A DNA stretch of 60,304 bases, from the NCBI GenBank assembly GCA_029261965.1, contig JAJDAH010000174.1, positions 1 to 60,304 of the forward strand, in the 5' to 3' direction. This stretch comes from Polyangiaceae bacterium (lineage in GTDB: Bacteria; Myxococcota_A; Polyangia; Polyangiales; Polyangiaceae). Shown here piece after piece: positions 1 through 60,304 of the stretch (positions within the stretch are counted from its first letter, which is position 1; each line of letters begins with the position of its first letter). A program made the position numbers and the translations under genes. The notes below the pieces were generated by a model that had not been told where the DNA came from, made no database searches, and worked only from the letters and a program-made list of their open reading frames with translations.

Positions 1-544
1 CAAGGGCACGCGCGCCGGCAAAGAGCGGGCGGCCGTGCGGGGCTCGACAGCCAAAATTTTCCGTCAGAAGGGCACGGGCCGCGCTCGCCACGGTTCGATC
101 CGAGCGCCGATCTTCGTCGGCGGTGGGCGTGCCCATCCGCCGAAGCCCCAGGACTGGAGCTATCGACCGCCGCGTCGCGTGCGCCTCGGCGCTCTCAAGA
201 GTGCGCTGAGCTTGCTCGTCAAAGAGGGTCGAATGACGATCGTCGACAAGATCGACCTCGGAGAGATCAAGACGAAAAAGGTTCTAGGGATCCTGGCTGC
301 GCTCGAGACGCCGCAAAAGACTCTCGTGGTCGACAACAAGAGCAACGACCAGCTGCGATTGTCGATGCGCAACCTCGCCGCCGGTCAGTTTCTGCCGCCA
401 GAGGGCGTCAACGTGTACGACCTGCTTCGGAACGACCATCTCGTCGTGTCGAAGGAGGCAGCGAAGGCGCTGGAAGCGCGGTGTACTGCCAACAAGGGCG
501 ACAGTTCGACCAAGCCCACCGAGGTCGCGGGAGAGCAGTCATGA
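1..544 (+). CDS. rplD: Ribosomal protein L4 (uL4), 3' part; 5' end outside the window
   Basis: The frame is open from base 2, so the gene begins upstream of the window; about 180 residues are visible. The L4 core motif QKGTGRARHGSIRAP and the following GGGRAH region match the family. L4 binds 23S rRNA early in 50S assembly, and its extended loop lines the exit tunnel; in E. coli it also represses the S10 operon, but no leader is visible here to test that. The C-terminus carries about 20 extra polar residues (ending TKPTEVAGEQS) beyond the usual end. The stop overlaps the start of rplW (ATGA at 541-544), indicating coupled translation. A GTG at 35 is only the first start-like codon in view, not the true start. 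Confidence 0.96.
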   Translation, partial: KGTRAGKERAAVRGSTAKIFRQKGTGRARHGSIRAPIFVGGGRAHPPKPQDWSYRPPRRVRLGALKSALSLLVKEGRMTIVDKIDLGEIKTKKVLGILAALETPQKTLVVDNKSNDQLRLSMRNLAAGQFLPPEGVNVYDLLRNDHLVVSKEAAKALEARCTANKGDSSTKPTEVAGEQS

Positions 545-837
545 GCCCGGACGAAGTCATCAAGCGCCCAATAGCGCTGACCGAAAAGGCGGCGCGTCTA
601 AAAGAGGGGCACAATCAAGTCGTTTTCGAGGTCGACCGACGCGCCAACAAGATTCAGATTCGTGCTGCCGTCGAGGCCCTCTTCGACGTCAAGGTCACCG
701 ACGTCAACACGTTGATCCAGCGCGGCAAGCCGAAGCGACTCGGGCGCAAATACATGAACCGACGAAACTGGAAGAAGGCCATCGTGACCCTCCAAGAGGA
801 CCACGACATCCAGTTCTTCGAGGAGAGCGAGGAATAA
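541..837 (+). CDS. rplW: Ribosomal protein L23 (uL23)
   Basis: This is a 98-residue protein of normal family length. It begins MSPDEVIKRPIALTEKA, and the RPxxTEKA-like opening and the central FDVKVTDVNTL strand identify L23, which sits at the tunnel exit and contacts trigger factor and SRP. The ATG at 541 was chosen over an upstream in-frame start because it overlaps the rplD stop and because L23 proteins begin at this point. rplB follows after 3 bases. Confidence 0.97.
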   Translation: MSPDEVIKRPIALTEKAARLKEGHNQVVFEVDRRANKIQIRAAVEALFDVKVTDVNTLIQRGKPKRLGRKYMNRRNWKKAIVTLQEDHDIQFFEESEE

Positions 838-840
838 GCC

Positions 841-1670
<830 letters not shown>

Positions 1671-1671
<1 letters not shown>

Positions 1672-1976
1672 TGCCTCGCAGCGTTAAGAAAGGGCCGTTC
1701 ATCGACGGTCACCTCCTGAAGAAGATTGAGACGGCTGTCGCCGATGGATCGAAAAAGGTCATCAAGACCTGGTCACGGCGTTCGACGATTTTTCCCGAGG
1801 CAGTGGGATTGACCTTCGCGGTTCACAACGGTCGAAAGTTCGTCCCGGTGTTCATCACCGAGAACATGGTTGGTCACAAGCTCGGTGAGTTTGCCCCGAC
1901 CCGAACGTTTCACGGTCACGCGGCCGACAAGCGCGGCAAGGGCGGCAAGGGCAACCCACAAACGGGCAAGCGCTAG
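1671..1976 (+). CDS. rpsS: Ribosomal protein S19 (uS19); last gene before the operon is interrupted
   Basis: This is a 101-residue protein starting [18 protein letters not shown], with the S19 signatures WSRRSTI and [19 protein letters not shown]19 forms a complex with S13 at the head of the 30S subunit. The start at 1671 overlaps the rplB stop. Downstream one expects rplV, but the next gene is on the opposite strand and ends only 62 bp away; rplV lies about 19.3 kb further on. Confidence 0.97.
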
Positions 1977-2027
1977 CCCCCTCGGGGTTTCGCCCGGCGA
2001 ATACGGGCGCTCCGAGCTCTCGTTTTT
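1977..2027 (+). terminator. Probable transcription terminator after rpsS
   Basis: Two small GC-rich hairpins lie in the 62-bp convergent gap. CCCC-CTC-GGGG (1977-1987) is followed by TTT, and CGCCCG/CGGGCG (1991-1996 with 2004-2009, 7-nt loop) is followed, 13 nt later, by five T (2023-2027). It could end both the ribosomal transcript and the opposing lipoprotein gene. The stems are short, so this is only a candidate. Confidence 0.45.
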
Positions 2028-2038
2028 GCGCGGTTCGG

Positions 2039-5000
2039 TCAGCTGCAGGTCGTGGCCGGGTCGGGGCTGAAGCTCGTCCCGAGCGTGCAGCTCGTGACGC
2101 CATTGATTCGGATCCGTCCTACTCCGCCGCCCCCGCCGCCCCCAGCGGCGCCACGACTGTTCGGCGAGCTTTGCCCAGCCTCGGCTGCCGCCGAGCGCGA
2201 CGCCCCGTTGCCGCCCTTCCCGCCGGCGCAGAAGCCGTCAGGGGCACAGCTGGAATTGCAGAACGCGTTGCAGAAGCCGCCGCCGTCGCTTCCGATGGCG
2301 GGCGCATCGCTGTCGAGATTGCCCCCCGGTGCAGCCACGCCGCCCGGATGTGGGATCCGACCCCCGTTGAAGCTGTCGGTGCTGCTGGCGCCTCCGCCGG
2401 CGCCGCCGTTGGCCGTGACCCATCCGGACACGTCCGCCATGTTGCCTTCGAGAAGGACGGCCCCGCCGCTACCTCCGCCGCCGCCCCCGTCTTCGCCGTG
2501 GAACGTTTCGCTCGACCCGCCTCCGGCGGCGCTCACCCGACCGTTGACCGTCAAGACTCCGGCTGCGGAGATCTGAATCGCGCCGCCGCCGCCGCCGCCC
2601 TTTGCGCCCGTCGTCTCCGGCGGGGGCGCGGGCCAACCCATGCCCCCGGTGCCGCCGGAGCAACCGCCGCGAAGGGGCACCAGGGTGTTCGCCCCGTTGG
2701 CGCTGCCGCCCGGGCCCCCGCCGAATCTCTCCCCGTTGCCGCCGTTCGCCCCCGGAGCTCCGTAGCCGCCGCCGCCCCCGCCGGGAGCGCCGTTGTCTCC
2801 GACGGTGTCGTTCTGACCGTTGCTGCCGACCCCGCAAGCTGACGGCGACGCTCCGGGCCCGGGGGTTTGCCCGGCAGCACTCGCGTCCACGGTCCCGGTG
2901 ATGGTCGCATGACCGTACGCGGCCAGGACCACTGGACGGTCGCCCACGATCACCAGGGAGGAACCGCTGGCGACGGTGAAGCTTCTCAGGGGGAGCACCA
3001 CGATGTCGGAGTTGCCAGCGCCTTGACTCATGACCACCGGTGTCGGAAGCGTCTGGCCGCACCAGTTGGTGAATGTCGACGTTCGTGAATCGAACTTGGA
3101 CTCTCCGCAATCGAGGGTCGTGATTTCGGCCGTGGAGAGTGGCGTGAGGGCGGCGTCGGTGGGGTCGAAGTTACTGGGTGTGAACGCGAACTGGATGATT
3201 GGCGGGGCCTCGCAAACGTCTGCGACGCAATTGACCGAGACGCAGTCGGTATCCGTCGAGCAGCTTCGGCCGTCGGCGCATCGCGCGCACCCGGTCGCAC
3301 CACCGCAGTCGACGTCGGTTTCGTCTCCGTTCACGACGGTGTCGTTGCACCCGGCGTCCTCGCAACTGCCGCCGGCGTTGCAGACGCCGCTCATGCAGTC
3401 GTCGGCTGCCTGGCAGCCGGAGCCGGCCGGGCACTGCTCACAGGTCGTGCCGCCGCAGTCGACGCCGGTTTCGGTCCCGTTGAGCACCGAATCGGAGCAA
3501 GTCGCGGCGTCACAACTCCCGGCGTTGCAAATCGCGCTTTCACAATCGGCGTCCACATTGCACGTGCCTCCGTCGGGACACGGCGCGCAGTCGCCGCCGC
3601 AATCCACGTCGGGCTCGCTCCCGTTGCTGACGCCGTCGCCACAGCTCGGGGTCTGGCAGACCCCGCCGACGCAGACGTTGCTCGAGCAGTCCTGTGCGCC
3701 GGTGCACCGGGCACCCGGGAAACAGCCGGCGCAGCTCCCTCCGCAGTCGACGTCCGTCTCGTCGCTGTTTCGGACCAAATCCGAGCAGGTCGCCGTTCGA
3801 CAAGTGCCGATGCAAACGAGACTCGCGCAGTCGTGGGCCAACTGACAGTCATCGCCGGACCCGCACGGCGGGCAGAGGCCCCCCCCACAGTCGACGTCAC
3901 TTTCGTTGCCGTTCTCGACCGAATCTTGGCAAGTGTCCGCAACGCACACACCGCCCGTGCAAATGGCGCCCTGGCAGTCCCCGGCGACGGTGCAGCTGCC
4001 GCCCGCGGCGCACGGCGCGCAGCTCGAGCCGCCGCAGTCGACGTCGGTCTCCGTGCCATTCAGCGTCGAATCCGCGCAGGTAGTGAGCTGGCAGATCCCG
4101 GCTCCGCAGAAACCGCTCGAGCAGTCGCCGTCTTCCAGACACGGCGACAGCCCGTCGCACGTCGCGCAGGTGTTCCCCCCGCAATCCGGGCCGGTTTCGT
4201 CTCCGTTTTTCACCATGTCGGCGCAGTCGGGGGCTTGGCATGTGACCGTGGTGCACACCTCGCTGTCGCAATCGGTGGCGGCGCCGCAGGTCGTTCCCGG
4301 GGGGCACGGCGCGCAAATCCCGCCGCCACAGTCGAGTCCCGTTTCGTTCCCGTTCCGAATCGCGTCGCTACACGACGGCAGCTGGCAAATGAAGGCGCCG
4401 CAGACGCCGCTTTCGCAGTTTGCGTCTTCGGTGCAGCTCGCCCCGGCGGAGCAAGTGGAGCACGCACCCCCCCCACAGTCGACGTCGGCTTCGTCTCCGT
4501 TCCGGATGCCGTCGGAGCAGTTCGGCGTCGCGCACACGTTCGCATTGCAGACCCCGCTGAAGCAGTCGGCCCCCGAGTTGCAGCTCGACGCCGTACCGCA
4601 CGGCGGGCAGCGGCCCCCGCAGTCCACGTCGGTTTCCGATCCGTTCAGCGTACTGTCACCGCATGCTGGATCGGCGCAAACACCCGGTCCGCAAAACCCG
4701 TTCGCGCAATCTGCGTCGCCGTTGCATCCCTCCCCGTCGGTGCACGCTGGGCACGAGCCCCCGCAGTCGCGGCCTGTTTCGGTCGCGTTCCGCACAGTGT
4801 CGCTGCAGGTCGAAGCGCGGCAGGTCCCCGCCGTACACACACGGCTCTCGCAGTCACCGGAGAACCCGCAGGAGTTGGTGGCGGTGCAAGGGGTGCAGCG
4901 TGGCCCGCCGCAGTCCACATCGCTCTCCTTGCCGTTGCGCACGGCGTCGGCGCAGCTCGGTGGCTGGCACGATCCGCCGGTGCATCCCGGCTCGGTGCAG

Positions 5001-5596
5001 TCGGTGCACACCCCGCTCATGCAGTCGTCATCCGTGTTGCACGTCGCCCCCGAGTCGCACGGAGCACAGGAACTTCCGCCGCAGTCGACATCGGTCTCGT
5101 CCGCGTCCATCTTTCGGTTGAAACACGTGACGGCCTGGCAGGTGCCGCTCACGCAGACGCCCTCGTCGCAATCTGCTGGCACCAAGCACGCTTCGGTCAG
5201 ACCGCAGGGCGCGCAAGACCCTCCACAATCGACGTCGGTTTCGGTTCCGTTCCGAATGCCGTCGGCGCAGGGGTCGACACACACGGCATTGGTGCAGAAC
5301 CCGCTCGAGCAATCCGCCGCCGCCGAGCAGGCCGAGCCCAGATCGCAGGGTGCGCAGCTTCCCCCACAATCAACGTCCGATTCGTCGCCGTTTCTCGTGG
5401 CGTCGCTGCAGCCCGGAGGCAGCGTGCTGTCAGATGGCGCCCCGCCGGAGCCATCGATTGTCGGCAGGCCGCCGTCGTCGACCGGAGCATTCGCACCGTT
5501 CGAAAGCGAGCCCACATCGTTGACGAGTGAGCAGCCCCCGATTCCGATCCAGCCGAAAGCTGCGGCAACCGCGAGTCGGATGCCGGTCTTTTTCAT
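2039..5596 (-). CDS. Large lipoprotein with 15 tandem Cys-rich repeats and a Gly-rich C-terminal domain
   Basis: This is a 1185-residue protein. The signal sequence ends in a lipobox-like IGGC at about residue 22, so it is probably an outer-membrane or surface lipoprotein. Residues of about 62-800 hold 15 tandem repeats of about 49 residues each. Each is built as C-x-D-x2-x-NG-x-E-(T/S)DVDCGG-x-CxxC followed by C-x5-DC-x3-VC-x4-C, and eight or so cysteines per repeat suggest disulfide-stapled small domains. Residues of about 840-1185 form a second part, very rich in GGGGG and GxNG stretches, with short beta-type patches (VVLAAYGHATITGTVDAS) and a few Cys. DVDCGG repeats are common in Polyangia surface proteins, but I know no assigned function; adhesion or coat roles are guesses. 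It converges on rpsS. Confidence 0.85.
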   Translation of the reverse strand: MKKTGIRLAVAAAFGWIGIGGCSLVNDVGSLSNGANAPVDDGGLPTIDGSGGAPSDSTLPPGCSDATRNGDESDVDCGGSCAPCDLGSACSAAADCSSGFCTNAVCVDPCADGIRNGTETDVDCGGSCAPCGLTEACLVPADCDEGVCVSGTCQAVTCFNRKMDADETDVDCGGSSCAPCDSGATCNTDDDCMSGVCTDCTEPGCTGGSCQPPSCADAVRNGKESDVDCGGPRCTPCTATNSCGFSGDCESRVCTAGTCRASTCSDTVRNATETGRDCGGSCPACTDGEGCNGDADCANGFCGPGVCADPACGDSTLNGSETDVDCGGRCPPCGTASSCNSGADCFSGVCNANVCATPNCSDGIRNGDEADVDCGGGACSTCSAGASCTEDANCESGVCGAFICQLPSCSDAIRNGNETGLDCGGGICAPCPPGTTCGAATDCDSEVCTTVTCQAPDCADMVKNGDETGPDCGGNTCATCDGLSPCLEDGDCSSGFCGAGICQLTTCADSTLNGTETDVDCGGSSCAPCAAGGSCTVAGDCQGAICTGGVCVADTCQDSVENGNESDVDCGGGLCPPCGSGDDCQLAHDCASLVCIGTCRTATCSDLVRNSDETDVDCGGSCAGCFPGARCTGAQDCSSNVCVGGVCQTPSCGDGVSNGSEPDVDCGGDCAPCPDGGTCNVDADCESAICNAGSCDAATCSDSVLNGTETGVDCGGTTCEQCPAGSGCQAADDCMSGVCNAGGSCEDAGCNDTVVNGDETDVDCGGATGCARCADGRSCSTDTDCVSVNCVADVCEAPPIIQFAFTPSNFDPTDAALTPLSTAEITTLDCGESKFDSRTSTFTNWCGQTLPTPVVMSQGAGNSDIVVLPLRSFTVASGSSLVIVGDRPVVLAAYGHATITGTVDASAAGQTPGPGASPSACGVGSNGQNDTVGDNGAPGGGGGGYGAPGANGGNGERFGGGPGGSANGANTLVPLRGGCSGGTGGMGWPAPPPETTGAKGGGGGGAIQISAAGVLTVNGRVSAAGGGSSETFHGEDGGGGGGSGGAVLLEGNMADVSGWVTANGGAGGGASSTDSFNGGRIPHPGGVAAPGGNLDSDAPAIGSDGGGFCNAFCNSSCAPDGFCAGGKGGNGASRSAAAEAGQSSPNSRGAAGGGGGGGVGRIRINGVTSCTLGTSFSPDPATTCS
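3203..5415 (-). repeat. 15 tandem coding repeats (about 147 bp each) inside the Cys-rich lipoprotein
   Basis: The repeated coding unit contains the DVDCGG core. Copies have diverged (for example GRDCGG, GLDCGG, GPDCGG and PDVDCGG variants), and one copy carries a short CTDCTEPGC insertion. The divergence argues for an old array rather than a recent slippage event. Both antisense frames stay open through much of it, giving spurious long ORFs. Confidence 0.85.
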
Positions 5597-5619
5597 TGCA
5601 AGCGCACCGGATCAGGCGG

Positions 5620-6321
5620 TCACAGCCCCGCGCAAACGGGAAATTCGGCGATGGGCGCGGCTTCGGTCATCGAGCAATCGATGAATATCTGCTCGGGGAC
5701 CTCGCCGTGCATCTGGACTCGCTGCATGGCGAAAGTGCCCATCAGCTCGGACATCACAGGCTCGAAGAGTTGGCCCTGGGTGGTCCCGCAAACGAAGTCC
5801 GGTCGGTTCTTGCATACCTGCGTCGTCAGCGTCACATCGCTGCGGATCGGCGCCGGGATGATCGGGTTGCCCGGCAGCGGTACCGATTGCTCCCCCAACG
5901 CCAACACCAACGTGCCATCTCGTTCAATGATGAACTGGCGCGGTGGGTCGAAGTCTTCAATGTTGGACGACGGATCGCACGCGGCCACGGCTCGGCTCGC
6001 CATGTTGATTTGAATGCGATGGTCGGGGAGCTCTTCGGGGTCGGTGATCTGCACTTGCTGCATGCTCGGGAAAAGCTCGGCGGTGGGGATCCCGCTGCCG
6101 ATGGCGATGAAGTACAGTCCGGCGACGAGGTCGACGTCCTCGGGGGTGGGATCGCCGGGAACCTCGCAAGTGCCGGCGTCCATGTCCGGCGGCGGCGCCT
6201 CGACACAGATCGATTGTGTGGCCTGTCCGCAGCGGAAGTTGAACTTGTTGAATTCGTTTTCCGGTCCGTAACAACCCGCCGAGAGGGCGACGAGACCAGC
6301 GCACCAAATAACCCTTTTCAT
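5620..6321 (-). CDS. Putative lipoprotein of unknown function
   Basis: This is a 233-residue protein from the chosen start MKRVIWCAGLVALSAGCYG, which gives a short signal peptide and a good lipobox (LSAGC, Cys at 17). The open frame extends about 66 codons further upstream into the kinase gene, but that segment looks non-coding. The mature part has several Cys and a mixed beta-type pattern with no family I recognise. It lies 88 bp downstream of the Ser/Thr kinase and 23 bp upstream of the Cys-repeat lipoprotein on the same strand, so the three may be co-transcribed. Confidence 0.7.
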   Translation of the reverse strand: MKRVIWCAGLVALSAGCYGPENEFNKFNFRCGQATQSICVEAPPPDMDAGTCEVPGDPTPEDVDLVAGLYFIAIGSGIPTAELFPSMQQVQITDPEELPDHRIQINMASRAVAACDPSSNIEDFDPPRQFIIERDGTLVLALGEQSVPLPGNPIIPAPIRSDVTLTTQVCKNRPDFVCGTTQGQLFEPVMSELMGTFAMQRVQMHGEVPEQIFIDCSMTEAAPIAEFPVCAGL

Positions 6322-6409
6322 CGCGCGCTTCGAACCTAGCGCAGTTTCGCCGTCGAAACGAGGGCGCGTCTCGGGAGGCTCGTGGGTATCTCCGCTGTCG
6401 CTCCCGCGC

Positions 6410-8122
6410 TCAGCGGATGTTCTCCTGCCCCCAGGGGTGCCGGCTGAGGAGCGCTCGCCCTCCGTCGCGTAGCCGCTTGTCGAGCTCGTCGCGGGTCGCG
6501 TCTCGAAGTGCCGCGGCAAAAATCGGAGCCGAGCCGAATCGCTCGTCGGGGTTTTTGGCCAAGGCCATGGCCAGCACGAGCTCGACGTCCTCGGAGATGT
6601 TGCTCAGATCGCTCGGTTTCGCCGGCTGCTTGTCGACGACGAGCAGCATCGTGGCCGCTGGTGACGAGGACGAAAACGCCGGCCTGCCGGTGAGGCAGCG
6701 ATACGCGATCGCACCGAGGGAAAACACGTCCGATCGATGGTCCACATCGTTGCCGCGGGCCTGCTCTGGAGACATGTAGCCGGGCGTGCCGACGACGGCG
6801 CCATGAGTCAACGAGTTGGCACTCTGGACGATTTTCGAGACACCGAAGTCGAGCACTTTCCAGACACGACCGTCTTCGGAGTCGCAGCTGAAGAGGTTCT
6901 GCGGCTTGATGTCCCGATGTACGATGTTCTCTTCCTGGGCTACGGCCAGGGCTTCTGCGACCTGGTTGACCAATAGGATCACTTCGGAGACGGGCAGGCG
7001 CTTTTTCTCCCTCAACAGCTCGGCCAGGTCCCGGCCTTGGAGGAGCTCCATCACCAGATACGGCGAACCGTCGGTGGCGTGTCCGCTCTCGAGGGTGCGA
7101 ACGACGTGGGGAGAAGCCAAGGAGCCGGTGATCTGCGCCTCGCGAAAAAAGCGTTGCACGTGGTCCTCCTCCGAAATCATGTGCGGATGGAGCACCTTGA
7201 TTGCGACGGCTTGGGCCGATTCCGCGTGCACGGCTTCGTAGATCTCGCCCATGCCGCCGCGGCCGATGACGTCGCCGATGTCGTAGGGCCCGATCATAGT
7301 TCGGGTGAAACGACCGAAGCGCCCAGCGTCGACGACGCGGTCAAAATCGGCACGTGCTTCATTCAAGAGAGCCTCGCGCTGCAGGATCTGCCGTCGCGCT
7401 TGCTCGAGCTGGTCCATTGCGCCCCGGGTGGCCCGCCGGACCGCGCGCCCCAGCATGTAGGTCAACCCGATGATGCCCTCGACGAACGCGGCGTTCGCCC
7501 ACATCTCGTTGACGTCCTCGCGGGCGAGCGCCAGGACGGTTTCGGACGGAACGATGACCCCGGTGGTCGTCAACGCCACGACGACCAAGTAGCCGCCGGC
7601 GCACAGTCCGAGCACGATCCGCCCGCTCTGCTCGAGATCACTCGCCGCGTAGTAGTAGGCGACCAAGGGCATCAGCATGACCGCCCAGCTCAGAATACCG
7701 ATGTTGCCGATGACGGTGAGAATCAAAAGCGAGAGCGCGACCCCCATGACGATCGGTGTTGCTTTCAGCGACTCGCCTTTGCCGCGTTGGATCGTGTAGA
7801 GCACGATCGCGGTGACGAGGGTCAACACGAGCGCTGCGGTGACGAAGTGGTGTGTCGGGGGGCGCACCTGCGCGAACTGATTCAGAATCACGCCGCTGCT
7901 CGCGCCGAAAATCACCGCGCGCAATCCGGCTTGCGCTTGGCGCACTCGCTCGCTCTTCAGCGCGGCCGATCCGACGAGACTGCTCTCGGTTCGTGTGTCG
8001 ACGATGCTGCTTGTGGACGCCACGGTTCGGGTGCGACCGCGCGCGACCGCGGCCTCGATGACCGTGGGATCTTCGGACGGCGAGCCGGTGCCCTCGCCGC
8101 CCTCTGGCTTCCCAGAACTCAC
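6410..8122 (-). CDS. Membrane Ser/Thr protein kinase (Hanks type) with N-terminal membrane domain
   Basis: This is a 570-residue protein. Residues of about 65-225 hold several hydrophobic segments (about 66-82, 92-112, 122-158, 167-191 and 212-225), followed by a helical linker (about 230-268). The kinase domain covers about 280-545: glycine loop GRGGMGEIYEAV (287-298), AIKV lysine at 309, HRDIKPQN (402-409), DFG (425-427) and the activation-segment end GTPGYMSPEQ. All catalytic residues are present, so it should be active on cytoplasmic Ser/Thr. PknB-type kinases usually place one membrane helix after the kinase domain; here a multi-span domain precedes it, so the signal may be sensed within the membrane. 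It is divergent from the lipoprotein gene at 8259. Confidence 0.92.
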   Translation of the reverse strand: MSSGKPEGGEGTGSPSEDPTVIEAAVARGRTRTVASTSSIVDTRTESSLVGSAALKSERVRQAQAGLRAVIFGASSGVILNQFAQVRPPTHHFVTAALVLTLVTAIVLYTIQRGKGESLKATPIVMGVALSLLILTVIGNIGILSWAVMLMPLVAYYYAASDLEQSGRIVLGLCAGGYLVVVALTTTGVIVPSETVLALAREDVNEMWANAAFVEGIIGLTYMLGRAVRRATRGAMDQLEQARRQILQREALLNEARADFDRVVDAGRFGRFTRTMIGPYDIGDVIGRGGMGEIYEAVHAESAQAVAIKVLHPHMISEEDHVQRFFREAQITGSLASPHVVRTLESGHATDGSPYLVMELLQGRDLAELLREKKRLPVSEVILLVNQVAEALAVAQEENIVHRDIKPQNLFSCDSEDGRVWKVLDFGVSKIVQSANSLTHGAVVGTPGYMSPEQARGNDVDHRSDVFSLGAIAYRCLTGRPAFSSSSPAATMLLVVDKQPAKPSDLSNISEDVELVLAMALAKNPDERFGSAPIFAAALRDATRDELDKRLRDGGRALLSRHPWGQENIR

Positions 8123-8168
8123 GACCCCAACAGGATCGCAGGATGCGTGAGGATTGCCCCGGGAAATC

Positions 8169-8192
8169 GCCCCTGCATCACTGTGCAGGGGC
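8169..8192. promoter_or_regulatory. Perfect 9-bp inverted repeat in a divergent promoter region
   Basis: GCCCCTGCA (8169-8177) and TGCAGGGGC (8184-8192) are exact reverse complements around a 6-nt spacer. They lie in the 136-bp gap between the kinase (minus) and a lipoprotein (plus). It could be an operator half-site pair or an RNA hairpin in either leader; there is no T-run, so a terminator is unlikely. Confidence 0.4.
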
Positions 8193-8258
8193 AGCGCAAT
8201 TCCGTGGGGGGAGCCGCCGACGCGGCGATGGAGCTAGATTGCTGCTCGAGGTGAGAGC

Positions 8259-9356
8259 ATGTCGAGGCTGAAGGCGAGGCGGATCGAGTTCGTGGCCGTA
8301 GTTGCGGCCCTGGGTCTTCTGTCATGCGGTGGGAGCGGTAGCAGCGCTGACGGTGCGGCTGGGACGGGCGGCGCGATGACCGGCTCCGGTGGTAGCGGAG
8401 CCACGAGTGGCGCCGGCGGGACCGGTGGCGGAGCTCCAGGCGGAGTCTGTGACCAGGCGGAAGGTCCCACGGAGCTGGCCGGGCAATGGGCGGTCAAGGC
8501 CGACCTCGCAGTTCGAATAGTCGGAGCCGCGGGTTCGGCGGTCCTGCTCTGCCCCGATCCGCAAACGACCACCGCATCGTTTTTCCTCCACGTCGAGCTG
8601 AGGGGCAGCGGCGCCAATCTGACCCAGAACGTGCGAGTCTGCGACATTGCGCTGCCCGCGGTGACCGGCGGCGTCGGCGCTTGCCCGGCCGATCCCAGCC
8701 AAGCCATAGAAACGAGGATCACGCTTTCGAACGCGCTGGCGACGCACCTGCCGACGGTGCTGGTCAGTGACGTTCAAGTGACACTAGCGAGTGCCGAAGC
8801 GGGCACGCCGTATCGACCGTCGGCATTTTCAGTCGTGCTCGGTGCCGATCTGCCGTCTCCCGAAACCGATCCGTTGCCCTTCTGGGACGCCGGGCGACCC
8901 AACTGTGGAACCTTGGCAGCGGGTGCCATGCCGGCCGACTGCGTCGTCGACTTCGCCCGGATCGTCGATTCCGACTCGGACACATTTGCCGGCGTGACTG
9001 TTGGTGCCACGGCTGTGGACCCGACAACCGGGAACCGTGTCATCGATGGCGACGCCTACGCCGCGTTTCGCGTGTCGCCGCTCCTGGATGGTTTGGTAAG
9101 AAGCTCGAGCTGCATCGATGGCAACCTGACCGCCGACCTCGAATTGTCGATTGTCGACAGCGATGTGAGCTTGATGGGGCTTCCCATCTCCACGCCGCTC
9201 TTGCTGCAGCAGGTTCCGCCGTTCGAGATTCTGCCGGAGAGCACGTTCAAGATGCTGCGCGCCGACGGCACGGGCGACCTCGACTTCGACGACGACGGCG
9301 ATTCGATCGTCAGTTGCGACGAGATCCAGAATCACGCGTCCGCTTTCCTTCGTTAG
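8259..9356 (+). CDS. Putative lipoprotein with Gly/Ser linker
   Basis: This is a 365-residue protein. The start ATG at 8259 is preceded by GAGGTGAG at a good distance. The signal peptide ends in a lipobox (GLLSC, Cys near residue 23), followed by a flexible Gly/Ala/Ser/Thr linker to about residue 62 and then a domain of about 300 residues with paired Cys and beta-rich character, ending near an acidic DFDDDGDS stretch that could bind Ca2+. I recognise no family. It stands just upstream of two FadL-like genes and may share their transcript, although a strong palindrome separates them. Confidence 0.7.
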   Translation: MSRLKARRIEFVAVVAALGLLSCGGSGSSADGAAGTGGAMTGSGGSGATSGAGGTGGGAPGGVCDQAEGPTELAGQWAVKADLAVRIVGAAGSAVLLCPDPQTTTASFFLHVELRGSGANLTQNVRVCDIALPAVTGGVGACPADPSQAIETRITLSNALATHLPTVLVSDVQVTLASAEAGTPYRPSAFSVVLGADLPSPETDPLPFWDAGRPNCGTLAAGAMPADCVVDFARIVDSDSDTFAGVTVGATAVDPTTGNRVIDGDAYAAFRVSPLLDGLVRSSSCIDGNLTADLELSIVDSDVSLMGLPISTPLLLQQVPPFEILPESTFKMLRADGTGDLDFDDDGDSIVSCDEIQNHASAFLR

Positions 9357-9381
9357 CAGGCCGTTGAAAAACGGCCTGCTA
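9354..9381. repeat. REP-like palindrome, copy 1 (12-bp arms, GAAA loop)
   Basis: TAGCAGGCCGTT (9354-9365) and AACGGCCTGCTA (9370-9381) are perfect complements closed by a GAAA tetraloop of the stable GNRA class. The palindrome includes the stop codon of the preceding lipoprotein and the TTG start proposed for the next gene. A second copy at 58759-58784 has the same outer and inner bases with two compensated base-pair changes. Confidence 0.75.
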
Positions 9382-10725
9382 CGCGATCGGCGGCACCAGC
9401 GCCGGAGTCGCCTCACTCTACTCGTCCTGTTGGCGGGTCTCACCTCGCCGAGTCGCGCCCCGGCGAGTGGGGCCGACGTTTTTGGTCTCGGCTCCGAAGC
9501 GATCGCGAGAGGCGGCGCCATGACCGCGGCCGCGGTGGGTTTCGAAGCAACGTTCTACAACCCCGCGGGCCTCGCGTTCGGCGAGCGACGTGAAGTGACG
9601 TTTGGCTACCTGCGCATCGTGCCGGACCTGAGCATCAACACCCGGAGCGGTAGTCAAAACCAGGACATTCGCAATCCGGACATGCTCGTCGTCGGTGCCG
9701 CCGTGCCGATCGGCAAGTACTTCGCGCTCGGTCATTCGACGTACTTCTTGCCGGACACTCTGCTGCTCGAGCTAGTCAACGGGCCCGAGGATCCGTTTTT
9801 TGCCTACTACTCCAACCGCACGCAGCGCTTCACCGTGATGCCGGCGATGGCCGTCCGCCCCTTCGACTGGCTGGCGGTGGGCGTGGGAATGAACTTTCTC
9901 GCTGGTCTTTCGGGCACTGTATCTGCTGACGAAGGTCCGACCCGCGAGATCGAGGCCAACGTGTCGGAGGAGCTGCCATCGAGGGTGGGACTGCACGCGG
10001 GACTGCGCGTGGCACCGGGAAGTCTTCTGTCTTTTGGGTTCGCGTACCGACAAGATTTCCGGGTTCCGTTCGCTACGACGACGTCGAGTCAGATTGCTGG
10101 GCAAACCGTGGACATCGACATCGATGCGCGAACGCTCGAAACGCCGCACGAGCTCGCGTTCGGTGTTGCGGTCGACCACGCAGAGCTCAGCCTCTCGTTC
10201 GATGGCACTTATCTCCGTTGGAGCCGAGCGAGGGGGCCGTTCGTGCGGGTTTCCTCCAACGTCAGCGGCGTTCGCATCGAACAGCCACCGCCCGAGAACC
10301 CTTTCGTCGACACGTTCAACCTCCGACTCGGCGTCGCCGTGGACCATCGGTTGAGTGACGAGCTCGTGGTCACCTATCGCGGAGGCCAGCACTACGAGCC
10401 CAGCTTCTTGTCGCCTCAGACGGGGCGCGCGAATCTCGTCGACGGCGACAAGCTCGGGTTCTCGGGCGGAATCGGGCTGACGTTTCTCGACGTGTTGCCC
10501 GGGCAGTTTCGACTCGACGCGCACGGGCAGGTCACGAGCGTACTCACTCGTCGATTCGACAAGGTCGTCTCCACTCCAGCGCAAGCGCGAACCGATCCGA
10601 ACGCGCTTGCCGACGACGAAACCGCCCCGGGATTCCAAACCAACAACCCTGGATTTCCGTTCGTCGCCGGGGGTGGGAGGGTCTACACGCTTGGCGCGAC
10701 GGTCACCTTCGAGGTGGATCCATGA
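9364..10725 (+). CDS. OmpP1/FadL-family outer-membrane transporter, copy 1
   Basis: This is a 453-residue protein. After a basic N-terminus and hydrophobic signal (LTLLVLLAGLTS) the mature N-terminus reads GADVFGLGSEAIARGGAMTAA followed by NPAGLA, the typical FadL/OmpP1 pattern (plug and first strands, GRGG-like and NPAG motifs). The rest alternates in beta-barrel style and ends in VTFEV. The family imports hydrophobic compounds such as long-chain fatty acids across the outer membrane. The start is uncertain: no ATG or GTG lies before the signal peptide, and the TTG at 9364 lies inside a hairpin. The stop overlaps the next gene (ATGA), so the two porins are translationally coupled. Confidence 0.8.
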   Translation: MKNGLLRDRRHQRRSRLTLLVLLAGLTSPSRAPASGADVFGLGSEAIARGGAMTAAAVGFEATFYNPAGLAFGERREVTFGYLRIVPDLSINTRSGSQNQDIRNPDMLVVGAAVPIGKYFALGHSTYFLPDTLLLELVNGPEDPFFAYYSNRTQRFTVMPAMAVRPFDWLAVGVGMNFLAGLSGTVSADEGPTREIEANVSEELPSRVGLHAGLRVAPGSLLSFGFAYRQDFRVPFATTTSSQIAGQTVDIDIDARTLETPHELAFGVAVDHAELSLSFDGTYLRWSRARGPFVRVSSNVSGVRIEQPPPENPFVDTFNLRLGVAVDHRLSDELVVTYRGGQHYEPSFLSPQTGRANLVDGDKLGFSGGIGLTFLDVLPGQFRLDAHGQVTSVLTRRFDKVVSTPAQARTDPNALADDETAPGFQTNNPGFPFVAGGGRVYTLGATVTFEVDP

Positions 10726-11996
10726 GGGCGGGCGCCATCGTTTCGGCGAGCTTGCTCGCGTGGCCGAGCGCCGCGTTGGCGAATCCGACGGATCTGTTCG
10801 GCTTCGGCAGTCGGGGACCGGGCCGCGGCAACGCGATGGTCGCCAGCGACGATGGTTTGTCGTCACCGATGTACAATCTGGCGGCGGGTGCGATGGGACC
10901 GGGTCCCGAGGTGGGAGGCGGGTACACCTACGCGGGCATCGACATCGAAGTCAACGAGCAGGATTCCCGCTTGTTCGACGCGCACGGCAGTTGGCTCGCG
11001 TTGTCCGTGCCCTTCGACGTCTCGAGTGCGCGTGTCGCAGCGTCGGTGGGTTTGTACACGCCCGACCAATTTTTTTTACGCATCTACTCGGCGCCGGCGA
11101 CAGAGCCGCGAGCAGTCATGTGGGACAACCGACCCCACCGTGTGGTTTTCAACGCCGGACTCTCGCTCCAGCTGGCCGACGTGGTCTCGTTCGGCGCAGG
11201 AGTGTCAGTGCTCGGCGACGTCGATGGCGAGGTGCGCTTCCGGCTCGGCTCACGGCCTGGCCGCACGCTTTCGGACGCTTCGGTCGACACCCACCTGCCG
11301 ACGAGGGTAGCGCCGCTTCTCGGCGTCATCGTCACGCCGACCGACGAGATCCATCTCGGGGCGCGTTTTTCGGGCGAGCTCTTCCTCGAAGTCGAACTAT
11401 TGGCCTTCGCCGCGACCAATCTCGAGGGAACGGGGCTCCAGGGCACGACGTCGCTCACTACGACCGGCGCTTCTTACTTCACGCCCCGCGAGCTTGCGCT
11501 CGGCGGGGCCGCGGACTTCGGTCCCTGGACGGTCGCGCTGGAGGTTTCTTGGCAAGGTTGGTCGCGCACTCCGCCGCTGAGTTTGAACGTGGACATCGAA
11601 GCGGACCTGGGCGTCGAAACCCCAGTTTTTGGGTTCACTTCCGAGGACCCGAGATTCCGCGACATCTTCGTTCCACGATTCGGCGTCGAGCGCCGAATCC
11701 CAACCGGTACGGTATCGGAGCTCACCCTTCGCGCCGGCTATTGGTACACGCCGAGCCCCGTTCCCCCTCAGCGCGGGTTGACGAGCTATGCGGATTCGAA
11801 CCGCCATGCGTTGACTCTCGGTGCGGGAGTCGCTTTCGAGGTCGAAGACGTCACGATTACTCCGGAAGTGGCGGGACAAGCTCACGTGTTGGAACGACGA
11901 GAAACCCGGAAGACGAACCGAGGGTCGCCCGGCGGTGATCTAGTGAGCGATGGACGTGTCTTTGTCGGCACCGTTGGTGCGAGGATCGAATTTTGA
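10722..11996 (+). CDS. OmpP1/FadL-like outer-membrane protein, copy 2
   Basis: This is a 424-residue protein. The signal peptide MRAGAIVSASLLAWPSAALA is followed by NPTDLFGFGSRGPGRGNAM and an N-LAAGAMGPG stretch, parallel to the start of copy 1 and to the FadL/OmpP1 family. The barrel-like alternation continues to the terminal aromatic VGARIEF, a standard C-terminal insertion signal. Sequence between the copies is well diverged, so this is an old duplication or heteromeric partner. The ATG at 10722 overlaps the upstream stop, and the following gene starts at TTGA overlapping this stop. Confidence 0.75.
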   Translation: MRAGAIVSASLLAWPSAALANPTDLFGFGSRGPGRGNAMVASDDGLSSPMYNLAAGAMGPGPEVGGGYTYAGIDIEVNEQDSRLFDAHGSWLALSVPFDVSSARVAASVGLYTPDQFFLRIYSAPATEPRAVMWDNRPHRVVFNAGLSLQLADVVSFGAGVSVLGDVDGEVRFRLGSRPGRTLSDASVDTHLPTRVAPLLGVIVTPTDEIHLGARFSGELFLEVELLAFAATNLEGTGLQGTTSLTTTGASYFTPRELALGGAADFGPWTVALEVSWQGWSRTPPLSLNVDIEADLGVETPVFGFTSEDPRFRDIFVPRFGVERRIPTGTVSELTLRAGYWYTPSPVPPQRGLTSYADSNRHALTLGAGVAFEVEDVTITPEVAGQAHVLERRETRKTNRGSPGGDLVSDGRVFVGTVGARIEF

Positions 11997-13420
11997 GGAC
12001 ACGCCACCGCCTGGGAGCGCTCTTCGTGGCAGCGTGCGCGGGGGTCGCGGCCTCCGCGGCCTTCGTGTCCTGCGCGGCTCTCGACCAGAGAGAGAGCGGG
12101 CGTCCTCTCGATGACGGCCTGGCGCCGTACCGCCGCGCGGCGCGCGTCGAGGTGTGCCTCGGACCGACCCGTCTCGTGGATGCGGCTCCGTCGAGCGGCC
12201 GGGCCGGAGTATGCCGCCTCGACGGGACGTCGCCTTCACCCTGCACCAGCCGCGAAGACTGCCGCTCTCGTGAGTCGTGTGTGTGTGGGCGATGTACCGC
12301 GCAGCTTTGCCGGTTCAGCAGCGATTGTGCTGCGGGGTCCAGCTGCGCCGGCAGCTCGCCCAGTCGGTGCGGAGCGCGCTGCGAACGGGATGCCGACTGC
12401 GCGCCGGCCGAGACCTGCGAGGATGGCGTGTGCACGAGTCTTTGCCGTAGCCCCGACGAGTGCCAATCCGGCGAGCTTTGCTTGAGCGGTCGGTGTGTCG
12501 TTCTCGCGTGTGGTCCGAGCGGGCCGGCGTGCGGTGGCGGTGAAGTGTGCGACGTCCAGCTCGAAGTAGGGCGCCTGCGCGGTCCCGCCGCGCTCGAGTC
12601 GAACGGCGTGACCGTGCTCTACGCTGAACTCGGAGCGTCGGACGGAAGCTCGAGCATCATCCGCGCCGAGTCGGAGGATGGCGTGCGATTTCAGACCGAG
12701 CCCGATGTCGCCGTGGTCACGCCGGATCCGGACCAGACGAGCGTCGGAGCGCCGGGACCGGTCGCGATCGACGGCGAAGTGCACCTCTTCTACGAAGTGG
12801 ATGATGGCGCTTCGATCGCTCGGCGTATCGCCCCCGACGGGCAGTCATTCGGGCCGGCGACGACGGTGCTGGTGCCAACCGAGGCGTGGGAGGCGGGCCG
12901 CGTCGGGGCGCCCGCTGCCGCCAGGGTCGGCACACGCACGATGCTCTTCTACGAAGGAGGCGACGCACAGGGCATCGGATTTGCCGTCGCCGAGAGCGGG
13001 GTCTTCTTGCGTGTAAATGCGCCGGTGCTTCGCGCCGTGGATTTCGACTCGCCGCCCGAGTGGAGAGGCGTCGAGCGGCTCGGCCAGCCATGGGCGGTCG
13101 TCGTGGACAGTCTGCTGGGAGACCGAACGCTGAGGTTGTTCGTGTCCGGCGTTGGAGTCGAGAACACCGCCCCGCGACAGGCCGACGGTGGTCCGCCGGC
13201 GCGGAACCTCTCGATTGGCGTGGCCATCGCCCCAGCCGCGAGCGAGCCGCCCGAGCTCGAGGTTTGGCCGTTCAATCCGGTCCTGGGAGAGCTCGAGGCG
13301 CTCGCTCCCGCGGCCGAAAGCTCGCCGACGGTCGTCAGGGTGGGTACCGAATGGCGAATGTACTTCGAGTCCCCGAGCGGTTTGTCGATGGCGGCGCATC
13401 CGCCGAGACCGACCCGGTGA
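11993..13420 (+). CDS. Cys-rich lipoprotein with a predicted beta-propeller (GH43-like) C-terminal half
   Basis: This is a 475-residue protein with a TTG start overlapping the upstream stop (TTGA). The signal peptide ends in a lipobox-like AFVSC. Residues of about 70-185 hold small Cys-rich modules of the CxxxxDC-x4-SC type. From about 190 the pattern of repeated blades (VTVLYAELGA, HLFYEVDDG, RTMLFYEGG, EWRMYFES) resembles the five-bladed fold of GH43/GH32/GH62 glycosidases, where such strands end in Y or F near the substrate. I cannot identify the three catalytic acids with confidence, so it may be a non-enzymatic surface propeller. The gene closes the plus-strand block begun at 8259. Confidence 0.65.
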   Translation: MRTRHRLGALFVAACAGVAASAAFVSCAALDQRESGRPLDDGLAPYRRAARVEVCLGPTRLVDAAPSSGRAGVCRLDGTSPSPCTSREDCRSRESCVCGRCTAQLCRFSSDCAAGSSCAGSSPSRCGARCERDADCAPAETCEDGVCTSLCRSPDECQSGELCLSGRCVVLACGPSGPACGGGEVCDVQLEVGRLRGPAALESNGVTVLYAELGASDGSSSIIRAESEDGVRFQTEPDVAVVTPDPDQTSVGAPGPVAIDGEVHLFYEVDDGASIARRIAPDGQSFGPATTVLVPTEAWEAGRVGAPAAARVGTRTMLFYEGGDAQGIGFAVAESGVFLRVNAPVLRAVDFDSPPEWRGVERLGQPWAVVVDSLLGDRTLRLFVSGVGVENTAPRQADGGPPARNLSIGVAIAPAASEPPELEVWPFNPVLGELEALAPAAESSPTVVRVGTEWRMYFESPSGLSMAAHPPRPTR

Positions 13421-13450
13421 AGCGCGCCGACATGCTCAGGGCGCTTCACC
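13416..13450. terminator. Probable bidirectional terminator hairpin overlapping two converging gene ends
   Basis: GGTGAAGCGC (13416-13425) and GCGCTTCACC (13441-13450) are exact reverse complements with a 15-nt spacer. The arms include the last codons and stop region of both converging genes (stops at 13418-13420 and 13436-13438). There is no long T-run, but position and perfection suggest a shared terminator or a barrier to read-through. Confidence 0.5.
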
Positions 13451-15244
13451 TTCGACGACGATGCGTCGCCAGATCTCGAAGGTGAGCAGCATCCAGAGCC
13501 GTAGCCCGTAGCGGCCGGGTCCTTCGATCGTGTCGTAGTCGATGAGTTGTTTCACGCGCTGCTCGTTGAAGATGCCTGCTCGCTTGAGTGCTCGTCGCGA
13601 GAGAATCTTTTTTGTGTAGCGTTTCATTTCGTCGCGGAACCAATATCGGACGGGTACACGCATTCCGCTTTTTGGTCTCGCGAGCACGGGCGCGGGCACG
13701 ATCCCGGCGTAGGCCCGCTTGAGCACGATCTTTTCGATGCCGCGGCTCAGTTTCAACGTTGGGGGCATCGCAAAGCTCGCGGTGACGAGTCGTTCATCGA
13801 ACAAAGGCGCCAGCGCGGTGAGCCCCCATGCCGCGGTCATGCGGTCGACCTTTGGCAAGATCAGGTGCGCGCCCTTGAGCCGAAGGTTGATGGCGCAGAG
13901 CTTGTTCAGGAGCGTTGCCGGCTTCTCGCAGTCGAAAAACGGCGTCAGCAGACCCTCGAGGTCGCGTTCGGGCTCGACCTGTTGCACGAGGTCCGGCGCC
14001 AGCAGCCGAGGCCACTCTTCGTACGAGCGACGGTAGGATTCGAGATACACGCGCTCGCGGTATCGGGGGCCTCGCTCGATGCCCCCGTACCAATGATGCA
14101 GCATCATCGGGATGTTCTTCGGCCCGCCGAACAATGGATCGCCGCCTTCGCCGTTGAAGACGCAGCGAGCATGCTCGCTCGCGTGCGCCGCAAGCTCGAA
14201 GTTCGGAACCGTGATGGGGTCACCTATCGGGTCGTCGAGGTGCCAGATGATTCGTCGCAGTCGCGGCAGGAAGTCCTTTGGTCGTACCAACACCTCCCGG
14301 TGGTCGGTCTCGAAACGTTCTGCCACGAGGCGAGCGAACTCGAGCTCGTTCGGGTACTCTTCGCCGAAGTGGATCGAGAAAGTCTTCACCGGGCGGCGAT
14401 GCTGCGCGGCGACCTCGGCGGTGACGATGCTCGAGTCGAGTCCGCCCGAAAGAAACACCGCGACGGGTTCGCCCTTCGGCAAGCGCTCGGCGACCGCTTG
14501 GCGATGCAAGTCCTTCACGTGAGCGACCCATTCGGTCTCCGTCCTTTCTTCCGGGGGAGGATCCTCGAAGAAGAAGTACCGTTCGAGTCGTGGCGGCTCA
14601 CCGGGTCGAACCGTCAGGTGGTGCCCGGCAGGTAGCTCGCGCAGGCCTTCGAGCATCGTGTCGGCGCCCGGGACGAAGCTGAAGCTCAGGTATTGGGCGA
14701 TAGCCGCGGGCCGGATGCGCCTCGGAAATCCGGGTGCCGCCAACACGGCTTTGGGCTCCACCCCAAAAAAGAGCCGACCGTCGTGTTCGAGAAAGTACAG
14801 GGTCCGGACCCCAGCCGCGTCGCGGGCGAGGTGCAGCGTCGTGTCGTCGAGCACGGCGGCGACCCACCCGCCCCGCAGTTTCTCGAACGAGTCCGTGCCG
14901 GTTTGGGCGAAGAACTCCGCTAGATTTCTGTCTCGGTGCTCGGAGACGACGTGACCGTCGATGGCGACGGCGAGCTCGATCGACGAAACGTCGACGTGGG
15001 GGCGAGCGGTTGCGCTTCTACTGTCGAAGCAGAGCGCGCTCGTGCCTGAAACCACGCCGTCGCCGACCGCGACTCGCGTTTCGCGCATGGCCGGGGCGAC
15101 GCTGACGTGGCCATCGTGGATGGCGATGCTGCCGTGGGCGGACTCGAGCAGTGTGTTCCGTGACCCGCGATGGGTGAGCACCGCGCCCATTCGGTCGATG
15201 AGCCTTCGGTCCGGCGGACCCGTGAATCCGTAGAGCGCAGCCAT
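13436..15244 (-). CDS. Asparagine-synthetase-like amide ligase lacking the glutaminase Cys2 and the catalytic Glu
   Basis: This is a 602-residue protein with the two-domain layout of class B asparagine synthetase: an N-terminal Ntn-hydrolase-like domain (about 1-215) and a C-terminal ATP-pyrophosphatase domain. The PP-loop SGGLDSS (266-272) is intact, so ATP adenylation of a carboxylate is likely. However, the N-terminus reads MAALYGFTG, with Ala where the nucleophile Cys2 of MCGIxG should be, so it cannot make ammonia from glutamine. The loop normally ending GEGxDE reads GEGGDP (365-370), with Pro370 at the position of the Glu that serves as general base in E. coli AsnB. Beta-lactam and carbapenam synthetases and lasso cyclases are known relatives with similar losses, so an amide-forming ligase using an amine substrate is likelier than asparagine synthesis. 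It is the third gene of a cupin / zinc-ribbon / ligase operon. Confidence 0.85.
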   Translation of the reverse strand: MAALYGFTGPPDRRLIDRMGAVLTHRGSRNTLLESAHGSIAIHDGHVSVAPAMRETRVAVGDGVVSGTSALCFDSRSATARPHVDVSSIELAVAIDGHVVSEHRDRNLAEFFAQTGTDSFEKLRGGWVAAVLDDTTLHLARDAAGVRTLYFLEHDGRLFFGVEPKAVLAAPGFPRRIRPAAIAQYLSFSFVPGADTMLEGLRELPAGHHLTVRPGEPPRLERYFFFEDPPPEERTETEWVAHVKDLHRQAVAERLPKGEPVAVFLSGGLDSSIVTAEVAAQHRRPVKTFSIHFGEEYPNELEFARLVAERFETDHREVLVRPKDFLPRLRRIIWHLDDPIGDPITVPNFELAAHASEHARCVFNGEGGDPLFGGPKNIPMMLHHWYGGIERGPRYRERVYLESYRRSYEEWPRLLAPDLVQQVEPERDLEGLLTPFFDCEKPATLLNKLCAINLRLKGAHLILPKVDRMTAAWGLTALAPLFDERLVTASFAMPPTLKLSRGIEKIVLKRAYAGIVPAPVLARPKSGMRVPVRYWFRDEMKRYTKKILSRRALKRAGIFNEQRVKQLIDYDTIEGPGRYGLRLWMLLTFEIWRRIVVEGEAP

Positions 15245-15247
15245 GGC

Positions 15248-16303
15248 TCAGCCGAAGTCCGCACCCCCGCTCGCGTCGCCCGTGCCTCCGGGGGCTGCTT
15301 GGGCTTGCGCAATCGCGGTGGTCATCAGCATGCCGGTGCCTACGGCGCCGGCGAGCCCCGCGGCCAGCGCGCCGTACGGCAAGAAATCCACCGGCACCTG
15401 GCCGCCGGTGGCGTTGGGTCGCGTGTCTTCGATCGACTTGATGAGATGGATGTTCTGTGGAAACAGGCCCGCGTCGTTCATCGGCCGGCCGGCGAGCGGA
15501 TAGACTGTCGACCGCGCGAGGCGGTCTTTCATTGCGAGACCTTCGGGAGTCGAGTCGTGGAGCAAGATCACCGGAAGGTCTGGGCGTTCGCTCAGAAACT
15601 TGCGTGCCGTCTCGACCAAGTAGCGCGGATAGCCGTTCTCGGAGACGACGAGCGCACGATGTTCGGCGTGGAAACCGTTCTTGACGAACAAATCGACGTG
15701 CAGGTCGTGCTGCACGATGAGGAGGCGTTCGACGCCATAGTCGTAAATGTCGCTCTCCCGGTAGGGATGATTCGGCGCGTGGTCCAAACTCGGCTGTCGA
15801 AGCAGTTTGGAGATCGGGCGTCCGGCGCCTTCCCATTTACCGAGCCAGCCGTTTAGCCGTTCGTCTGACGGACGAGGTTTTGGCCGTCGTCTCGCTGCGA
15901 TCAAGAGAGCGGCGCCTACGGTCAACAGGAAGATGCCGGGGCCGGCGAGCGCCGCCACGATGACGATCGAGTCGACGACGTAGCCAACGAGCCTATATTG
16001 GGCTCCGCCGGCGTGCAGCCCGCCCCAGACGATCGCTCCGATGCCCAGCAGCATCGCGAAGCATCCCCCGCAACCAGCGCAGCCCGTGTCGGTTTTGGCG
16101 ATCGGCATCCGACAGTAGGCTGAGAACAGCTGATTCATCGTGAAGTAGTAGGTGTTGTTCGAGCTCACCGATTCGATGAGCTTCTTGAACTTGCCGTCGG
16201 TGATCCCGTCGACCTTGGGGTCGAACACGAACGTGTAGCGGCAGTTGTTGCACACCAACCCCGAGCGGCGCAGGTGGTTGTGCTGGCACTTGGGGCACTT
16301 CAC
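15248..16303 (-). CDS. Zinc-ribbon membrane protein with a C-terminal alpha/beta domain, unknown function
   Basis: This is a 351-residue protein from the chosen GTG at 16303, which overlaps the cupin stop as GTGA and places CPKC at the very N-terminus; the longer open frame upstream is shadow. A zinc ribbon is formed by C3/C6 and C18/C21. A second Cys cluster CAGCGGC (75-81) precedes two membrane segments (about 82-98 and 108-137) and a basic RRRPKPRP stretch. Residues of about 188-270 form an alpha/beta unit (VERLLIVQHD, ALVVSENGYP, LPVILLHDSTPEG), loosely like a Toprim or phosphatase fold but without a clear DxD pair. The C-terminus has a further hydrophobic Gly/Ala stretch. No family is recognised. 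The stop lies 3 bases before the ligase ATG. Confidence 0.7.
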   Translation of the reverse strand: MKCPKCQHNHLRRSGLVCNNCRYTFVFDPKVDGITDGKFKKLIESVSSNNTYYFTMNQLFSAYCRMPIAKTDTGCAGCGGCFAMLLGIGAIVWGGLHAGGAQYRLVGYVVDSIVIVAALAGPGIFLLTVGAALLIAARRRPKPRPSDERLNGWLGKWEGAGRPISKLLRQPSLDHAPNHPYRESDIYDYGVERLLIVQHDLHVDLFVKNGFHAEHRALVVSENGYPRYLVETARKFLSERPDLPVILLHDSTPEGLAMKDRLARSTVYPLAGRPMNDAGLFPQNIHLIKSIEDTRPNATGGQVPVDFLPYGALAAGLAGAVGTGMLMTTAIAQAQAAPGGTGDASGGADFG

Positions 16304-16995
16304 CGAACGTTCTCCGGTGTCTCCCGCGGCATCGGTGGAGTGTGTCCGATGATCGTCTTGTTGATCATCGGGTGTTCTTCGTGCGTGGGGCCGTGGTCGC
16401 TGTCGGGGTGATAGACGACGACGTCGAGAAACGAGTCGTCGGTGTGAAAGCTGTGGGCACAGTCCGGCTCGATGGCGAACACGAGTCCCGCCGACAGCGC
16501 ATGGCTCCGTTCGGGCGTCACGCAGTGCCCCCTGCCCGCAGCGATGATTCCGATTCGGAGTGACGGGTGAGTGTGGCGTGTCTGCTCGGTGCTTGCGGGA
16601 ATGTGCAAATGGTTGAGGCACGGGTCACCGAGCACGTTCGGTGCGATGAGGAGCGAATCCGTGCAGCCGTCGATGTACCGCAGTCGACCTACGGGTTCGA
16701 TTGGGCCCCCGACGCCGAACAGCGAGCGGTGCCCGAGACGAGTCGCGATGAAGCCACTTCCCCCGTCGAGCGTCGTGGGCCCCGCAGACGTGAAGTACAT
16801 GCCCTCCTCGAGGGTGAAGGTGCCACTCGTCGTGCGAAGCGTCGTGCTGCCGGAATGCACGTAGCCGTAGTGCGAACCGTCGTCGGTGAGCTCGAGCGAA
16901 GAGCCGTGGAAGCCTCGGCAGATGGTCTGGTCAACGCTACGGCGCGCATCGTGCAGCACGCCGTGTTCGAGGAGACGAGCGACGAAGCCGGACAT
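16300..16995 (-). CDS. Cupin-domain protein (probable bicupin)
   Basis: This is a 231-residue protein. Residues of about 135-200 read HTHPSLRIGIIAAGRG, then GLVFAIEPDCAHSFH: the two cupin motifs with HxH and a downstream His as metal ligands, though the usual Glu of motif 1 is not evident. The first half (about 35-95; SGSTTLRTTSGTFTLEEGMYF) looks like a second, ligand-poor cupin barrel. Cupins act as small-molecule dioxygenases, isomerases or sensors; the substrate is unknown. It is the first gene of the coupled trio; the stop overlaps the GTG of the zinc-ribbon gene. The polyproline outer-membrane gene lies 46 bp upstream on the same strand and may join the transcript. Confidence 0.75.
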   Translation of the reverse strand: MSGFVARLLEHGVLHDARRSVDQTICRGFHGSSLELTDDGSHYGYVHSGSTTLRTTSGTFTLEEGMYFTSAGPTTLDGGSGFIATRLGHRSLFGVGGPIEPVGRLRYIDGCTDSLLIAPNVLGDPCLNHLHIPASTEQTRHTHPSLRIGIIAAGRGHCVTPERSHALSAGLVFAIEPDCAHSFHTDDSFLDVVVYHPDSDHGPTHEEHPMINKTIIGHTPPMPRETPENVR

Positions 16996-17041
16996 GGGCC
17001 GATACTAGCGTCGACCCGCCCGGGATGGTGAGCCCTGCGTG

Positions 17042-18121
17042 CTAGAGCAGGTCGTATCCCAGTCGCACGGTCAGCGTCGGCAGGTAGCCGTAGGTCTCGA
17101 TTTGCTGGTCGAGGAACGCCACGGCCGCCGTCGTTGCCAGCCCCTGAGGCCCGCTCGAACCCGCCTCCGAGCTCGTCCGCACGAGGCTCTTGGACGACAG
17201 TGTGCCGAGTACCCCGATACCGATCCCGAAGACGAGACCGTCGTTCAGCTGGCCTTGCCACCCCATCTCCGCAGCCCACATTCGAACTTCGGTTTCGAGC
17301 TCGTAGGCGCCTTGGTCGATGCCTGTGGTGTCGACGTCGAAGTTCGCCGCCATCGCGGCGACGTCGCTGCCCGAAAGCCGTCCCTGGAGCGTGATCACGG
17401 CGTAACCTCCGTCGAGGTAGAAGCCGGAGTTCTTGAACGGACGAAGCCCGATCTGTGAGCGCCACGACGTTCCGCGGTTGAACGCCGCGTCGACCGAACG
17501 AGCCACGAATCCGTCGTACGCCCCTGCGGTGGCGAGCGCGTCGTTGATGAGCCCGACGTAGGCGCCGGGGATCGCCCCGAAGCCCATTGAAAGTCGAACG
17601 CGAAACGGGGCCTCGATGGTCACTCGCCCCCCGATGTCCACCGGAGCGTTGGTCACCGCTTCGAGCGAGAACATCCAGTCTCGCCCGGAGCCCTTCTCTC
17701 CTTCTTCGGTGGCCGCGGCGCGGTCGAGAGCCGGATCTTCCCCTGCAGCTCTTCGAAGCGCCGGGGGACCCGGCTGCCTGCCCGTTGGAGGCAACGGGAC
17801 GTAGCTCGGCCGCGCGGGCGGGGGGGCGTAGGTCGGAGTTGGGGGCGGGTAGCTCGGTGCGGGCGGAGAGTAGTAGTTGCGTGCGGGTGGCGGGTAGTAG
17901 CTGCTGGGTGCGGGCGGCGGGTAGTAGCTGGGTGCGGGCGGCGCCGGGGGAGCAACGGGCGGCGGGACGGGGCGAGCCGTCGGCGAATACACCGGAAAAC
18001 TAGCCGTCGGTGGACCCTCCGCCTGGGCGGCGACTGGGCTAGCCGAGACTGGGCCGCCGACGAGGGCGACGGCGACCAGAGCCTTGCCGGCTCGGACGAC
18101 CTGCGAGAACGAACGCGCCAT
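17042..18121 (-). CDS. Polyproline outer-membrane beta-barrel-like protein
   Basis: This is a 359-residue protein from the chosen ATG at 18121, which gives the signal peptide MARSFSQVVRAGKALVAVAL...ASPVAAQA; the 40 upstream codons look non-coding. A Pro/Tyr/Ser-rich segment (PPPAPSYYPPP-type repeats, about residues 40-140) is followed by a domain of about 190 residues whose alternating strands (FRVRLSMGFGAIPGAYVGLIND; SQIGLRPFKNSGFYLDGGY) and end LTVRLGYDLL suggest an 8- to 10-strand barrel. The Pro-rich arm may span peptidoglycan. A similarly built gene lies at 40559-41665. Confidence 0.65.
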   Translation of the reverse strand: MARSFSQVVRAGKALVAVALVGGPVSASPVAAQAEGPPTASFPVYSPTARPVPPPVAPPAPPAPSYYPPPAPSSYYPPPARNYYSPPAPSYPPPTPTYAPPPARPSYVPLPPTGRQPGPPALRRAAGEDPALDRAAATEEGEKGSGRDWMFSLEAVTNAPVDIGGRVTIEAPFRVRLSMGFGAIPGAYVGLINDALATAGAYDGFVARSVDAAFNRGTSWRSQIGLRPFKNSGFYLDGGYAVITLQGRLSGSDVAAMAANFDVDTTGIDQGAYELETEVRMWAAEMGWQGQLNDGLVFGIGIGVLGTLSSKSLVRTSSEAGSSGPQGLATTAAVAFLDQQIETYGYLPTLTVRLGYDLL

Positions 18122-18288
18122 TCGCGCCCATGAACGGCTGGGTGCGGGCGGCCTTGAGCCCAAGCGTCGGGTGCCGTTCGTCGGGAGCGCCCCGGCGCGA
18201 GCCGCCAGGACGGAAATGTCGCGCCGCGCCGTGATCGCCAATGGATCCCCGGCGCGGCGCCCCTTCGAGCGAGCTAGCTAGCTCGGGG

Positions 18289-19575
18289 TCACGGGAACGC
18301 GCAATTGAGCACGGTGTCGACGCAGGCGTCGCCGACTCCGCTGACGCACGTGAGCACGGCTTGAGCGCCGACGGCAGTGAAGCCGGCCAGCGTCGTGTTG
18401 CACTCGTCTTCGGTCACGACGGGTCCGCCGCCGCACGAGCCAGCCGCCAGCGTCGCGCAGTCGTCGAAGAAGCGCGGCCACTGACAGCCGTTGGCGATGG
18501 CGTTGGTGGAGCAAGTGACGGCTGCGGCTTCGTACGCGCCGTCGCACGCATCGGTGCCGACGATGGCATTGACGCAATTGACGTACGCCTCGAACACGGC
18601 CGGGCGGCCGTTGCCCGACGGGTCGAGCGTATTGCAGAGCGAGATGCTCTCCGGCGGGAGTGCGTCAGTGCAGGTGGTGCCCGATCCGAGCAACCCTGCG
18701 CAGGTGCCAGAGAAGCCCGAATCGACGAGGGTGTCCTCGGAGCACATGAAGTTCGAGGTTGGCGTGAACGCGCAGTCGGTGAACGCACCGACGCACGGGC
18801 CACCGGCACAGTCGAGAATGTTGCGCGCCTCGGCGAGCGTGAAGCCGGCCAGGGTCGTGTCGCACTCCGCGGCCAGAATGTCGCTATCGTTCACGTCCGC
18901 GCAGGTTTGAGCCTCGAGCGCGGTGCAATCCAGCTCGGTGGCCACCCACACGCAGGAGTTGCCAAAGTGCGCGTCGATGCAGGCGAGGACCTCCGTCTCG
19001 AACGCCGTGGCGCAAACGTCCAGCGACGAGTTGATGGCGTCCATGCAGTTGTAGACGGCCTCGAAGGTACCGGGGCGGCCCTTTGCGGAGAGTCGCTGGC
19101 AATTCTGGAAATGCAGCGGGTCGAGACCCGTGCAGCTGGTGTCCCAGTCGCGGAGCGCCTGGCAGTCACCGGCGAAGCCGGGGTTCATCAGCGTGTTGTC
19201 GAGACAAGCCGGCGCGCCTGCGGCACCCGCGGCACCCGAGGAGCCGGCTGCGCCGGAGCTTCCCGCCGCACCACCAGCACCGGCGCTTCCGGAGGAGCCA
19301 GCGGCACCAGCCGCACCCGCGCTACCCGCGGCGCCGGACGTTCCCGCGCTTCCCGAAGAGCCCCCAGCTCCGCCGGTTCCGGCTCCGCCACCGGCGCTGC
19401 CTCCAGATCCGGAGCTGCCTCCAGATCCGGCGCTGCCGCCGGTGGCCATTCCGCCAGCGGAGCCACCGGTGCCGTCGTCTCCGTCGTTGATCGTCGTGTT
19501 CGAAGAGCACGCCACCATGCCGATGACACCAAGTGATGCCACGACGCCAATCCCCAGAAGCTTACGAGTGTTCAT
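18289..19575 (-). CDS. Cys-rich lipoprotein with Gly/Ala/Ser linker, paralogue A
   Basis: This is a 428-residue protein. The lipobox is GMVAC (Cys at 23). Residues of about 33-120 are an almost pure Gly/Ala/Ser/Thr linker (SGSAGSGG-type repeats). The remaining roughly 300 residues hold about 30 Cys in two tandem halves, each with the pattern C-x-LD-x4-GRPxxFEAxxNC...C-x-W...CDTTLAGFT...ILDC...DCAF. The ATG at 19575 has GGAGGG upstream. It lies 95 bp downstream of paralogue B in the same direction. The function is unknown; the spaced Cys suggest a rigid, disulfide-bonded extracellular domain on a flexible stalk. Confidence 0.8.
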   Translation of the reverse strand: MNTRKLLGIGVVASLGVIGMVACSSNTTINDGDDGTGGSAGGMATGGSAGSGGSSGSGGSAGGGAGTGGAGGSSGSAGTSGAAGSAGAAGAAGSSGSAGAGGAAGSSGAAGSSGAAGAAGAPACLDNTLMNPGFAGDCQALRDWDTSCTGLDPLHFQNCQRLSAKGRPGTFEAVYNCMDAINSSLDVCATAFETEVLACIDAHFGNSCVWVATELDCTALEAQTCADVNDSDILAAECDTTLAGFTLAEARNILDCAGGPCVGAFTDCAFTPTSNFMCSEDTLVDSGFSGTCAGLLGSGTTCTDALPPESISLCNTLDPSGNGRPAVFEAYVNCVNAIVGTDACDGAYEAAAVTCSTNAIANGCQWPRFFDDCATLAAGSCGGGPVVTEDECNTTLAGFTAVGAQAVLTCVSGVGDACVDTVLNCAFP

Positions 19576-19669
19576 GAAAGTCCCTCCAACAAGAAACGAC
19601 GGTAGTTCGAGACAAAAGACAGATTCGGCGCGGAGCCTAGCTCATTCTTTCCGCGTGTCCACTTCGTGA

Positions 19670-20902
19670 TCAGGGGAACGCGCAGGTCTGGAGATCCGTC
19701 GCGCAGCCAGGATTCGATCCTTCCGCGCACGTCAGAATCGCTTGCGCGCTCGCCAGGCTGAACCCCGCCAGCGTCAGGTCGCAGTCGTCGGCGGTGATTT
19801 GATCGTTCGCGTCCCCGCAGGTGTTGCCAGCCAGAGTCGCGCAGCGAGCCTCGAGCGACGTCCACACGCACGAGCGGTCGAAAGCGTCGTCGAAGCAGGT
19901 GAAAGTGGCGGCATTGGCGGACTCGTCGCACGCCGCTGTCGCATCCGTGATGCTCGAGGTGTAGCAGTTGAAAAGCGCCTCGAAAGTGCCCGCACGGCCA
20001 TCGGTTTCGACCCGCTGACAGATGTCCATGAAGAGCGGCGTGTTGCCGCTGCAGTTCTCCGTGGCGAACGTGTGGTTCGCGCAGACTCCATTGAAACTCG
20101 GATCCGCCAGAGTGGCGTCGAGGCAGGCCGTCGGCGCGTTGGCGAGGAACGGGAAGGCGCAGAGCGTGAAATCGTCGACGCAATCTCCAGTGCTCGTGCC
20201 GTTGATGGCGCAGTCGAGGATCTCCGAACGCCCTTCGTCGTTGAACGCGAACAGCGTGCCTTCGCACTCTCCCGCAGTGATCCCGGTACCGCCATCTCCC
20301 GGAGGACAGGCAGCCAAGGTGATGTCGGGGCACCCGAACCCGCCTGCATCTCCGATGCTCACGGTGCTCGCGTCGCACGCGAGGGTGAACACCTGATCGA
20401 CGCAGCTCCCGTCCGCCAGCATCACCGCGTCGTCGTGCTCCACCGAGCACGACCCTTGAGTCGGCGCGACAGCCATCAGACACGTGTGCAGCTCTTCGAA
20501 GACCTCGTCACGGCCGCTGGCGGCCATGCGGTCACAGAGATCCTTGCCGAGCGGTTGAATGCCGCCGCAGTCGTCCGCGGCGTAGGGTAGGTCGTCGCAG
20601 CTCGGTTTTGCATCGGCCGTGCCGACGTCGCCGAGGCATTCTCCGCCAATGACTCCGCTGTCGCCGGCGGTGCCCGCCGTCCCCCCAGTCCCCGCCGAGC
20701 CTCCCGCGCTTCCGCCGGTTCCCGCCCCAGCCGAGCCGGCAGTGCCTGCCGCACCGCCAGTGGCTGGAACGCCTCCGGCCCCGACGATGCCGGCGTCGGA
20801 GTCGGGTTTGGTGTCGACGGATTCGACGGTGCATCCCGCGGCGGCCGCGGCTCCGAGCGCTAGCATCGAGACTAGGGCCGAAGCCCGCTTGAGATGACCC
20901 AT
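19670..20902 (-). CDS. Cys-rich lipoprotein with Gly/Ala/Thr linker, paralogue B
   Basis: This is a 410-residue protein from the ATG at 20902, which has GAGGAG upstream and begins the signal peptide MGHLKRASALVSMLALG with lipobox AAAGC; 39 further upstream codons are open but unlikely. The linker (about 40-85) is shorter than in paralogue A. The Cys-rich part again has two halves with GRxxxFEALFNC, CVWTSLEARC and CDLTLAGFSLASAQAILTC, and both paralogues end QTCAFP or LNCAFP. It is the last gene before the ribosomal run resumes; a sigma-70-like promoter is visible upstream. Confidence 0.8.
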   Translation of the reverse strand: MGHLKRASALVSMLALGAAAAAGCTVESVDTKPDSDAGIVGAGGVPATGGAAGTAGSAGAGTGGSAGGSAGTGGTAGTAGDSGVIGGECLGDVGTADAKPSCDDLPYAADDCGGIQPLGKDLCDRMAASGRDEVFEELHTCLMAVAPTQGSCSVEHDDAVMLADGSCVDQVFTLACDASTVSIGDAGGFGCPDITLAACPPGDGGTGITAGECEGTLFAFNDEGRSEILDCAINGTSTGDCVDDFTLCAFPFLANAPTACLDATLADPSFNGVCANHTFATENCSGNTPLFMDICQRVETDGRAGTFEALFNCYTSSITDATAACDESANAATFTCFDDAFDRSCVWTSLEARCATLAGNTCGDANDQITADDCDLTLAGFSLASAQAILTCAEGSNPGCATDLQTCAFP

Positions 20903-21012
20903 GGTGAATACTCCTCGTCGGTTCGACGGAGTGATACGCGATTTGGTGCACCGTATTCCTCCGAAACGGATCGGCTTTCCCGGCGCGCCACCAGAGTCAG
21001 TATTAGATAACG

Positions 21013-21041
21013 ATATCAAGCATATGTAACTCGACTGTCAA
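21013..21041 (-). promoter_or_regulatory. Sigma-70-like promoter candidate for lipoprotein paralogue B
   Basis: On the minus strand a perfect TTGACA (21041-21036) is followed after 17 nt by TGATAT (21018-21013), which matches the -10 consensus at 3 of 6 positions. It lies about 110 nt upstream of the ATG at 20902 in the AT-rich patch. Confidence 0.45.
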
Positions 21042-21091
21042 ATCGGAGTAAAAGCTCTAAATGGGGCCTCGTGGCCCCGCGGCATCCCTCC

Positions 21092-21120
21092 TTGCCGATC
21101 GCCACGGCACTTGCTAAACA
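21092..21120 (+). promoter_or_regulatory. Weak promoter candidate for the rplV-rplQ run
   Basis: TTGCCG (21092-21097), a 17-nt spacer and TAAACA (21115-21120) lie about 160 nt before the rplV ATG. Each box matches the sigma-70 consensus only moderately. Some promoter must exist here, because the preceding 19 kb ends with minus-strand genes. Confidence 0.3.
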
Positions 21121-21278
21121 GCGCTCCCCTTTCTGACACCACACAGGTGCCAGACCCCGTCGATTCCCACGAAAACTGAGCGGCCAAACGGTCGCACGTC
21201 TTCTCCTCCTCCGAGGCGATGGGTGCTCGGGTCTTCTCGTCCCGAGGGGCGGCAAGTCCGAATAGGAAACTGTCGCAA

Positions 21279-21623
21279 ATGATCAGCTCTGCTACCGCAA
21301 AATTCGAACGCATCAGTCCGCGCAAGGCGCGAGTCATCGCGAACATGGTTCGTGGTCGAGACGCGAGCGAGGCCATGCAACTGCTCGACTTCACGCCGAA
21401 GGCGGCCGCACCGATCTTGAAGAAGATCCTCGCTAGCGCGATCGCCAACGCTCAAGCCAAACATCCCGACGTCGACATCGACACGCTCTTCATCAGCAAG
21501 GCGACTGTCGACAAGGGACCGAACAGCCAGCTGCGCCGCTGGCGTCCTCGCGCCATGGGGCGCGCGACGATGATTCAAAAAGGCGTCAGCCACATCCACA
21601 TCGAGCTCGACGAGCGCGCCTGA
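21279..21623 (+). CDS. rplV: Ribosomal protein L22 (uL22); first gene after the interruption
   Basis: This is a 114-residue protein, normal size. The ATG at 21279 was chosen because [18 protein letters not shown] is the usual L22 opening (RxSPRKARxVA-like), and AGGAAA stands 9 bases upstream. The C-terminal signature [14 protein letters not shown] forms the beta hairpin reaching into the exit tunnel. It is followed by rpsC after 16 bases. The open frame extends 20 codons upstream without L22 similarity. Confidence 0.96.
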
Positions 21624-21639
21624 GAGGCAAGAGAGAAGA

Positions 21640-22332
21640 ATGGGTCAGAAAACACACCCCTACGGCTTCCGCCTCGGCGTCATCAAGACGTGGACGAGCA
21701 AGTGGTACGAGGACGCCAACTACACGAAGTGGCTCCACGAAGACGTGCGCATCAAGCGAGCGGTCAAGGAGTACCTCTACAACGCCAACGTCGCGAGCGT
21801 GGAAATTGAGCGAGCGGTCAACAAGGCGAAGGTCATCGTCTTCACCGCGCGTCCGGGCATGGTGATTGGCAAGGGGGGCAAGGGGATCGAGATCCTGAAG
21901 AGTGGCAATCTCGACTCTGCCGCCAAGGGCGAGCAGAAGTTTCCTGGCGTGCAGTCCTTCACCGAAAACGAGGTGTTCATCGACGTGCAGGAGGTCCGCA
22001 AAGCGGAGACCAACGCGCAGCTCGTTGCAGAGAACATCGCGACCCAGCTCGAGCGCCGCATCGCTTTCCGTCGCGCAATGAAAAAAGCGCTCACCACCGC
22101 GATGAAGTTCGGCGCCAAGGGCGTGCGCATTCGTTGCGCTGGCCGGCTCGGCGGCTCCGACATGGGCCGCATCGAGACCTACCGTGAAGGTCGAGTTCCG
22201 CTTCACACCCTGCGCGCCGACGTCGATTTCGGCTTGGCCGAGGCCCGGACTACCCACGGGACCATCGGCGTCAAGGTTTGGATCTTCAAGGGTGAGGTTC
22301 TGCAGAAGAAGGGCCGCCCGATCGCGTCCTGA
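21640..22332 (+). CDS. rpsC: Ribosomal protein S3 (uS3)
   Basis: This is a 230-residue protein starting [18 protein letters not shown], the standard S3 opening. A type II KH domain with the loop [14 protein letters not shown] lies near residues 65-80, and the C-terminal domain carries [16 protein letters not shown]3 guards the mRNA entry channel of the 30S subunit. A 70-bp gap, unusually long for this run, separates it from rplP. Confidence 0.97.
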
Positions 22333-22402
22333 GCGACGGTCTCACCCGAGCGAACCCCTCTCCGTCCCACGCCCAATCAACCGCACATCGTATTGATTCG
22401 CC

Positions 22403-22816
22403 ATGCTTCAGCCCAAACGCACCAAGTTCAACAAGCAGCAGAAGGGGCGCAATCGCGGAATCGCGTGGCGCGGTAGCGACGTGTCCTTCGGCGAGTTCGC
22501 CCTGCAAGCGATCGACCGCAAACGGCTGACGTCGCGACAAATCGAAGCGAGCCGCATCGCCATCCAGCGGCACGTCAAACGTCAGGGCCAGCTCTGGATT
22601 CGCATCTTCCCGGACAAGCCGGTGACCAAGAAGCCGCTCGAGGTTCGAATGGGCAAAGGCAAAGGAAGCGTCGAGCAATGGGTCGCGGTGGTGAAGCCCG
22701 GTCGCGTTCTGTTCGAGCTCACCGGGGTCACCGAAGAGGAAGCGCGTCAGGCGTTTCGCCTCGCGGCCTCCAAGTTGCCCGTCAAGACCCGCTTCATCAT
22801 TCGGAGCGAGCTATGA
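22403..22816 (+). CDS. rplP: Ribosomal protein L16 (uL16)
   Basis: This is a 137-residue protein starting [19 protein letters not shown], with the L16 motif [22 protein letters not shown]16 organises the A-site side of the 50S subunit. The TGA overlaps the rpmC ATG at 22813-22816. Confidence 0.97.
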
Positions 22817-23058
22817 AGTCGAAGGACCTTCGGGAACGCGCCAGTGAGGACCTCGCCGAGCTCTGCCAGCAGCTCCGCAAGGACGTGTTTTCGCACCGAA
22901 TGAAGAACTTCACGAACCAGCTCGACGACACGAGCTTGGTGAGGAAGACCCGGCGAGACATCGCTCGTATCGAGCAGATCTTGCATGAACGCGTATCCAG
23001 CGGAGGTCAGGTCGCTGCGGCGCCCGCCGAGAAAGCCGCTGAAGGGAGTGACTCGTGA
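22813..23058 (+). CDS. rpmC: Ribosomal protein L29 (uL29)
   Basis: This is an 81-residue protein starting [20 protein letters not shown]; the two-helix hairpin with [14 protein letters not shown] is diagnostic. A C-terminal Ala/Glu-rich tail of about 15 residues ([14 protein letters not shown]) extends beyond the usual length of about 65. The start overlaps the rplP stop, and the end overlaps the rpsQ GTG. Confidence 0.95.
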
Positions 23059-23393
23059 GCGCCGAAGCAACCGCCGAACCCGCCAAGCCCGCAGACTCCG
23101 CCGAGCCGGCTGAGGCTCAGGGAGCCCGTCGTCGGCGGATCCTGGGCACGGTCTTGAGCGACAAGATGGACAAGACGGTCGTCGTCGAAGTGGTGCGCTA
23201 CCAGATGGAGCCCATCTACAAGAAGTACGTCAAGGTTCGGAAGCGCTACAAAGCCCACGACGAGACCAACGAGTACCGCCGGGGCGACCGCATCGAGATG
23301 ATCGAGCACCGCCCGCTCTCGAAGCAGAAGCGCTTCAAAGTGACCCGCCTCATCGAGCGTCCCGTGCTCGCGGACGAGGTGAAAGACTCATGA
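23055..23393 (+). CDS. rpsQ: Ribosomal protein S17 (uS17) with N-terminal extension
   Basis: This is a 112-residue protein. The core from about residue 26 ([21 protein letters not shown], then [23 protein letters not shown]) is typical S17, which binds 16S rRNA helix 11. About 25 Ala/Glu/Pro-rich residues precede it, an extension absent from E. coli (84 residues). The GTG at 23055 overlaps the rpmC stop (GTGA). Confidence 0.95.
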
Positions 23394-23758
23394 TTCAGGC
23401 GCTCACCGTTCTCGACGTCGCCGACAACTCGGGCGCGAAGAGGGTTCAGTGCCTCAAGGTGCTGGGGGGCTCCCGTCGTCGGTACGCCGGGCTCGGTGAC
23501 GTGATCGTCGTCAGCATCAAAGAGGCGCTACCGAACAGCAAGGTCAAGAAGGGCGACAAAGCCCGGGCCGTCGTCGTGCGTACCCGCCGCGAGCAGCGAC
23601 GCGCGGATGGCAGCTACATCAAGTTCGACGGCAACAGCGCCGTGCTCATCAACCCGCAGCGCGAGCCGATCGGAACACGCATTTTCGGACCCGTGGCCCG
23701 CGAGCTTCGACTCAAGCGTTTCATGAAGATCATTTCCCTCGCCCCGGAGGTGCTGTGA
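23390..23758 (+). CDS. rplN: Ribosomal protein L14 (uL14)
   Basis: This is a 122-residue protein of exact family length. It starts [21 protein letters not shown], and the C-terminal [14 protein letters not shown] is the L14 signature. It forms intersubunit bridges with 16S rRNA. The ATG overlaps the rpsQ stop. Confidence 0.98.
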
Positions 23759-24078
23759 TGCAGCGGCTCCAAGTAGGAGATCGAGTCATCGTCGTCCGCG
23801 GCGACGACAAGGGGCAGGCAGGCAAGGTTCTGCGGCTCGTCAAGAGCAAGAACTCGGTCGTCATCGAAGGCGTCAATCGCGTAAAGCGACACATGAAAGC
23901 GACACCGCAGAAACCGGGCGGCATCCTGGATGTCGAAGCGCCCGTGCACGTGAGCAACGTGATGCTCATCGACCCCGAGAGTGGCAAGCCGACTCGCGTT
24001 CGTCACGAGGTGCGGGACGGCAAGAAGGTTCGCGTTGCGGCGCGAAGTGGCGCGGCCATCGAGGTCACGAGGGAGTGA
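23758..24078 (+). CDS. rplX: Ribosomal protein L24 (uL24)
   Basis: This is a 106-residue protein with a KOW motif (GDRVIVVRGDDKGQAGKV) at the N-terminus. The ATG at 23758 is preferred over the GTG at 23755 because GGAGG (23746-23750) lies 7 bases before it. L24 initiates 50S assembly. The start shares a base with the rplN stop. Confidence 0.96.
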   Translation: MQRLQVGDRVIVVRGDDKGQAGKVLRLVKSKNSVVIEGVNRVKRHMKATPQKPGGILDVEAPVHVSNVMLIDPESGKPTRVRHEVRDGKKVRVAARSGAAIEVTRE

Positions 24079-24081
24079 GCC

Positions 24082-24654
24082 ATGGCTGAACCGGAAGCGA
24101 AAAACGGCAAAGACGTGCCGCGTCTTCGAAAGAAGTACGACGACGAGATCGTCGGCGGGCTGATGAAGCGTTTTGGCTACAAGAACAAGATGCAGGTTCC
24201 GAAGCTCGACCGCATCGTCGTGAACATGGGCCTCGGCGGCGCCGTGGCGAATCCAAAACTGATCGACGCCGCGCTCGTCGAGTTGGCGACCATCGCCGGC
24301 CAGAAGCCGGTGGTCTGCCGTGCCAAGAAATCGATCGCCGGCTTCAAGCTGCGCGAAAAAATGCCCATCGGCGTCAAGGTGACTTTGCGCCGCGAACGCA
24401 TGTGGGAGTTCTATGACCGGCTGGTGACGCTCGCGTTGCCGCGAACCCGCGATTTTCGCGGCACCAACCCCCGCGGCTTCGACGGCGCGGGCAACTACAC
24501 GCTGGGGCTCAAGGAACAAATTGTCTTCCCGGAGATCGACTTCGACAAAGTCGCCGAAGCGACTGGAATGAACATCACGTTCATCACGACCGCCGGGACC
24601 AACGAGGAAGCCAAGGAGCTTTTGAAGCTCCTCGGCATGCCTTTCCGAAACTGA
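24082..24654 (+). CDS. rplE: Ribosomal protein L5 (uL5)
   Basis: This is a 190-residue protein, slightly longer than E. coli L5 (179) owing to an N-terminal extension ([21 protein letters not shown]). The motifs [29 protein letters not shown] and the C-terminal FPEIDFDKV identify L5, which binds 5S rRNA and contacts P-site tRNA. The ATG is 3 bases after rplX. Confidence 0.96.
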
Positions 24655-24662
24655 GGAGAACG

Positions 24663-24848
24663 ATGGCGCGCGCTAGCCAGTGGGCCAAGTTGGCCAGGGA
24701 ACCGAAATTCCAGGTTCGAAAAGGGAGTCGTTGCTACGTCTGCGGTCGCTCTAGGGCGGTGTACCGAGACTTCAATCTGTGTCGCGTGTGCTTCCGTCTC
24801 ATGGCTCTGCGTGGGGAACTCCCCGGCGTCACGAAGGCGAGCTGGTGA
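24663..24848 (+). CDS. rpsN: Ribosomal protein S14, zinc-binding short form (uS14)
   Basis: This is a 61-residue protein, the short S14 type. A Zn2+ site is formed by C24, C27, C40 and C43 (CYVCGRS, then CRVCFR). The end [13 protein letters not shown] is the standard S14 terminus. GGAG lies just before the start. The zinc-containing form implies no zinc-free replacement at this locus. Confidence 0.97.
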
Positions 24849-24851
24849 GGT

Positions 24852-25259
24852 ATGACTAGCGATCCGATTTCAGACATGCTCGCGCGGATTCGAAACGCGG
24901 CTCTCGTCCACCACGAAACCACACGAATTCCGGGCAGCAAGATCAAGATGCGCATCGCGGAGATCCTCAAGCAAGAGGGTTTCATCGCGGACGTGCGCAG
25001 CGAGACCTGGGGCAAAGCGAACCACCGCACCTTGACGATCACGCTCAAGTACCAGCAGGGACGGGACCGCCCGCCTGCATTCACCGGAATCAAGCGAGTG
25101 AGCCGGCCGGGCCGCCGCGTGTACGTGAGTCACGACGGGATCCCGCGGGTTCTCAGCGGCCTCGGCGTTTCGATCTTGAGCACGTCGCGCGGTCTGATGA
25201 CCGACCGCGAGGCTCGGGAGCACAAGGTGGGCGGCGAGCTCTTGTGTGAGGTTTGGTGA
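24852..25259 (+). CDS. rpsH: Ribosomal protein S8 (uS8)
   Basis: This is a 135-residue protein starting [16 protein letters not shown], with the C-terminal signature [13 protein letters not shown]. It binds the central domain of 16S rRNA; in E. coli it represses the spc operon through an rplE leader, not evident here. The stop shares a base with the rplF start. Confidence 0.97.
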
Positions 25260-25846
25260 TGGCGGAAGCGACAGAACAGAAACCCGCGAAGCAGTCGCGA
25301 GTCGGCAAGCGCCCAATCCCCGTGCCCAAAGGTGTCACGGTCAACATCAGCGGCAGCAAGGTCGACGTGCAGGGGCCGAAGGGCAAGCTCAGCACCGACA
25401 TGCCAGCGGGCATTCTGATCAAGAAAGACGGAGACAACATCCTCGTCGACGCGTCCAAGCTCGGCGGCGACGCGGCGCGCCTCCAAGGGCTGAGTCGAGC
25501 CCTGTTGAACAACATGGTGGTCGGCACCACCGTGGGTTACGAAAAGACCCTCGAACTCGTCGGGACCGGTTACCGCTGCGAGGTCAAGGGCAAGGTCATC
25601 AATCTGACCCTCGGGTTCTCGCATCCCGCGAACTTCGATCTGCCTGCCCAGGTCACGGCCACGGTGCCGCCGGAATCGAAGGGCACTCGATTGATCCTCA
25701 CGAGTCCCGACAAAGCCGCGGTCGGTCAGGTGGCCGCGAGCATCCGCGCGATGCGTCCGCCCGAGCCATACGGCGGCAAGGGAGTTCGATACTCCGGCGA
25801 GCAGATCCGTCGCAAGGCGGGCAAGGCCGGCAAGGGCGCGAAGTAG
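25259..25846 (+). CDS. rplF: Ribosomal protein L6 (uL6)
   Basis: This is a 195-residue protein from the ATG at 25259, chosen over TTG and GTG codons immediately upstream because GAGG (25248-25251) is 7 bases away. About 20 polar residues precede the normal start ([13 protein letters not shown]). The C-terminal motif [21 protein letters not shown] (given here as two joined parts, [11 protein letters not shown] and [10 protein letters not shown]) is diagnostic. It lies near the factor-binding site. Confidence 0.96.
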
Positions 25847-25854
25847 GACTGGTC

Positions 25855-26214
25855 ATGGGAAAGCGACTTTTTGGACGGGAACGCCGGAAACTCCGGATTC
25901 GCAGGAAGATCTCCGGAACGCCGGCTCGGCCGCGCCTCTCGGTGTTTCGCACCGCGCGTCACATTTACGCGCAGGTCATCGACGACGTCGAAGGAAAGAC
26001 CCTCGCCGCCGCATCGACACTATCCCGCGACCTCAAGGGTACGCTCGAAGGCGACGACAAGACGGCGGCGGCCAAGAAGGTCGGGGCCCTCGTTGCCAAG
26101 ATCTGCCTCGAGAAGAAAATCGAGTCGGTCGTCTTCGATCGAAACGGATTCCTCTACCACGGTCGGATCAAGACCGTCGCCGAGGCTGCACGTGAAGCTG
26201 GTTTGAAGTTCTGA
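25855..26214 (+). CDS. rplR: Ribosomal protein L18 (uL18)
   Basis: This is a 119-residue protein from the ATG at 25855. It contains [20 protein letters not shown] and the C-terminal [21 protein letters not shown], the 5S rRNA-binding L18 signatures. The frame stays open far upstream through rplF, but that part is antisense-free shadow sequence with no L18 similarity. Confidence 0.96.
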
Positions 26215-26234
26215 CCCAAGAGACCCCGAATAAA

Positions 26235-26831
26235 ATGGCATTCGACCAAAACATCGACGACGAGAAAATCAAAGAGCGCGTCATTCACATCAATCGCGTG
26301 GCGAAGGTGGTGAAGGGTGGGCGTCGCTTCAGTTTCTCTGCGCTCATCGTCGTGGGCGACGAGGCGGGGCACGTGGGTGTGGGCTTTGGCAAAGCCAACG
26401 AGGTTCCCGAAGCGATTCGCAAGGGCAACGACCAGGCTCGACGCAACATGTTCAAGGTGCCGATGATCGGCGCGACGATTCCGCACACGCAGCTCGGTAT
26501 CTACTGCTCGGGCAAGGTGCTCTTGCGCCCAGCGGCGCCGGGGACGGGCGTCATCGCTGGGGGTCCCGTGCGCGCCGTCGTCGAGTCGGCGGGCATTCAG
26601 GACATCCTCACCAAGTCGCTCGGTTCGAACAACAAGCTCAACGTCGTGCAAGCGACCATGACGGCGCTTCGCCTGCTGCGTGAGCCAGCCACCGTTGCGG
26701 CCGCACGGAATGTCTCGATCGACGACGTGACGAAGGACTATCCGGTCGCCGCGGTCGCCGCCAAGGCTGCCGTGGCTCAGTCGATCGTGGCCTCCGACGG
26801 CGGGGGCGGCCAAAGCGGAGGTGCCGCATGA
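26235..26831 (+). CDS. rpsE: Ribosomal protein S5 (uS5)
   Basis: This is a 198-residue protein with the S5 double-stranded RNA-binding region [20 protein letters not shown] followed by [10 protein letters not shown], and the C-terminal domain [19 protein letters not shown] Gly/Ala-rich tail of about 25 residues follows the normal end. S5 helps set decoding accuracy and mRNA unwinding at the entry channel. The stop overlaps the rpmD start. Confidence 0.96.
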
Positions 26832-27019
26832 GCACCACCAAGCTTCGTGTCCGACAGGTCGGTAGCACCATCGGCAGGCCCGAGACGCAGCGCAAGATCA
26901 TGCGCGGGTTGGGGTTGCGCAAGATGGGATCCGTGGTCACGGTGGCCAACACTCCGAGCTTTCGCGGGATGATCAAAAAAGTCCTGCACCTGGTCGAAGT
27001 CGAGGAGCAGAAGTCATGA
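26828..27019 (+). CDS. rpmD: Ribosomal protein L30 (uL30)
   Basis: This is a 63-residue protein ([21 protein letters not shown]), with [11 protein letters not shown] matching the L30 core. It overlaps rpsE by ATGA and rplO by ATGA at the other end. Confidence 0.95.
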
Positions 27020-27534
27020 GCGACCTCCTAGCCAAGCTCGGCCCGCCCGAGGGCGCCACGCGGCGCGAGAAGCGCCTCGGCGCTGGTCGAGGCTCCGGCC
27101 TCGGCAAGACGTGTGGCCGCGGCTACAAGGGGCAAAAGGCTCGCAACCCCGGCAATCTAGGCAAACCGCACTTCCAAGGCGGCCAAACGCCCATCCAGCG
27201 TCGTCTGCCGAAACGCGGATTTCGGCTGCCCTTCCCGATCAAGCATATCGCGCTGAACGTGGCGGATCTCGAGCGCTTCGAAAAGGGCGCCACCGTCGAC
27301 GAAGCTGCGCTCCGCAAAGCGCGCCTCGTGCAGGGCACTGACGAACGCATCAAGATTCTCGGCAACGGCGAGCTCAGCAAGAAGCTCGAAGTGCACGCGC
27401 ACTCCTTCAGCAAGGGCGCGCTTCAGAAGATCGAGAAGGCGGGGGGCAAGGCGGTCGTCGTCGCGTTCACGGGCAAGTCGACTGGTCCCAAGCCCGCCGA
27501 GCCCGGCTCCAAGAAAGCTGCCAAGAAGAGCTAG
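27016..27534 (+). CDS. rplO: Ribosomal protein L15 (uL15)
   Basis: This is a 172-residue protein, longer than E. coli L15 (144) through a Lys/Pro/Ala tail (GPKPAEPGSKKAAKKS). The N-terminal RGSGLGKTCGRGYKGQKAR and GGQTPIQRRLPKRGF motifs identify it. It is a late 50S assembly protein. secY follows after 8 bases. Confidence 0.96.
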   Translation: MSDLLAKLGPPEGATRREKRLGAGRGSGLGKTCGRGYKGQKARNPGNLGKPHFQGGQTPIQRRLPKRGFRLPFPIKHIALNVADLERFEKGATVDEAALRKARLVQGTDERIKILGNGELSKKLEVHAHSFSKGALQKIEKAGGKAVVVAFTGKSTGPKPAEPGSKKAAKKS

Positions 27535-27542
27535 GGCCCAAT

Positions 27543-28871
<1,329 letters not shown>

Positions 28872-28873
28872 GC

Positions 28874-29497
28874 ATGCGCATCGTGCTTTTGGGCCCCCCG
28901 GCGAGCGGGAAGGGGACACAGGCCAAGCGGCTCATCGGCAAGCTCGGGGTGCCTCAGGTCTCGACCGGGGACATGCTGCGCGCGGCGAAGAAGGCGGGCA
29001 CCGAGCTCGGCAAGAAGGCCGCAGAATTCATGAGCGCCGGGGCGTTGGTGCCGGATGAGGTCGTCATCGGGCTGGTGGAGGAGCGCCTGAAGCTCGATGA
29101 CGCCAAAAAGGGCTTTATTCTCGACGGGTTTCCACGAACTGTGCCCCAGGCGGAGGCCCTCGACGCGATGCTCGAGCGGCTCGCGAGCCCGATCACCCAC
29201 GTCGTTCAAATTGATGTCGCGCGGGATCTACTGGTCGAGCGAGCAGTGCTTCGACGGACCGACAAGCGCACTGGACAGATCTACCACCTCAAGTACAATC
29301 CCCCGCCTTCCGACGCCGAGCTCGAACACCGGGCCGACGATCAGGAAGACAAAGTCCTCAAGCGTCTCGCTGACTACGAGGCGATTACGTCAGCTCTCCT
29401 TCCCTATTACGAGAAGCGAGGGCTCATCCGGAAGGTCGACGGTGTCGGCACGCCGGATGAGGTGACGGTTCGAATCGGTGACGCGCTCGAGGGTTGA
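28874..29497 (+). CDS. adk: Adenylate kinase
   Basis: This is a 207-residue protein that converts ATP + AMP to 2 ADP. The P-loop GPPASGKGT lies at 7-15, STGDMLR is in the AMP-binding region, and DGFPRT is present. The LID (RRTDKRTGQIYHLKYNPP) lacks the Cys4 zinc site of many Gram-positive enzymes. The start MRIVLLGPP at 28874 is the family start; an open frame upstream inside secY is shadow. The stop overlaps the infA TTG. No map gene separates adk and infA, unlike in many bacteria. Confidence 0.97.
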   Translation: MRIVLLGPPASGKGTQAKRLIGKLGVPQVSTGDMLRAAKKAGTELGKKAAEFMSAGALVPDEVVIGLVEERLKLDDAKKGFILDGFPRTVPQAEALDAMLERLASPITHVVQIDVARDLLVERAVLRRTDKRTGQIYHLKYNPPPSDAELEHRADDQEDKVLKRLADYEAITSALLPYYEKRGLIRKVDGVGTPDEVTVRIGDALEG

Positions 29498-29727
29498 TCG
29501 GAAATCAGGAGGCAGTAACGACACACGGAAACGCGAGACAAGGCACGGTAGAAGAGGTGCTCCCGAAAGCGATGTATCGGGTGCAGCTCGACGACGGAAG
29601 AGCCGTACGAGCCAGCCTTGCTCCACGCGCCAGTCATTCGATGGTCCGTTTGATCACCGGTGACCGAGTAGAGCTCCAGGTTTCCAGCCACGACCCCGGT
29701 CGAGGCCACATCACTCGAAAGCTTTGA
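29494..29727 (+). CDS. infA: Translation initiation factor IF-1
   Basis: This is a 77-residue OB-fold protein: [20 protein letters not shown] and [20 protein letters not shown] match IF-1, which blocks the A site during initiation. The start is unusual. The TTG at 29494 overlaps the adk stop, but the only strong Shine-Dalgarno (AGGAGG, 29507-29512) lies downstream, and the first start-like codon after it in frame is ACG at 29518 (5-nt spacing, 69 residues). No ATG or GTG is available. The extra residues with TTG have no match in typical IF-1. Confidence 0.9.
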
Positions 29728-29735
29728 GACTTCCC

Positions 29736-29849
29736 ATGAAGGTCCGACCCAGCGTCAAAAAAGTCTGCGACAAGTGCAAGGTGATCCGCCGCAAAGGCGT
29801 GGTTCGGGTGATCTGCACGAACCCCCGTCACAAACAACGGCAGGGCTGA
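29736..29849 (+). CDS. rpmJ: Ribosomal protein L36 (bL36), zinc-binding form
   Basis: This is a 37-residue protein read directly from the sequence: [20 protein letters not shown], continuing to [12 protein letters not shown]11, C14, C27 and H32 form the zinc site of the classical form. It lies between infA (8 bp) and rpsM (3 bp) in the standard order. Confidence 0.96.
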
Positions 29850-29852
29850 GCC

Positions 29853-30218
29853 ATGGCACGAATTGCAGGAGTCGATCTTCCGCGCCGCAAGCACATTCGC
29901 TACGGCCTGACGTACATTTACGGGATCGGCGACAAGACCGCCGTCGACGTCTGCAAGCGGGCGGGTATCCCGACCGAGAGGCGCGTCGAAGAGCTGAGCG
30001 ACGCCGACGTCAAGGCCCTCCGTGACGTCATCGACGGCGAGTGCAAGGTCGAAGGCGATCTGCGCCGTGAGATCCAGCAGAACATCAAGCGGCTCATGGA
30101 TTTGGGCTGCTATCGCGGGCTGCGACACCGCAAGGGTCTTCCCGTCAACGGTCAGCGCACTCACACGAACGCGCGCACCCGCAAGGGTCCCAAGAAGGGA
30201 ATGATCCGCCGACGGTAG
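29853..30218 (+). CDS. rpsM: Ribosomal protein S13 (uS13)
   Basis: This is a 121-residue protein starting [20 protein letters not shown], with YGIG and the basic C-terminus [20 protein letters not shown]. It sits in the 30S head, contacts tRNA and the 50S subunit, and partners S19. Confidence 0.97.
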
Positions 30219-30236
30219 TCGGGGGTAGGAACGTCC

Positions 30237-30629
30237 ATGGCAAGCGGAAAAAAGCGTACGCAAAAGAAGGTCGTTCGGAAGAACATTCCGAGCGGAATCG
30301 CGCACATTCAGTCGACCTTCAACAACACCATCGTTTCGATCACCGACGTCAAGGGTGACGTCATCTCCTGGGCGACCGCAGGCTCACGGGGCTTCAAGGG
30401 CTCGCGCAAGAGCACGCCCTTTGCTGCCCAGCTCGCGGCAGAAGAGTGCGCTCGTCGCGCCCAAGAGCACGGCGTCCGGCAGTGCGCGGTTTTCGTTCGC
30501 GGTCCCGGAGCGGGTCGCGAGAGCGCCCTACGGGCGCTTCAGTCGTCTGGTTTGAAGATCACGTTGATTCGAGACGTCACCCCGATTCCCCACAACGGTT
30601 GCCGGCCGCCCAAGCGCCGACGCGTTTGA
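30237..30629 (+). CDS. rpsK: Ribosomal protein S11 (uS11)
   Basis: This is a 130-residue protein with the motifs [36 protein letters not shown] and the end [15 protein letters not shown]. It is a platform protein near the E-site mRNA. Confidence 0.97.
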
Positions 30630-30641
30630 GGTAGATGCATC

Positions 30642-31271
30642 ATGGCTAGGTATCTCGGTCCCGTTTGCAAGCTCTGTCGTCGAGAAGGTCAGAAGCTCTA
30701 TCTCAAAGGTGAGCGCTGTTTCACCGAGAAGTGCGCCGTGGTTCGCCGCCCGTACCCGCCCGGTCAGCACGGTCAGGGCCGCATCAAGATGAGCGAGTAT
30801 GCCCTCCGCCTGCGCGAGAAGCAGAAAACTCGCCGGGTCTACGGCCTGCTCGAGCAGCAGTTCCGCAGCTACTATTCGCAGGCGTCGCGAATGCGCGGGC
30901 GCACCGGTGAGGAGATGCTCGGCATCATCGAGCGTCGTCTCGACAATGTCGTCCATCGCATGGGTTTTGCGTCGACGCGAGCCCAAGGCCGCCAGTTGGT
31001 TCGGCACAATCACGTCTTGATCAACGGGAAGCGCGTCAACATTCCGAGCTTCCGAGTCAGTCCTGGCGACAAGGTGGAGATCCGCGAGAAGAGCCGCAAA
31101 GCGCCTTTCATCAAGGCGTCGCTCGATGCGGCAGCGAATCGACAGACTCCGACGTGGTTGGAGGTCGATCGAGACAAGTTCTCCGGCTTGTTCAAGAGCA
31201 TGCCGGTGAGAGAAGAACTCAACGAGCCGTTGATTCGTGAGCAGTACATCGTCGAGTACTACTCCCGGTAG
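30642..31271 (+). CDS. rpsD: Ribosomal protein S4 (uS4), zinc-binding form
   Basis: This is a 209-residue protein. The N-terminal Cys set C9, C12, C26 and C31 would bind zinc, and the S4 RNA-binding domain [20 protein letters not shown] is present. It nucleates 30S assembly. A gap of 104 bp separates it from rpoA. Confidence 0.97.
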
Positions 31272-31375
31272 GTCGAGCTGAGCGACGCGGGCAGGCCGCG
31301 GAGAGTTCGGGCGGAGCTGGTTCCCTCGAATCCTCGGGACGGTCGCGCGAAACCCCAAAAAGAGGAGCAAGAGAC

Positions 31376-32401
31376 ATGGTCACACCGATTATGGCGCGGA
31401 ACTGGCGGGACCTGATCCGTCCGAAGGCGATTCATCTCGACCCCGAGTCGAGCACCGAGTTCTACGGAAAATTCACGTGTGAACCGCTCGAGCGCGGTTT
31501 CGGCATCACGGTTGGAAACAGCCTCAGGCGCGTGCTCCTCGCGAGCCTGCAAGGGGCGGCCATTTGTGCCGTGCGTACCGAAGGGGCGCTGCACGAATTC
31601 ACGACGATCGCGGACGTCGTGGAAGACGTCACGGACATCATCCTGAATCTCAAAGGGGTCGTCTTCAAGGCCGCACAGCCGAAGCAGTACACCCTGCGCC
31701 TCGAGAAGGAAGGTCCCGGGCCGGTCCTCGCTGGGGACATTCAGCTCGTCGATGGCCTGCAGATTCTCAACCCGGAACACCAGGTGGCCACCCTCGACAA
31801 GAAGGGGCCGCTCAGCATCGAGCTCACGGTTGGTGTCGGTCGTGGCTACGTGCCCGCCGAGCGGAACAAGAGCCTGACGATGCCCATCGGCACGATCCCG
31901 ATCGACGCGTTGTTCTCGCCGATCCGAAAAGTCAACTACACCGTGCAGAACGCGCGCGTTGGTCAAGTCACCGACTTCGACAAGCTCGTGCTCGAAGTGT
32001 GGACCAATGGTGCCGTCAAGCCCGCCGACGCCGTGGCCTACGCCGCGAAGATTCTCAAAGAGCAGTTGTCCATCTGGATCAACTTCGAAGAAACGGAAGA
32101 GACCACCTACTCGGCGCCGGGCGCTGACGAGGAGCCGCTGAACGAGAACCTCTTTCGTTCGGTGGACGAGCTCGAGCTCAGCGTTCGCTCGGCCAACTGC
32201 CTCCAGAACGCGAACATCACGCTCATCGGTGAGCTCGTGCAACGCACCGAGCAGGACATGCTGAAGACGAAAAATTTCGGCCGCAAGTCGCTCAAGGAGA
32301 TCAAAGAAATCCTTGGGACGATGGGCCTGGCACTGGGCCTGAAGCTCGACAACTGGCCTCTCATGGTCGAGCGCTGGAAGCAGCAGCAGGCTCAGGGCTG
32401 A
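31376..32401 (+). CDS. rpoA: RNA polymerase subunit alpha
   Basis: This is a 341-residue protein. The N-terminal dimerisation domain contains [17 protein letters not shown], and the C-terminal domain contains [20 protein letters not shown] with [14 protein letters not shown], the UP-element and activator-binding helix-hairpin-helix. The ATG at 31376 has GAGGAG 8 bases upstream; an in-frame ATG at 31391 is possible but lacks this. It is followed by rplQ as in most bacteria. Confidence 0.98.
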
Positions 32402-32431
32402 GTCGAGGCGAGGGAATGAGGAGCTCGAGCC

Positions 32432-33199
32432 ATGCGACATCGAAAATCAGGCCGACAATTCGGCCGCAGCACCAGCCACCGCCGCGCAATGTTTCGTGCA
32501 CTGGCGGCCAATCTCATCGCTCACGAGCGGATCGAGACGACTGAAGCCAAGGCCAAGGAGCTTCGCCGGGTTGCCGAGCGCGTGGTGACACGCGCCAAGC
32601 GGCTCGGTCCGTTGGCCTACACCCCCCACGACAAGCTCAAGCCGGCGGAGCGCGCCAAGCGCCTCGCGGCCCAGCAGCAAGTTGGTCGTTTCCTGCGTCG
32701 TTTCGGCACGATTCAAAAAGAGGGCGAGACGCAGAAGATCGATCTCATCGAGAAGGTCTTCGTCGACCTCGCCCAACGCTTCAAGGACCGACCGGGTGGT
32801 TACACGCGAATTCTGAAGCTCGGGCCTCGCCGCGGGGACAACGCGCCGATGACCATCATCGAGTTCGTCGATCGGCAAGGCGGGTCACCGGCCAAGGGTG
32901 GCAAGGCCGAAACCAAGGCCGCGACCCAAACGACGAGCACGAACGCGCCGGTGGAAGAAGGCGCGTCCGCATCCGCCGAGGCCGCGCCAGAGAAGGCGAA
33001 AGCCGACGCGACACCCGCCGCCAAGAAGGACGACGAGAAGCCGGCCGCCAAGAAAGCCAACGAGGCCGCGCCTAAGAAAGCCGACGAGAAGCCGGCCGCC
33101 AAGAAAGCCGACACCAAGGCTGCAGCCAAGCCGGAGAAAAAGGCGGCGCCCGAGAAGGCGGCTGTGAAAGAGAAGACGGACGACAAGCCGAAGAAGTAG
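32432..33199 (+). CDS. rplQ: Ribosomal protein L17 (bL17) with a long Lys/Ala-rich C-terminal tail
   Basis: This is a 255-residue protein, about twice the E. coli length. Residues 1-148 are ordinary L17 (MRHRKSGRQFGRSTSHRRAM, then GGYTRILKLGPRRGDNAPM). Residues 149-255 are a low-complexity tail of Lys, Ala, Glu, Pro and Asp with repeated DEKPAAKKA units, resembling histone H1 tails. It is in frame with no break and codon use is similar, so it is translated. Its stop directly abuts the stop of the converging gene. Confidence 0.95.
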   Translation: MRHRKSGRQFGRSTSHRRAMFRALAANLIAHERIETTEAKAKELRRVAERVVTRAKRLGPLAYTPHDKLKPAERAKRLAAQQQVGRFLRRFGTIQKEGETQKIDLIEKVFVDLAQRFKDRPGGYTRILKLGPRRGDNAPMTIIEFVDRQGGSPAKGGKAETKAATQTTSTNAPVEEGASASAEAAPEKAKADATPAAKKDDEKPAAKKANEAAPKKADEKPAAKKADTKAAAKPEKKAAPEKAAVKEKTDDKPKK

Positions 33200-33225
33200 C
33201 TACTTCGCTACGTCTTCTTCTTCGG
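33188..33225. repeat. Inverted repeats spanning abutting stop codons of rplQ and the next gene
   Basis: GAAGTAG (33193-33199) and CTACTTC (33200-33206) form a perfect 14-bp palindrome centred exactly between the two TAG stops; wider arms CCGAAGAAG (33188-33196) and CTTCTTCGG (33217-33225) could pair instead. The zero-length gap means any terminator for the ribosomal run must be inside coding sequence here. Confidence 0.5.
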
Positions 33226-34834
33226 TCTTGGCCGGATCAGAGTCCGACTTTTTTTCTGGCTCTTCGATGCTCTCACTCGAGGCATTCGAAAGCTTTTCAC
33301 TCGATCCGGTTCGACGCCTGAGCGCGATGAACCCCATGGCCAAAAGCGCGATCACGCCGATCGCTCCGGCGGCGATGAAGCGATAAAGGCGCGTTTCCTT
33401 TTCGATTTCGCCCCGCTGGATTCGGTCCAGCACCTTGCGCGCGCGTTCGTTCTTGGCGTCGAGCTCGAGTGCTCGGCGGAACAAGAGTTGATCCGCCACG
33501 CCCCTCTCGAGGAGCGCTTCACCTTCGAGCGTGAAGCGCAGGCTCCTGGCCTCGGTTCCGAGAGCGTCTTCACCGGCCAATCGCTCGGCTCGTCGGAGCG
33601 CATCGATGGCCCGCTCGCGGTCCTCGTCGGCGACCTTGCGCGCGAGGGCGACGTAGCCGGGGACCATTTCGGCTCGTCGCTCGAACATCGGGTTGCGCGC
33701 GAGCACCTTGTCGAACGCCTCCCCCATTTTCGTGAGGTCGCCCGCTTCGAGGTCGCCCAGGCCGCGCTCGAAGTGGCCGTAGACTTGCGCGAGCCGAAGT
33801 CGGTCGAACTCGCCGAGTAGCTCGCGCGCCGTCCGATCCCAGGACCAGTCGCGCGGGGGTTTTTTCCCGACGATGTTGAGGTACGTGTCCCTGAGCTGCC
33901 AGTTCGCGACCTCGCCCATCATGACGATCGACTGCCGGGCCGCCTCCCGAATCTGCGCACGTTCGCTGTTTGCGAAGGTGATCACGACTCGCGCAGCGTC
34001 GGGATCCCGGATGCGTCCGTAGGCACGGAGTACATCGGCCAGTACCTGTTGGTCGCCGGTTTGCACCGCTTCGCTCGGAATCGCTTCCCCCAGCGCGTCG
34101 AGTTGTCGATTGGCCCATCGGGCGATCTTCGCCGCTTCGTGCCGTCTGGTTTCGATGAGCGCAGCGACTGCCTTGTCTCCGAGTTTTTCGAGTTGAAGTT
34201 GTGTGTCCACCCGCACGAACTCGCCGAATCGTACGTACACGTTGATCAGCTCACGAACGGCTTCGACGGTTCCGATGTGGCGAAGCATGCGGCTCGAAGC
34301 AATCAGTGCGGTCAGCTGCTTCCACTCTTTCGAATCAGGTCGTGCAAGCTCGGTCAGCATTTCCAGATAGTCGGGCGTGACGACTCTCCCCCGTTTGCCC
34401 TCGGCCTTCATTTGCTTGCGCACGTTCTGGCGTGCCTCGCGTCGGACTGACGCGAGCAGCTTCTTCAACGCCGTGCGGTCGCCCTTCTCCGCGAGCTCGT
34501 TGATGCGAGCCCGAAGCGCGGGCACGAGTTCGTCGTCGACTTCGAGCAACTCGCGAGTGGCAGAAGTTCTTTCGGCGGCGTCGTTCGAAGTGATGCGGTT
34601 GGTGATTCCCTTCAGTCGCTCGACCGACTCGGGCGTGGGCTCCGCCAACGCGACATGCGGAACCTCGGGCAGGTTGGGCAGCGGCAACTTCGACACGAGC
34701 GCCGGCGTTCCAGCGTCGGTCGAAGCGTCACCTCGCGCCAGGCTCACGACAGCGAGCGAAGCCGAGAGCGCGATGCCGAGGGCTGTCAGTCGGTGATGCG
34801 GAAATCGGAGAACTGACCGGTGTAACTGCGCCAT
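33200..34834 (-). CDS. Periplasmic alpha-helical repeat protein with C-terminal membrane anchor
   Basis: This is a 544-residue protein from the ATG at 34834 (MAQLHRSVLRFPHHRLTALG), giving a signal peptide to about residue 35. The body is helical, with HEAT-like units (residues of about 60-330) and TPR-like units (VYGHFERGLGDLEAGDL; FRRALELDAKNERARKVL). It ends in one membrane helix (FIAAGAIGVIALLAMGFIAL) and a short acidic tail (EEPEKKSDSDPAKTEEED) in the cytoplasm. It probably serves as a scaffold; the partner is unknown. The first 49 bp overlap the end of the acylphosphatase gene in another frame. Confidence 0.7.
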   Translation of the reverse strand: MAQLHRSVLRFPHHRLTALGIALSASLAVVSLARGDASTDAGTPALVSKLPLPNLPEVPHVALAEPTPESVERLKGITNRITSNDAAERTSATRELLEVDDELVPALRARINELAEKGDRTALKKLLASVRREARQNVRKQMKAEGKRGRVVTPDYLEMLTELARPDSKEWKQLTALIASSRMLRHIGTVEAVRELINVYVRFGEFVRVDTQLQLEKLGDKAVAALIETRRHEAAKIARWANRQLDALGEAIPSEAVQTGDQQVLADVLRAYGRIRDPDAARVVITFANSERAQIREAARQSIVMMGEVANWQLRDTYLNIVGKKPPRDWSWDRTARELLGEFDRLRLAQVYGHFERGLGDLEAGDLTKMGEAFDKVLARNPMFERRAEMVPGYVALARKVADEDRERAIDALRRAERLAGEDALGTEARSLRFTLEGEALLERGVADQLLFRRALELDAKNERARKVLDRIQRGEIEKETRLYRFIAAGAIGVIALLAMGFIALRRRTGSSEKLSNASSESIEEPEKKSDSDPAKTEEEDVAK

Positions 34835-35064
34835 CTCGTGTCCACGCGATCCACACGGGCTGCGCTCGGCCCCTTCTGGGCCCAACCGTAGAGCTCGCGA
34901 ATCGAGATCTCTTCGCCTTCGGCTAAGATTTCGAGGGAACCCTCCGCGCGGTTGCGAACCCAACCCCCTAAACCCAGTCGACGCGCCTCACGCTGCGTGG
35001 ACGCGCGAAAGTATACCCCTTGCACGCGTCCGTGGACCGTGAGGTGTAGCTGCTTGAGTGCCAT
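34786..35064 (-). CDS. acyP: Acylphosphatase
   Basis: This is a 92-residue protein of exact family size, which hydrolyses carboxyl-phosphate bonds such as acetyl or carbamoyl phosphate. The substrate loop GRVQGVYFRAS with the catalytic Arg and the GWVRNRAEGSLE motif with the catalytic Asn are intact. The start ATG at 35064 was chosen because MALKQLHLTVHGRVQG is typical; 16 upstream codons are open. It is divergent from the histidine kinase gene. Confidence 0.93.
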   Translation of the reverse strand: MALKQLHLTVHGRVQGVYFRASTQREARRLGLGGWVRNRAEGSLEILAEGEEISIRELYGWAQKGPSAARVDRVDTRWRSYTGQFSDFRITD

Positions 35065-35234
35065 GAAGGAGTTCTCCAAGCGCGACGGTGCCCGTCGCGC
35101 TGCAAAAGCCAAGCAGCCCCGGCGTCAGCGCTCGAGGGGCTCTGGCAGTAACGAGTATCGCGAGGATCGGAACCGCGCGGACTGTTCTGCTGAACGGTCG
35201 CGTTCTCCACCATCGGCTCCCGACAACGGCTAGC

Positions 35235-37214
35235 ATGGCGTGGATCTTCCCCGGGAGGAAATCTTTCTTTTTTACCGCGGCAAATCACCGACGGGCGGGT
35301 GGACCGCGGCCGCGCTTCCATGCTTCGATCGAGACGCCCGTGGGTGACGAGGAATCCAGCGCTTCGAAGGGCGACGGTGCCGCGCGCATCGCCGAGCTCG
35401 AGGCTCAGCTCGCCCGCGAGGTCAGGATATCACGCGCCCTCCGAGAGGTTGGAAGCGCGCTGGGCGCGACGCTGGACCTCGACGACCTGCTCGAGCTCAT
35501 TCTGGACAAGTTGACGGAGCTAGTGGGCGCAGACCGCGCCACGCTCTACCTGCTCGACGATTCGAAGGGCGAGCTGGTGAGCCGCATCGTGGTCGGTGGG
35601 GAGGTGCGATCGATTCGCGTCCGGGTCGGCCATGGCATCGCCGGCGCTGTCGCCCAAACCGGGCAGCCGCTTCGCGTCAAAAACGCCTATTCCGACAAAC
35701 GCTTCGAGCCCGAGTGGGACGCGCTGACGGGTTACAAGACGACGAACATCCTCGCGGTGCCACTCAAGAACCATCTCGGGCGGACCATCGGCGTCATTCA
35801 GGTCCTCAACAAACACGCCACCCAGTTCAGCGACGAGGACGAGGCGATTGTCACCGCGCTGTCGACTCAAGCCGCGGTGGCCATCGTCAACTCGCGTTTG
35901 TTCCTGTCGCTCATCCAAAAGAACAAACAACTTCTGGAAACGACCGAGCAGCTCGAGCATCGCGTTCGAGACTTGTCCCTCTTGTTCGATCTCGAGCGGG
36001 CAATGGCCCATGCCACGTCGATCGAAGCCCTCGTCGGAGCGGCGCTCACCGAGGGCAACAAGGCGTGCGAGGCTGCTGGTGCCGTCGTGCTCTTGGCGAC
36101 TGACGAGACGGGAGATCTCGTACAGTACGTGGTGGACGCCAACGACGACGCGGTCGAGCGACTCGGCGTGAAATCCGGGGAAGGGTTTCTCGGTTTTTCG
36201 ATGGCCCACGGTGAGCTCAACGTCACCGAAGCCAAGGCCGATGAACGGTGGAACGAACGGGTGGAAGGCAAGTATCCGTTCGATACCGATTCCGTCGTTG
36301 CGCTTCCGCTCGAGGGCGAGGGCGAGCAGATCATTGGTGCCATTGGTCTTTTCGGAAAGGGCGGGGGGCGCTCCTTCAGTGAAGACGACGTATCGCTACT
36401 GAGGCTAGTAAGCGCGAACGTCTCGACCGCCGTGCGCCTGTTCCAGGCGAGCGAGCAGCGCGAACGCAGCGAGCGGCTAACGACCATCGGTCGCTTACTC
36501 TCCGGCATCATTCATGATTTCAAGACGCCGATGACCGTAATCAGCGGCTACACGCAACTGATGGAGAGTGCCGACGACCCGGCGCTTCGAGCCGAGTACA
36601 CGGAAGAAATTCTCAAGCAGTTCGACCAGCTGACGTCGATGCAGCGAGAGGTTTTGGAGTTCGCCCGCGGCGAGAGAAACATTTTCATCCGAAAAGTGTT
36701 CCTACGGAAGTTCTTCGGCGACATCAGTCGCCAGCTCGGGCACGAAGTGGACGGGCGCGCGATCGAGCTCGAGTTCGACGTCGACACCAAGCTGACGGCG
36801 CGTTTCGACGAGGGGCGACTAGCTCGGGCCGTACACAATCTCGCGCGGAACGCCGTGGAAGCCATGGCCGAACGCGGCGGCCGATTGACGATTCGCGCCC
36901 ACAAGGCCGGCGAGGATCTGCTCATCAGTGTGTCCGACAGCGGGCCAGGGATCCCGAAGGAGGTAGAGGGCCGCCTCTTTCAGTCCTTCGTCACTTCTGG
37001 CAAAGCCGGCGGGACCGGCCTCGGTCTAGCGATTGTGAAGAAGATCGTCGACGAGCACGGCGGCTCGATTGCCGTCAAATCGTCCAAGAAGGGCACGACC
37101 TTCGAGCTCAGGCTGCCACAGGAAGAGCAGAGCAAAGATACGCGACCGGGTCCCAAGCGAACGAAAAAGCCGCAGCGGCCGGCCGAGCGCCAGACCGTCA
37201 AGTCGTCCGGATGA
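35235..37214 (+). CDS. Soluble sensor histidine kinase with two GAF domains
   Basis: This is a 659-residue protein from the ATG at 35235. It has no membrane segment. A short coiled coil (IAELEAQLAREVRISRALRE) leads into GAF 1 (about 60-215) and GAF 2 (about 240-395), then HisKA with IIHDFKTPMTVISG (phospho-acceptor His) and HATPase_c with the N box NLARNAVEAM, G1 DSGPGIPKE and G2 GGTGLGLAIVKK. The tail is Lys/Pro-rich. No response regulator is adjacent. The start is unsure: there is no Shine-Dalgarno at 35235, and GTG at 35340 (VGDEESSASK) is an alternative. The stop overlaps the next ATG. Confidence 0.88.
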   Translation: MAWIFPGRKSFFFTAANHRRAGGPRPRFHASIETPVGDEESSASKGDGAARIAELEAQLAREVRISRALREVGSALGATLDLDDLLELILDKLTELVGADRATLYLLDDSKGELVSRIVVGGEVRSIRVRVGHGIAGAVAQTGQPLRVKNAYSDKRFEPEWDALTGYKTTNILAVPLKNHLGRTIGVIQVLNKHATQFSDEDEAIVTALSTQAAVAIVNSRLFLSLIQKNKQLLETTEQLEHRVRDLSLLFDLERAMAHATSIEALVGAALTEGNKACEAAGAVVLLATDETGDLVQYVVDANDDAVERLGVKSGEGFLGFSMAHGELNVTEAKADERWNERVEGKYPFDTDSVVALPLEGEGEQIIGAIGLFGKGGGRSFSEDDVSLLRLVSANVSTAVRLFQASEQRERSERLTTIGRLLSGIIHDFKTPMTVISGYTQLMESADDPALRAEYTEEILKQFDQLTSMQREVLEFARGERNIFIRKVFLRKFFGDISRQLGHEVDGRAIELEFDVDTKLTARFDEGRLARAVHNLARNAVEAMAERGGRLTIRAHKAGEDLLISVSDSGPGIPKEVEGRLFQSFVTSGKAGGTGLGLAIVKKIVDEHGGSIAVKSSKKGTTFELRLPQEEQSKDTRPGPKRTKKPQRPAERQTVKSSG

Positions 37215-38302
37215 GCGACAAGAACCGATTGCCGATGCTCGCCGAGCGCCGGCGTGCGCTCGAAACTTGCTCGTACTGCCCGAAGCTCTGTCGCGCGGCA
37301 TGTCCCGTTTCGAACGCGACGGCAAAAGAGACCCACATCCCCTGGGGCAAGATGAGCCTCGCGTGGTTCGCGTCGCGTGGAGACGTGCCCGTCGAGCCCG
37401 CATACGCCCAGCCGGCGTGGGCGTGCACGGGCTGCATGGCGTGTCGGGAGTCCTGCGATCACCGAAATCCGGTGGCCGACACCCTGGCGGACGCTCGGGC
37501 CGACTTCATGGGCGCCGGCGTCGCACCACCGTCGGCGACCGCGGTCACCCGCCGGCACCCCGAGCGAATCATGAAATTGGCGGCGGCCATCGAACGCCTG
37601 CGCGCGAGTGCCGGGGTTAGCGCGGACGCAACCACCGCCGTCTTGATGGGATGCGGCTATGCGCTCGACGCCGAAGAAGAGGGTCGTGACGCGCTCGCCG
37701 TGCTGACTCGCCTGCTCGGCAAGGTGAGCCTCGTCGACGGATGCTGCGGCGCACCCCTCTTGCACGCCGGCGACCGAGCGGGTTTTCTCTCGGCGCGGCG
37801 TCGGATCGAAGATCAGGTCGGTTCCGCCGAGCTCGTGTGTGTCGACCCGGGCTGCGCCGTGGTTTTCGAACCGAAGCCGCCGCCCGAATCGGCGCGCCCC
37901 CGGGTGATGGTGCAGATCGTGGCGGACGCGCTCGACCAGCTCGGCCGGGTCGACCTCGGAGACGCCCCGGTTCGTTGGCAGGACCCGTGTCAGCTCGGCC
38001 GCGGTCTCGGCGTGTACCAGGAGCCCCGAAGGGTGCTCGCGCACGTGCTCGGGCGAGAGCCGGACGAGTTCGCCCGAACCCGAGAGCAGGCGGTTTGCGC
38101 GGGTAGCGGAGGCTTGTTGCCCGTGACGATGCCGGCCGCGTCGAGAAGCATCGCCCAGGCACGTCTCGGTGAGCACGACCGTCTGGGCGGTGGATCCGTG
38201 GTCACGGGTTGCGCGTCCAGCCTCAGGAGACTCCGTTCGGTGGGAGCGCGCGTGATGGACATCGGCACCATCATTCGCCGCGCTCTCGAGGCCAATGGCT
38301 GA
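37211..38302 (+). CDS. Iron-sulfur protein of the GlpC/HdrD type (two 4Fe-4S sites plus CCG domains)
   Basis: This is a 363-residue protein. C20/C23/C27/C31 and C72/C75/C78/C82 form two 4Fe-4S ferredoxin-like sites. The C-terminal half has Cys-rich CCG-type motifs: MGCG with DGCCGAP, and QDPCQLGRGLG with CAGSGG and TGCASS. Such proteins pass electrons from a flavin dehydrogenase to quinone or heterodisulfide; no dehydrogenase partner is next to it. It is coupled by overlap to a histidine kinase on each side, so it might report redox state to one of them, though that is inference. Confidence 0.85.
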   Translation: MSDKNRLPMLAERRRALETCSYCPKLCRAACPVSNATAKETHIPWGKMSLAWFASRGDVPVEPAYAQPAWACTGCMACRESCDHRNPVADTLADARADFMGAGVAPPSATAVTRRHPERIMKLAAAIERLRASAGVSADATTAVLMGCGYALDAEEEGRDALAVLTRLLGKVSLVDGCCGAPLLHAGDRAGFLSARRRIEDQVGSAELVCVDPGCAVVFEPKPPPESARPRVMVQIVADALDQLGRVDLGDAPVRWQDPCQLGRGLGVYQEPRRVLAHVLGREPDEFARTREQAVCAGSGGLLPVTMPAASRSIAQARLGEHDRLGGGSVVTGCASSLRRLRSVGARVMDIGTIIRRALEANG

Positions 38303-39848
38303 AGACGCGTCACCCATCCGTCGAAGAACTGTCGCTACACGAGTCTTGCTCTCGTACGCGCTCGTGACCGCCGCGTTCGCGTTGACCGCTGGTTGGGCGG
38401 TGCTCACGCTGCGCAGCGCCGCGGGAGATGCCGATCTCATGCGATCGGGCTATTTGCCGTTGTCCCTTGGTCTGCGCGATGCCGTCGCGAGCCAAGACAC
38501 TTGGAACACCCAACTCAACCACATTACCACCGCGAAGAACCCGGCGGACAAACGCGTGTGGTTCGAAATTGCGCTGACGACGGGTCGGCCGAAGATGTTC
38601 GGCGAGGTTCGCGCGCTCTTGAACAACGCGTTCATGTCTTCGGCGAACGAAGGCATCGCCAGCATCGGACGCGGCCTAGCCACCGAAGCGACCGGGATCG
38701 AGAAGTTCCTCGACGAAGACCGGGAGCTCCTGAAGGAGCTCTTTGCCGCGCTTGACTCCGGCGATCTCCCGCGGGCCGAAGCTCGCCGCGATCAGCTCGT
38801 GACCCGGGGTATCGGGGCGAAAAAGCGCCTCAGCGAACTCGAAGCCCGAGTCGAGCTCGAGGTGGACAAGCTGCTCGAAGGCGCTCGGGCACGCGAACGC
38901 TTGGCGATCCGCTTGCTTGTCGCGCTCGCGCTCTTCGGACTCGCCGTGGGTGTGCTCATGGCCCTGTACGCCAGGCGGGTCCTCAAACCGCTCGGGGCGG
39001 TGACCGCTCGGGCGAATATGGTGGCCCGCGGCGACCTCACGGCGCGGCCGGTCGTCGCGTCGAACGACGAAATCGGCGAGCTCGCCGCGACTTTCGAGAG
39101 CATGGTGGATGCGATCAAGACCGCGAACGAGCAGCTGGTGGCGTCGGAGCGCCTGGCCACCATCGGCAAAATGGCAGCACACGTGACTCACGAGATCCGC
39201 AACCCGCTCTCGTCGATGGCACTCAACGTCGAGCTCCTGGAGGACGAGCTTTCGGCGGAGCAAAAAGAGGCCGCGGCGCTCACTCGTGCGATCAAGAACG
39301 AAGTGGATCGGCTGACCGCTCTCAGCCAAGAGTATCTGTCGGTCGCACGCCGCCAGCAGCTGCGGCTCGACGAAGAAGACGTGGGTCAAGTCGTTCGCGA
39401 AGCGCACGACTTCGTGCGCGCCGAGCTCGCCCAGAACGGCGTCCAGACCGAGCTCTCGATCGACGAGGACTTGCCGACTCTTCGAGTCGACGAAGCCCAG
39501 CTCAAGCAAGCTATCTACAACCTGATGCGCAACGCGCGTGAGGCGATGCCGGATGGAGGGCGAGTCGCGCTCGAAGTGAAACGCGGGGCCGACGATGGCG
39601 TCGACGTCGTCGTCGAGGACGAGGGGTCGGGCATCGACGAGGCCACGCGAGCGCGTCTCTTCGAGCCTTTTTTCACCACCAAGGAGCACGGTACCGGCCT
39701 GGGTCTGGCGATCACGCGGCAAATCGTCGAGGGCCACGGAGGCCGAATCGCGTGCGAGCCGGCGCCCAGCGGCGGCACTCGATTCAGCATCTATCTCCCC
39801 GGGTCGGCGTTTATCTCCCCAAATGTCGAGGGCGAAGCCCGGGCTTGA
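38295..39848 (+). CDS. Membrane sensor histidine kinase with HAMP domain
   Basis: This is a 517-residue protein. Membrane helix 1 is at about 14-36 (VLLSYALVTAAFALTAGWAV), followed by an all-helical periplasmic domain of about 165 residues and helix 2 (LLVALALFGLAVGVLMALYA). HAMP (LKPLGAVTARANMVARGDLT), HisKA (MAAHVTHEIRNPLSSMALN) and HATPase_c (NLMRNAREAM, DEGSGIDE, GTGLGLAIT) follow. The helical sensor resembles four-helix-bundle 4HB_MCP-type sensors. Its ATG overlaps the Fe-S gene stop by 8 bases. Confidence 0.92.
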   Translation: MAEDASPIRRRTVATRVLLSYALVTAAFALTAGWAVLTLRSAAGDADLMRSGYLPLSLGLRDAVASQDTWNTQLNHITTAKNPADKRVWFEIALTTGRPKMFGEVRALLNNAFMSSANEGIASIGRGLATEATGIEKFLDEDRELLKELFAALDSGDLPRAEARRDQLVTRGIGAKKRLSELEARVELEVDKLLEGARARERLAIRLLVALALFGLAVGVLMALYARRVLKPLGAVTARANMVARGDLTARPVVASNDEIGELAATFESMVDAIKTANEQLVASERLATIGKMAAHVTHEIRNPLSSMALNVELLEDELSAEQKEAAALTRAIKNEVDRLTALSQEYLSVARRQQLRLDEEDVGQVVREAHDFVRAELAQNGVQTELSIDEDLPTLRVDEAQLKQAIYNLMRNAREAMPDGGRVALEVKRGADDGVDVVVEDEGSGIDEATRARLFEPFFTTKEHGTGLGLAITRQIVEGHGGRIACEPAPSGGTRFSIYLPGSAFISPNVEGEARA

Positions 39849-39883
39849 CCCACGGGGTCACCAGCCGCTTAGCTGAAAGCCAC

Positions 39884-40531
39884 GTGGTCGATCTGCTCAC
39901 CATCGTCTATGCCACGACGAACGAGGGAAAGCTGACCGAGCTCCGAGCCTTGCTCGGAGATCTGCCGGTGCATCTCGTCGGCGTGAAGGACGCGGTGCAC
40001 TCGGTTCCGAAAAGCCTCGAGAAAGGGGCGACGTTCGAGGAGAACGCACGGAGCAAGGCCGAAGCCGTTTCCCGCGCTTCGGGTCTCATCGCGATTGCCG
40101 ACGACAGCGGTCTCGAGGTCGAGGGTCTCGGTGGTCGACCCGGAGTTCGGTCCGCGAGATTTGCTCACGATCGAGCGACCGATGCTGAAAACAACGCGGC
40201 TCTGTTGCGTGAGCTCGAAGAGCACGACGGGAGCGCGCGCAAGGCTCAGTTTCGCTGCGTGCTCGCCGTCGCCAACCCGTGGGACGCAGGAAACATCGCG
40301 ATCGTCGAGGGGCGCCTCGTCGGCAGCATCGCCCGAACGCCGCGGGGCAGCGGCGGGTTCGGATATGATCCGCTTTTTGTCGTCGACGACGATGGTCGAG
40401 CAGTTGCCGAGCTGAGCGAGGAGGAAAAGCAGCGCGTCAGCCACCGGGCCCTGGCGGCTCGGGCCCTCGAGCCAATCCTCTTTGCTCTCGTCAAACGGCA
40501 GATCGGTGACGTCGAGCGCGCCGTCGGTTGA
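39884..40531 (+). CDS. rdgB: XTP/dITP pyrophosphatase (RdgB/HAM1)
   Basis: This is a 215-residue protein that removes non-canonical purine nucleotides (ITP, dITP, XTP) by hydrolysis to the monophosphate. Motifs: IVYATTNEGKLTEL, ADDSGLEVEGLGGRPG with the metal-binding acids, GFGYDPLF and SHRALAAR. The GTG at 39884 is the likely start; the frame is open upstream inside the kinase gene. A 14-bp direct repeat duplicates its end including the stop. Confidence 0.93.
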   Translation: MVDLLTIVYATTNEGKLTELRALLGDLPVHLVGVKDAVHSVPKSLEKGATFEENARSKAEAVSRASGLIAIADDSGLEVEGLGGRPGVRSARFAHDRATDAENNAALLRELEEHDGSARKAQFRCVLAVANPWDAGNIAIVEGRLVGSIARTPRGSGGFGYDPLFVVDDDGRAVAELSEEEKQRVSHRALAARALEPILFALVKRQIGDVERAVG

Positions 40532-40547
40532 GTGCGCCGTCGGCTGA
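40518..40547. repeat. Direct repeat duplicating the rdgB stop region
   Basis: GCGCCGTCGGTTGA (40518-40531) and GCGCCGTCGGCTGA (40534-40547) differ by one base and lie 16 bp apart. The first contains the rdgB stop. Confidence 0.6.
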
Positions 40548-40558
40548 ACGCCAAGACC

Positions 40559-41665
40559 TCACTTTGCGCCGAAGATGTCGAAGTGCCCACCGATTTGGGC
40601 TGTGAACCATCCGTGGCCTGCATCGTCGTCGACGGATGTCCTGGCCGGCAGACCATCGGTGTTCGGCCCCGAGAAACGAGCCGTTCGAAAGGATCCGCCG
40701 CCCACCGTGAGTAGGGGAGAGATGGAAAAGAATTCGGTCAGACGGATGTCGACGCCGAGCCCGATGCGCGCTTCGAGCGGCGTTCCCTTGAGTCGGAGCT
40801 CGGTTCCGTCATCCCAGCGAGCTTCGAAATCCCTGTAGCCGACGGCGAATTCTGCGAGAAAACCGACGGCGTCCGGATCGGTCGAGAACCTGACGCCGAG
40901 GGCATAGAAATTCGTTACGCCGAAGTTCTGTCCGCCGTTGGCGTCGCGGCTCGGCTCGCTACCGGTGCCGAGGGTCGCGCGCTCCCAAAGCAGGAACACG
41001 TTGTGGCGCCTGCCTAGTCGAGCACCGACGTCGAGCTCGATCATCGGTCCGCTCGAAGCGAGCTCACGCCACTCGGTAGCGAAGCACTGAGTCCCCAGAG
41101 GTGAACGTTCGCAGCGCCCCCACAGATCGCCGAACGGGGCGAACCATCCGAGTCGGGCTCCGGCCCAGAGTGCGGTTTTGGGCGAGGTGTGACTCGGCTT
41201 GGGCGGCGGCGGCGGCTCGTAGACTGGATAGCCGCCGTATCCGGGTGGTGGCGGCTCGTACACGGGACGCCCGTCGGGTGGCGGAGCTCGACGCGGTCGC
41301 CCTCCCGGGCCCGGCGGCGGATCGGCTGGTTCGACGTAGTAGTGGGACGGCGGCGCTCCGGCCGGCCTCTTTGGCCGCTGCCGGTCATCGGCGGCGTCGG
41401 ACGGTGCGGCTGATTTGGGCTTGGCTTTCGCCGCGTCGCCCGGCGTGCCCCCCGGCGGGGACGGGTCGTCGGACTTCGGAGGCTTGGCGGGCGTTGGAGG
41501 GGTCGCTTCTGGCGCGGGCGGGGCATCCGGGGCGGGTGGGGCGTCCGCTGGGGCCTTGGGGCCGGGCGCCGGCGGGGGCGGCGGCGCGGGCTCCGGCTGG
41601 GCCTGGACCGATGCGGACAGGAGCAAGGAGCCGATGGTCAGCAGGGGGGCGCAGCACCGCTTCAT
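40559..41665 (-). CDS. Proline-rich outer-membrane protein, probable beta-barrel
   Basis: This is a 368-residue protein from the ATG at 41665. The signal peptide is MKRCCAPLLTIGSLLLSASVQA, then a Pro/Ala/Asp-rich arm of about 165 residues (PAPPPPPAPGPKAP; YEPPPPGYGGYPVYEPP), then a domain of about 175 residues with barrel-type strands (FLLWERATLGTGS; FYALGVRFSTDPDAVGFLAEF) ending in GHFDIFGAK. The build is like the gene at 17042-18121, but I see no close identity. It is divergent from the ATP synthase genes. Confidence 0.65.
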   Translation of the reverse strand: MKRCCAPLLTIGSLLLSASVQAQPEPAPPPPPAPGPKAPADAPPAPDAPPAPEATPPTPAKPPKSDDPSPPGGTPGDAAKAKPKSAAPSDAADDRQRPKRPAGAPPSHYYVEPADPPPGPGGRPRRAPPPDGRPVYEPPPPGYGGYPVYEPPPPPKPSHTSPKTALWAGARLGWFAPFGDLWGRCERSPLGTQCFATEWRELASSGPMIELDVGARLGRRHNVFLLWERATLGTGSEPSRDANGGQNFGVTNFYALGVRFSTDPDAVGFLAEFAVGYRDFEARWDDGTELRLKGTPLEARIGLGVDIRLTEFFSISPLLTVGGGSFRTARFSGPNTDGLPARTSVDDDAGHGWFTAQIGGHFDIFGAK

Positions 41666-41778
41666 GCGCCTCAGGATAGCGCCGCAATCCCGTGAATCCA
41701 CCCGTGTTTTGCGCGACTGGCCCCTGGTTGACCCCGGCTTCACGGCCGTGTTAATCGACCCGCGCTTTTCCGGCATTA

Positions 41779-42060
41779 GTGAAAGAAAATTGGAAGGCCA
41801 CGGGCGGCTACGGGACCGTCGGTCTCGAGCTCGCGCTCAGCGTCTTGTTCGGCTTTTTCGGAGGTCGGGCGCTGGACAACTGGTTGGGAACCGGGCCCTG
41901 GCTCGCCGTCATCGGTCTCGGATTCGGAATCGCAACGGCGATTCGCTTCCTTTACCGCGCCTTGCAACGGGCGAACGCAGAAGCAGAAAAACACGAGCAA
42001 GCAGAAAAGGCATCACGCGGAAAGTATCATGACGACCACGACACAGAATCCCCCGACTGA
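41779..42060 (+). CDS. atpZ: AtpZ/AtpI-type ATP synthase accessory protein
   Basis: This is a 93-residue protein with two membrane helices (LELALSVLFGFFGG and LAVIGLGFGIATAIRFLY) and the conserved GRALDNWLGTGPW loop of the AtpZ/AtpQ family, which aids Mg2+ handling or c-ring assembly. The GTG at 41779 follows no clear ribosome-binding site. The C-terminal tail is His/Glu/Asp-rich. It overlaps the next gene by 32 bases. Confidence 0.8.
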   Translation: MKENWKATGGYGTVGLELALSVLFGFFGGRALDNWLGTGPWLAVIGLGFGIATAIRFLYRALQRANAEAEKHEQAEKASRGKYHDDHDTESPD

Positions 42061-42430
42061 CGGCGTCATCGAGACGTCGCTGCTCGTCGTGGCGGCGGTG
42101 GGAGTCTTGGGTGTCGTCGCCGGCTGGTTTTTCGGGGGGCCCAGGGTGGCGTGGAGCGTGGGCACCGGTGCGGCGGTGGCCTTGGCCAACCTCTGGGTGC
42201 TAGCGCGCGTCATGCGAGCTTTGCTCGGCCCGACCGCCAAGCAACTGCCTTGGACCTTCGTGGCCGTAGTCAAGTTGCTCGTGCTCTTCGGGGGGCTCTA
42301 CGGGCTGGTGTCGTGGGGGCTAGTCGATCCCGTGCCGCTGTTCATCGGCTATGGCGCGTTGCCCGTCGGCATCGTCCTGGCGCAGCTCCGGCCCGCGCCC
42401 GTTTTGGAAGATGGGGCCCTAGATGCCTAG
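42029..42430 (+). CDS. atpI: ATP synthase subunit I (AtpI-like)
   Basis: This is a 133-residue protein with four hydrophobic segments (SLLVVAAVGVLGVVAGWFFG, VGTGAAVALANLWVLA, FVAVVKLLVLFGGLYGLV and VPLFIGYGALPVGIVLAQL). Position between atpZ and atpB and topology fit AtpI, the c-ring assembly chaperone. The sequence is poorly conserved in general, so identity rests on context. Confidence 0.7.
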   Translation: MTTTTQNPPTDGVIETSLLVVAAVGVLGVVAGWFFGGPRVAWSVGTGAAVALANLWVLARVMRALLGPTAKQLPWTFVAVVKLLVLFGGLYGLVSWGLVDPVPLFIGYGALPVGIVLAQLRPAPVLEDGALDA

Positions 42431-43205
42431 TCACACGTCCTGGATTACGCTCGCGCTCCGGTGGATCAACGAGCACACCGGTCGCACTCTCGAGCACAAT
42501 TCCGCCCTTTTGGGCACCAGCGTGGTGGGGCACGAGCATCCCCATCTCGAGAGTTGGGAGCCCATCGCCACGTCGCTTTTTGTCGCGATCGTTCTCGTGC
42601 TCGTCGGATTTCGAGTCAAGTCACGCATGGGGAAGGTCGACGAGGCCATCGTGCCCGAAGACACGCTCACCCTACGTACCTTCATGGAAGCGTTCCTCGG
42701 CTACTTTTACGACCTGTCGAAGAGCGTCATGGATCCCCGTCGCGCCAAGAAGTATTTCCCGTTCATCGCGGTGAGCGCGTGTTTCGTGTTCTTCTCGAAC
42801 GTGCTCGCTCTCGTGCCCGGAATGGGGGTAGCGACGAGCCATCTCGGCATTACTCTCGGTTCGGCCGCCGTCGTGTTCATCTATTTCAACGTCGTTGGCA
42901 TCGCCGAGGTTGGTCCCGGTCACTACTTCAAGCATCTCATGGGGCCGTCGCCGTATCTGGCCCCGCTCATCTTTCCGATCGAGGTCATCTCGCTTCTGGT
43001 CCGGCCGGTCACTCTGGCGGTTCGACTCATGGTGAACATGGCCGTGGACCATCTGCTCTTGGCGACAGTCATGGGCCTCATCGCCGTCATCGTCCCCTTG
43101 CCGGTGATGCTGCTCGGCTGTCTGGTCATCGTCATCCAGACGTTGGTCTTCACCTTGTTGACGACCATCTACATCGGGCTCGCTACCGAGCACGAAGAAC
43201 ACTGA
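42423..43205 (+). CDS. atpB: ATP synthase F0 subunit a
   Basis: This is a 260-residue protein with about six membrane helices. The penultimate region RPVTLAVRLMVNMAVDHLLL contains the essential Arg of the a/c interface. It forms the ion half-channels with the c-ring. It overlaps atpI by 8 bases; atpE follows 87 bp downstream. Confidence 0.95.
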   Translation: MPSHTSWITLALRWINEHTGRTLEHNSALLGTSVVGHEHPHLESWEPIATSLFVAIVLVLVGFRVKSRMGKVDEAIVPEDTLTLRTFMEAFLGYFYDLSKSVMDPRRAKKYFPFIAVSACFVFFSNVLALVPGMGVATSHLGITLGSAAVVFIYFNVVGIAEVGPGHYFKHLMGPSPYLAPLIFPIEVISLLVRPVTLAVRLMVNMAVDHLLLATVMGLIAVIVPLPVMLLGCLVIVIQTLVFTLLTTIYIGLATEHEEH

Positions 43206-43292
43206 GTTTTCCCGCTTCGCTTAGAAATCAGTAGTCATCGAATGAAAAGCGCACTAAACGCGGTGCGTCAGAGAAATAGGAGAGCTGAACGG

Positions 43293-43628
43293 ATGTCCAA
43301 AAAGAACAAGCTTGCGCTGGTCGCTGCGTCCGTCACCACGTTCATTTCCTCGTCTGCGTTTGCGCAGGGTGGTGCCGCTGCGAACGAGTTCGACGCGCAG
43401 GCGATGGCCGCGCTCGGCGCTGGCATTGCAATTGGGCTCGCCGTGCTCGGGGCCGGAATGGGACAAGGCAAAGCCGCGGCCGCTGCGGTCGAGGGCATCA
43501 GCCGAAACCCCGGCGCAGCACCTCGGATCCAGACGCCCATGATTATCGGCCTGGCACTCATCGAGTCGCTCGTGCTGTTCGCGTTCCTGATCGCGTTCTT
43601 CCTGCAGGGCAAAGTCCCCGGCGGATGA
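43293..43628 (+). CDS. atpE: ATP synthase F0 subunit c, with a signal-like N-terminal extension
   Basis: This is a 111-residue protein from the ATG at 43293 (AGGAG upstream), instead of the usual 75-90 residues. Residues 1-25 ([17 protein letters not shown], ending SAFAQ) look like a cleavable signal peptide, as in some other c subunits. The two helices follow: [16 protein letters not shown] (Gln58), loop SRNPGA, and [15 protein letters not shown] (ion-binding Glu91, Ser92). Gln in helix 1 plus Glu-Ser in helix 2 are ligands of Na+-type rings. The usual Thr after Ser is Leu93. Confidence 0.95.
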
Positions 43629-43642
43629 GTTCACCCTCGGCG

Positions 43643-45304
43643 TCAGTCGCGACGGCGGAAAGCTCGATAGCCGTCGAGGGCTACGTGACCCAGGATCCAC
43701 AAAACCGCGAGTCCGATGAGGACTCCGCCGACGATCAGGAATTTGGTGGAGAGTATCCAGGCGCCGCTCGTCAGGAGCGCGGCGACGACGAGTCCTGAAA
43801 ACACCCTGCGCCCGAGCCGGTCCATCGTTGCTGGACCGCCCGGGTCTTGTGTTCGAATACTCAGGCGGCCGAGACGCAAATCTTCGAGCACCTCTTGAAG
43901 CTGGGCCGGCATGTTCTCCGTCGCGCCACTCAGCCGTTCGATTCGCTTGAGCAGCTCGTTGCCCAATCGCTCTGGCGAATACCGTTTCTTGACGATGTCG
44001 AGGAACAGCGGCTTGACCTCTTCGAACACGTCGAGCTCGGGGTCGAGTTGGCGACCCACGCCCTCGACCGTCATCAGCGCCTTTCCGACCAGCAAGAAGT
44101 CCGTGGGGATTTCGAGCCCGTACTTGCTCGAGCCCTGAACGAGGTCGTGGATCATGGCGCTCAGCTCGATGTCCTTGAGCTGCTTGCCGAGGTAGCGATC
44201 GGTGAGCATTGCCACTTCGGCACGATAGGCGTTCTTGTCGATCTTCTTCGTTGGCGTGCCGATTTGATACATCGCGTCGGCAACGGCGTCGTAGTCCCGG
44301 CGCACGGCGGCCACCATCACGTCCACAGTCAGGTCGCGCATGCGCGGGCTCAAGCGTCCGACCATGCCGAGATCGATCATGGCGTAGACCGGTTCGTCGT
44401 GGGAACCGAGGACGAGGATGTTCCCGGGGTGTGGGTCGGCGTGGAAAAACCCGTCTTCGAAAATCATCTTCACCAGGACGTCCACCCCGATTCTCGCGAG
44501 CTTCTTTCCAGAGAACCCCGCCTCGATGGCGCCGGAGATCTTCGGGCCGTCCAACAGCTCGAGGGTCAGCACCCTCTTGCTCGACGCCTCGCGGTAGACC
44601 CGAGGGAAGTGCACGTTCTCGTACCCTTCGAAGTTCTGCGCGAATCGAGCGGCGTTTTCGGCTTCCGTCGTGAAGTCGAGCTCGTTGGTGATCGCTCGAT
44701 CGAACTGCTGAACGAGGCCGACCGGCGAGTAGAGCTTGCTCTCCGGGATCGCTCGCTCGAGTAGCGCCGCGAAGCTGTGCAGCATGTCGACGTCGCTCGC
44801 GACTTTCTCGGAGATGCCTGGTCGTTGCACTTTCACGACGACGTCGCGCATACCGTCGTCGGTTCTCAGCCGCGCGCGGTGCACTTGAGCGACGCTCGCT
44901 GCCGCCATCGGCTTCTCATCGAAGTGCTCGTAAATGTCCTCGAGCGGCGCGCCGAGGGATACCTCGACTTGCGCTTTGACCTCCTCGAAGGTGATCGGAG
45001 GGACGGAATCTTGGAGTTTTTCGAGCTCCACGATGAGGTCCGCGGGAAGGACGTCGGGCCTCGTCGACGCGATTTGCCCGAGCTTGACAAAGCTCGGGCC
45101 GAGATCTTCGAGGACCTTGCGGCATCGAACGGCGAGCGAAAGTTGTCGCGATTCGCTCGATGGAGCGTCCGAGTCCTCGCTCTTGTTCCTTCGCGGAGCG
45201 AGGCCGACCCGTTGAACGATCTCTCCGAAGCCGTGGCGCGCGAGCACCGTCGAGATTTCGCGAATTCGCGCGATGTCGCGTGCGGCGTGGACGAGCGAGA
45301 CCAT
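43643..45304 (-). CDS. UbiB/ABC1/AarF-family atypical kinase
   Basis: This is a 553-residue protein. KxGQ-type motif SFVKLGQIASTRPDVLP, Ala-rich loop AAASVAQVHRA, HADPHPGNI and AMIDLGMVG are all present. C-terminal hydrophobic segments (VFSGLVVAALLTSGAWIL, LIVGGVLIGLAVLWIL) anchor it in the membrane. Relatives support ubiquinone or lipid-quinone biosynthesis by ATPase activity. It converges on atpE with 14 bp between stops; the TerB-like gene lies 34 bp upstream on the same strand. Confidence 0.93.
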   Translation of the reverse strand: MVSLVHAARDIARIREISTVLARHGFGEIVQRVGLAPRRNKSEDSDAPSSESRQLSLAVRCRKVLEDLGPSFVKLGQIASTRPDVLPADLIVELEKLQDSVPPITFEEVKAQVEVSLGAPLEDIYEHFDEKPMAAASVAQVHRARLRTDDGMRDVVVKVQRPGISEKVASDVDMLHSFAALLERAIPESKLYSPVGLVQQFDRAITNELDFTTEAENAARFAQNFEGYENVHFPRVYREASSKRVLTLELLDGPKISGAIEAGFSGKKLARIGVDVLVKMIFEDGFFHADPHPGNILVLGSHDEPVYAMIDLGMVGRLSPRMRDLTVDVMVAAVRRDYDAVADAMYQIGTPTKKIDKNAYRAEVAMLTDRYLGKQLKDIELSAMIHDLVQGSSKYGLEIPTDFLLVGKALMTVEGVGRQLDPELDVFEEVKPLFLDIVKKRYSPERLGNELLKRIERLSGATENMPAQLQEVLEDLRLGRLSIRTQDPGGPATMDRLGRRVFSGLVVAALLTSGAWILSTKFLIVGGVLIGLAVLWILGHVALDGYRAFRRRD

Positions 45305-45338
45305 GAGCTAGTTCGCGAGGGCGCCGCTCTCGCTTTTC

Positions 45339-45797
45339 TTAGTCGTCCCCAACTCGGCTCAGTCCCACACTCAGGCGCGAGCGCAGTTTCATGAGGTCGA
45401 TCTCGGTTTGCAGTCCGCCCCGCGAAAGGGCCGTGGCGACGGTCTGTGCTCTCTCCCGCGCCACCGAGGACAGTCCGAGGCGGTCCCCGAGTGTGTCGAG
45501 TGCCACTCGTTCTTCCGGCTTGATGGCGCCGCCGTCCAAATGCGCCATCCACGTCGCGACGGAATAGGTGAAGAGGCGGGTCAACCGGTTCATTCGAACG
45601 GTCTCGACCTCGGCGAGGTCCACTCGGTCGGTGAGCGCTCGTTCGACGGCGCTCTTCTCGTCGGGCGTCAGCTCGAGTTGCGTCACAGCATTGCGCATCC
45701 CGGCGGCCTCTTCGGAGGCGATTTTTCCGTCCGCCCAAGCGATGGCCGCCAAAGCGATTAGCGTGTCGTGTCCAATTTTTACTTCGGGTTCTGTCAT
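45339..45797 (-). CDS. TerB-like helical protein
   Basis: This is a 152-residue protein from the ATG at 45797, preceded by GAGGTGG. Residues IALAAIAWADGKIASEEAAGMRN and the later acidic helices match the TerB fold (tellurite-resistance B-like), in which ADG-x-I-x2-E is the metal-binding signature. The role is unknown; there are no other ter genes here. It lies between the L,D-transpeptidase (upstream) and the UbiB-like kinase (downstream). Confidence 0.7.
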   Translation of the reverse strand: MTEPEVKIGHDTLIALAAIAWADGKIASEEAAGMRNAVTQLELTPDEKSAVERALTDRVDLAEVETVRMNRLTRLFTYSVATWMAHLDGGAIKPEERVALDTLGDRLGLSSVARERAQTVATALSRGGLQTEIDLMKLRSRLSVGLSRVGDD

Positions 45798-45804
45798 GTC
45801 CACC

Positions 45805-47067
45805 TCAACGAACTCGAACGATCGTACCCGGGTCGTAGTCCGTCGGGAGGGCTGCCGTCCAGCCCGCTGGGATCCGGGGGCTCGTCCAGTGAAACAGCCG
45901 CTGCGCATCGAGCGGCGTCAGGTTCACGCATCCGTGACTCCTCACGCGCCCGAACTGACGGTGCCAGAAAGTCCCGTGAAGGCCGTAGCCCTTCTTGAAG
46001 TACATTACCCAGGGCACATCCTGAATGGCGTAGTAACGATTCGCCCCCTCGTCTTCGAGGTTGCTCATGTCGCTAGTACGGAGCTTGACCCAGACGCGGT
46101 GAACGCCCTTCGGCGTGGCGAGCTCGCTCTTGCCCTTGCCTTTGCCTGTAGAGACCACCGTGGCGAAAACGGGACGTTTCCCTTCGTACGCGGTCAACGT
46201 TTGGGTGGCGATGTGCACGTCTATCCACCGTTCGCCGGCCAAGGCTTCGGCGGGTGGCTCGACGAGCTCGGGAACGCGCACGTGCTTGGCGGACACCCAG
46301 CGCGATTCGCCGATTCGATACCAGTGTTGCTTTCCGAGCTTTCTCGTTTCGAGCACGATCAATCGCTCGAGCTTGGAGCGCCGCTCGCCGTGTCGACGGA
46401 TCCCGCGCGGTTTCTTGTAGACTGGGGCTTCGTCGACGAACACCCAGCCGACGGCGAGCTCACCATTGGTTATCTCATCGCCGCGGAAGCGAAATTCTCG
46501 AACCGGATGCACATCGCGCATCGGGACCCAGATGCCTTTGGTGGTCAGTCCGAAAGTGTCGCGGTAGCTCTTGTTTGCCTCCTGCAGGATGGCAATCGCA
46601 AACCCTGGTTCGAGCTGGGCGTCCGGCACGCCCTCCTCGGCGAGGCGTAACTTGTGGTACCCGAACGAACCGTCAGGGCCGACGAAGTGATAGCGAAGCG
46701 GTAGGCCGTTAGCGAACACGTCTCCGCCCGCACCGGCGGCGAGCGGCGTGGCAGTCGAAAGCTCGACATGGTCTTCACACACCCAGGCGGTAGGACCCAC
46801 GAGGAACCATCGACCGTGGCAACCAGGGCCGCGGCGAGCGCCGTAGAGGGGGAGGAGCGCGCTGATGGCCGCCGAGCCCCGTCGGGGTGCCGAGGCGTCG
46901 GGTCGGGTGCGTAGCGGCTCGTCGCGGCGCAGGGTCTCGACGCTTCGAGCGCTTTGGGGCAGCGGGACGTCTCCGGCGTCGATCCAGGGCAGGGTCTCGG
47001 CAGACGCCGTGGCGCTCGACAAAGCAGCGGCCAGTCCGATCCCGAGAACTCGCATCCCGCCGATCAT
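45805..47067 (-). CDS. L,D-transpeptidase (YkuD) with N-terminal SH3-like regions
   Basis: This is a 420-residue protein with the signal peptide MRVLGIGLAAALSSATASA (an ATG at 47055 is an equally good start). SH3-like modules (about 50-260) precede the YkuD domain: IDVHIATQTLTAYEG, then HGTFWH and SHGCVNLTPLDAQRLF with the catalytic Cys. It cross-links peptidoglycan (3-3) or attaches proteins. The stop lies 7 bases upstream of the TerB-like start. Confidence 0.9.
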   Translation of the reverse strand: MIGGMRVLGIGLAAALSSATASAETLPWIDAGDVPLPQSARSVETLRRDEPLRTRPDASAPRRGSAAISALLPLYGARRGPGCHGRWFLVGPTAWVCEDHVELSTATPLAAGAGGDVFANGLPLRYHFVGPDGSFGYHKLRLAEEGVPDAQLEPGFAIAILQEANKSYRDTFGLTTKGIWVPMRDVHPVREFRFRGDEITNGELAVGWVFVDEAPVYKKPRGIRRHGERRSKLERLIVLETRKLGKQHWYRIGESRWVSAKHVRVPELVEPPAEALAGERWIDVHIATQTLTAYEGKRPVFATVVSTGKGKGKSELATPKGVHRVWVKLRTSDMSNLEDEGANRYYAIQDVPWVMYFKKGYGLHGTFWHRQFGRVRSHGCVNLTPLDAQRLFHWTSPRIPAGWTAALPTDYDPGTIVRVR

Positions 47068-47104
47068 AGCGGCCGTCGGGCACTGGTGCGAATTCGCCGA
47101 ACCG

Positions 47105-47124
47105 CGCCTGACCGCGGTCAGGCG
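47105..47124. repeat. Perfect 20-bp palindrome downstream of the FHA gene
   Basis: CGCCTGACCG followed by its exact reverse complement CGGTCAGGCG with no loop. It lies between the FHA stop and the L,D-transpeptidase start. As RNA it could fold as a terminator stem without a T-run; as DNA it could be an operator for the transpeptidase gene. Its right arm overlaps the first copy of the 19-bp tandem repeat. Confidence 0.6.
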
Positions 47125-47170
47125 TAAGTGGGGCGGTCAGGCATAGGTGGGGCGGTCAGGCATAGGTGAA
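47114..47170. repeat. Three tandem 19-bp copies overlapping the FHA gene end
   Basis: Copies at 47114-47132, 47133-47151 and 47152-47170 follow GCGGTCAGGCRTARGTGGG. The third holds the last three codons and the stop of the FHA gene, so the array repeats that gene end two times downstream. Confidence 0.75.
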
Positions 47171-47926
47171 GCGCAGCTCGTGATCGCAGACTTTGAAGAA
47201 GTCGCCGTCGTTGATCACTTTGCGCTGAACGCGCTGGCCGTTGAACTCGACGCCGTTGGTCGAGCCCATGTCCACGATGTAGTACTGGCCGTTCAGAAAC
47301 TCGACCATCGCGTGCTGCCGGGAGACGTTCGGATCCTTGATGGTGAGGTCACTCGACTGCTTGCCTCGACCGATCACGAAACGGTCCTTGGTGACCGAAT
47401 ACCGCTCCCCTTCGTAGTAGATGGTGAGCGTCCCACCCGAAGGCTGCGCCGCTGGTGCCGCGGGCGGTGGGGGCGGGGGCGCCGAAGCTCGCGGCATCGG
47501 CGGCGGCGCTGCCCGCGCTGAGCGAGCCGGCGGAGGGGGCGCCGGTGGGGGGGGTGGGGGTCCACGCCGGCCGGTCGTTGGGGGCGGTGGCGGTGGGGGC
47601 AGGCCCCCGGCGCGTCCGCCGGTCGGAGGTGGCGGCGGTACCGAGCGCGCCGGCGCTGGTGGAGGCGGCGGCGGGGCCGCGGCGGGTGGCGGCGCGGCCA
47701 TCGGCGGGGGGCCGGCGTCGCGTCCTGGGGCCGGCGTTGCCCCGTCGGGCACGCTGCCCCCCGTCGATCCGCTGTAGCCGCGCTGGCGCGCGTACTGCTT
47801 CATCGAATCGTTGATCAGATAGTCGACGGAGCATTCGAGCTCTTGAGCCATCTGCTCGAACTTGTGCCAAAGCGCGTCGCGGCAATGGAAGTTGCGCGAA
47901 GTTTTCTTGTTTGGGTCGGAGCTCAT
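47156..47926 (-). CDS. FHA-domain protein with a long polyproline linker
   Basis: This is a 256-residue protein. Residues of about 8-55 (RNFHCRDALWHKFEQMAQEL, then CSVDYLINDSMKQYARQRG) look like a ribbon-helix-helix or similar small helical unit. About 60-165 is a Pro/Ala/Gly linker with runs of seven to ten Pro. The FHA domain (about 168-256) contains FVIGRG, SSDLTI, VSRQHA and GSTNGVEFNG: the phosphothreonine-binding residues are intact. It is likely a target reader for Ser/Thr kinases. The HEAT lipoprotein lies just upstream on the same strand (7 bp). Confidence 0.87.
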   Translation of the reverse strand: MSSDPNKKTSRNFHCRDALWHKFEQMAQELECSVDYLINDSMKQYARQRGYSGSTGGSVPDGATPAPGRDAGPPPMAAPPPAAAPPPPPPAPARSVPPPPPTGGRAGGLPPPPPPPTTGRRGPPPPPPAPPPPARSARAAPPPMPRASAPPPPPPAAPAAQPSGGTLTIYYEGERYSVTKDRFVIGRGKQSSDLTIKDPNVSRQHAMVEFLNGQYYIVDMGSTNGVEFNGQRVQRKVINDGDFFKVCDHELRFTYA

Positions 47927-47933
47927 GCGACGA

Positions 47934-49535
47934 CTACTTTTTTTCCTTTTTCTTGTCCTTCGGAGGCGGCTGCACGCGTTTTTCCATCGCAGGCCGCACG
48001 CAGTACGTGACGAAATCGCCGAGAGTCTTGATGTCTTTGCTCTCGGTACCCTTTCCCTTGGGGATGTCGCAGGACCACTCGCAGCCAGCTTGCTCGTCTC
48101 CGCAATCGGGATTCGGTGCCTTGGTGCGGTCGTCTTCGTACTTCGTGATCTTCGCTAGGTCCGTCTTCGTGCCGACTCCGTAGTAGTAACCGAGGGCGGT
48201 CGCGCGAGTCGGAAAGGAGTACTGACCGCCGGCGTACTTGTCGGCGATGGCGGCGTGGTCCTCGGTCTTGCCCAGCTTGGCGAGCAGGGGCCCGTAGACG
48301 ATCGGCTCGCTGATCGTCATGCCCTTGATTTGCCCGACCTTCGACATCACTTCGCCGATGTTCGTCGCGTCGCTCATGCTGATGGCCAGCTCGGCGGCCA
48401 CCCACCGGATCTTCCAGCTGTCTTTCTTGAACAGCTCGTAGAGCTTTTCGATAACCACCGCGCGCGGCAGCTCGCCAAAGCGTGCGAGGGCCTGACCTCG
48501 AACCACGTCTGGCGTGTCGTCGGCACCCGCGAGTGCCAACAGCCCGCTGACCTGCGTCGCGTCGTTCTTGTCCACTCGGCTCTCGAGCGCAGCCAGCGCC
48601 GCCGCCCGGCGCTTTTCGGGGTGATCTTTCGAGGAAGCGTACTTGATCAGATAGTCCGCCACCGGCTTGCCGCCGATGCGCTTCATGCTGGCAAACACGC
48701 GCAACAGCTCCTCTTCCTGGAACTGCTGGAGCTGCTTGTCGAACTGCTCTTTCGTGGGCGCGAGCTTCGAGGCCTTGTTGGCCGCTTCCACCGACGGGGC
48801 CTTTTGCTGTAGCCATTTCTCCGACGCGGTGGCCTCGGCCACTACGACGAGGTTCTTGCTCGCGGCAAGTCGAGTTTCCTTGTCGCCGAGCTCGGCGATG
48901 AGCGAGGCCAAACGGTCGATTTTTTTCGCCCCCGGCACGAGCAGCCGCGGCAGCGTTTTGGCGCCGTCCACGCCCAAGAACCTCAACACTTGCTCGACGC
49001 CGTAGAGTTGCCCGGGGTCGTCCATCCGACGGCCGAAGTCGGTGGACACCCAAGCGCCGAGCGCGCCCTTGAGAATCTCCCTCGCGCCGTCGTCTTCGAT
49101 CAGCACGGCGTCGTCGTAAGTCAGCATGGCGAAGGCGGCGTCCTTCGCGGTCGTCGCGGGATCTTCCGCGGCCGGCTGTCCCGCTTGCGCCGGCGGGGGG
49201 GGCTTGCGAATTTCTTCGTCGAGAGCTGGGACCATCTTGGTCACCACCTTCGCGCGCTCGCCCGGCGCCATGTCCGCCATGGCCTCGAGCAACGTTTCGA
49301 GACCAACGCGCCGACCCGATCGCGGTTTCATCCGCACGAGTGTCAGTGCAGCCTCGGTTCGTAGCTCGAGCGTGTACTTGTCATGCACCAAAACCGCGAC
49401 GAGCTTCCGCGGGCCTTGGGAAGTGCGGGCCCAGCGATGGACATCGTCCGTCGTGGTGCTGCATCCACCGACTCCGAGCGCCAAGAAGCTCGCGAGCGTT
49501 ACCGAAGCCAAGAGACTTCGCGTGCGCCAGATCAT
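47934..49535 (-). CDS. HEAT-repeat lipoprotein
   Basis: This is a 533-residue protein with the signal peptide MIWRTRSLLASVTLASFLALG, lipobox VGGC (Cys at 25). The body is built of paired helices with HEAT-like spacing (RKLVAVLVHDKYTLELRTEAA; RRAAALAALESRVD; RWVAAELAISMSD). It ends in a Lys/Pro-rich tail (PPPKDKKKEKK) and has a small Cys cluster near the end (CGDEQAGCEWSCD). It is probably a periplasmic scaffold; no partner is known. Confidence 0.72.
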   Translation of the reverse strand: MIWRTRSLLASVTLASFLALGVGGCSTTTDDVHRWARTSQGPRKLVAVLVHDKYTLELRTEAALTLVRMKPRSGRRVGLETLLEAMADMAPGERAKVVTKMVPALDEEIRKPPPPAQAGQPAAEDPATTAKDAAFAMLTYDDAVLIEDDGAREILKGALGAWVSTDFGRRMDDPGQLYGVEQVLRFLGVDGAKTLPRLLVPGAKKIDRLASLIAELGDKETRLAASKNLVVVAEATASEKWLQQKAPSVEAANKASKLAPTKEQFDKQLQQFQEEELLRVFASMKRIGGKPVADYLIKYASSKDHPEKRRAAALAALESRVDKNDATQVSGLLALAGADDTPDVVRGQALARFGELPRAVVIEKLYELFKKDSWKIRWVAAELAISMSDATNIGEVMSKVGQIKGMTISEPIVYGPLLAKLGKTEDHAAIADKYAGGQYSFPTRATALGYYYGVGTKTDLAKITKYEDDRTKAPNPDCGDEQAGCEWSCDIPKGKGTESKDIKTLGDFVTYCVRPAMEKRVQPPPKDKKKEKK

Positions 49536-49719
49536 TAAAATCCCTGCCGATCTTCCTCCCTCAGGGCCGCGCGCTCATGCACCCGGGCCCCCGGGGAAAC
49601 GGAATCCTAGCGTCCGTCTGGCGCCCGACTCAAGCGCGGCCGCGCTCTCCGGCACCACGGGCCGAAAACGACCCAGAATCGCGAAACATCACCATTTTTT
49701 AGCATTCTTGAGCGCGCAG

Positions 49720-49749
49720 AGGTAGGTTAATGTAGGTGTAGGTAGGTAA
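49720..49749 (+). repeat. Iterated TAGGT motif just before ftsK
   Basis: TAGGT occurs four times in 25 bases (49723, 49733, 49739 and 49743). It touches the GTG start at 49750 and could serve as an extended ribosome-binding region (AGGTAGGTAA) or a protein-binding site. The remainder of the 214-bp gap holds a short CCCGG/CCGGG hairpin and nothing else clear. Confidence 0.45.
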
Positions 49750-52314
49750 GTGAGCGCTCGACTCTTCACTCCGCGCCAATCCGCCGGGTCCAACTGGGAC
49801 GGCGGATCGGCTGAAAATCAGGCTCCGATGCGCCGGGGACGGGAGGCGGCCGCTCTGCTGTTGTTCGCGGCGTCCGTCTATCTTTGCCTCGGTTTGGCGA
49901 GCCTCCGCATCGATCCACACGATGCGGGCTTCCACGGCGCCGACTGGGTTGGCCCGGTGGGATCATGGATCGCCGGAGTCATGGTGCGGGCCGTTGGTTT
50001 GGTCGCTTGGCTGGTCCCGGTGGAGCTCGCCGTGTTGGGCGTGCCGTTGCTCACGCGCCGGCCGAACCGTGCCACTGCCCTCAGAGCCGCCGGCGACCTC
50101 GTCGTCGCTCTGGTGCTCGCCGCGCTCGTACAGGTGGCGTTTCCGAGTTTGCTCGCTTTCGGTCGCATGCCTGCAGGCGGCAACGCTGGTCTGTTGATCG
50201 GCGAGTTGATGCGCGGGGCATTTTCGACCGCCGGCTCTTTCCTCGTCGGGAGCACGATCGTTGGGCTCATTCTCATCGGTCGCAGCTCGTTTTCATTCAT
50301 TCAGACGTGCCAACGCGTGCTCGAGCTCTCGCGCCTCATGTTCTTCCGGGTGCTCGGCACTTCCCGTCGGATTTTCGCAGCCTGGCGTAGGGCTCGCGAA
50401 ATTCGGCGCGAGCACGACGAACGTGAACGCGAGGCGGCCAAGCCCCACATCGAAACCCGCACGAGCGACGAAGCCATCATCGCGCAGCTCACCGACGACG
50501 ATTCGGATTCGTTCCCAGTCGAAATGACCGGCACCCCGCCCTTGGCGATCGTCGAGGCGTTGAAGGCCCGTTTCGACGAACGAAAGGCACTCCTTTCCGA
50601 TGCGCCGCCGCTCGTGACCGAGCCGGTCGCGAGCGAGCCGGACGAAGCGATCGCAGAGCCTGCCGAAGAACCCGAGCCGAGCGCACGCTCGGCGAAGAAG
50701 CGCGTCCCTCAGAAGAACGCGCCGGAAGGACCGCGCATCATCGACACGCGGGCGCAGACGAAGGCCAAGCGCATCCGGCCTGGCTCGGCGGCCTCCAGAT
50801 CGAGCAGATACGAGCTGCCGCCGACGAGCCTGCTGGACGACCCGCCGCCGCTCATCACCCGCATCGAAAAAGACGCGCTCTACGAGCAGGCGAAGCGCCT
50901 CGAACAGGTCCTCGCCAACTACAAGGTGGAAGGCAGCGTCGTCGACATCTTGCCGGGGCCGACCGTCACGACGTTCGAATTCGAGCCGAAGCCCGGCACC
51001 AAGGTCAGCTCGGTGGCCAAGCTCTCGGACGATCTCGCGCTGGGATTGTCTCGCAAGGTCCGCATCATCGCCCCGATCCCCAACAAGAGCCGGATCGGAT
51101 TCGAGCTCCCCAACGACGAGCGCATTCCAGTCAACTTGCGCGAGCTCATCGAGGACGAGCGGTTCGGCAAGCTCGCCGACAAGGTGCCGCTGCCCGTCGT
51201 GTTGGGAAAGAACATCGTGGGTGCGCCGGTGTACGCCGACCTCGCGTCGATGCCTCACGTCATCGTCGCCGGAGCCACCGGGGCCGGCAAGAGCGTCGGC
51301 CTGAACGTCATGCTCGCCAGCCTGCTCTTCCGGCGTTCCCCCGACGAGCTTCGTTTGCTCATGGTGGACCCCAAGGTCGTCGAACTCGCGCCGTTCGACG
51401 GGATTCCGCACCTGCTCTTGCCAGTCGTCACCGACATGAAACAAGCGGCGACCGCGCTCAAGTGGGCGGTCGACGAGATGGAGCGTCGCTACCAGCTCTT
51501 CGCCAACGCAGGCACGAAGAACATCGCCACGTACAACGGCTGGGTCGAGAAGGTGGCGCGTGGCGACGCAGCCCCGCCCGACCCGACGGACGTCGAGGCT
51601 CTCACCAGCGAAGGCGAGGTCGTCTCGGTGGCTCCGGCCGCGGAGGGCTCGGATGGACTGCGACTGCCCGGGCGCTTGCCTCACATCGTCGTCGTCGTCG
51701 ACGAGTTCGCCGATCTGATGATGCAACAAGGGAAAGAAGTCGAGGCGGCGGTGGCGCGCCTCGCGCAGAAGGCGCGAGCGGCCGGCATGCACGTCATCGT
51801 CGCGACTCAGCGCCCGAGTGTCGATGTCATCACGGGCATGATCAAAGCCAACTTCCCTACTCGCGTGGCATTCCGCGTAGCGCAAAAAGTCGACAGCCGA
51901 ACGATTCTCGACGAGCAGGGTTCGGAGCTTCTGCTCGGAAAAGGCGACATGCTCGTCAAGCTCAACGGCGCCCAGGACACCCAGCGGGTGCAGTGCCCGT
52001 TCGTGAGTGAGGATGAGGTGAGTCGATTGACCAGCTATCTTCGAGAGCAGGGCGCGCCGGAGTATCACGATGCGATTCTCAAGGCGTCCGAGGAGGATGA
52101 AGACGAGCTCGAGGAGGAACCCACCGACGCCAGGTTCGACGAGGCCGTGCGAATCGTCGCCGAGACTCAGCGGTGTTCGACTTCCTGGCTCCAGCGGAAG
52201 ATGACGATTGGCTACAATCGCGCCGCGAAGATCGTCGAGATGATGGAACGCCGAGGAATGGTAGGCCCCCCCAATGGCGCGCGTGACCGGGAAGTCTGCC
52301 TCCCAGCACCGTGA
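49750..52314 (+). CDS. ftsK: DNA translocase FtsK/SpoIIIE
   Basis: This is an 854-residue protein. Four or so membrane helices lie within residues 30-180 (AALLLFAASVYLCLGLA; WIAGVMVRAVGLVAWLVP), then an acidic/Pro linker. The motor follows: FEFEPKPGTKVSSVAKLSDD, Walker A GATGAGKSVGLN, LLMVDPKVVEL, Walker B IVVVVDEFADLMM, and RPSVDVITGMIKANFPTR. The gamma winged-helix domain (RCSTSWLQRKMTIGYNRAAK) recognises KOPS-type sites. It segregates chromosome termini at the division septum. The start is GTG at 49750; ATG at 49828 is a possible alternative. Confidence 0.96.
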   Translation: MSARLFTPRQSAGSNWDGGSAENQAPMRRGREAAALLLFAASVYLCLGLASLRIDPHDAGFHGADWVGPVGSWIAGVMVRAVGLVAWLVPVELAVLGVPLLTRRPNRATALRAAGDLVVALVLAALVQVAFPSLLAFGRMPAGGNAGLLIGELMRGAFSTAGSFLVGSTIVGLILIGRSSFSFIQTCQRVLELSRLMFFRVLGTSRRIFAAWRRAREIRREHDEREREAAKPHIETRTSDEAIIAQLTDDDSDSFPVEMTGTPPLAIVEALKARFDERKALLSDAPPLVTEPVASEPDEAIAEPAEEPEPSARSAKKRVPQKNAPEGPRIIDTRAQTKAKRIRPGSAASRSSRYELPPTSLLDDPPPLITRIEKDALYEQAKRLEQVLANYKVEGSVVDILPGPTVTTFEFEPKPGTKVSSVAKLSDDLALGLSRKVRIIAPIPNKSRIGFELPNDERIPVNLRELIEDERFGKLADKVPLPVVLGKNIVGAPVYADLASMPHVIVAGATGAGKSVGLNVMLASLLFRRSPDELRLLMVDPKVVELAPFDGIPHLLLPVVTDMKQAATALKWAVDEMERRYQLFANAGTKNIATYNGWVEKVARGDAAPPDPTDVEALTSEGEVVSVAPAAEGSDGLRLPGRLPHIVVVVDEFADLMMQQGKEVEAAVARLAQKARAAGMHVIVATQRPSVDVITGMIKANFPTRVAFRVAQKVDSRTILDEQGSELLLGKGDMLVKLNGAQDTQRVQCPFVSEDEVSRLTSYLREQGAPEYHDAILKASEEDEDELEEEPTDARFDEAVRIVAETQRCSTSWLQRKMTIGYNRAAKIVEMMERRGMVGPPNGARDREVCLPAP

Positions 52315-52390
52315 ACGAGATGCTTTCCCGCCTGGCGTTTTTGAGCCGACTTGCCGCCGGGCCCTGCGCTAAGATACGAAACTTCCTGCG

Positions 52391-54019
52391 ATGACGGCCG
52401 GAGGCAAGATCCCGCATCCCCGGGACGACGACGACGGTGACGTCGCCTGGAACCTGCAAACCGCTTCGGTTCAGTGGGATCGGGGCAGCTTTGCCGATGC
52501 CATCGTCTGGCTCCGTCGCGCCGTCGACGCGGCGATCGAAGCCGGAGACAAGGACCGGGCGTCCGAGCTCAACGGAGCGGCATCGACGCTGACCGAGGAC
52601 ATGCTCACCGACGCCGGACGGCGGTCGGCCCACGACATCGATCCCAATCCGGAAGCGCCCGGTGGTCTCGAGGTGGACGATTTGCTCGACGGGCTTCCGC
52701 CGGACGCCGAACAAGTCTCCGCCGGCATGGACGTCGACGTCGACGAGCCCGGCAGAGGCGACCTTCTTTCCGGTGATTTGGCTTCGAATCCGTTTTTGCA
52801 GCGCGACCCGGCGCCCGCAGACGAGTCGAGCTTGGTCGCTTCGGTCGACGTCGCGTCGGTGCAGCCGGAAATGGAAGTCGACCTCGACATGCCGCTTCCC
52901 GGTCCCATGAGCGATCCGGCGATCAGCGAGCCTACCCACTTGGAGATCGCGTCGGAGCCGCCGTCGGGGGAGCCATACTCGGTTCAGCCGGACGAGCTCG
53001 AGGTCGACCTGCCGCCAAGCCAATCGGTGGACGGTGTCGCGTCGCCAACTCCGGAGCGGCCGTCACCGCCAGGAGCCCCGCCTTCCAGGCCGCCGCCTCC
53101 TCCACCGCCGCGTCCCAAGGCGCCCTCGCAGGTCAAGGTAGAAGCGGAGGAAGCCGCCGCTGAGCTTGCCGCTCGCGAGGTGTCCGACGCGGAGCCCCCG
53201 GCTCCACCAGCGCCGAGCGACGCATCCGCGGAGCCGGCTCCGGAGTTCGAGGCGGAAGAGTCACCCGAAGACGCGTCGGTCGGAGGCGTTTCCTTGGCGG
53301 AGGTTCGTGGCTTCGAGGACTTGCCCGAGGACGCTCAGGGTGAGCTGGCCCGGAGCGCGCGAATCGAAGAGCTTCAAACCGACGAGGAAGTCGGCAACTT
53401 CGAAGTCGCGTTGGTCGTCGAAGGCTGGGTGAGCGTCATGCCGACCATTGCCGACTTCGCCGCGGCGATGGCCCAGGTTGGTGACGTGGTTTTCACCACA
53501 GGAACGATCGACGAACCGGTCACGCTCCGGGTGGTTGCCGGACAGGACGGCACGAAAGTCGCCGTTTGGGACCGCTCGACTCTCGAACAGGCGATGAACG
53601 ACTGCCCATGGGTCGCCGACGAGCTCAAGGAGGTGGCGGACCGTTTTCAGGCGCTCGGCGGCGCGACGATGGGTCCGCTGGGCGAGCGCCTCGACGACTC
53701 GCTCCGCGCGACGGTGACCGAGAAGCTCGAAGTGCGTTCGTTCGGTCCGGGGGACGAAATCGTCGCCGAAGGCAAACCCGTTCCAGGGTTGCACATCGTC
53801 GGCGCTGGACGAGTCGAGCTCGTGCGAGAGGGAGAAGTCGAGGACGAAATGGGTCCGGGCGATTTCCTGTTCGCCGAGACCGTGCTCGCGCAGGGCGCCG
53901 CGTCGGCGACCGCGCGTGCCGGTGAAGGTGGAGCGCTCATTCTGTTCGGCGAGCGCATGGTTGCCCACGAGCTACTCGTGAGTGTACCGCCGCTGATCGA
54001 GATCTTGAGCGGAAGCTGA
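52391..54019 (+). CDS. Protein with cyclic-nucleotide-binding-like domains and acidic/proline-rich linker
   Basis: This is a 542-residue protein. The N-terminus (about 15-70) has a TPR-like helical pair (GSFADAIVWLRRAVDAAIEAGDKDRA). Residues of about 80-290 are acidic and Pro-rich (SRPPPPPPPRPKAPS). Two cNMP-like beta rolls follow: a degenerate one (about 305-420) and a clearer one (about 430-542: RSFGPGDEIVAEGKPVPGLH, LHIVGAGRVELVRE, GDFLFAETVLA). The phosphate-binding Arg expected after the FxE motif is absent (QGAASATARA), so cAMP binding is doubtful. It is 76 bp after ftsK. Confidence 0.72.
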   Translation: MTAGGKIPHPRDDDDGDVAWNLQTASVQWDRGSFADAIVWLRRAVDAAIEAGDKDRASELNGAASTLTEDMLTDAGRRSAHDIDPNPEAPGGLEVDDLLDGLPPDAEQVSAGMDVDVDEPGRGDLLSGDLASNPFLQRDPAPADESSLVASVDVASVQPEMEVDLDMPLPGPMSDPAISEPTHLEIASEPPSGEPYSVQPDELEVDLPPSQSVDGVASPTPERPSPPGAPPSRPPPPPPPRPKAPSQVKVEAEEAAAELAAREVSDAEPPAPPAPSDASAEPAPEFEAEESPEDASVGGVSLAEVRGFEDLPEDAQGELARSARIEELQTDEEVGNFEVALVVEGWVSVMPTIADFAAAMAQVGDVVFTTGTIDEPVTLRVVAGQDGTKVAVWDRSTLEQAMNDCPWVADELKEVADRFQALGGATMGPLGERLDDSLRATVTEKLEVRSFGPGDEIVAEGKPVPGLHIVGAGRVELVREGEVEDEMGPGDFLFAETVLAQGAASATARAGEGGALILFGERMVAHELLVSVPPLIEILSGS

Positions 54020-54031
54020 GCTCACCTCACC

Positions 54032-54658
54032 TCAGCCTTCGGAGACTTCCCAAACGAGCTCGTCGTTTCCTTGGGCTCCAGCGAAGCGCAGCCCGAACCA
54101 CTTGGCCTCATTCGAGATGGTCTCGCCGCCGTCCGCGCGTCTTGCGGGGAACCGGACGCGGAACGCCCTCCGGAACGGCGTGGTGTACGGAAAGTACGTG
54201 ATCTCGATAGCCCCGGGCTTCTTGATCTTTTCGATTTCGGACGGGGCGGTTTCGTTGCCTTGGTCGTCCACCAGGCGAACGATCCATGCCGGGTTCTTCG
54301 CCTTCAGGTCGCCGAACTTGTGCTTCTGAGCGTACAGCGCGACGTAAAACTGATGGTGCTCGCGTGTATCCGACAGGGATCGTTCCAGAAGCATGCGTCG
54401 CTGCTCGATCGTGAGACGATAGTCCTCGGCGTACCGAATCGCGTAGGCCCAGCGAAAGTCCCACGACTCGAACGTCGCGGTGACGGTCAGCAGGTCGTCG
54501 AGCTCCGCCAGGCTCACGAGCTGCTCGGACCGGGTCCATTTGCGGAGCACGGTGTCGTAGTCCGTTGCGACGTATTCGCGCGGACCCTGTTCGAGCTGGA
54601 CGACTTGTCGGCTGCAGCCGACGAGCGCCAGCACCGTACCGAGAACGAGGAGCCGCAT
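54032..54658 (-). CDS. Small lipoprotein of unknown function
   Basis: This is a 208-residue protein from the ATG at 54658: MRLLVLGTVLALVGCSRQ, with lipobox Cys at 15. The mature part is alternating helix and beta (FRWAYAIRYAEDYRLTIEQR; RRAFRVRFPARRADGGETI). No family is recognised. The stop lies 12 bp from the converging cNMP-like gene, where GCTGAG/CTCAGC (54015-54020 with 54031-54036) may form a small terminator. lpxC lies 72 bp upstream on the same strand. Confidence 0.7.
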   Translation of the reverse strand: MRLLVLGTVLALVGCSRQVVQLEQGPREYVATDYDTVLRKWTRSEQLVSLAELDDLLTVTATFESWDFRWAYAIRYAEDYRLTIEQRRMLLERSLSDTREHHQFYVALYAQKHKFGDLKAKNPAWIVRLVDDQGNETAPSEIEKIKKPGAIEITYFPYTTPFRRAFRVRFPARRADGGETISNEAKWFGLRFAGAQGNDELVWEVSEG

Positions 54659-54730
54659 CGACCGGAGGATAACCTGCGCTAGCGCCGCTGGCACACGTTC
54701 GGCGTTCTTGCGGTATGGCGGGCGCGTGGC

Positions 54731-55540
54731 TCAGCCCACGATGCCGAGGGCTCGAGCCCGTTCGAAGGCTCGGCGAGTCGCCCCGTGGCCCGGTCGATGG
54801 GCGATGAGGCGGCCGCGGGGCGGGCCGCCGAAGAGATAGGTGTCGCCGACGAGATCGAGCAGCTTGTGACGCGCAAGCTCTCCCTGCGCTGCAGGGGCGC
54901 CGGGCGGCAGCACTCGCCCCGCGGAATCGAAGATCATCACCACGGCGGGATCGGCACCCAAGGCTCGTCCCGCCGACTCGAGGCTCTCCCGGTCGTCGAG
55001 GAACCCGAAGGTACGTGCCGGGGCGATTTCGTCCACAAACGAAGTGGCCGAGCCGTCCCAGGTCGAGCGCTGGGTCCCGAGCGGCGCGCGGAACTCGACA
55101 TCCACGGTCACGGTCACTTCGTCACTCGGCGTCAGCTCGAACACCGCTCCGTCGACGGCTACCCGTCCCGCGCGCAAGACCCGGAGGGCCGGCGCGGTGC
55201 GGGGAGGATCGAGCGCGTTGATGGCGTCGGCGAACCGACCCGCCCCCCCGTCGAGAAGCGGCAGCTCCGGTCCGCGCACGAACGCGTCGACCCCCGAGTG
55301 AACCCCTAGGCCACCGAAAGCCGCCAGCAGATGCTCCACCACGTCGATGGTTCGTTGGCCGAGCGCCACGGTGACGCCGTGGTCGGTCCGCGTCACCTCG
55401 AGCTCGCAGATCTGCCGGCGCTCGCTTCCGGCGCCCAGGGTTACCGGGCCTTCGGTTCTCGAGAGCGTGACTGCGCACGGCGCGCCCGAGTGCAGTCCTC
55501 GGCCCTCGAGGGTCAACGACTCGCTTGCGTGCTCGGTCAC
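54731..55540 (-). CDS. lpxC: UDP-3-O-acyl-N-acetylglucosamine deacetylase
   Basis: This is a 269-residue protein that removes the N-acetyl group in the committed step of lipid A synthesis. Zn ligands are in VEHLLAAFGGLG and in HKLLDLVGD, the catalytic His lies near the end in RPGHGATR, and substrate-loop PARTFGF is present. It is about 35 residues shorter than E. coli LpxC. The start is GTG at 55540, 10 bases after the rseP stop. lpxC next to rseP links lipid A synthesis to envelope stress control. Confidence 0.93.
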   Translation of the reverse strand: MTEHASESLTLEGRGLHSGAPCAVTLSRTEGPVTLGAGSERRQICELEVTRTDHGVTVALGQRTIDVVEHLLAAFGGLGVHSGVDAFVRGPELPLLDGGAGRFADAINALDPPRTAPALRVLRAGRVAVDGAVFELTPSDEVTVTVDVEFRAPLGTQRSTWDGSATSFVDEIAPARTFGFLDDRESLESAGRALGADPAVVMIFDSAGRVLPPGAPAAQGELARHKLLDLVGDTYLFGGPPRGRLIAHRPGHGATRRAFERARALGIVG

Positions 55541-55550
55541 ACGACGCCGT

Positions 55551-56591
55551 CTACTTCAGATTGAACTTCTGAACGTCGAGCACGCTCACCACCAGGATGA
55601 GGGCTAGCAACATGAGTAGGCCGATGGCATGCACGTGGGCTTCCACGCGCGCGTTGGGTCGGCGCCTCGTGACGGCTTCGTAGCCAAGAAACATCAGGCG
55701 TCCGCCGTCGAGTGCTGGGAAGGGCAGCAGGTTGAATCCGGCGAGGTAGGCGCTCAAAATGCCGAGAAAGCGCAGTCCAGCGGCAGAGCCGGCGTGCATG
55801 GCTTTGCCGGTTTCCTTGACGATGCCGATCGGCCCCGACAGCTGCGCTTCTTCTTTGCCGAAGATGATTCGTGTCAGCCCCACCACCACTGCCTGCACCA
55901 CACGCGCGGGAAGCACCACCGAATCGTAGGCCGCTTCTTCGAGTCCCACCGGTTGAAACTCCTGCTGGGCCGTTACGCCGATCAGCCCGCCGCCATCCTT
56001 GCCCTTCGGGGCTGGCTTCACTTCGAGCTTCAGCTTCTCGCCGTCTCGCTCGATCCCCATCTCGAGCACCGTGTTCGGGTTGGCGAGGATGATCTTCCGC
56101 ATCTGCTCGAAGTCCGCGATCTTGGTGCCGTCGATGGCGACGATCTTATCGCCGGATTTCATGTTTGCCGTTTTCGCAGCACCCTCGGGCAGGACTTCCA
56201 CCTTGGTTGTCGCCACCTGTTTGCCGCCGATCATCAAGGCACCAAAAAAGAGCACGGATGCGAACAGATAGTTGGCGAGCGGTCCGCCGAAGATCGCGGC
56301 GACGCGTCCGATGAGAGACGCGTTGGCATAGCTGCCCTTGTCGTCCGGGTCGACCTCCTCCAGAGGGTTCATGCCCGCGATCTGCACGTAGGCGAGGAAG
56401 GGGATGAGGGCGACTTGATAGACGGTGTCGCTGCCGCTCGGCTGGTGGCGCCAAATCGCCGGGCCGAACCCCACGCTGAACTTGATGACACGCATCCCGA
56501 ACGCGCGCGCCAGAAGCAGGTGTCCGCCCTCGTGAACGACCATCAGCAGTGCCAGACCGAGGATCCCGAGGATGATGTAGGGCCAGGACAT
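55551..56591 (-). CDS. rseP: RseP-family site-2 zinc metalloprotease
   Basis: This is a 346-residue protein. Helix 1 contains HEGGH (metal-binding HExxH), then one PDZ domain (about 125-205; MKSGDKIVAIDGTKI), and a late helix with NLLPFPALDGGR, the LDG motif giving the third zinc ligand. It cuts anti-sigma factors and signal-peptide remnants in the membrane. E. coli RseP has two PDZ domains; this has one. A 14-bp palindrome lies 17-30 bases before the ATG. Confidence 0.94.
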   Translation of the reverse strand: MSWPYIILGILGLALLMVVHEGGHLLLARAFGMRVIKFSVGFGPAIWRHQPSGSDTVYQVALIPFLAYVQIAGMNPLEEVDPDDKGSYANASLIGRVAAIFGGPLANYLFASVLFFGALMIGGKQVATTKVEVLPEGAAKTANMKSGDKIVAIDGTKIADFEQMRKIILANPNTVLEMGIERDGEKLKLEVKPAPKGKDGGGLIGVTAQQEFQPVGLEEAAYDSVVLPARVVQAVVVGLTRIIFGKEEAQLSGPIGIVKETGKAMHAGSAAGLRFLGILSAYLAGFNLLPFPALDGGRLMFLGYEAVTRRRPNARVEAHVHAIGLLMLLALILVVSVLDVQKFNLK

Positions 56592-56607
56592 CCTGCCTAC
56601 TTCCTAT

Positions 56608-56621
56608 AGCTCCGCGGAGCT
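56608..56621. promoter_or_regulatory. Perfect 14-bp palindrome in the rseP leader
   Basis: AGCTCCGCGGAGCT reads the same on both strands and is centred about 23 bp before the rseP start. It is a possible operator or RNA stem. The rest of the 201-bp gap (56592-56792) has no clear feature. Confidence 0.35.
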
Positions 56622-56792
56622 CGCGTTGCCATCTTCTGGAGTCTCGCCATCACGCAACCATGGGCATCGACAACGTTGTGACGCCAGGGTTCCTGCTTTC
56701 TTTGGGCGACGGGGTATCGAGGTATACGGACGAGCAGCGCTCGAGTTTCCCTTGGTGGACGCCGCCCCTCACTAAAGAAGGCGGAACGGCGC

Positions 56793-57407
56793 TCAGAGTA
56801 GGAACGACACCCCGACTGAAAAGGTGGGGTACCCGATCCGCATCGTCAGCGACATCCGGTCGGCGAAATGCCAACGCCCGCCGGCGTAGAACACGAAAAA
56901 GTCGACGTCGAAGTCCAGGTCATCGTCGACGTTGTTGTTGTCGAAACGAAAGGCCATTCCGGGCTCGCCGAACACGGACCAATTGCGGCTCAGCCAGAAG
57001 TTCCACTGCATCACCACGGGCAGCCAAACGGCGTTCACGTCACGATTGTCGAAGTCCACGCAGCGTCGTCGCCCGTTGACGCGATCGATTCGAACGCAGC
57101 CGTCTCCGTCGAAGTGCACGAAGTCGAGCCCGAAGCCAATGCCGACGGTGTTGTTGATCTTGCTGATGAAGCCGTTGTCGACGATCTCGATCGTGCCTCG
57201 AAATCCGACACCGATTCCGGCCTCGTCGTCGAACTGACTCCCTGGAGGATCGTAGGGACCAATCAACAAGTGGGGCTCGGCCTCGAAGCTGTATCGTGGG
57301 TGAGCGCCGGGGCGCTTGATCACCATCGTGTCCGCCGAAGCGTGGGTGCCGAGAAGGGTCACAATGGCCACCACGGCGAGGCAGCCAATCAGGCGGTTGG
57401 GGTTCAT
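56793..57407 (-). CDS. Putative outer-membrane beta-barrel protein
   Basis: This is a 204-residue protein with the signal peptide MNPNRLIGCLAVVAIVTLLG, cleaved after ASA. About eight amphipathic strands (FRGTIEIVDNGFISKINNTV; GIGFGLDFVHFDGDG; FVFYAGGRWHF) end in SVGVSFLL, typical of OmpA/OmpW-like small barrels. There is one Cys pair. The family is not identified. Confidence 0.65.
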   Translation of the reverse strand: MNPNRLIGCLAVVAIVTLLGTHASADTMVIKRPGAHPRYSFEAEPHLLIGPYDPPGSQFDDEAGIGVGFRGTIEIVDNGFISKINNTVGIGFGLDFVHFDGDGCVRIDRVNGRRRCVDFDNRDVNAVWLPVVMQWNFWLSRNWSVFGEPGMAFRFDNNNVDDDLDFDVDFFVFYAGGRWHFADRMSLTMRIGYPTFSVGVSFLL

Positions 57408-57487
57408 GAGCCCAAATTAGCCCGCTTGGAGCGACCGCCCAAGCGCCCATCCGTGTCGTCCGGGCTCGATCGCTGCCCGTATTGCTG

Positions 57488-57510
57488 GCACCCGGGCCCG
57501 CTGCTAGGTT
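57488..57510 (+). promoter_or_regulatory. Spacer and -10 of a promoter candidate before the TPR gene
   Basis: TTGCTG (57482-57487) is separated by 17 bases from TAGGTT (57505-57510). The ATG at 57523 is only 12 bases further, and CCTCCT rather than GGAGG precedes it, so transcripts from here would be nearly leaderless. Confidence 0.3.
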
Positions 57511-57522
57511 CCGCGACCTCCT

Positions 57523-58701
57523 ATGACTCAAAACGGCCCTTTTTCTACTGGTGGCGGACCGGCAGCCGGAGCTGCCGCAAATCTTCAGCTCAGCGGTTCT
57601 GCCGCGATCGTCGCGCCCGTCAGTGCGTTCCCCGGCGGGGTGCCGTCGAACGCTCTGGTGGTGCTCCCGCTGGCCGAGCCGACCGACGAGCTCAAAGAGA
57701 AAATGGAGAAGGGGCCGCTCGCCGTGACGCCGGAGCAGATGTGGAAGTTGCTCGGTTTCAACGGTCCGGCGGTGCAAGTCCAGGACAACCAAGGACGGCC
57801 GATCGCCATCGGTCTCGAGGATCTTCTCGCGGGCCTCGAGAAACACTGGAAAGAAGACTCTTCCGATCTGAACCGCGGAAGAATCTACGCCCAGGAGCTC
57901 ATGAAGTATGGGCGGACCGAGAACGCGGAGAAGGTGCTCGCGAAGGTCGTGGCCGCCGGCGGTACGGGCGAGGACTGGCTTGGGCTTGGTGTGGCTCAGC
58001 TCCAACAGGAGAAGTTCGACAAGTCCGAGAGCACCCTGAAGGGCGCGGCGAACCTGCTGCCTGACAACCCGTTTCCGGCGCTGCACCTGGCCAAGACCTA
58101 CAAAGGAAAAGAAGACGCCGAAAACGAGCGCAAGATGATCGAACGGGCGATCGCCATCGATCCGGGCTGCGTGGACGCGTGGGCTTACCTCTTCAGTCAG
58201 ACCAAAGAAGAAGAGAGCGAAGCGGCAGCGATCAAGGCCGTGACCGACCTCGCGGACGCCGAACCCAACAAGAAGAGTGCGGCGCCTTTCATCGCCATTC
58301 AGGGCTTTTTCGCGTCGGAAGAAGAGACGCGTGAAAAAGCGATCGAGTGGGCCAAGAAGGCCGTCGACCGGGCGCCGCAAGATCCATTGGCGCTCACCTG
58401 CTTGAGTGCGCTCTATGGCCAGCGCGGCGATCTACCAGCAGTCATGGAGCTTCTTCGCCCTCACGAAGCGGTCATGGCCAAGGACGTGCGGCTCGCGAAC
58501 AACTACTTCGAAGCCCTGTTCCAGGCGCGAGAAATCGACAAGGTCACCAAGCTCTTGAACGCGCTCGCGGGCTCGCCGAACCGAGAGGTCAAGCAATTCG
58601 CCGTCGAGCGCTCACGAATGGTCGCGCAGTATCTGCAGCAGCAGCAGCAGCAGCTCGCTGGTGCCGGCGCAGGCGGCCAGCAGCAACCCGCCGGACGCTG
58701 A
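57523..58701 (+). CDS. TPR-repeat protein with a Gln-rich tail
   Basis: This is a 392-residue protein with no signal peptide. A Gly/Ala-rich N-terminus is followed by helical repeats of TPR length (about 115-370: NRGRIYAQELMKYGRTENAEK; AHLAKTYK-like; RKMIERAIAIDPGCVDAW; WAKKAVDRAPQDPLALTCL). The C-terminus has six Gln from a CAG array and a QQQP tail. It is probably a cytoplasmic adaptor. A perfect hairpin follows the gene. Confidence 0.75.
   Translation: MTQNGPFSTGGGPAAGAAANLQLSGSAAIVAPVSAFPGGVPSNALVVLPLAEPTDELKEKMEKGPLAVTPEQMWKLLGFNGPAVQVQDNQGRPIAIGLEDLLAGLEKHWKEDSSDLNRGRIYAQELMKYGRTENAEKVLAKVVAAGGTGEDWLGLGVAQLQQEKFDKSESTLKGAANLLPDNPFPALHLAKTYKGKEDAENERKMIERAIAIDPGCVDAWAYLFSQTKEEESEAAAIKAVTDLADAEPNKKSAAPFIAIQGFFASEEETREKAIEWAKKAVDRAPQDPLALTCLSALYGQRGDLPAVMELLRPHEAVMAKDVRLANNYFEALFQAREIDKVTKLLNALAGSPNREVKQFAVERSRMVAQYLQQQQQQLAGAGAGGQQQPAGR
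58636..58653 (+). repeat. (CAG)6 trinucleotide repeat encoding Gln6
   Basis: Six exact CAG codons lie in the tail of the TPR gene, in frame; slippage would change Gln number without a frameshift. Confidence 0.8.
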
Positions 58702-58708
58702 TTTTCAC

Positions 58709-58730
58709 CGCGGACCCTCGCGGGTCCGCG
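58709..58730 (+). terminator. Probable terminator after the TPR gene
   Basis: CGCGGACCC (58709-58717) pairs perfectly with GGGTCCGCG (58722-58730) around a TCGC loop, 8 bases after the stop. A T-run follows only at 58749-58754, so termination may be imperfect or factor-assisted. Confidence 0.55.
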
Positions 58731-58758
58731 CGTTCGTCGTTCGCCCCATTTTTTCTGG

Positions 58759-58784
58759 AGCAGGGTGTTTTTCAACACCCTGCT
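58759..58784. repeat. REP-like palindrome, copy 2 (11-bp arms)
   Basis: AGCAGGGTGTT (58759-58769) and AACACCCTGCT (58774-58784) enclose TTTC, which is GAAA on the minus strand. Read on the minus strand it matches copy 1 (9354-9381) except for two positions in each arm, where pairing is kept by compensating changes. It lies upstream of the SDR gene. Confidence 0.75.
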
Positions 58785-58822
58785 AGTGTGCGATCCGTGC
58801 CAGCGACGAACGGAGAAGCAGC

Positions 58823-59683
58823 ATGAAGAGCATCTTTCGCAGTGATCTTTTCGAGGGTCGGGTGGCGGTGGTTTCCGGCGGCGCAACCGGCATTGGACTG
58901 TCGATTGCCGAAGAGCTCGCTTCCCTCGGCGCCAACGTCGTGCTGGCGTCGCGCAAGCGCGAACGGCTCGTGCCGGCGGCTCGCGGGCTCGCGGAAGAAT
59001 ATGGCGTGCAAGTCGACGGTGTCGTTTGCAACATCCGCAAACGCGACGATGTCGAATCGCTGTTCGACCACACCCTCGAGCGATTCGGGAAGGTGGATTT
59101 CCTGGTCAACAACGGCGGCGGCCAGTTCCCCGCTCCCGCCGAATCCATCAAGGAAAAGGGCTGGAACGCCGTCATCGATACCAACCTCAACGGCACCTGG
59201 CACATGTGTCAGACGGCCGCCAACAAGTACATGCTCCAGCATGGGGGCAAGATCGTCACTGTCGTCGCCGATGTCGAAAGAGGTTTCCCCGGGATGGTGC
59301 ATACCGGGGCCGCCCGTTCGGCGGTGATCAACATGGCCAAGACGCTCGCCGTCGAGTGGGCGAGTAGGAAAGTGCTCGTCAATTGCGTCGCACCGGGGAT
59401 CATTCTGTCCACCGGGATGCACAACTACCCCCCCGGCATCGCCGAGAACTCGATTCAACGGGTCCCGCTCAAACGCCTGGGGTCATGTGAAGAAGTCGCG
59501 GGGGCGGTCCTGTACCTACTCTCACCCGTCGGCGACTACGTGACAGGGGAAACCATCAAGGTCGACGGCGGAAGCTCGCTTTGGGGCGAGAGCTGGCCCA
59601 TCGCAGACGTCGATACCGAGGGGATGGTCGAGATCCCGCCATGGCCCGAGCAGCGCTGGCCCCAGTATGCGTTGAAAGAATAG
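58823..59683 (+). CDS. Short-chain dehydrogenase/reductase resembling peroxisomal trans-2-enoyl-CoA reductase
   Basis: This is a 286-residue protein. Nucleotide-binding motif SGGATGIGLSIA and NNGGGQFPAPAESI fit an NADP(H)-type Rossmann fold, and the end YVTGETIKVDGGSS is typical SDR. The usual YxxxK active site is replaced: the region reads GMVHTGAARSAVINMAKTLA, with His in place of Tyr, as in the PECR group (VHSGAARAGVYNLTK in mammalian PECR). It therefore probably reduces enoyl-CoA rather than carrying a ketone/alcohol reaction. It converges with a TetR regulator gene whose stop is 67 bp away. Confidence 0.87.
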   Translation: MKSIFRSDLFEGRVAVVSGGATGIGLSIAEELASLGANVVLASRKRERLVPAARGLAEEYGVQVDGVVCNIRKRDDVESLFDHTLERFGKVDFLVNNGGGQFPAPAESIKEKGWNAVIDTNLNGTWHMCQTAANKYMLQHGGKIVTVVADVERGFPGMVHTGAARSAVINMAKTLAVEWASRKVLVNCVAPGIILSTGMHNYPPGIAENSIQRVPLKRLGSCEEVAGAVLYLLSPVGDYVTGETIKVDGGSSLWGESWPIADVDTEGMVEIPPWPEQRWPQYALKE

Positions 59684-59750
59684 AAGCAACGCCTGCGCGG
59701 AGCCGGAAAGAGATCCCCGACGAGCCCTGACCCGTGTTCGGCAACCCCCG

Positions 59751-60304
59751 TCAGCTCGGTTCGAGCGTGCCCCGGAGAGTGCGCTCGAGCTCCTCTCGTC
59801 GAATCCGTCGCGCCTTGGCTGAGAAGGGATCGGCACCGGTCACTTCCGGCATGTCTCGGGCGACGGCGGGGTAGAAGAGCACGAGGCCAATCAAGTTCAC
59901 CATGGTCTGGCGAAAATTGACCGGCGCTATGGCCCCGCTTCGTTTGGCCCGATCGAGCCATCCGCCGAACACTTGATAGAAATTGACGACCGGGTGAATG
60001 TCGACCGCCTCGTAGGGCAGCCGAAGGTCCGAGTCGTCGGGGGCGGTGACCATCGCCAGGATGAGGCGCGCTGCGTCGGGCTCTTCGGAGAAGTGGTCCG
60101 ATAAGGCGCCGGTCGACGCGATCAAAGTGGCCAGGTCGGGAGGGTCGTCAGCGGCCAGCGGCGCGAGGATTTCATCGATTTGCTGCATCGTCGTGTTGAA
60201 CACGTCGTGCGCGAGCTCGACTTTGCCTCGGTAGTGATGAAAAAGAGAGCTCTTGTGGAGCCCCACTTCGTCGGCAATCATCTGCAGGCTGACGCCGTCG
60301 AAGC
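59751..60304 (-). CDS. TetR-family transcriptional regulator, 5' end outside the window
   Basis: About 184 residues are visible. The frame continues to the window edge; the visible part begins FDGVSLQMIADEVGLHKSSL, so the helix-turn-helix (IADEVGLHKSSLFHHYRGK) is nearly complete, but the first 20-30 residues lie beyond 60304. The rest is a helical ligand-binding domain (AARLILAMVTAPDDSDLRL). It may regulate lipid or CoA metabolism together with the nearby reductase, by proximity only. Confidence 0.88.
   Translation of the reverse strand, partial: FDGVSLQMIADEVGLHKSSLFHHYRGKVELAHDVFNTTMQQIDEILAPLAADDPPDLATLIASTGALSDHFSEEPDAARLILAMVTAPDDSDLRLPYEAVDIHPVVNFYQVFGGWLDRAKRSGAIAPVNFRQTMVNLIGLVLFYPAVARDMPEVTGADPFSAKARRIRREELERTLRGTLEPS

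Follow-up and report, generated by a model that had tools for sequence, protein, structure and literature searches.

A three-gene module encoding a cupin, a zinc-ribbon membrane protein and an AsnB-like ligase is found on the minus strand at positions 13436–16995 of the window, a 60,304-nucleotide stretch of Polyangiaceae DNA (contig JAJDAH010000174.1), and the same three genes recur together, in several gene orders, across about 12 phyla. The second gene product, referred to here as "mid" (the zinc-ribbon/membrane/Toprim protein), ends in a conserved aromatic-glycine tail. The trio is read as a protein-modification or carrier module in which the ligase would activate the C-terminal glycine of mid, a reading that we infer at slightly below even odds (probability about 0.48).

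ORF calling places the cupin gene at 16300–16995 (231 amino acids), mid at 15248–16303 (351 amino acids, GTG start) and the ligase at 13436–15244 (602 amino acids), all on the minus strand. The cupin and mid genes share a GTGA overlap at 16300–16303, and the ligase ORF starts 3 bp past the mid stop, so the first-pass annotation was right to describe three overlapping or abutting genes. A scan for promoters and terminators returned sites no more numerous than in shuffled sequences.

Across 95 AsnB loci, mid is present in 87 and all three genes in 50. In a survey of 318 genomes, mid and AsnB were both found in 17, mid alone in five, and AsnB alone in one. Cultured bacteria that carry mid include Calothrix, Arthrospira and Desulfonema magnum. 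Since all three genes are conserved in other genomes, the trio is not a chance grouping. The operon had been proposed as an undescribed pathway, to be abandoned if the trio did not occur together in any relative; its recurrence in about 12 phyla establishes a real and widely conserved module, and no description of it was found in the open-licence papers searched, which did contain precedents for asparagine synthetase (AS)-like enzymes acting on peptide C-termini. One apparent mid-AsnB fusion (L105) was set aside, as its junction lacks the mid tail as well as the AsnB N-terminus and is probably the product of a deletion or misassembly. An anti-phage role was also rejected, as no PADLOC defence model gave a significant match (best E-values 0.013 and 0.061).

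The C-terminal tail of mid (15251–15295, minus strand) ends in Asp-Phe-Gly (15251–15259) and is predicted to be disordered (pLDDT 40–49), though the model as a whole is confident. Mid tails are often rich in Gly, Ser and Asp and end in [D/S/G]-[F/Y]-G; the residues preceding the FG or YG end cannot be aligned. Of the 88 mids whose locus includes AsnB, 83 end in FG or YG, against none of 450 other neighbouring genes, while the tail is absent from five of the six mids without AsnB. Cyanobacterial loci with a single ligase have at least two mids, and every complete one ends in FG. Tailed mids draw on the full codon sets of the tail residues (four for Gly, two each for Phe and Tyr), and 36 of 84 have no AsnB start just downstream; the end of the protein is thus the selected feature, and an artefact of a ribosome-binding site for AsnB is ruled out. 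Such a conserved tail suggests, before anything else, that what is modified or recognised is the C-terminus of a protein.

The association has exceptions. Among AsnB-linked mids, the tail is missing in L073 (first copy), L104 (which ends DDDFE), L140 (DGE), L142 and L059/G030; in L142, a 191-amino-acid ORF next to the tailless mid ends in TDSFG. A tailless mid in genome G464 has its AsnB on a separate contig, and a mid paralogue in the same genome as the window carries the tail without an adjacent AsnB. Tail and AsnB appear on a tree to have been lost together in about three independent events, the three supported pairs being too few for a test. The genome has 22 copies of the string GAYTTYGGNTRA; in a scan confined to the FG form and to stops other than TAG, only the two mid paralogues have a Gly-rich DFG tail at their end, and within that scope the idea of a general, ubiquitin-like tag shared by many client proteins was rejected.

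Upstream of its tail, mid combines three predicted parts. Zinc-ribbon cysteines C3, C6, C18 and C21 are encoded at 16241–16297 (minus strand), and column counts in relatives show C18 and C21 kept in all 62 sequences aligned there and C3/C6 in 50. The structure model predicts two membrane helices at residues 79–98 and 109–138 (15890–16069, minus strand), and the hydrophobic stretch is present in 63 of 72 relatives; a shorter mid of ~250 amino acids, in genome G020, is taken to be soluble. Residues 172–327 (15323–15790, minus strand) are assigned to a Toprim domain of the topoisomerase VI-A type with altered metal ligands, based on a fold match to 1d3y (VIA-align Z 10.2, rmsd 4.2 over 143 residues) and on PF21180, which matches 39 of 72 family members weakly and the window protein at 20.4 bits, below the cut-off of 24.1. 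The Toprim acidic triad is not found in the window protein, which has Q198, D250 and T252 instead; the third acid is Asp in only six of 72 mids, and the last Asp of the DxD motif is Ser or Thr in most. Conserved pocket residues are N209, H212, H249 and D277. The earlier description of a zinc-ribbon membrane protein therefore stands as far as it went, having missed the Toprim domain and the Phe/Tyr-Gly tail.

The ligase belongs to the Asn_synthase superfamily (PF00733, 257.9 bits against a cut-off of 21, 3e-76), and its model (pLDDT 90.6) matches the folds of TsnB9, AsnB, BLS and CarA, including 1ct9 and 1jgt. The motifs SGGLDSS (residues 266–272), MAALYGFTG and GEGGDP (365–370) are all present as first read. 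Within the ATP pyrophosphatase loop SGGLDSS (14429–14449, minus strand), S266, G267, G268, D270 and S271 do not vary among 70 relatives, and the ligase retains the catalytic Lys K525 and D369 along with this SGGxDSS loop. In GEGGDPLFGGPKN (residues 365–377; 14114–14152, minus strand), E366 and D369 are kept, while P370 and P375 replace E. coli Glu352 and Tyr357. Pro370 had previously been placed at the site of the base Glu, but alignment to E. coli AsnB shows that the general base, Glu348 (the earlier of the two Glu in GEGSDE), corresponds to E366, invariant in 70/70 relatives. The "lost catalytic base" reading is ruled out by this alignment and, because E366 retains that Glu, the step from its loss to new amide chemistry is not supported. 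The reported Ala at the Cys2 position was correct: Cys is absent from position 2 in all 106 relatives. This absence, a score of 236.8 bits against the NCBIfam asparagine synthase model (TIGR01536, asn_synth_AEB; cut-off 267.1), and a separate MCGI...GEGSDE enzyme elsewhere in the same genome support the view that the ligase is something other than a usual glutamine-dependent asparagine synthetase. It also falls below the cut-off of the lasso peptide cyclase model (NF033535; 122.2 bits against 525). P370 and P375 occur in 64 of 70 relatives, with Gln and Trp in the other six. If spacing is used to match the Glu363-Tyr368 type pair of C-terminal amidation and nitrile enzymes to E. coli E352/Y357, as we infer from PMC13060819, the two prolines together would take the place of the two residues that hold the carboxylate in position in relatives that have been studied.

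The product of the first gene matches cupin models in profile searches. Its H141 and H143 (16567–16575) and H181 (16453–16455) are invariant in 50/50 relatives and likely form a 3-His metal site.

In the proposed mechanism, the flexible tail of mid would reach the active site of the ligase, which would adenylate the C-terminal glycine with ATP. The carboxylate would then be coupled with an amine or with free ammonia, as the usual supply of ammonia from glutamine is closed to the ligase. Mid would serve as a carrier, LysW-like in its C-terminal motif and in most species held at the membrane; whatever is attached would be modified, oxidised or sensed by the 3-His cupin. Conjectural here are the use of the tail as ligase substrate, the kind of amine and what the cupin does. 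In favour of the proposal are the tail statistics and codon variety, the co-occurrence of mid with AsnB, the multi-mid cyanobacterial loci, the disordered tail, the kept ATP site, E366, D369 and K525, the missing Cys2 and the AS-like precedents; counted against it are the AsnB-linked tailless mids, the tailed paralogue without AsnB, the small number of joint losses of tail and AsnB, and the Pro-Pro replacement of the PesC-type Glu-Tyr pair.

That replacement is also one reason to consider a docking rather than a substrate role for the Phe/Tyr-Gly tail, with mid a membrane scaffold or regulator recruiting a ligase that makes its amide on a small molecule, and the cupin a tailoring enzyme or sensor of the metabolite. 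Docking is a common role of short linear motifs at C-termini, mid has conserved pocket residues of its own, and a sodium/solute symporter adjoins the ligase in seven loci, suggesting a small molecule. However, an exactly terminal Gly suits the needs of a C-terminal activating enzyme, no other substrate gene is conserved alongside the module, and the enzyme's relatives act on C-termini. Docking is the less probable account, though still the main competitor. Plain C-terminal amidation, in which free ammonia would convert the terminal Gly of mid to an amide for stability or signalling with no carrier role, is improbable: TsrC and ScdTA amidate peptide C-termini, PesC can take ammonia in place of glutamine (PMC13060819), and E366 is retained, but it would be strange for an amidating enzyme to have lost, in every one of 106 relatives, the Cys that makes use of glutamine, and the conserved cupin is left unexplained. 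An ordinary ammonia-dependent asparagine synthetase, in the operon by chance, is very improbable; the asn_synth_AEB match and intact ATP site agree with it, whereas the score under the cut-off, the replaced E352 and Y357, its conservation beside mid in different phyla and gene orders and the second, MCGI-type enzyme all speak against it.

Enzymatic activation of the C-terminus of a protein is the basis of ubiquitin-like conjugation, of amino acid synthesis on LysW and of several natural products of peptide type. An AsnB-type enzyme with a folded, mostly membrane-bound partner would add another solution. The last two residues of mid are fixed from Cyanobacteria to Planctomycetota, in a widespread protein family that belongs to no Pfam family and has no Pfam model. 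More tentatively than the activation reading itself, the module may represent a new carrier-protein or conjugation class spanning about twelve bacterial phyla: a dedicated enzyme of the AsnB type would activate the aromatic-Gly end of a membrane-anchored degenerate-Toprim protein and link it to the amine of a metabolite, a lipid head group or a protein, with the cupin acting on the attached group.

Parallels exist in several known systems. PEARLs (peptide aminoacyl-tRNA ligases) lengthen a ribosomal scaffold at its C-terminus (PMC12715798), but they resemble lantibiotic dehydratases and draw on aminoacyl-tRNA; no such enzyme is among the recurrent neighbours of the module. Mid shares the Toprim fold of topoisomerase VI subunit A and Spo11 but has new conserved Asn, His and Asp residues and an added zinc ribbon, membrane hairpin and tail. 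Lasso cyclases and beta-lactam and carbapenam synthetases likewise have an AsnB fold with an altered substrate pocket and form amides without making asparagine; their partner genes differ, and beta-lactam synthetase has Tyr348 where E366 is found here. LysW/LysX and ArgW/ArgX also pair a zinc-binding carrier with a conserved C-terminal motif and a dedicated ligase gene. Their motif is EDWGE rather than [DSG][FY]G, LysX is an ATP-grasp enzyme rather than AsnB-like, and LysW, at ~54 amino acids and without Toprim or membrane parts, uses the gamma-carboxyl of its terminal Glu (PMC10433800). The ligase itself resembles the AS-like enzymes TsrC, ScdTA, AsnO and the nitrile synthetase PesC, which act on peptide C-termini (PMC13060819). 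They share its PF00733 fold, its ATP pyrophosphatase loop and a protein or peptide C-terminus as likely substrate. In PesC, a Glu-Tyr pair is thought to orient the C-terminal carboxylate (PMC13060819); the ligase of this module has Pro-Pro at that site and no N-terminal Cys, and its partner is a folded protein of ~250–440 amino acids instead of a short precursor peptide.

The three minus-strand genes lie at the positions and with the overlaps described in the first-pass annotation: a cupin gene (16300–16995), a gene for a middle protein, here mid (15248–16303), and one for an AsnB-like ligase (13436–15244). In Pfam, the first product matches cupins and the third matches PF00733 (257.9 bits) and, weakly at its N-terminus, GATase_7; mid has no match above cut-off and no Pfam family. 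The trio is found, with a protein kinase, two FadL-like outer-membrane proteins and Cys-rich lipoproteins, in a stretch of ~19.3 kb (1977–21278) between rpsS (1677–1976) and rplV (21279), which thus interrupts the S10 cluster of ribosomal genes. The window contains no tRNA genes, and is contig C84 of a 9.59 Mb genome in 480 contigs.

Within the family, mid and the ligase recur together. One scan of the AsnB alignment against species genomes gave 479 relatives, 80 of which were kept; besides Myxococcota, these belong to Planctomycetota, Pseudomonadota, Thermodesulfobacteriota, Bacteroidota, Verrucomicrobiota, Lentisphaerota, Armatimonadota, Acidobacteriota, Aminicenantes, Chloroflexota and Cyanobacteriota. 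Within the fetched stretches of 95 AsnB loci, mid is present in 87 and all three genes in 50. Mid was found in all 12 AsnB genomes searched whole, including two with no mid near the AsnB locus (their mids end SSFG and DSFG), and in 28 of 379 genomes in a phylum search. A count over 318 genomes of the class gave 17 with mid and AsnB, five with mid only (one of which, G030, carries a truncated AsnB that fell short of the threshold), one with AsnB only, and 295 with neither. The trio is kept together in other genomes, in several gene orders. Those seen within the family are cupin–mid–AsnB in the window, cupin–mid–TPR protein–AsnB in genome G131, AsnB–mid–cupin in G020 and G112, AsnB–mid–AsnB in G124 and G142, and mid–AsnB without an adjacent cupin in G032.

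Two AsnB-like genes surround mid at loci L024, L025, L061, L064–L067, L069, L070 and L073; where read, the upstream copy has GEGGDQ..GGW and the downstream copy GEGGDP..GGPKN, which suggests a heterodimer or two successive steps. The window's own genome has a second mid (contig C140; L021:7352–8434) with a DDFG tail, beside nuo genes and without AsnB or cupin, which the trio's single ligase could serve in trans. In Cyanobacteria (L150, L151, L157), at least two mid paralogues ending DSFG or DCFG lie near one ligase, some of them broken in Okeania.

The cupin is absent from 44 of the 95 AsnB loci as fetched, and is therefore accessory rather than an essential part. Its H141, H143 and H181 are invariant (50/50), as is Arg at position 147, close to where the motif-1 Glu usually stands; a three-His metal site is likely. 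Eight loci have a TPR protein nearby, placed between mid and AsnB in those that were checked; six have a ~270-aa protein assigned to no family. In seven loci (L082:4444–5898 and six others) the ligase has a sodium/solute symporter as a near neighbour, a possible hint that a small molecule is imported. In G133 (L026:4665–10720), two WbuX-like sugar amidotransferase relatives and a type I asparaginase flank ligase and mid.

The ligase model (pLDDT 90.6) matches TsnB9, AsnB, BLS and CarA. Cys2 is missing, as had been noticed at first reading, and occurs in none of 106 relatives; a Competibacter-type subgroup has Cys at position 3. Glu348 is the general base of AsnB. In E. coli AsnB numbering this residue corresponds to the invariant E366 of the ligase, and not to Pro370 as first proposed; P370 corresponds to E352 and P375 to Y357. 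D369 (E. coli D351) and K525 (K449) are also invariant in the ligase relatives. In PesC, a Glu363–Tyr368 pair that positions the substrate carboxylate is conserved in five AS-like enzymes (PMC13060819); from the five-residue spacing, we infer that it corresponds to E. coli E352/Y357. The adenylation chemistry looks to have been kept, but the pocket for the carboxylate has been remodelled and ammonia no longer has its usual source.

Mid comprises zinc-ribbon cysteines, a Toprim domain and, in most members, a hydrophobic hairpin. Topoisomerase VI subunit A (Z 10.2, rmsd 4.2 over 143; VIA-align) outscores other Toprim proteins as its match, and PF21180 matches 39 of 72 members weakly; by membership tests, mid belongs to neither Top6A nor LysW. 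At the position of the third Toprim acid most mids have Ser or Thr, and conservation falls instead on N209, H212, P226, H249, D277 and G279, suggesting that the active or ligand site is a different one.

The last 11 residues of mid have pLDDT 40–49 in an otherwise confident AlphaFold2 model. Nearly all of ten aligned mids end exactly in FG, after residues that vary in length and are not alignable. Across all mids collected, an FG or YG end is present in 83 of the 88 whose locus includes AsnB, against one of the six whose locus does not, the C140 paralogue (Fisher p 3e-5, uncorrected for relatedness); the other five lack this end, and so do all 450 further genes predicted at these loci. Tailed mids have Gly at position −1 throughout, Phe (67) or Tyr (17) at −2, and Asp, Ser or Gly at −3 in 78 of 84. 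Four Gly, two Phe and two Tyr codons all occur, and 36 of the 84 have no AsnB start within ~150 bp downstream. Mids found later mostly fit the rule: five from AsnB genomes all end FG, and those of L204, L207 and L208, from genomes without an AsnB match, lack this end. The exception is L205 (genome G464), a tail-less mid with AsnB on another contig. The correlation reflects few events on the tree, and weight is therefore placed on the fact that the last two residues are conserved across phyla rather than on co-loss. A Chloroflexota locus (L142:3254–3829) looks as though the tail had been transferred to another protein: mid there has none, whereas the following ORF, Gly-rich, 191 aa long and with a predicted start of its own, has GDFGTDSFG as its C-terminus. 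A DksA/TraR-like zinc-finger protein of the window's own genome (L235; C430:5769–5780) ends DFG without a Gly-rich tail, probably by coincidence.

On the best-supported reading, held tentatively at a probability of about 0.48, the ligase would activate the terminal Gly of mid, and the module would serve as a carrier or conjugation system. The tail might instead be a docking element, which we consider somewhat unlikely, and plain amidation is more doubtful still. The ligase belongs to PF00733 and falls outside AsnB, the lasso cyclases and the enzymes with a PesC-type pair in membership tests; that it is an ordinary synthetase is very improbable.

None of the papers found in a literature search describes the module, which would form a new class if the carrier reading were proved. 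Both the kind of enzyme and the carrier logic have precedents; those for the logic are LysW, loaded by LysX and ending in EDWGE (PMC10433800), and the PEARLs, which extend peptide C-termini (PMC12715798).
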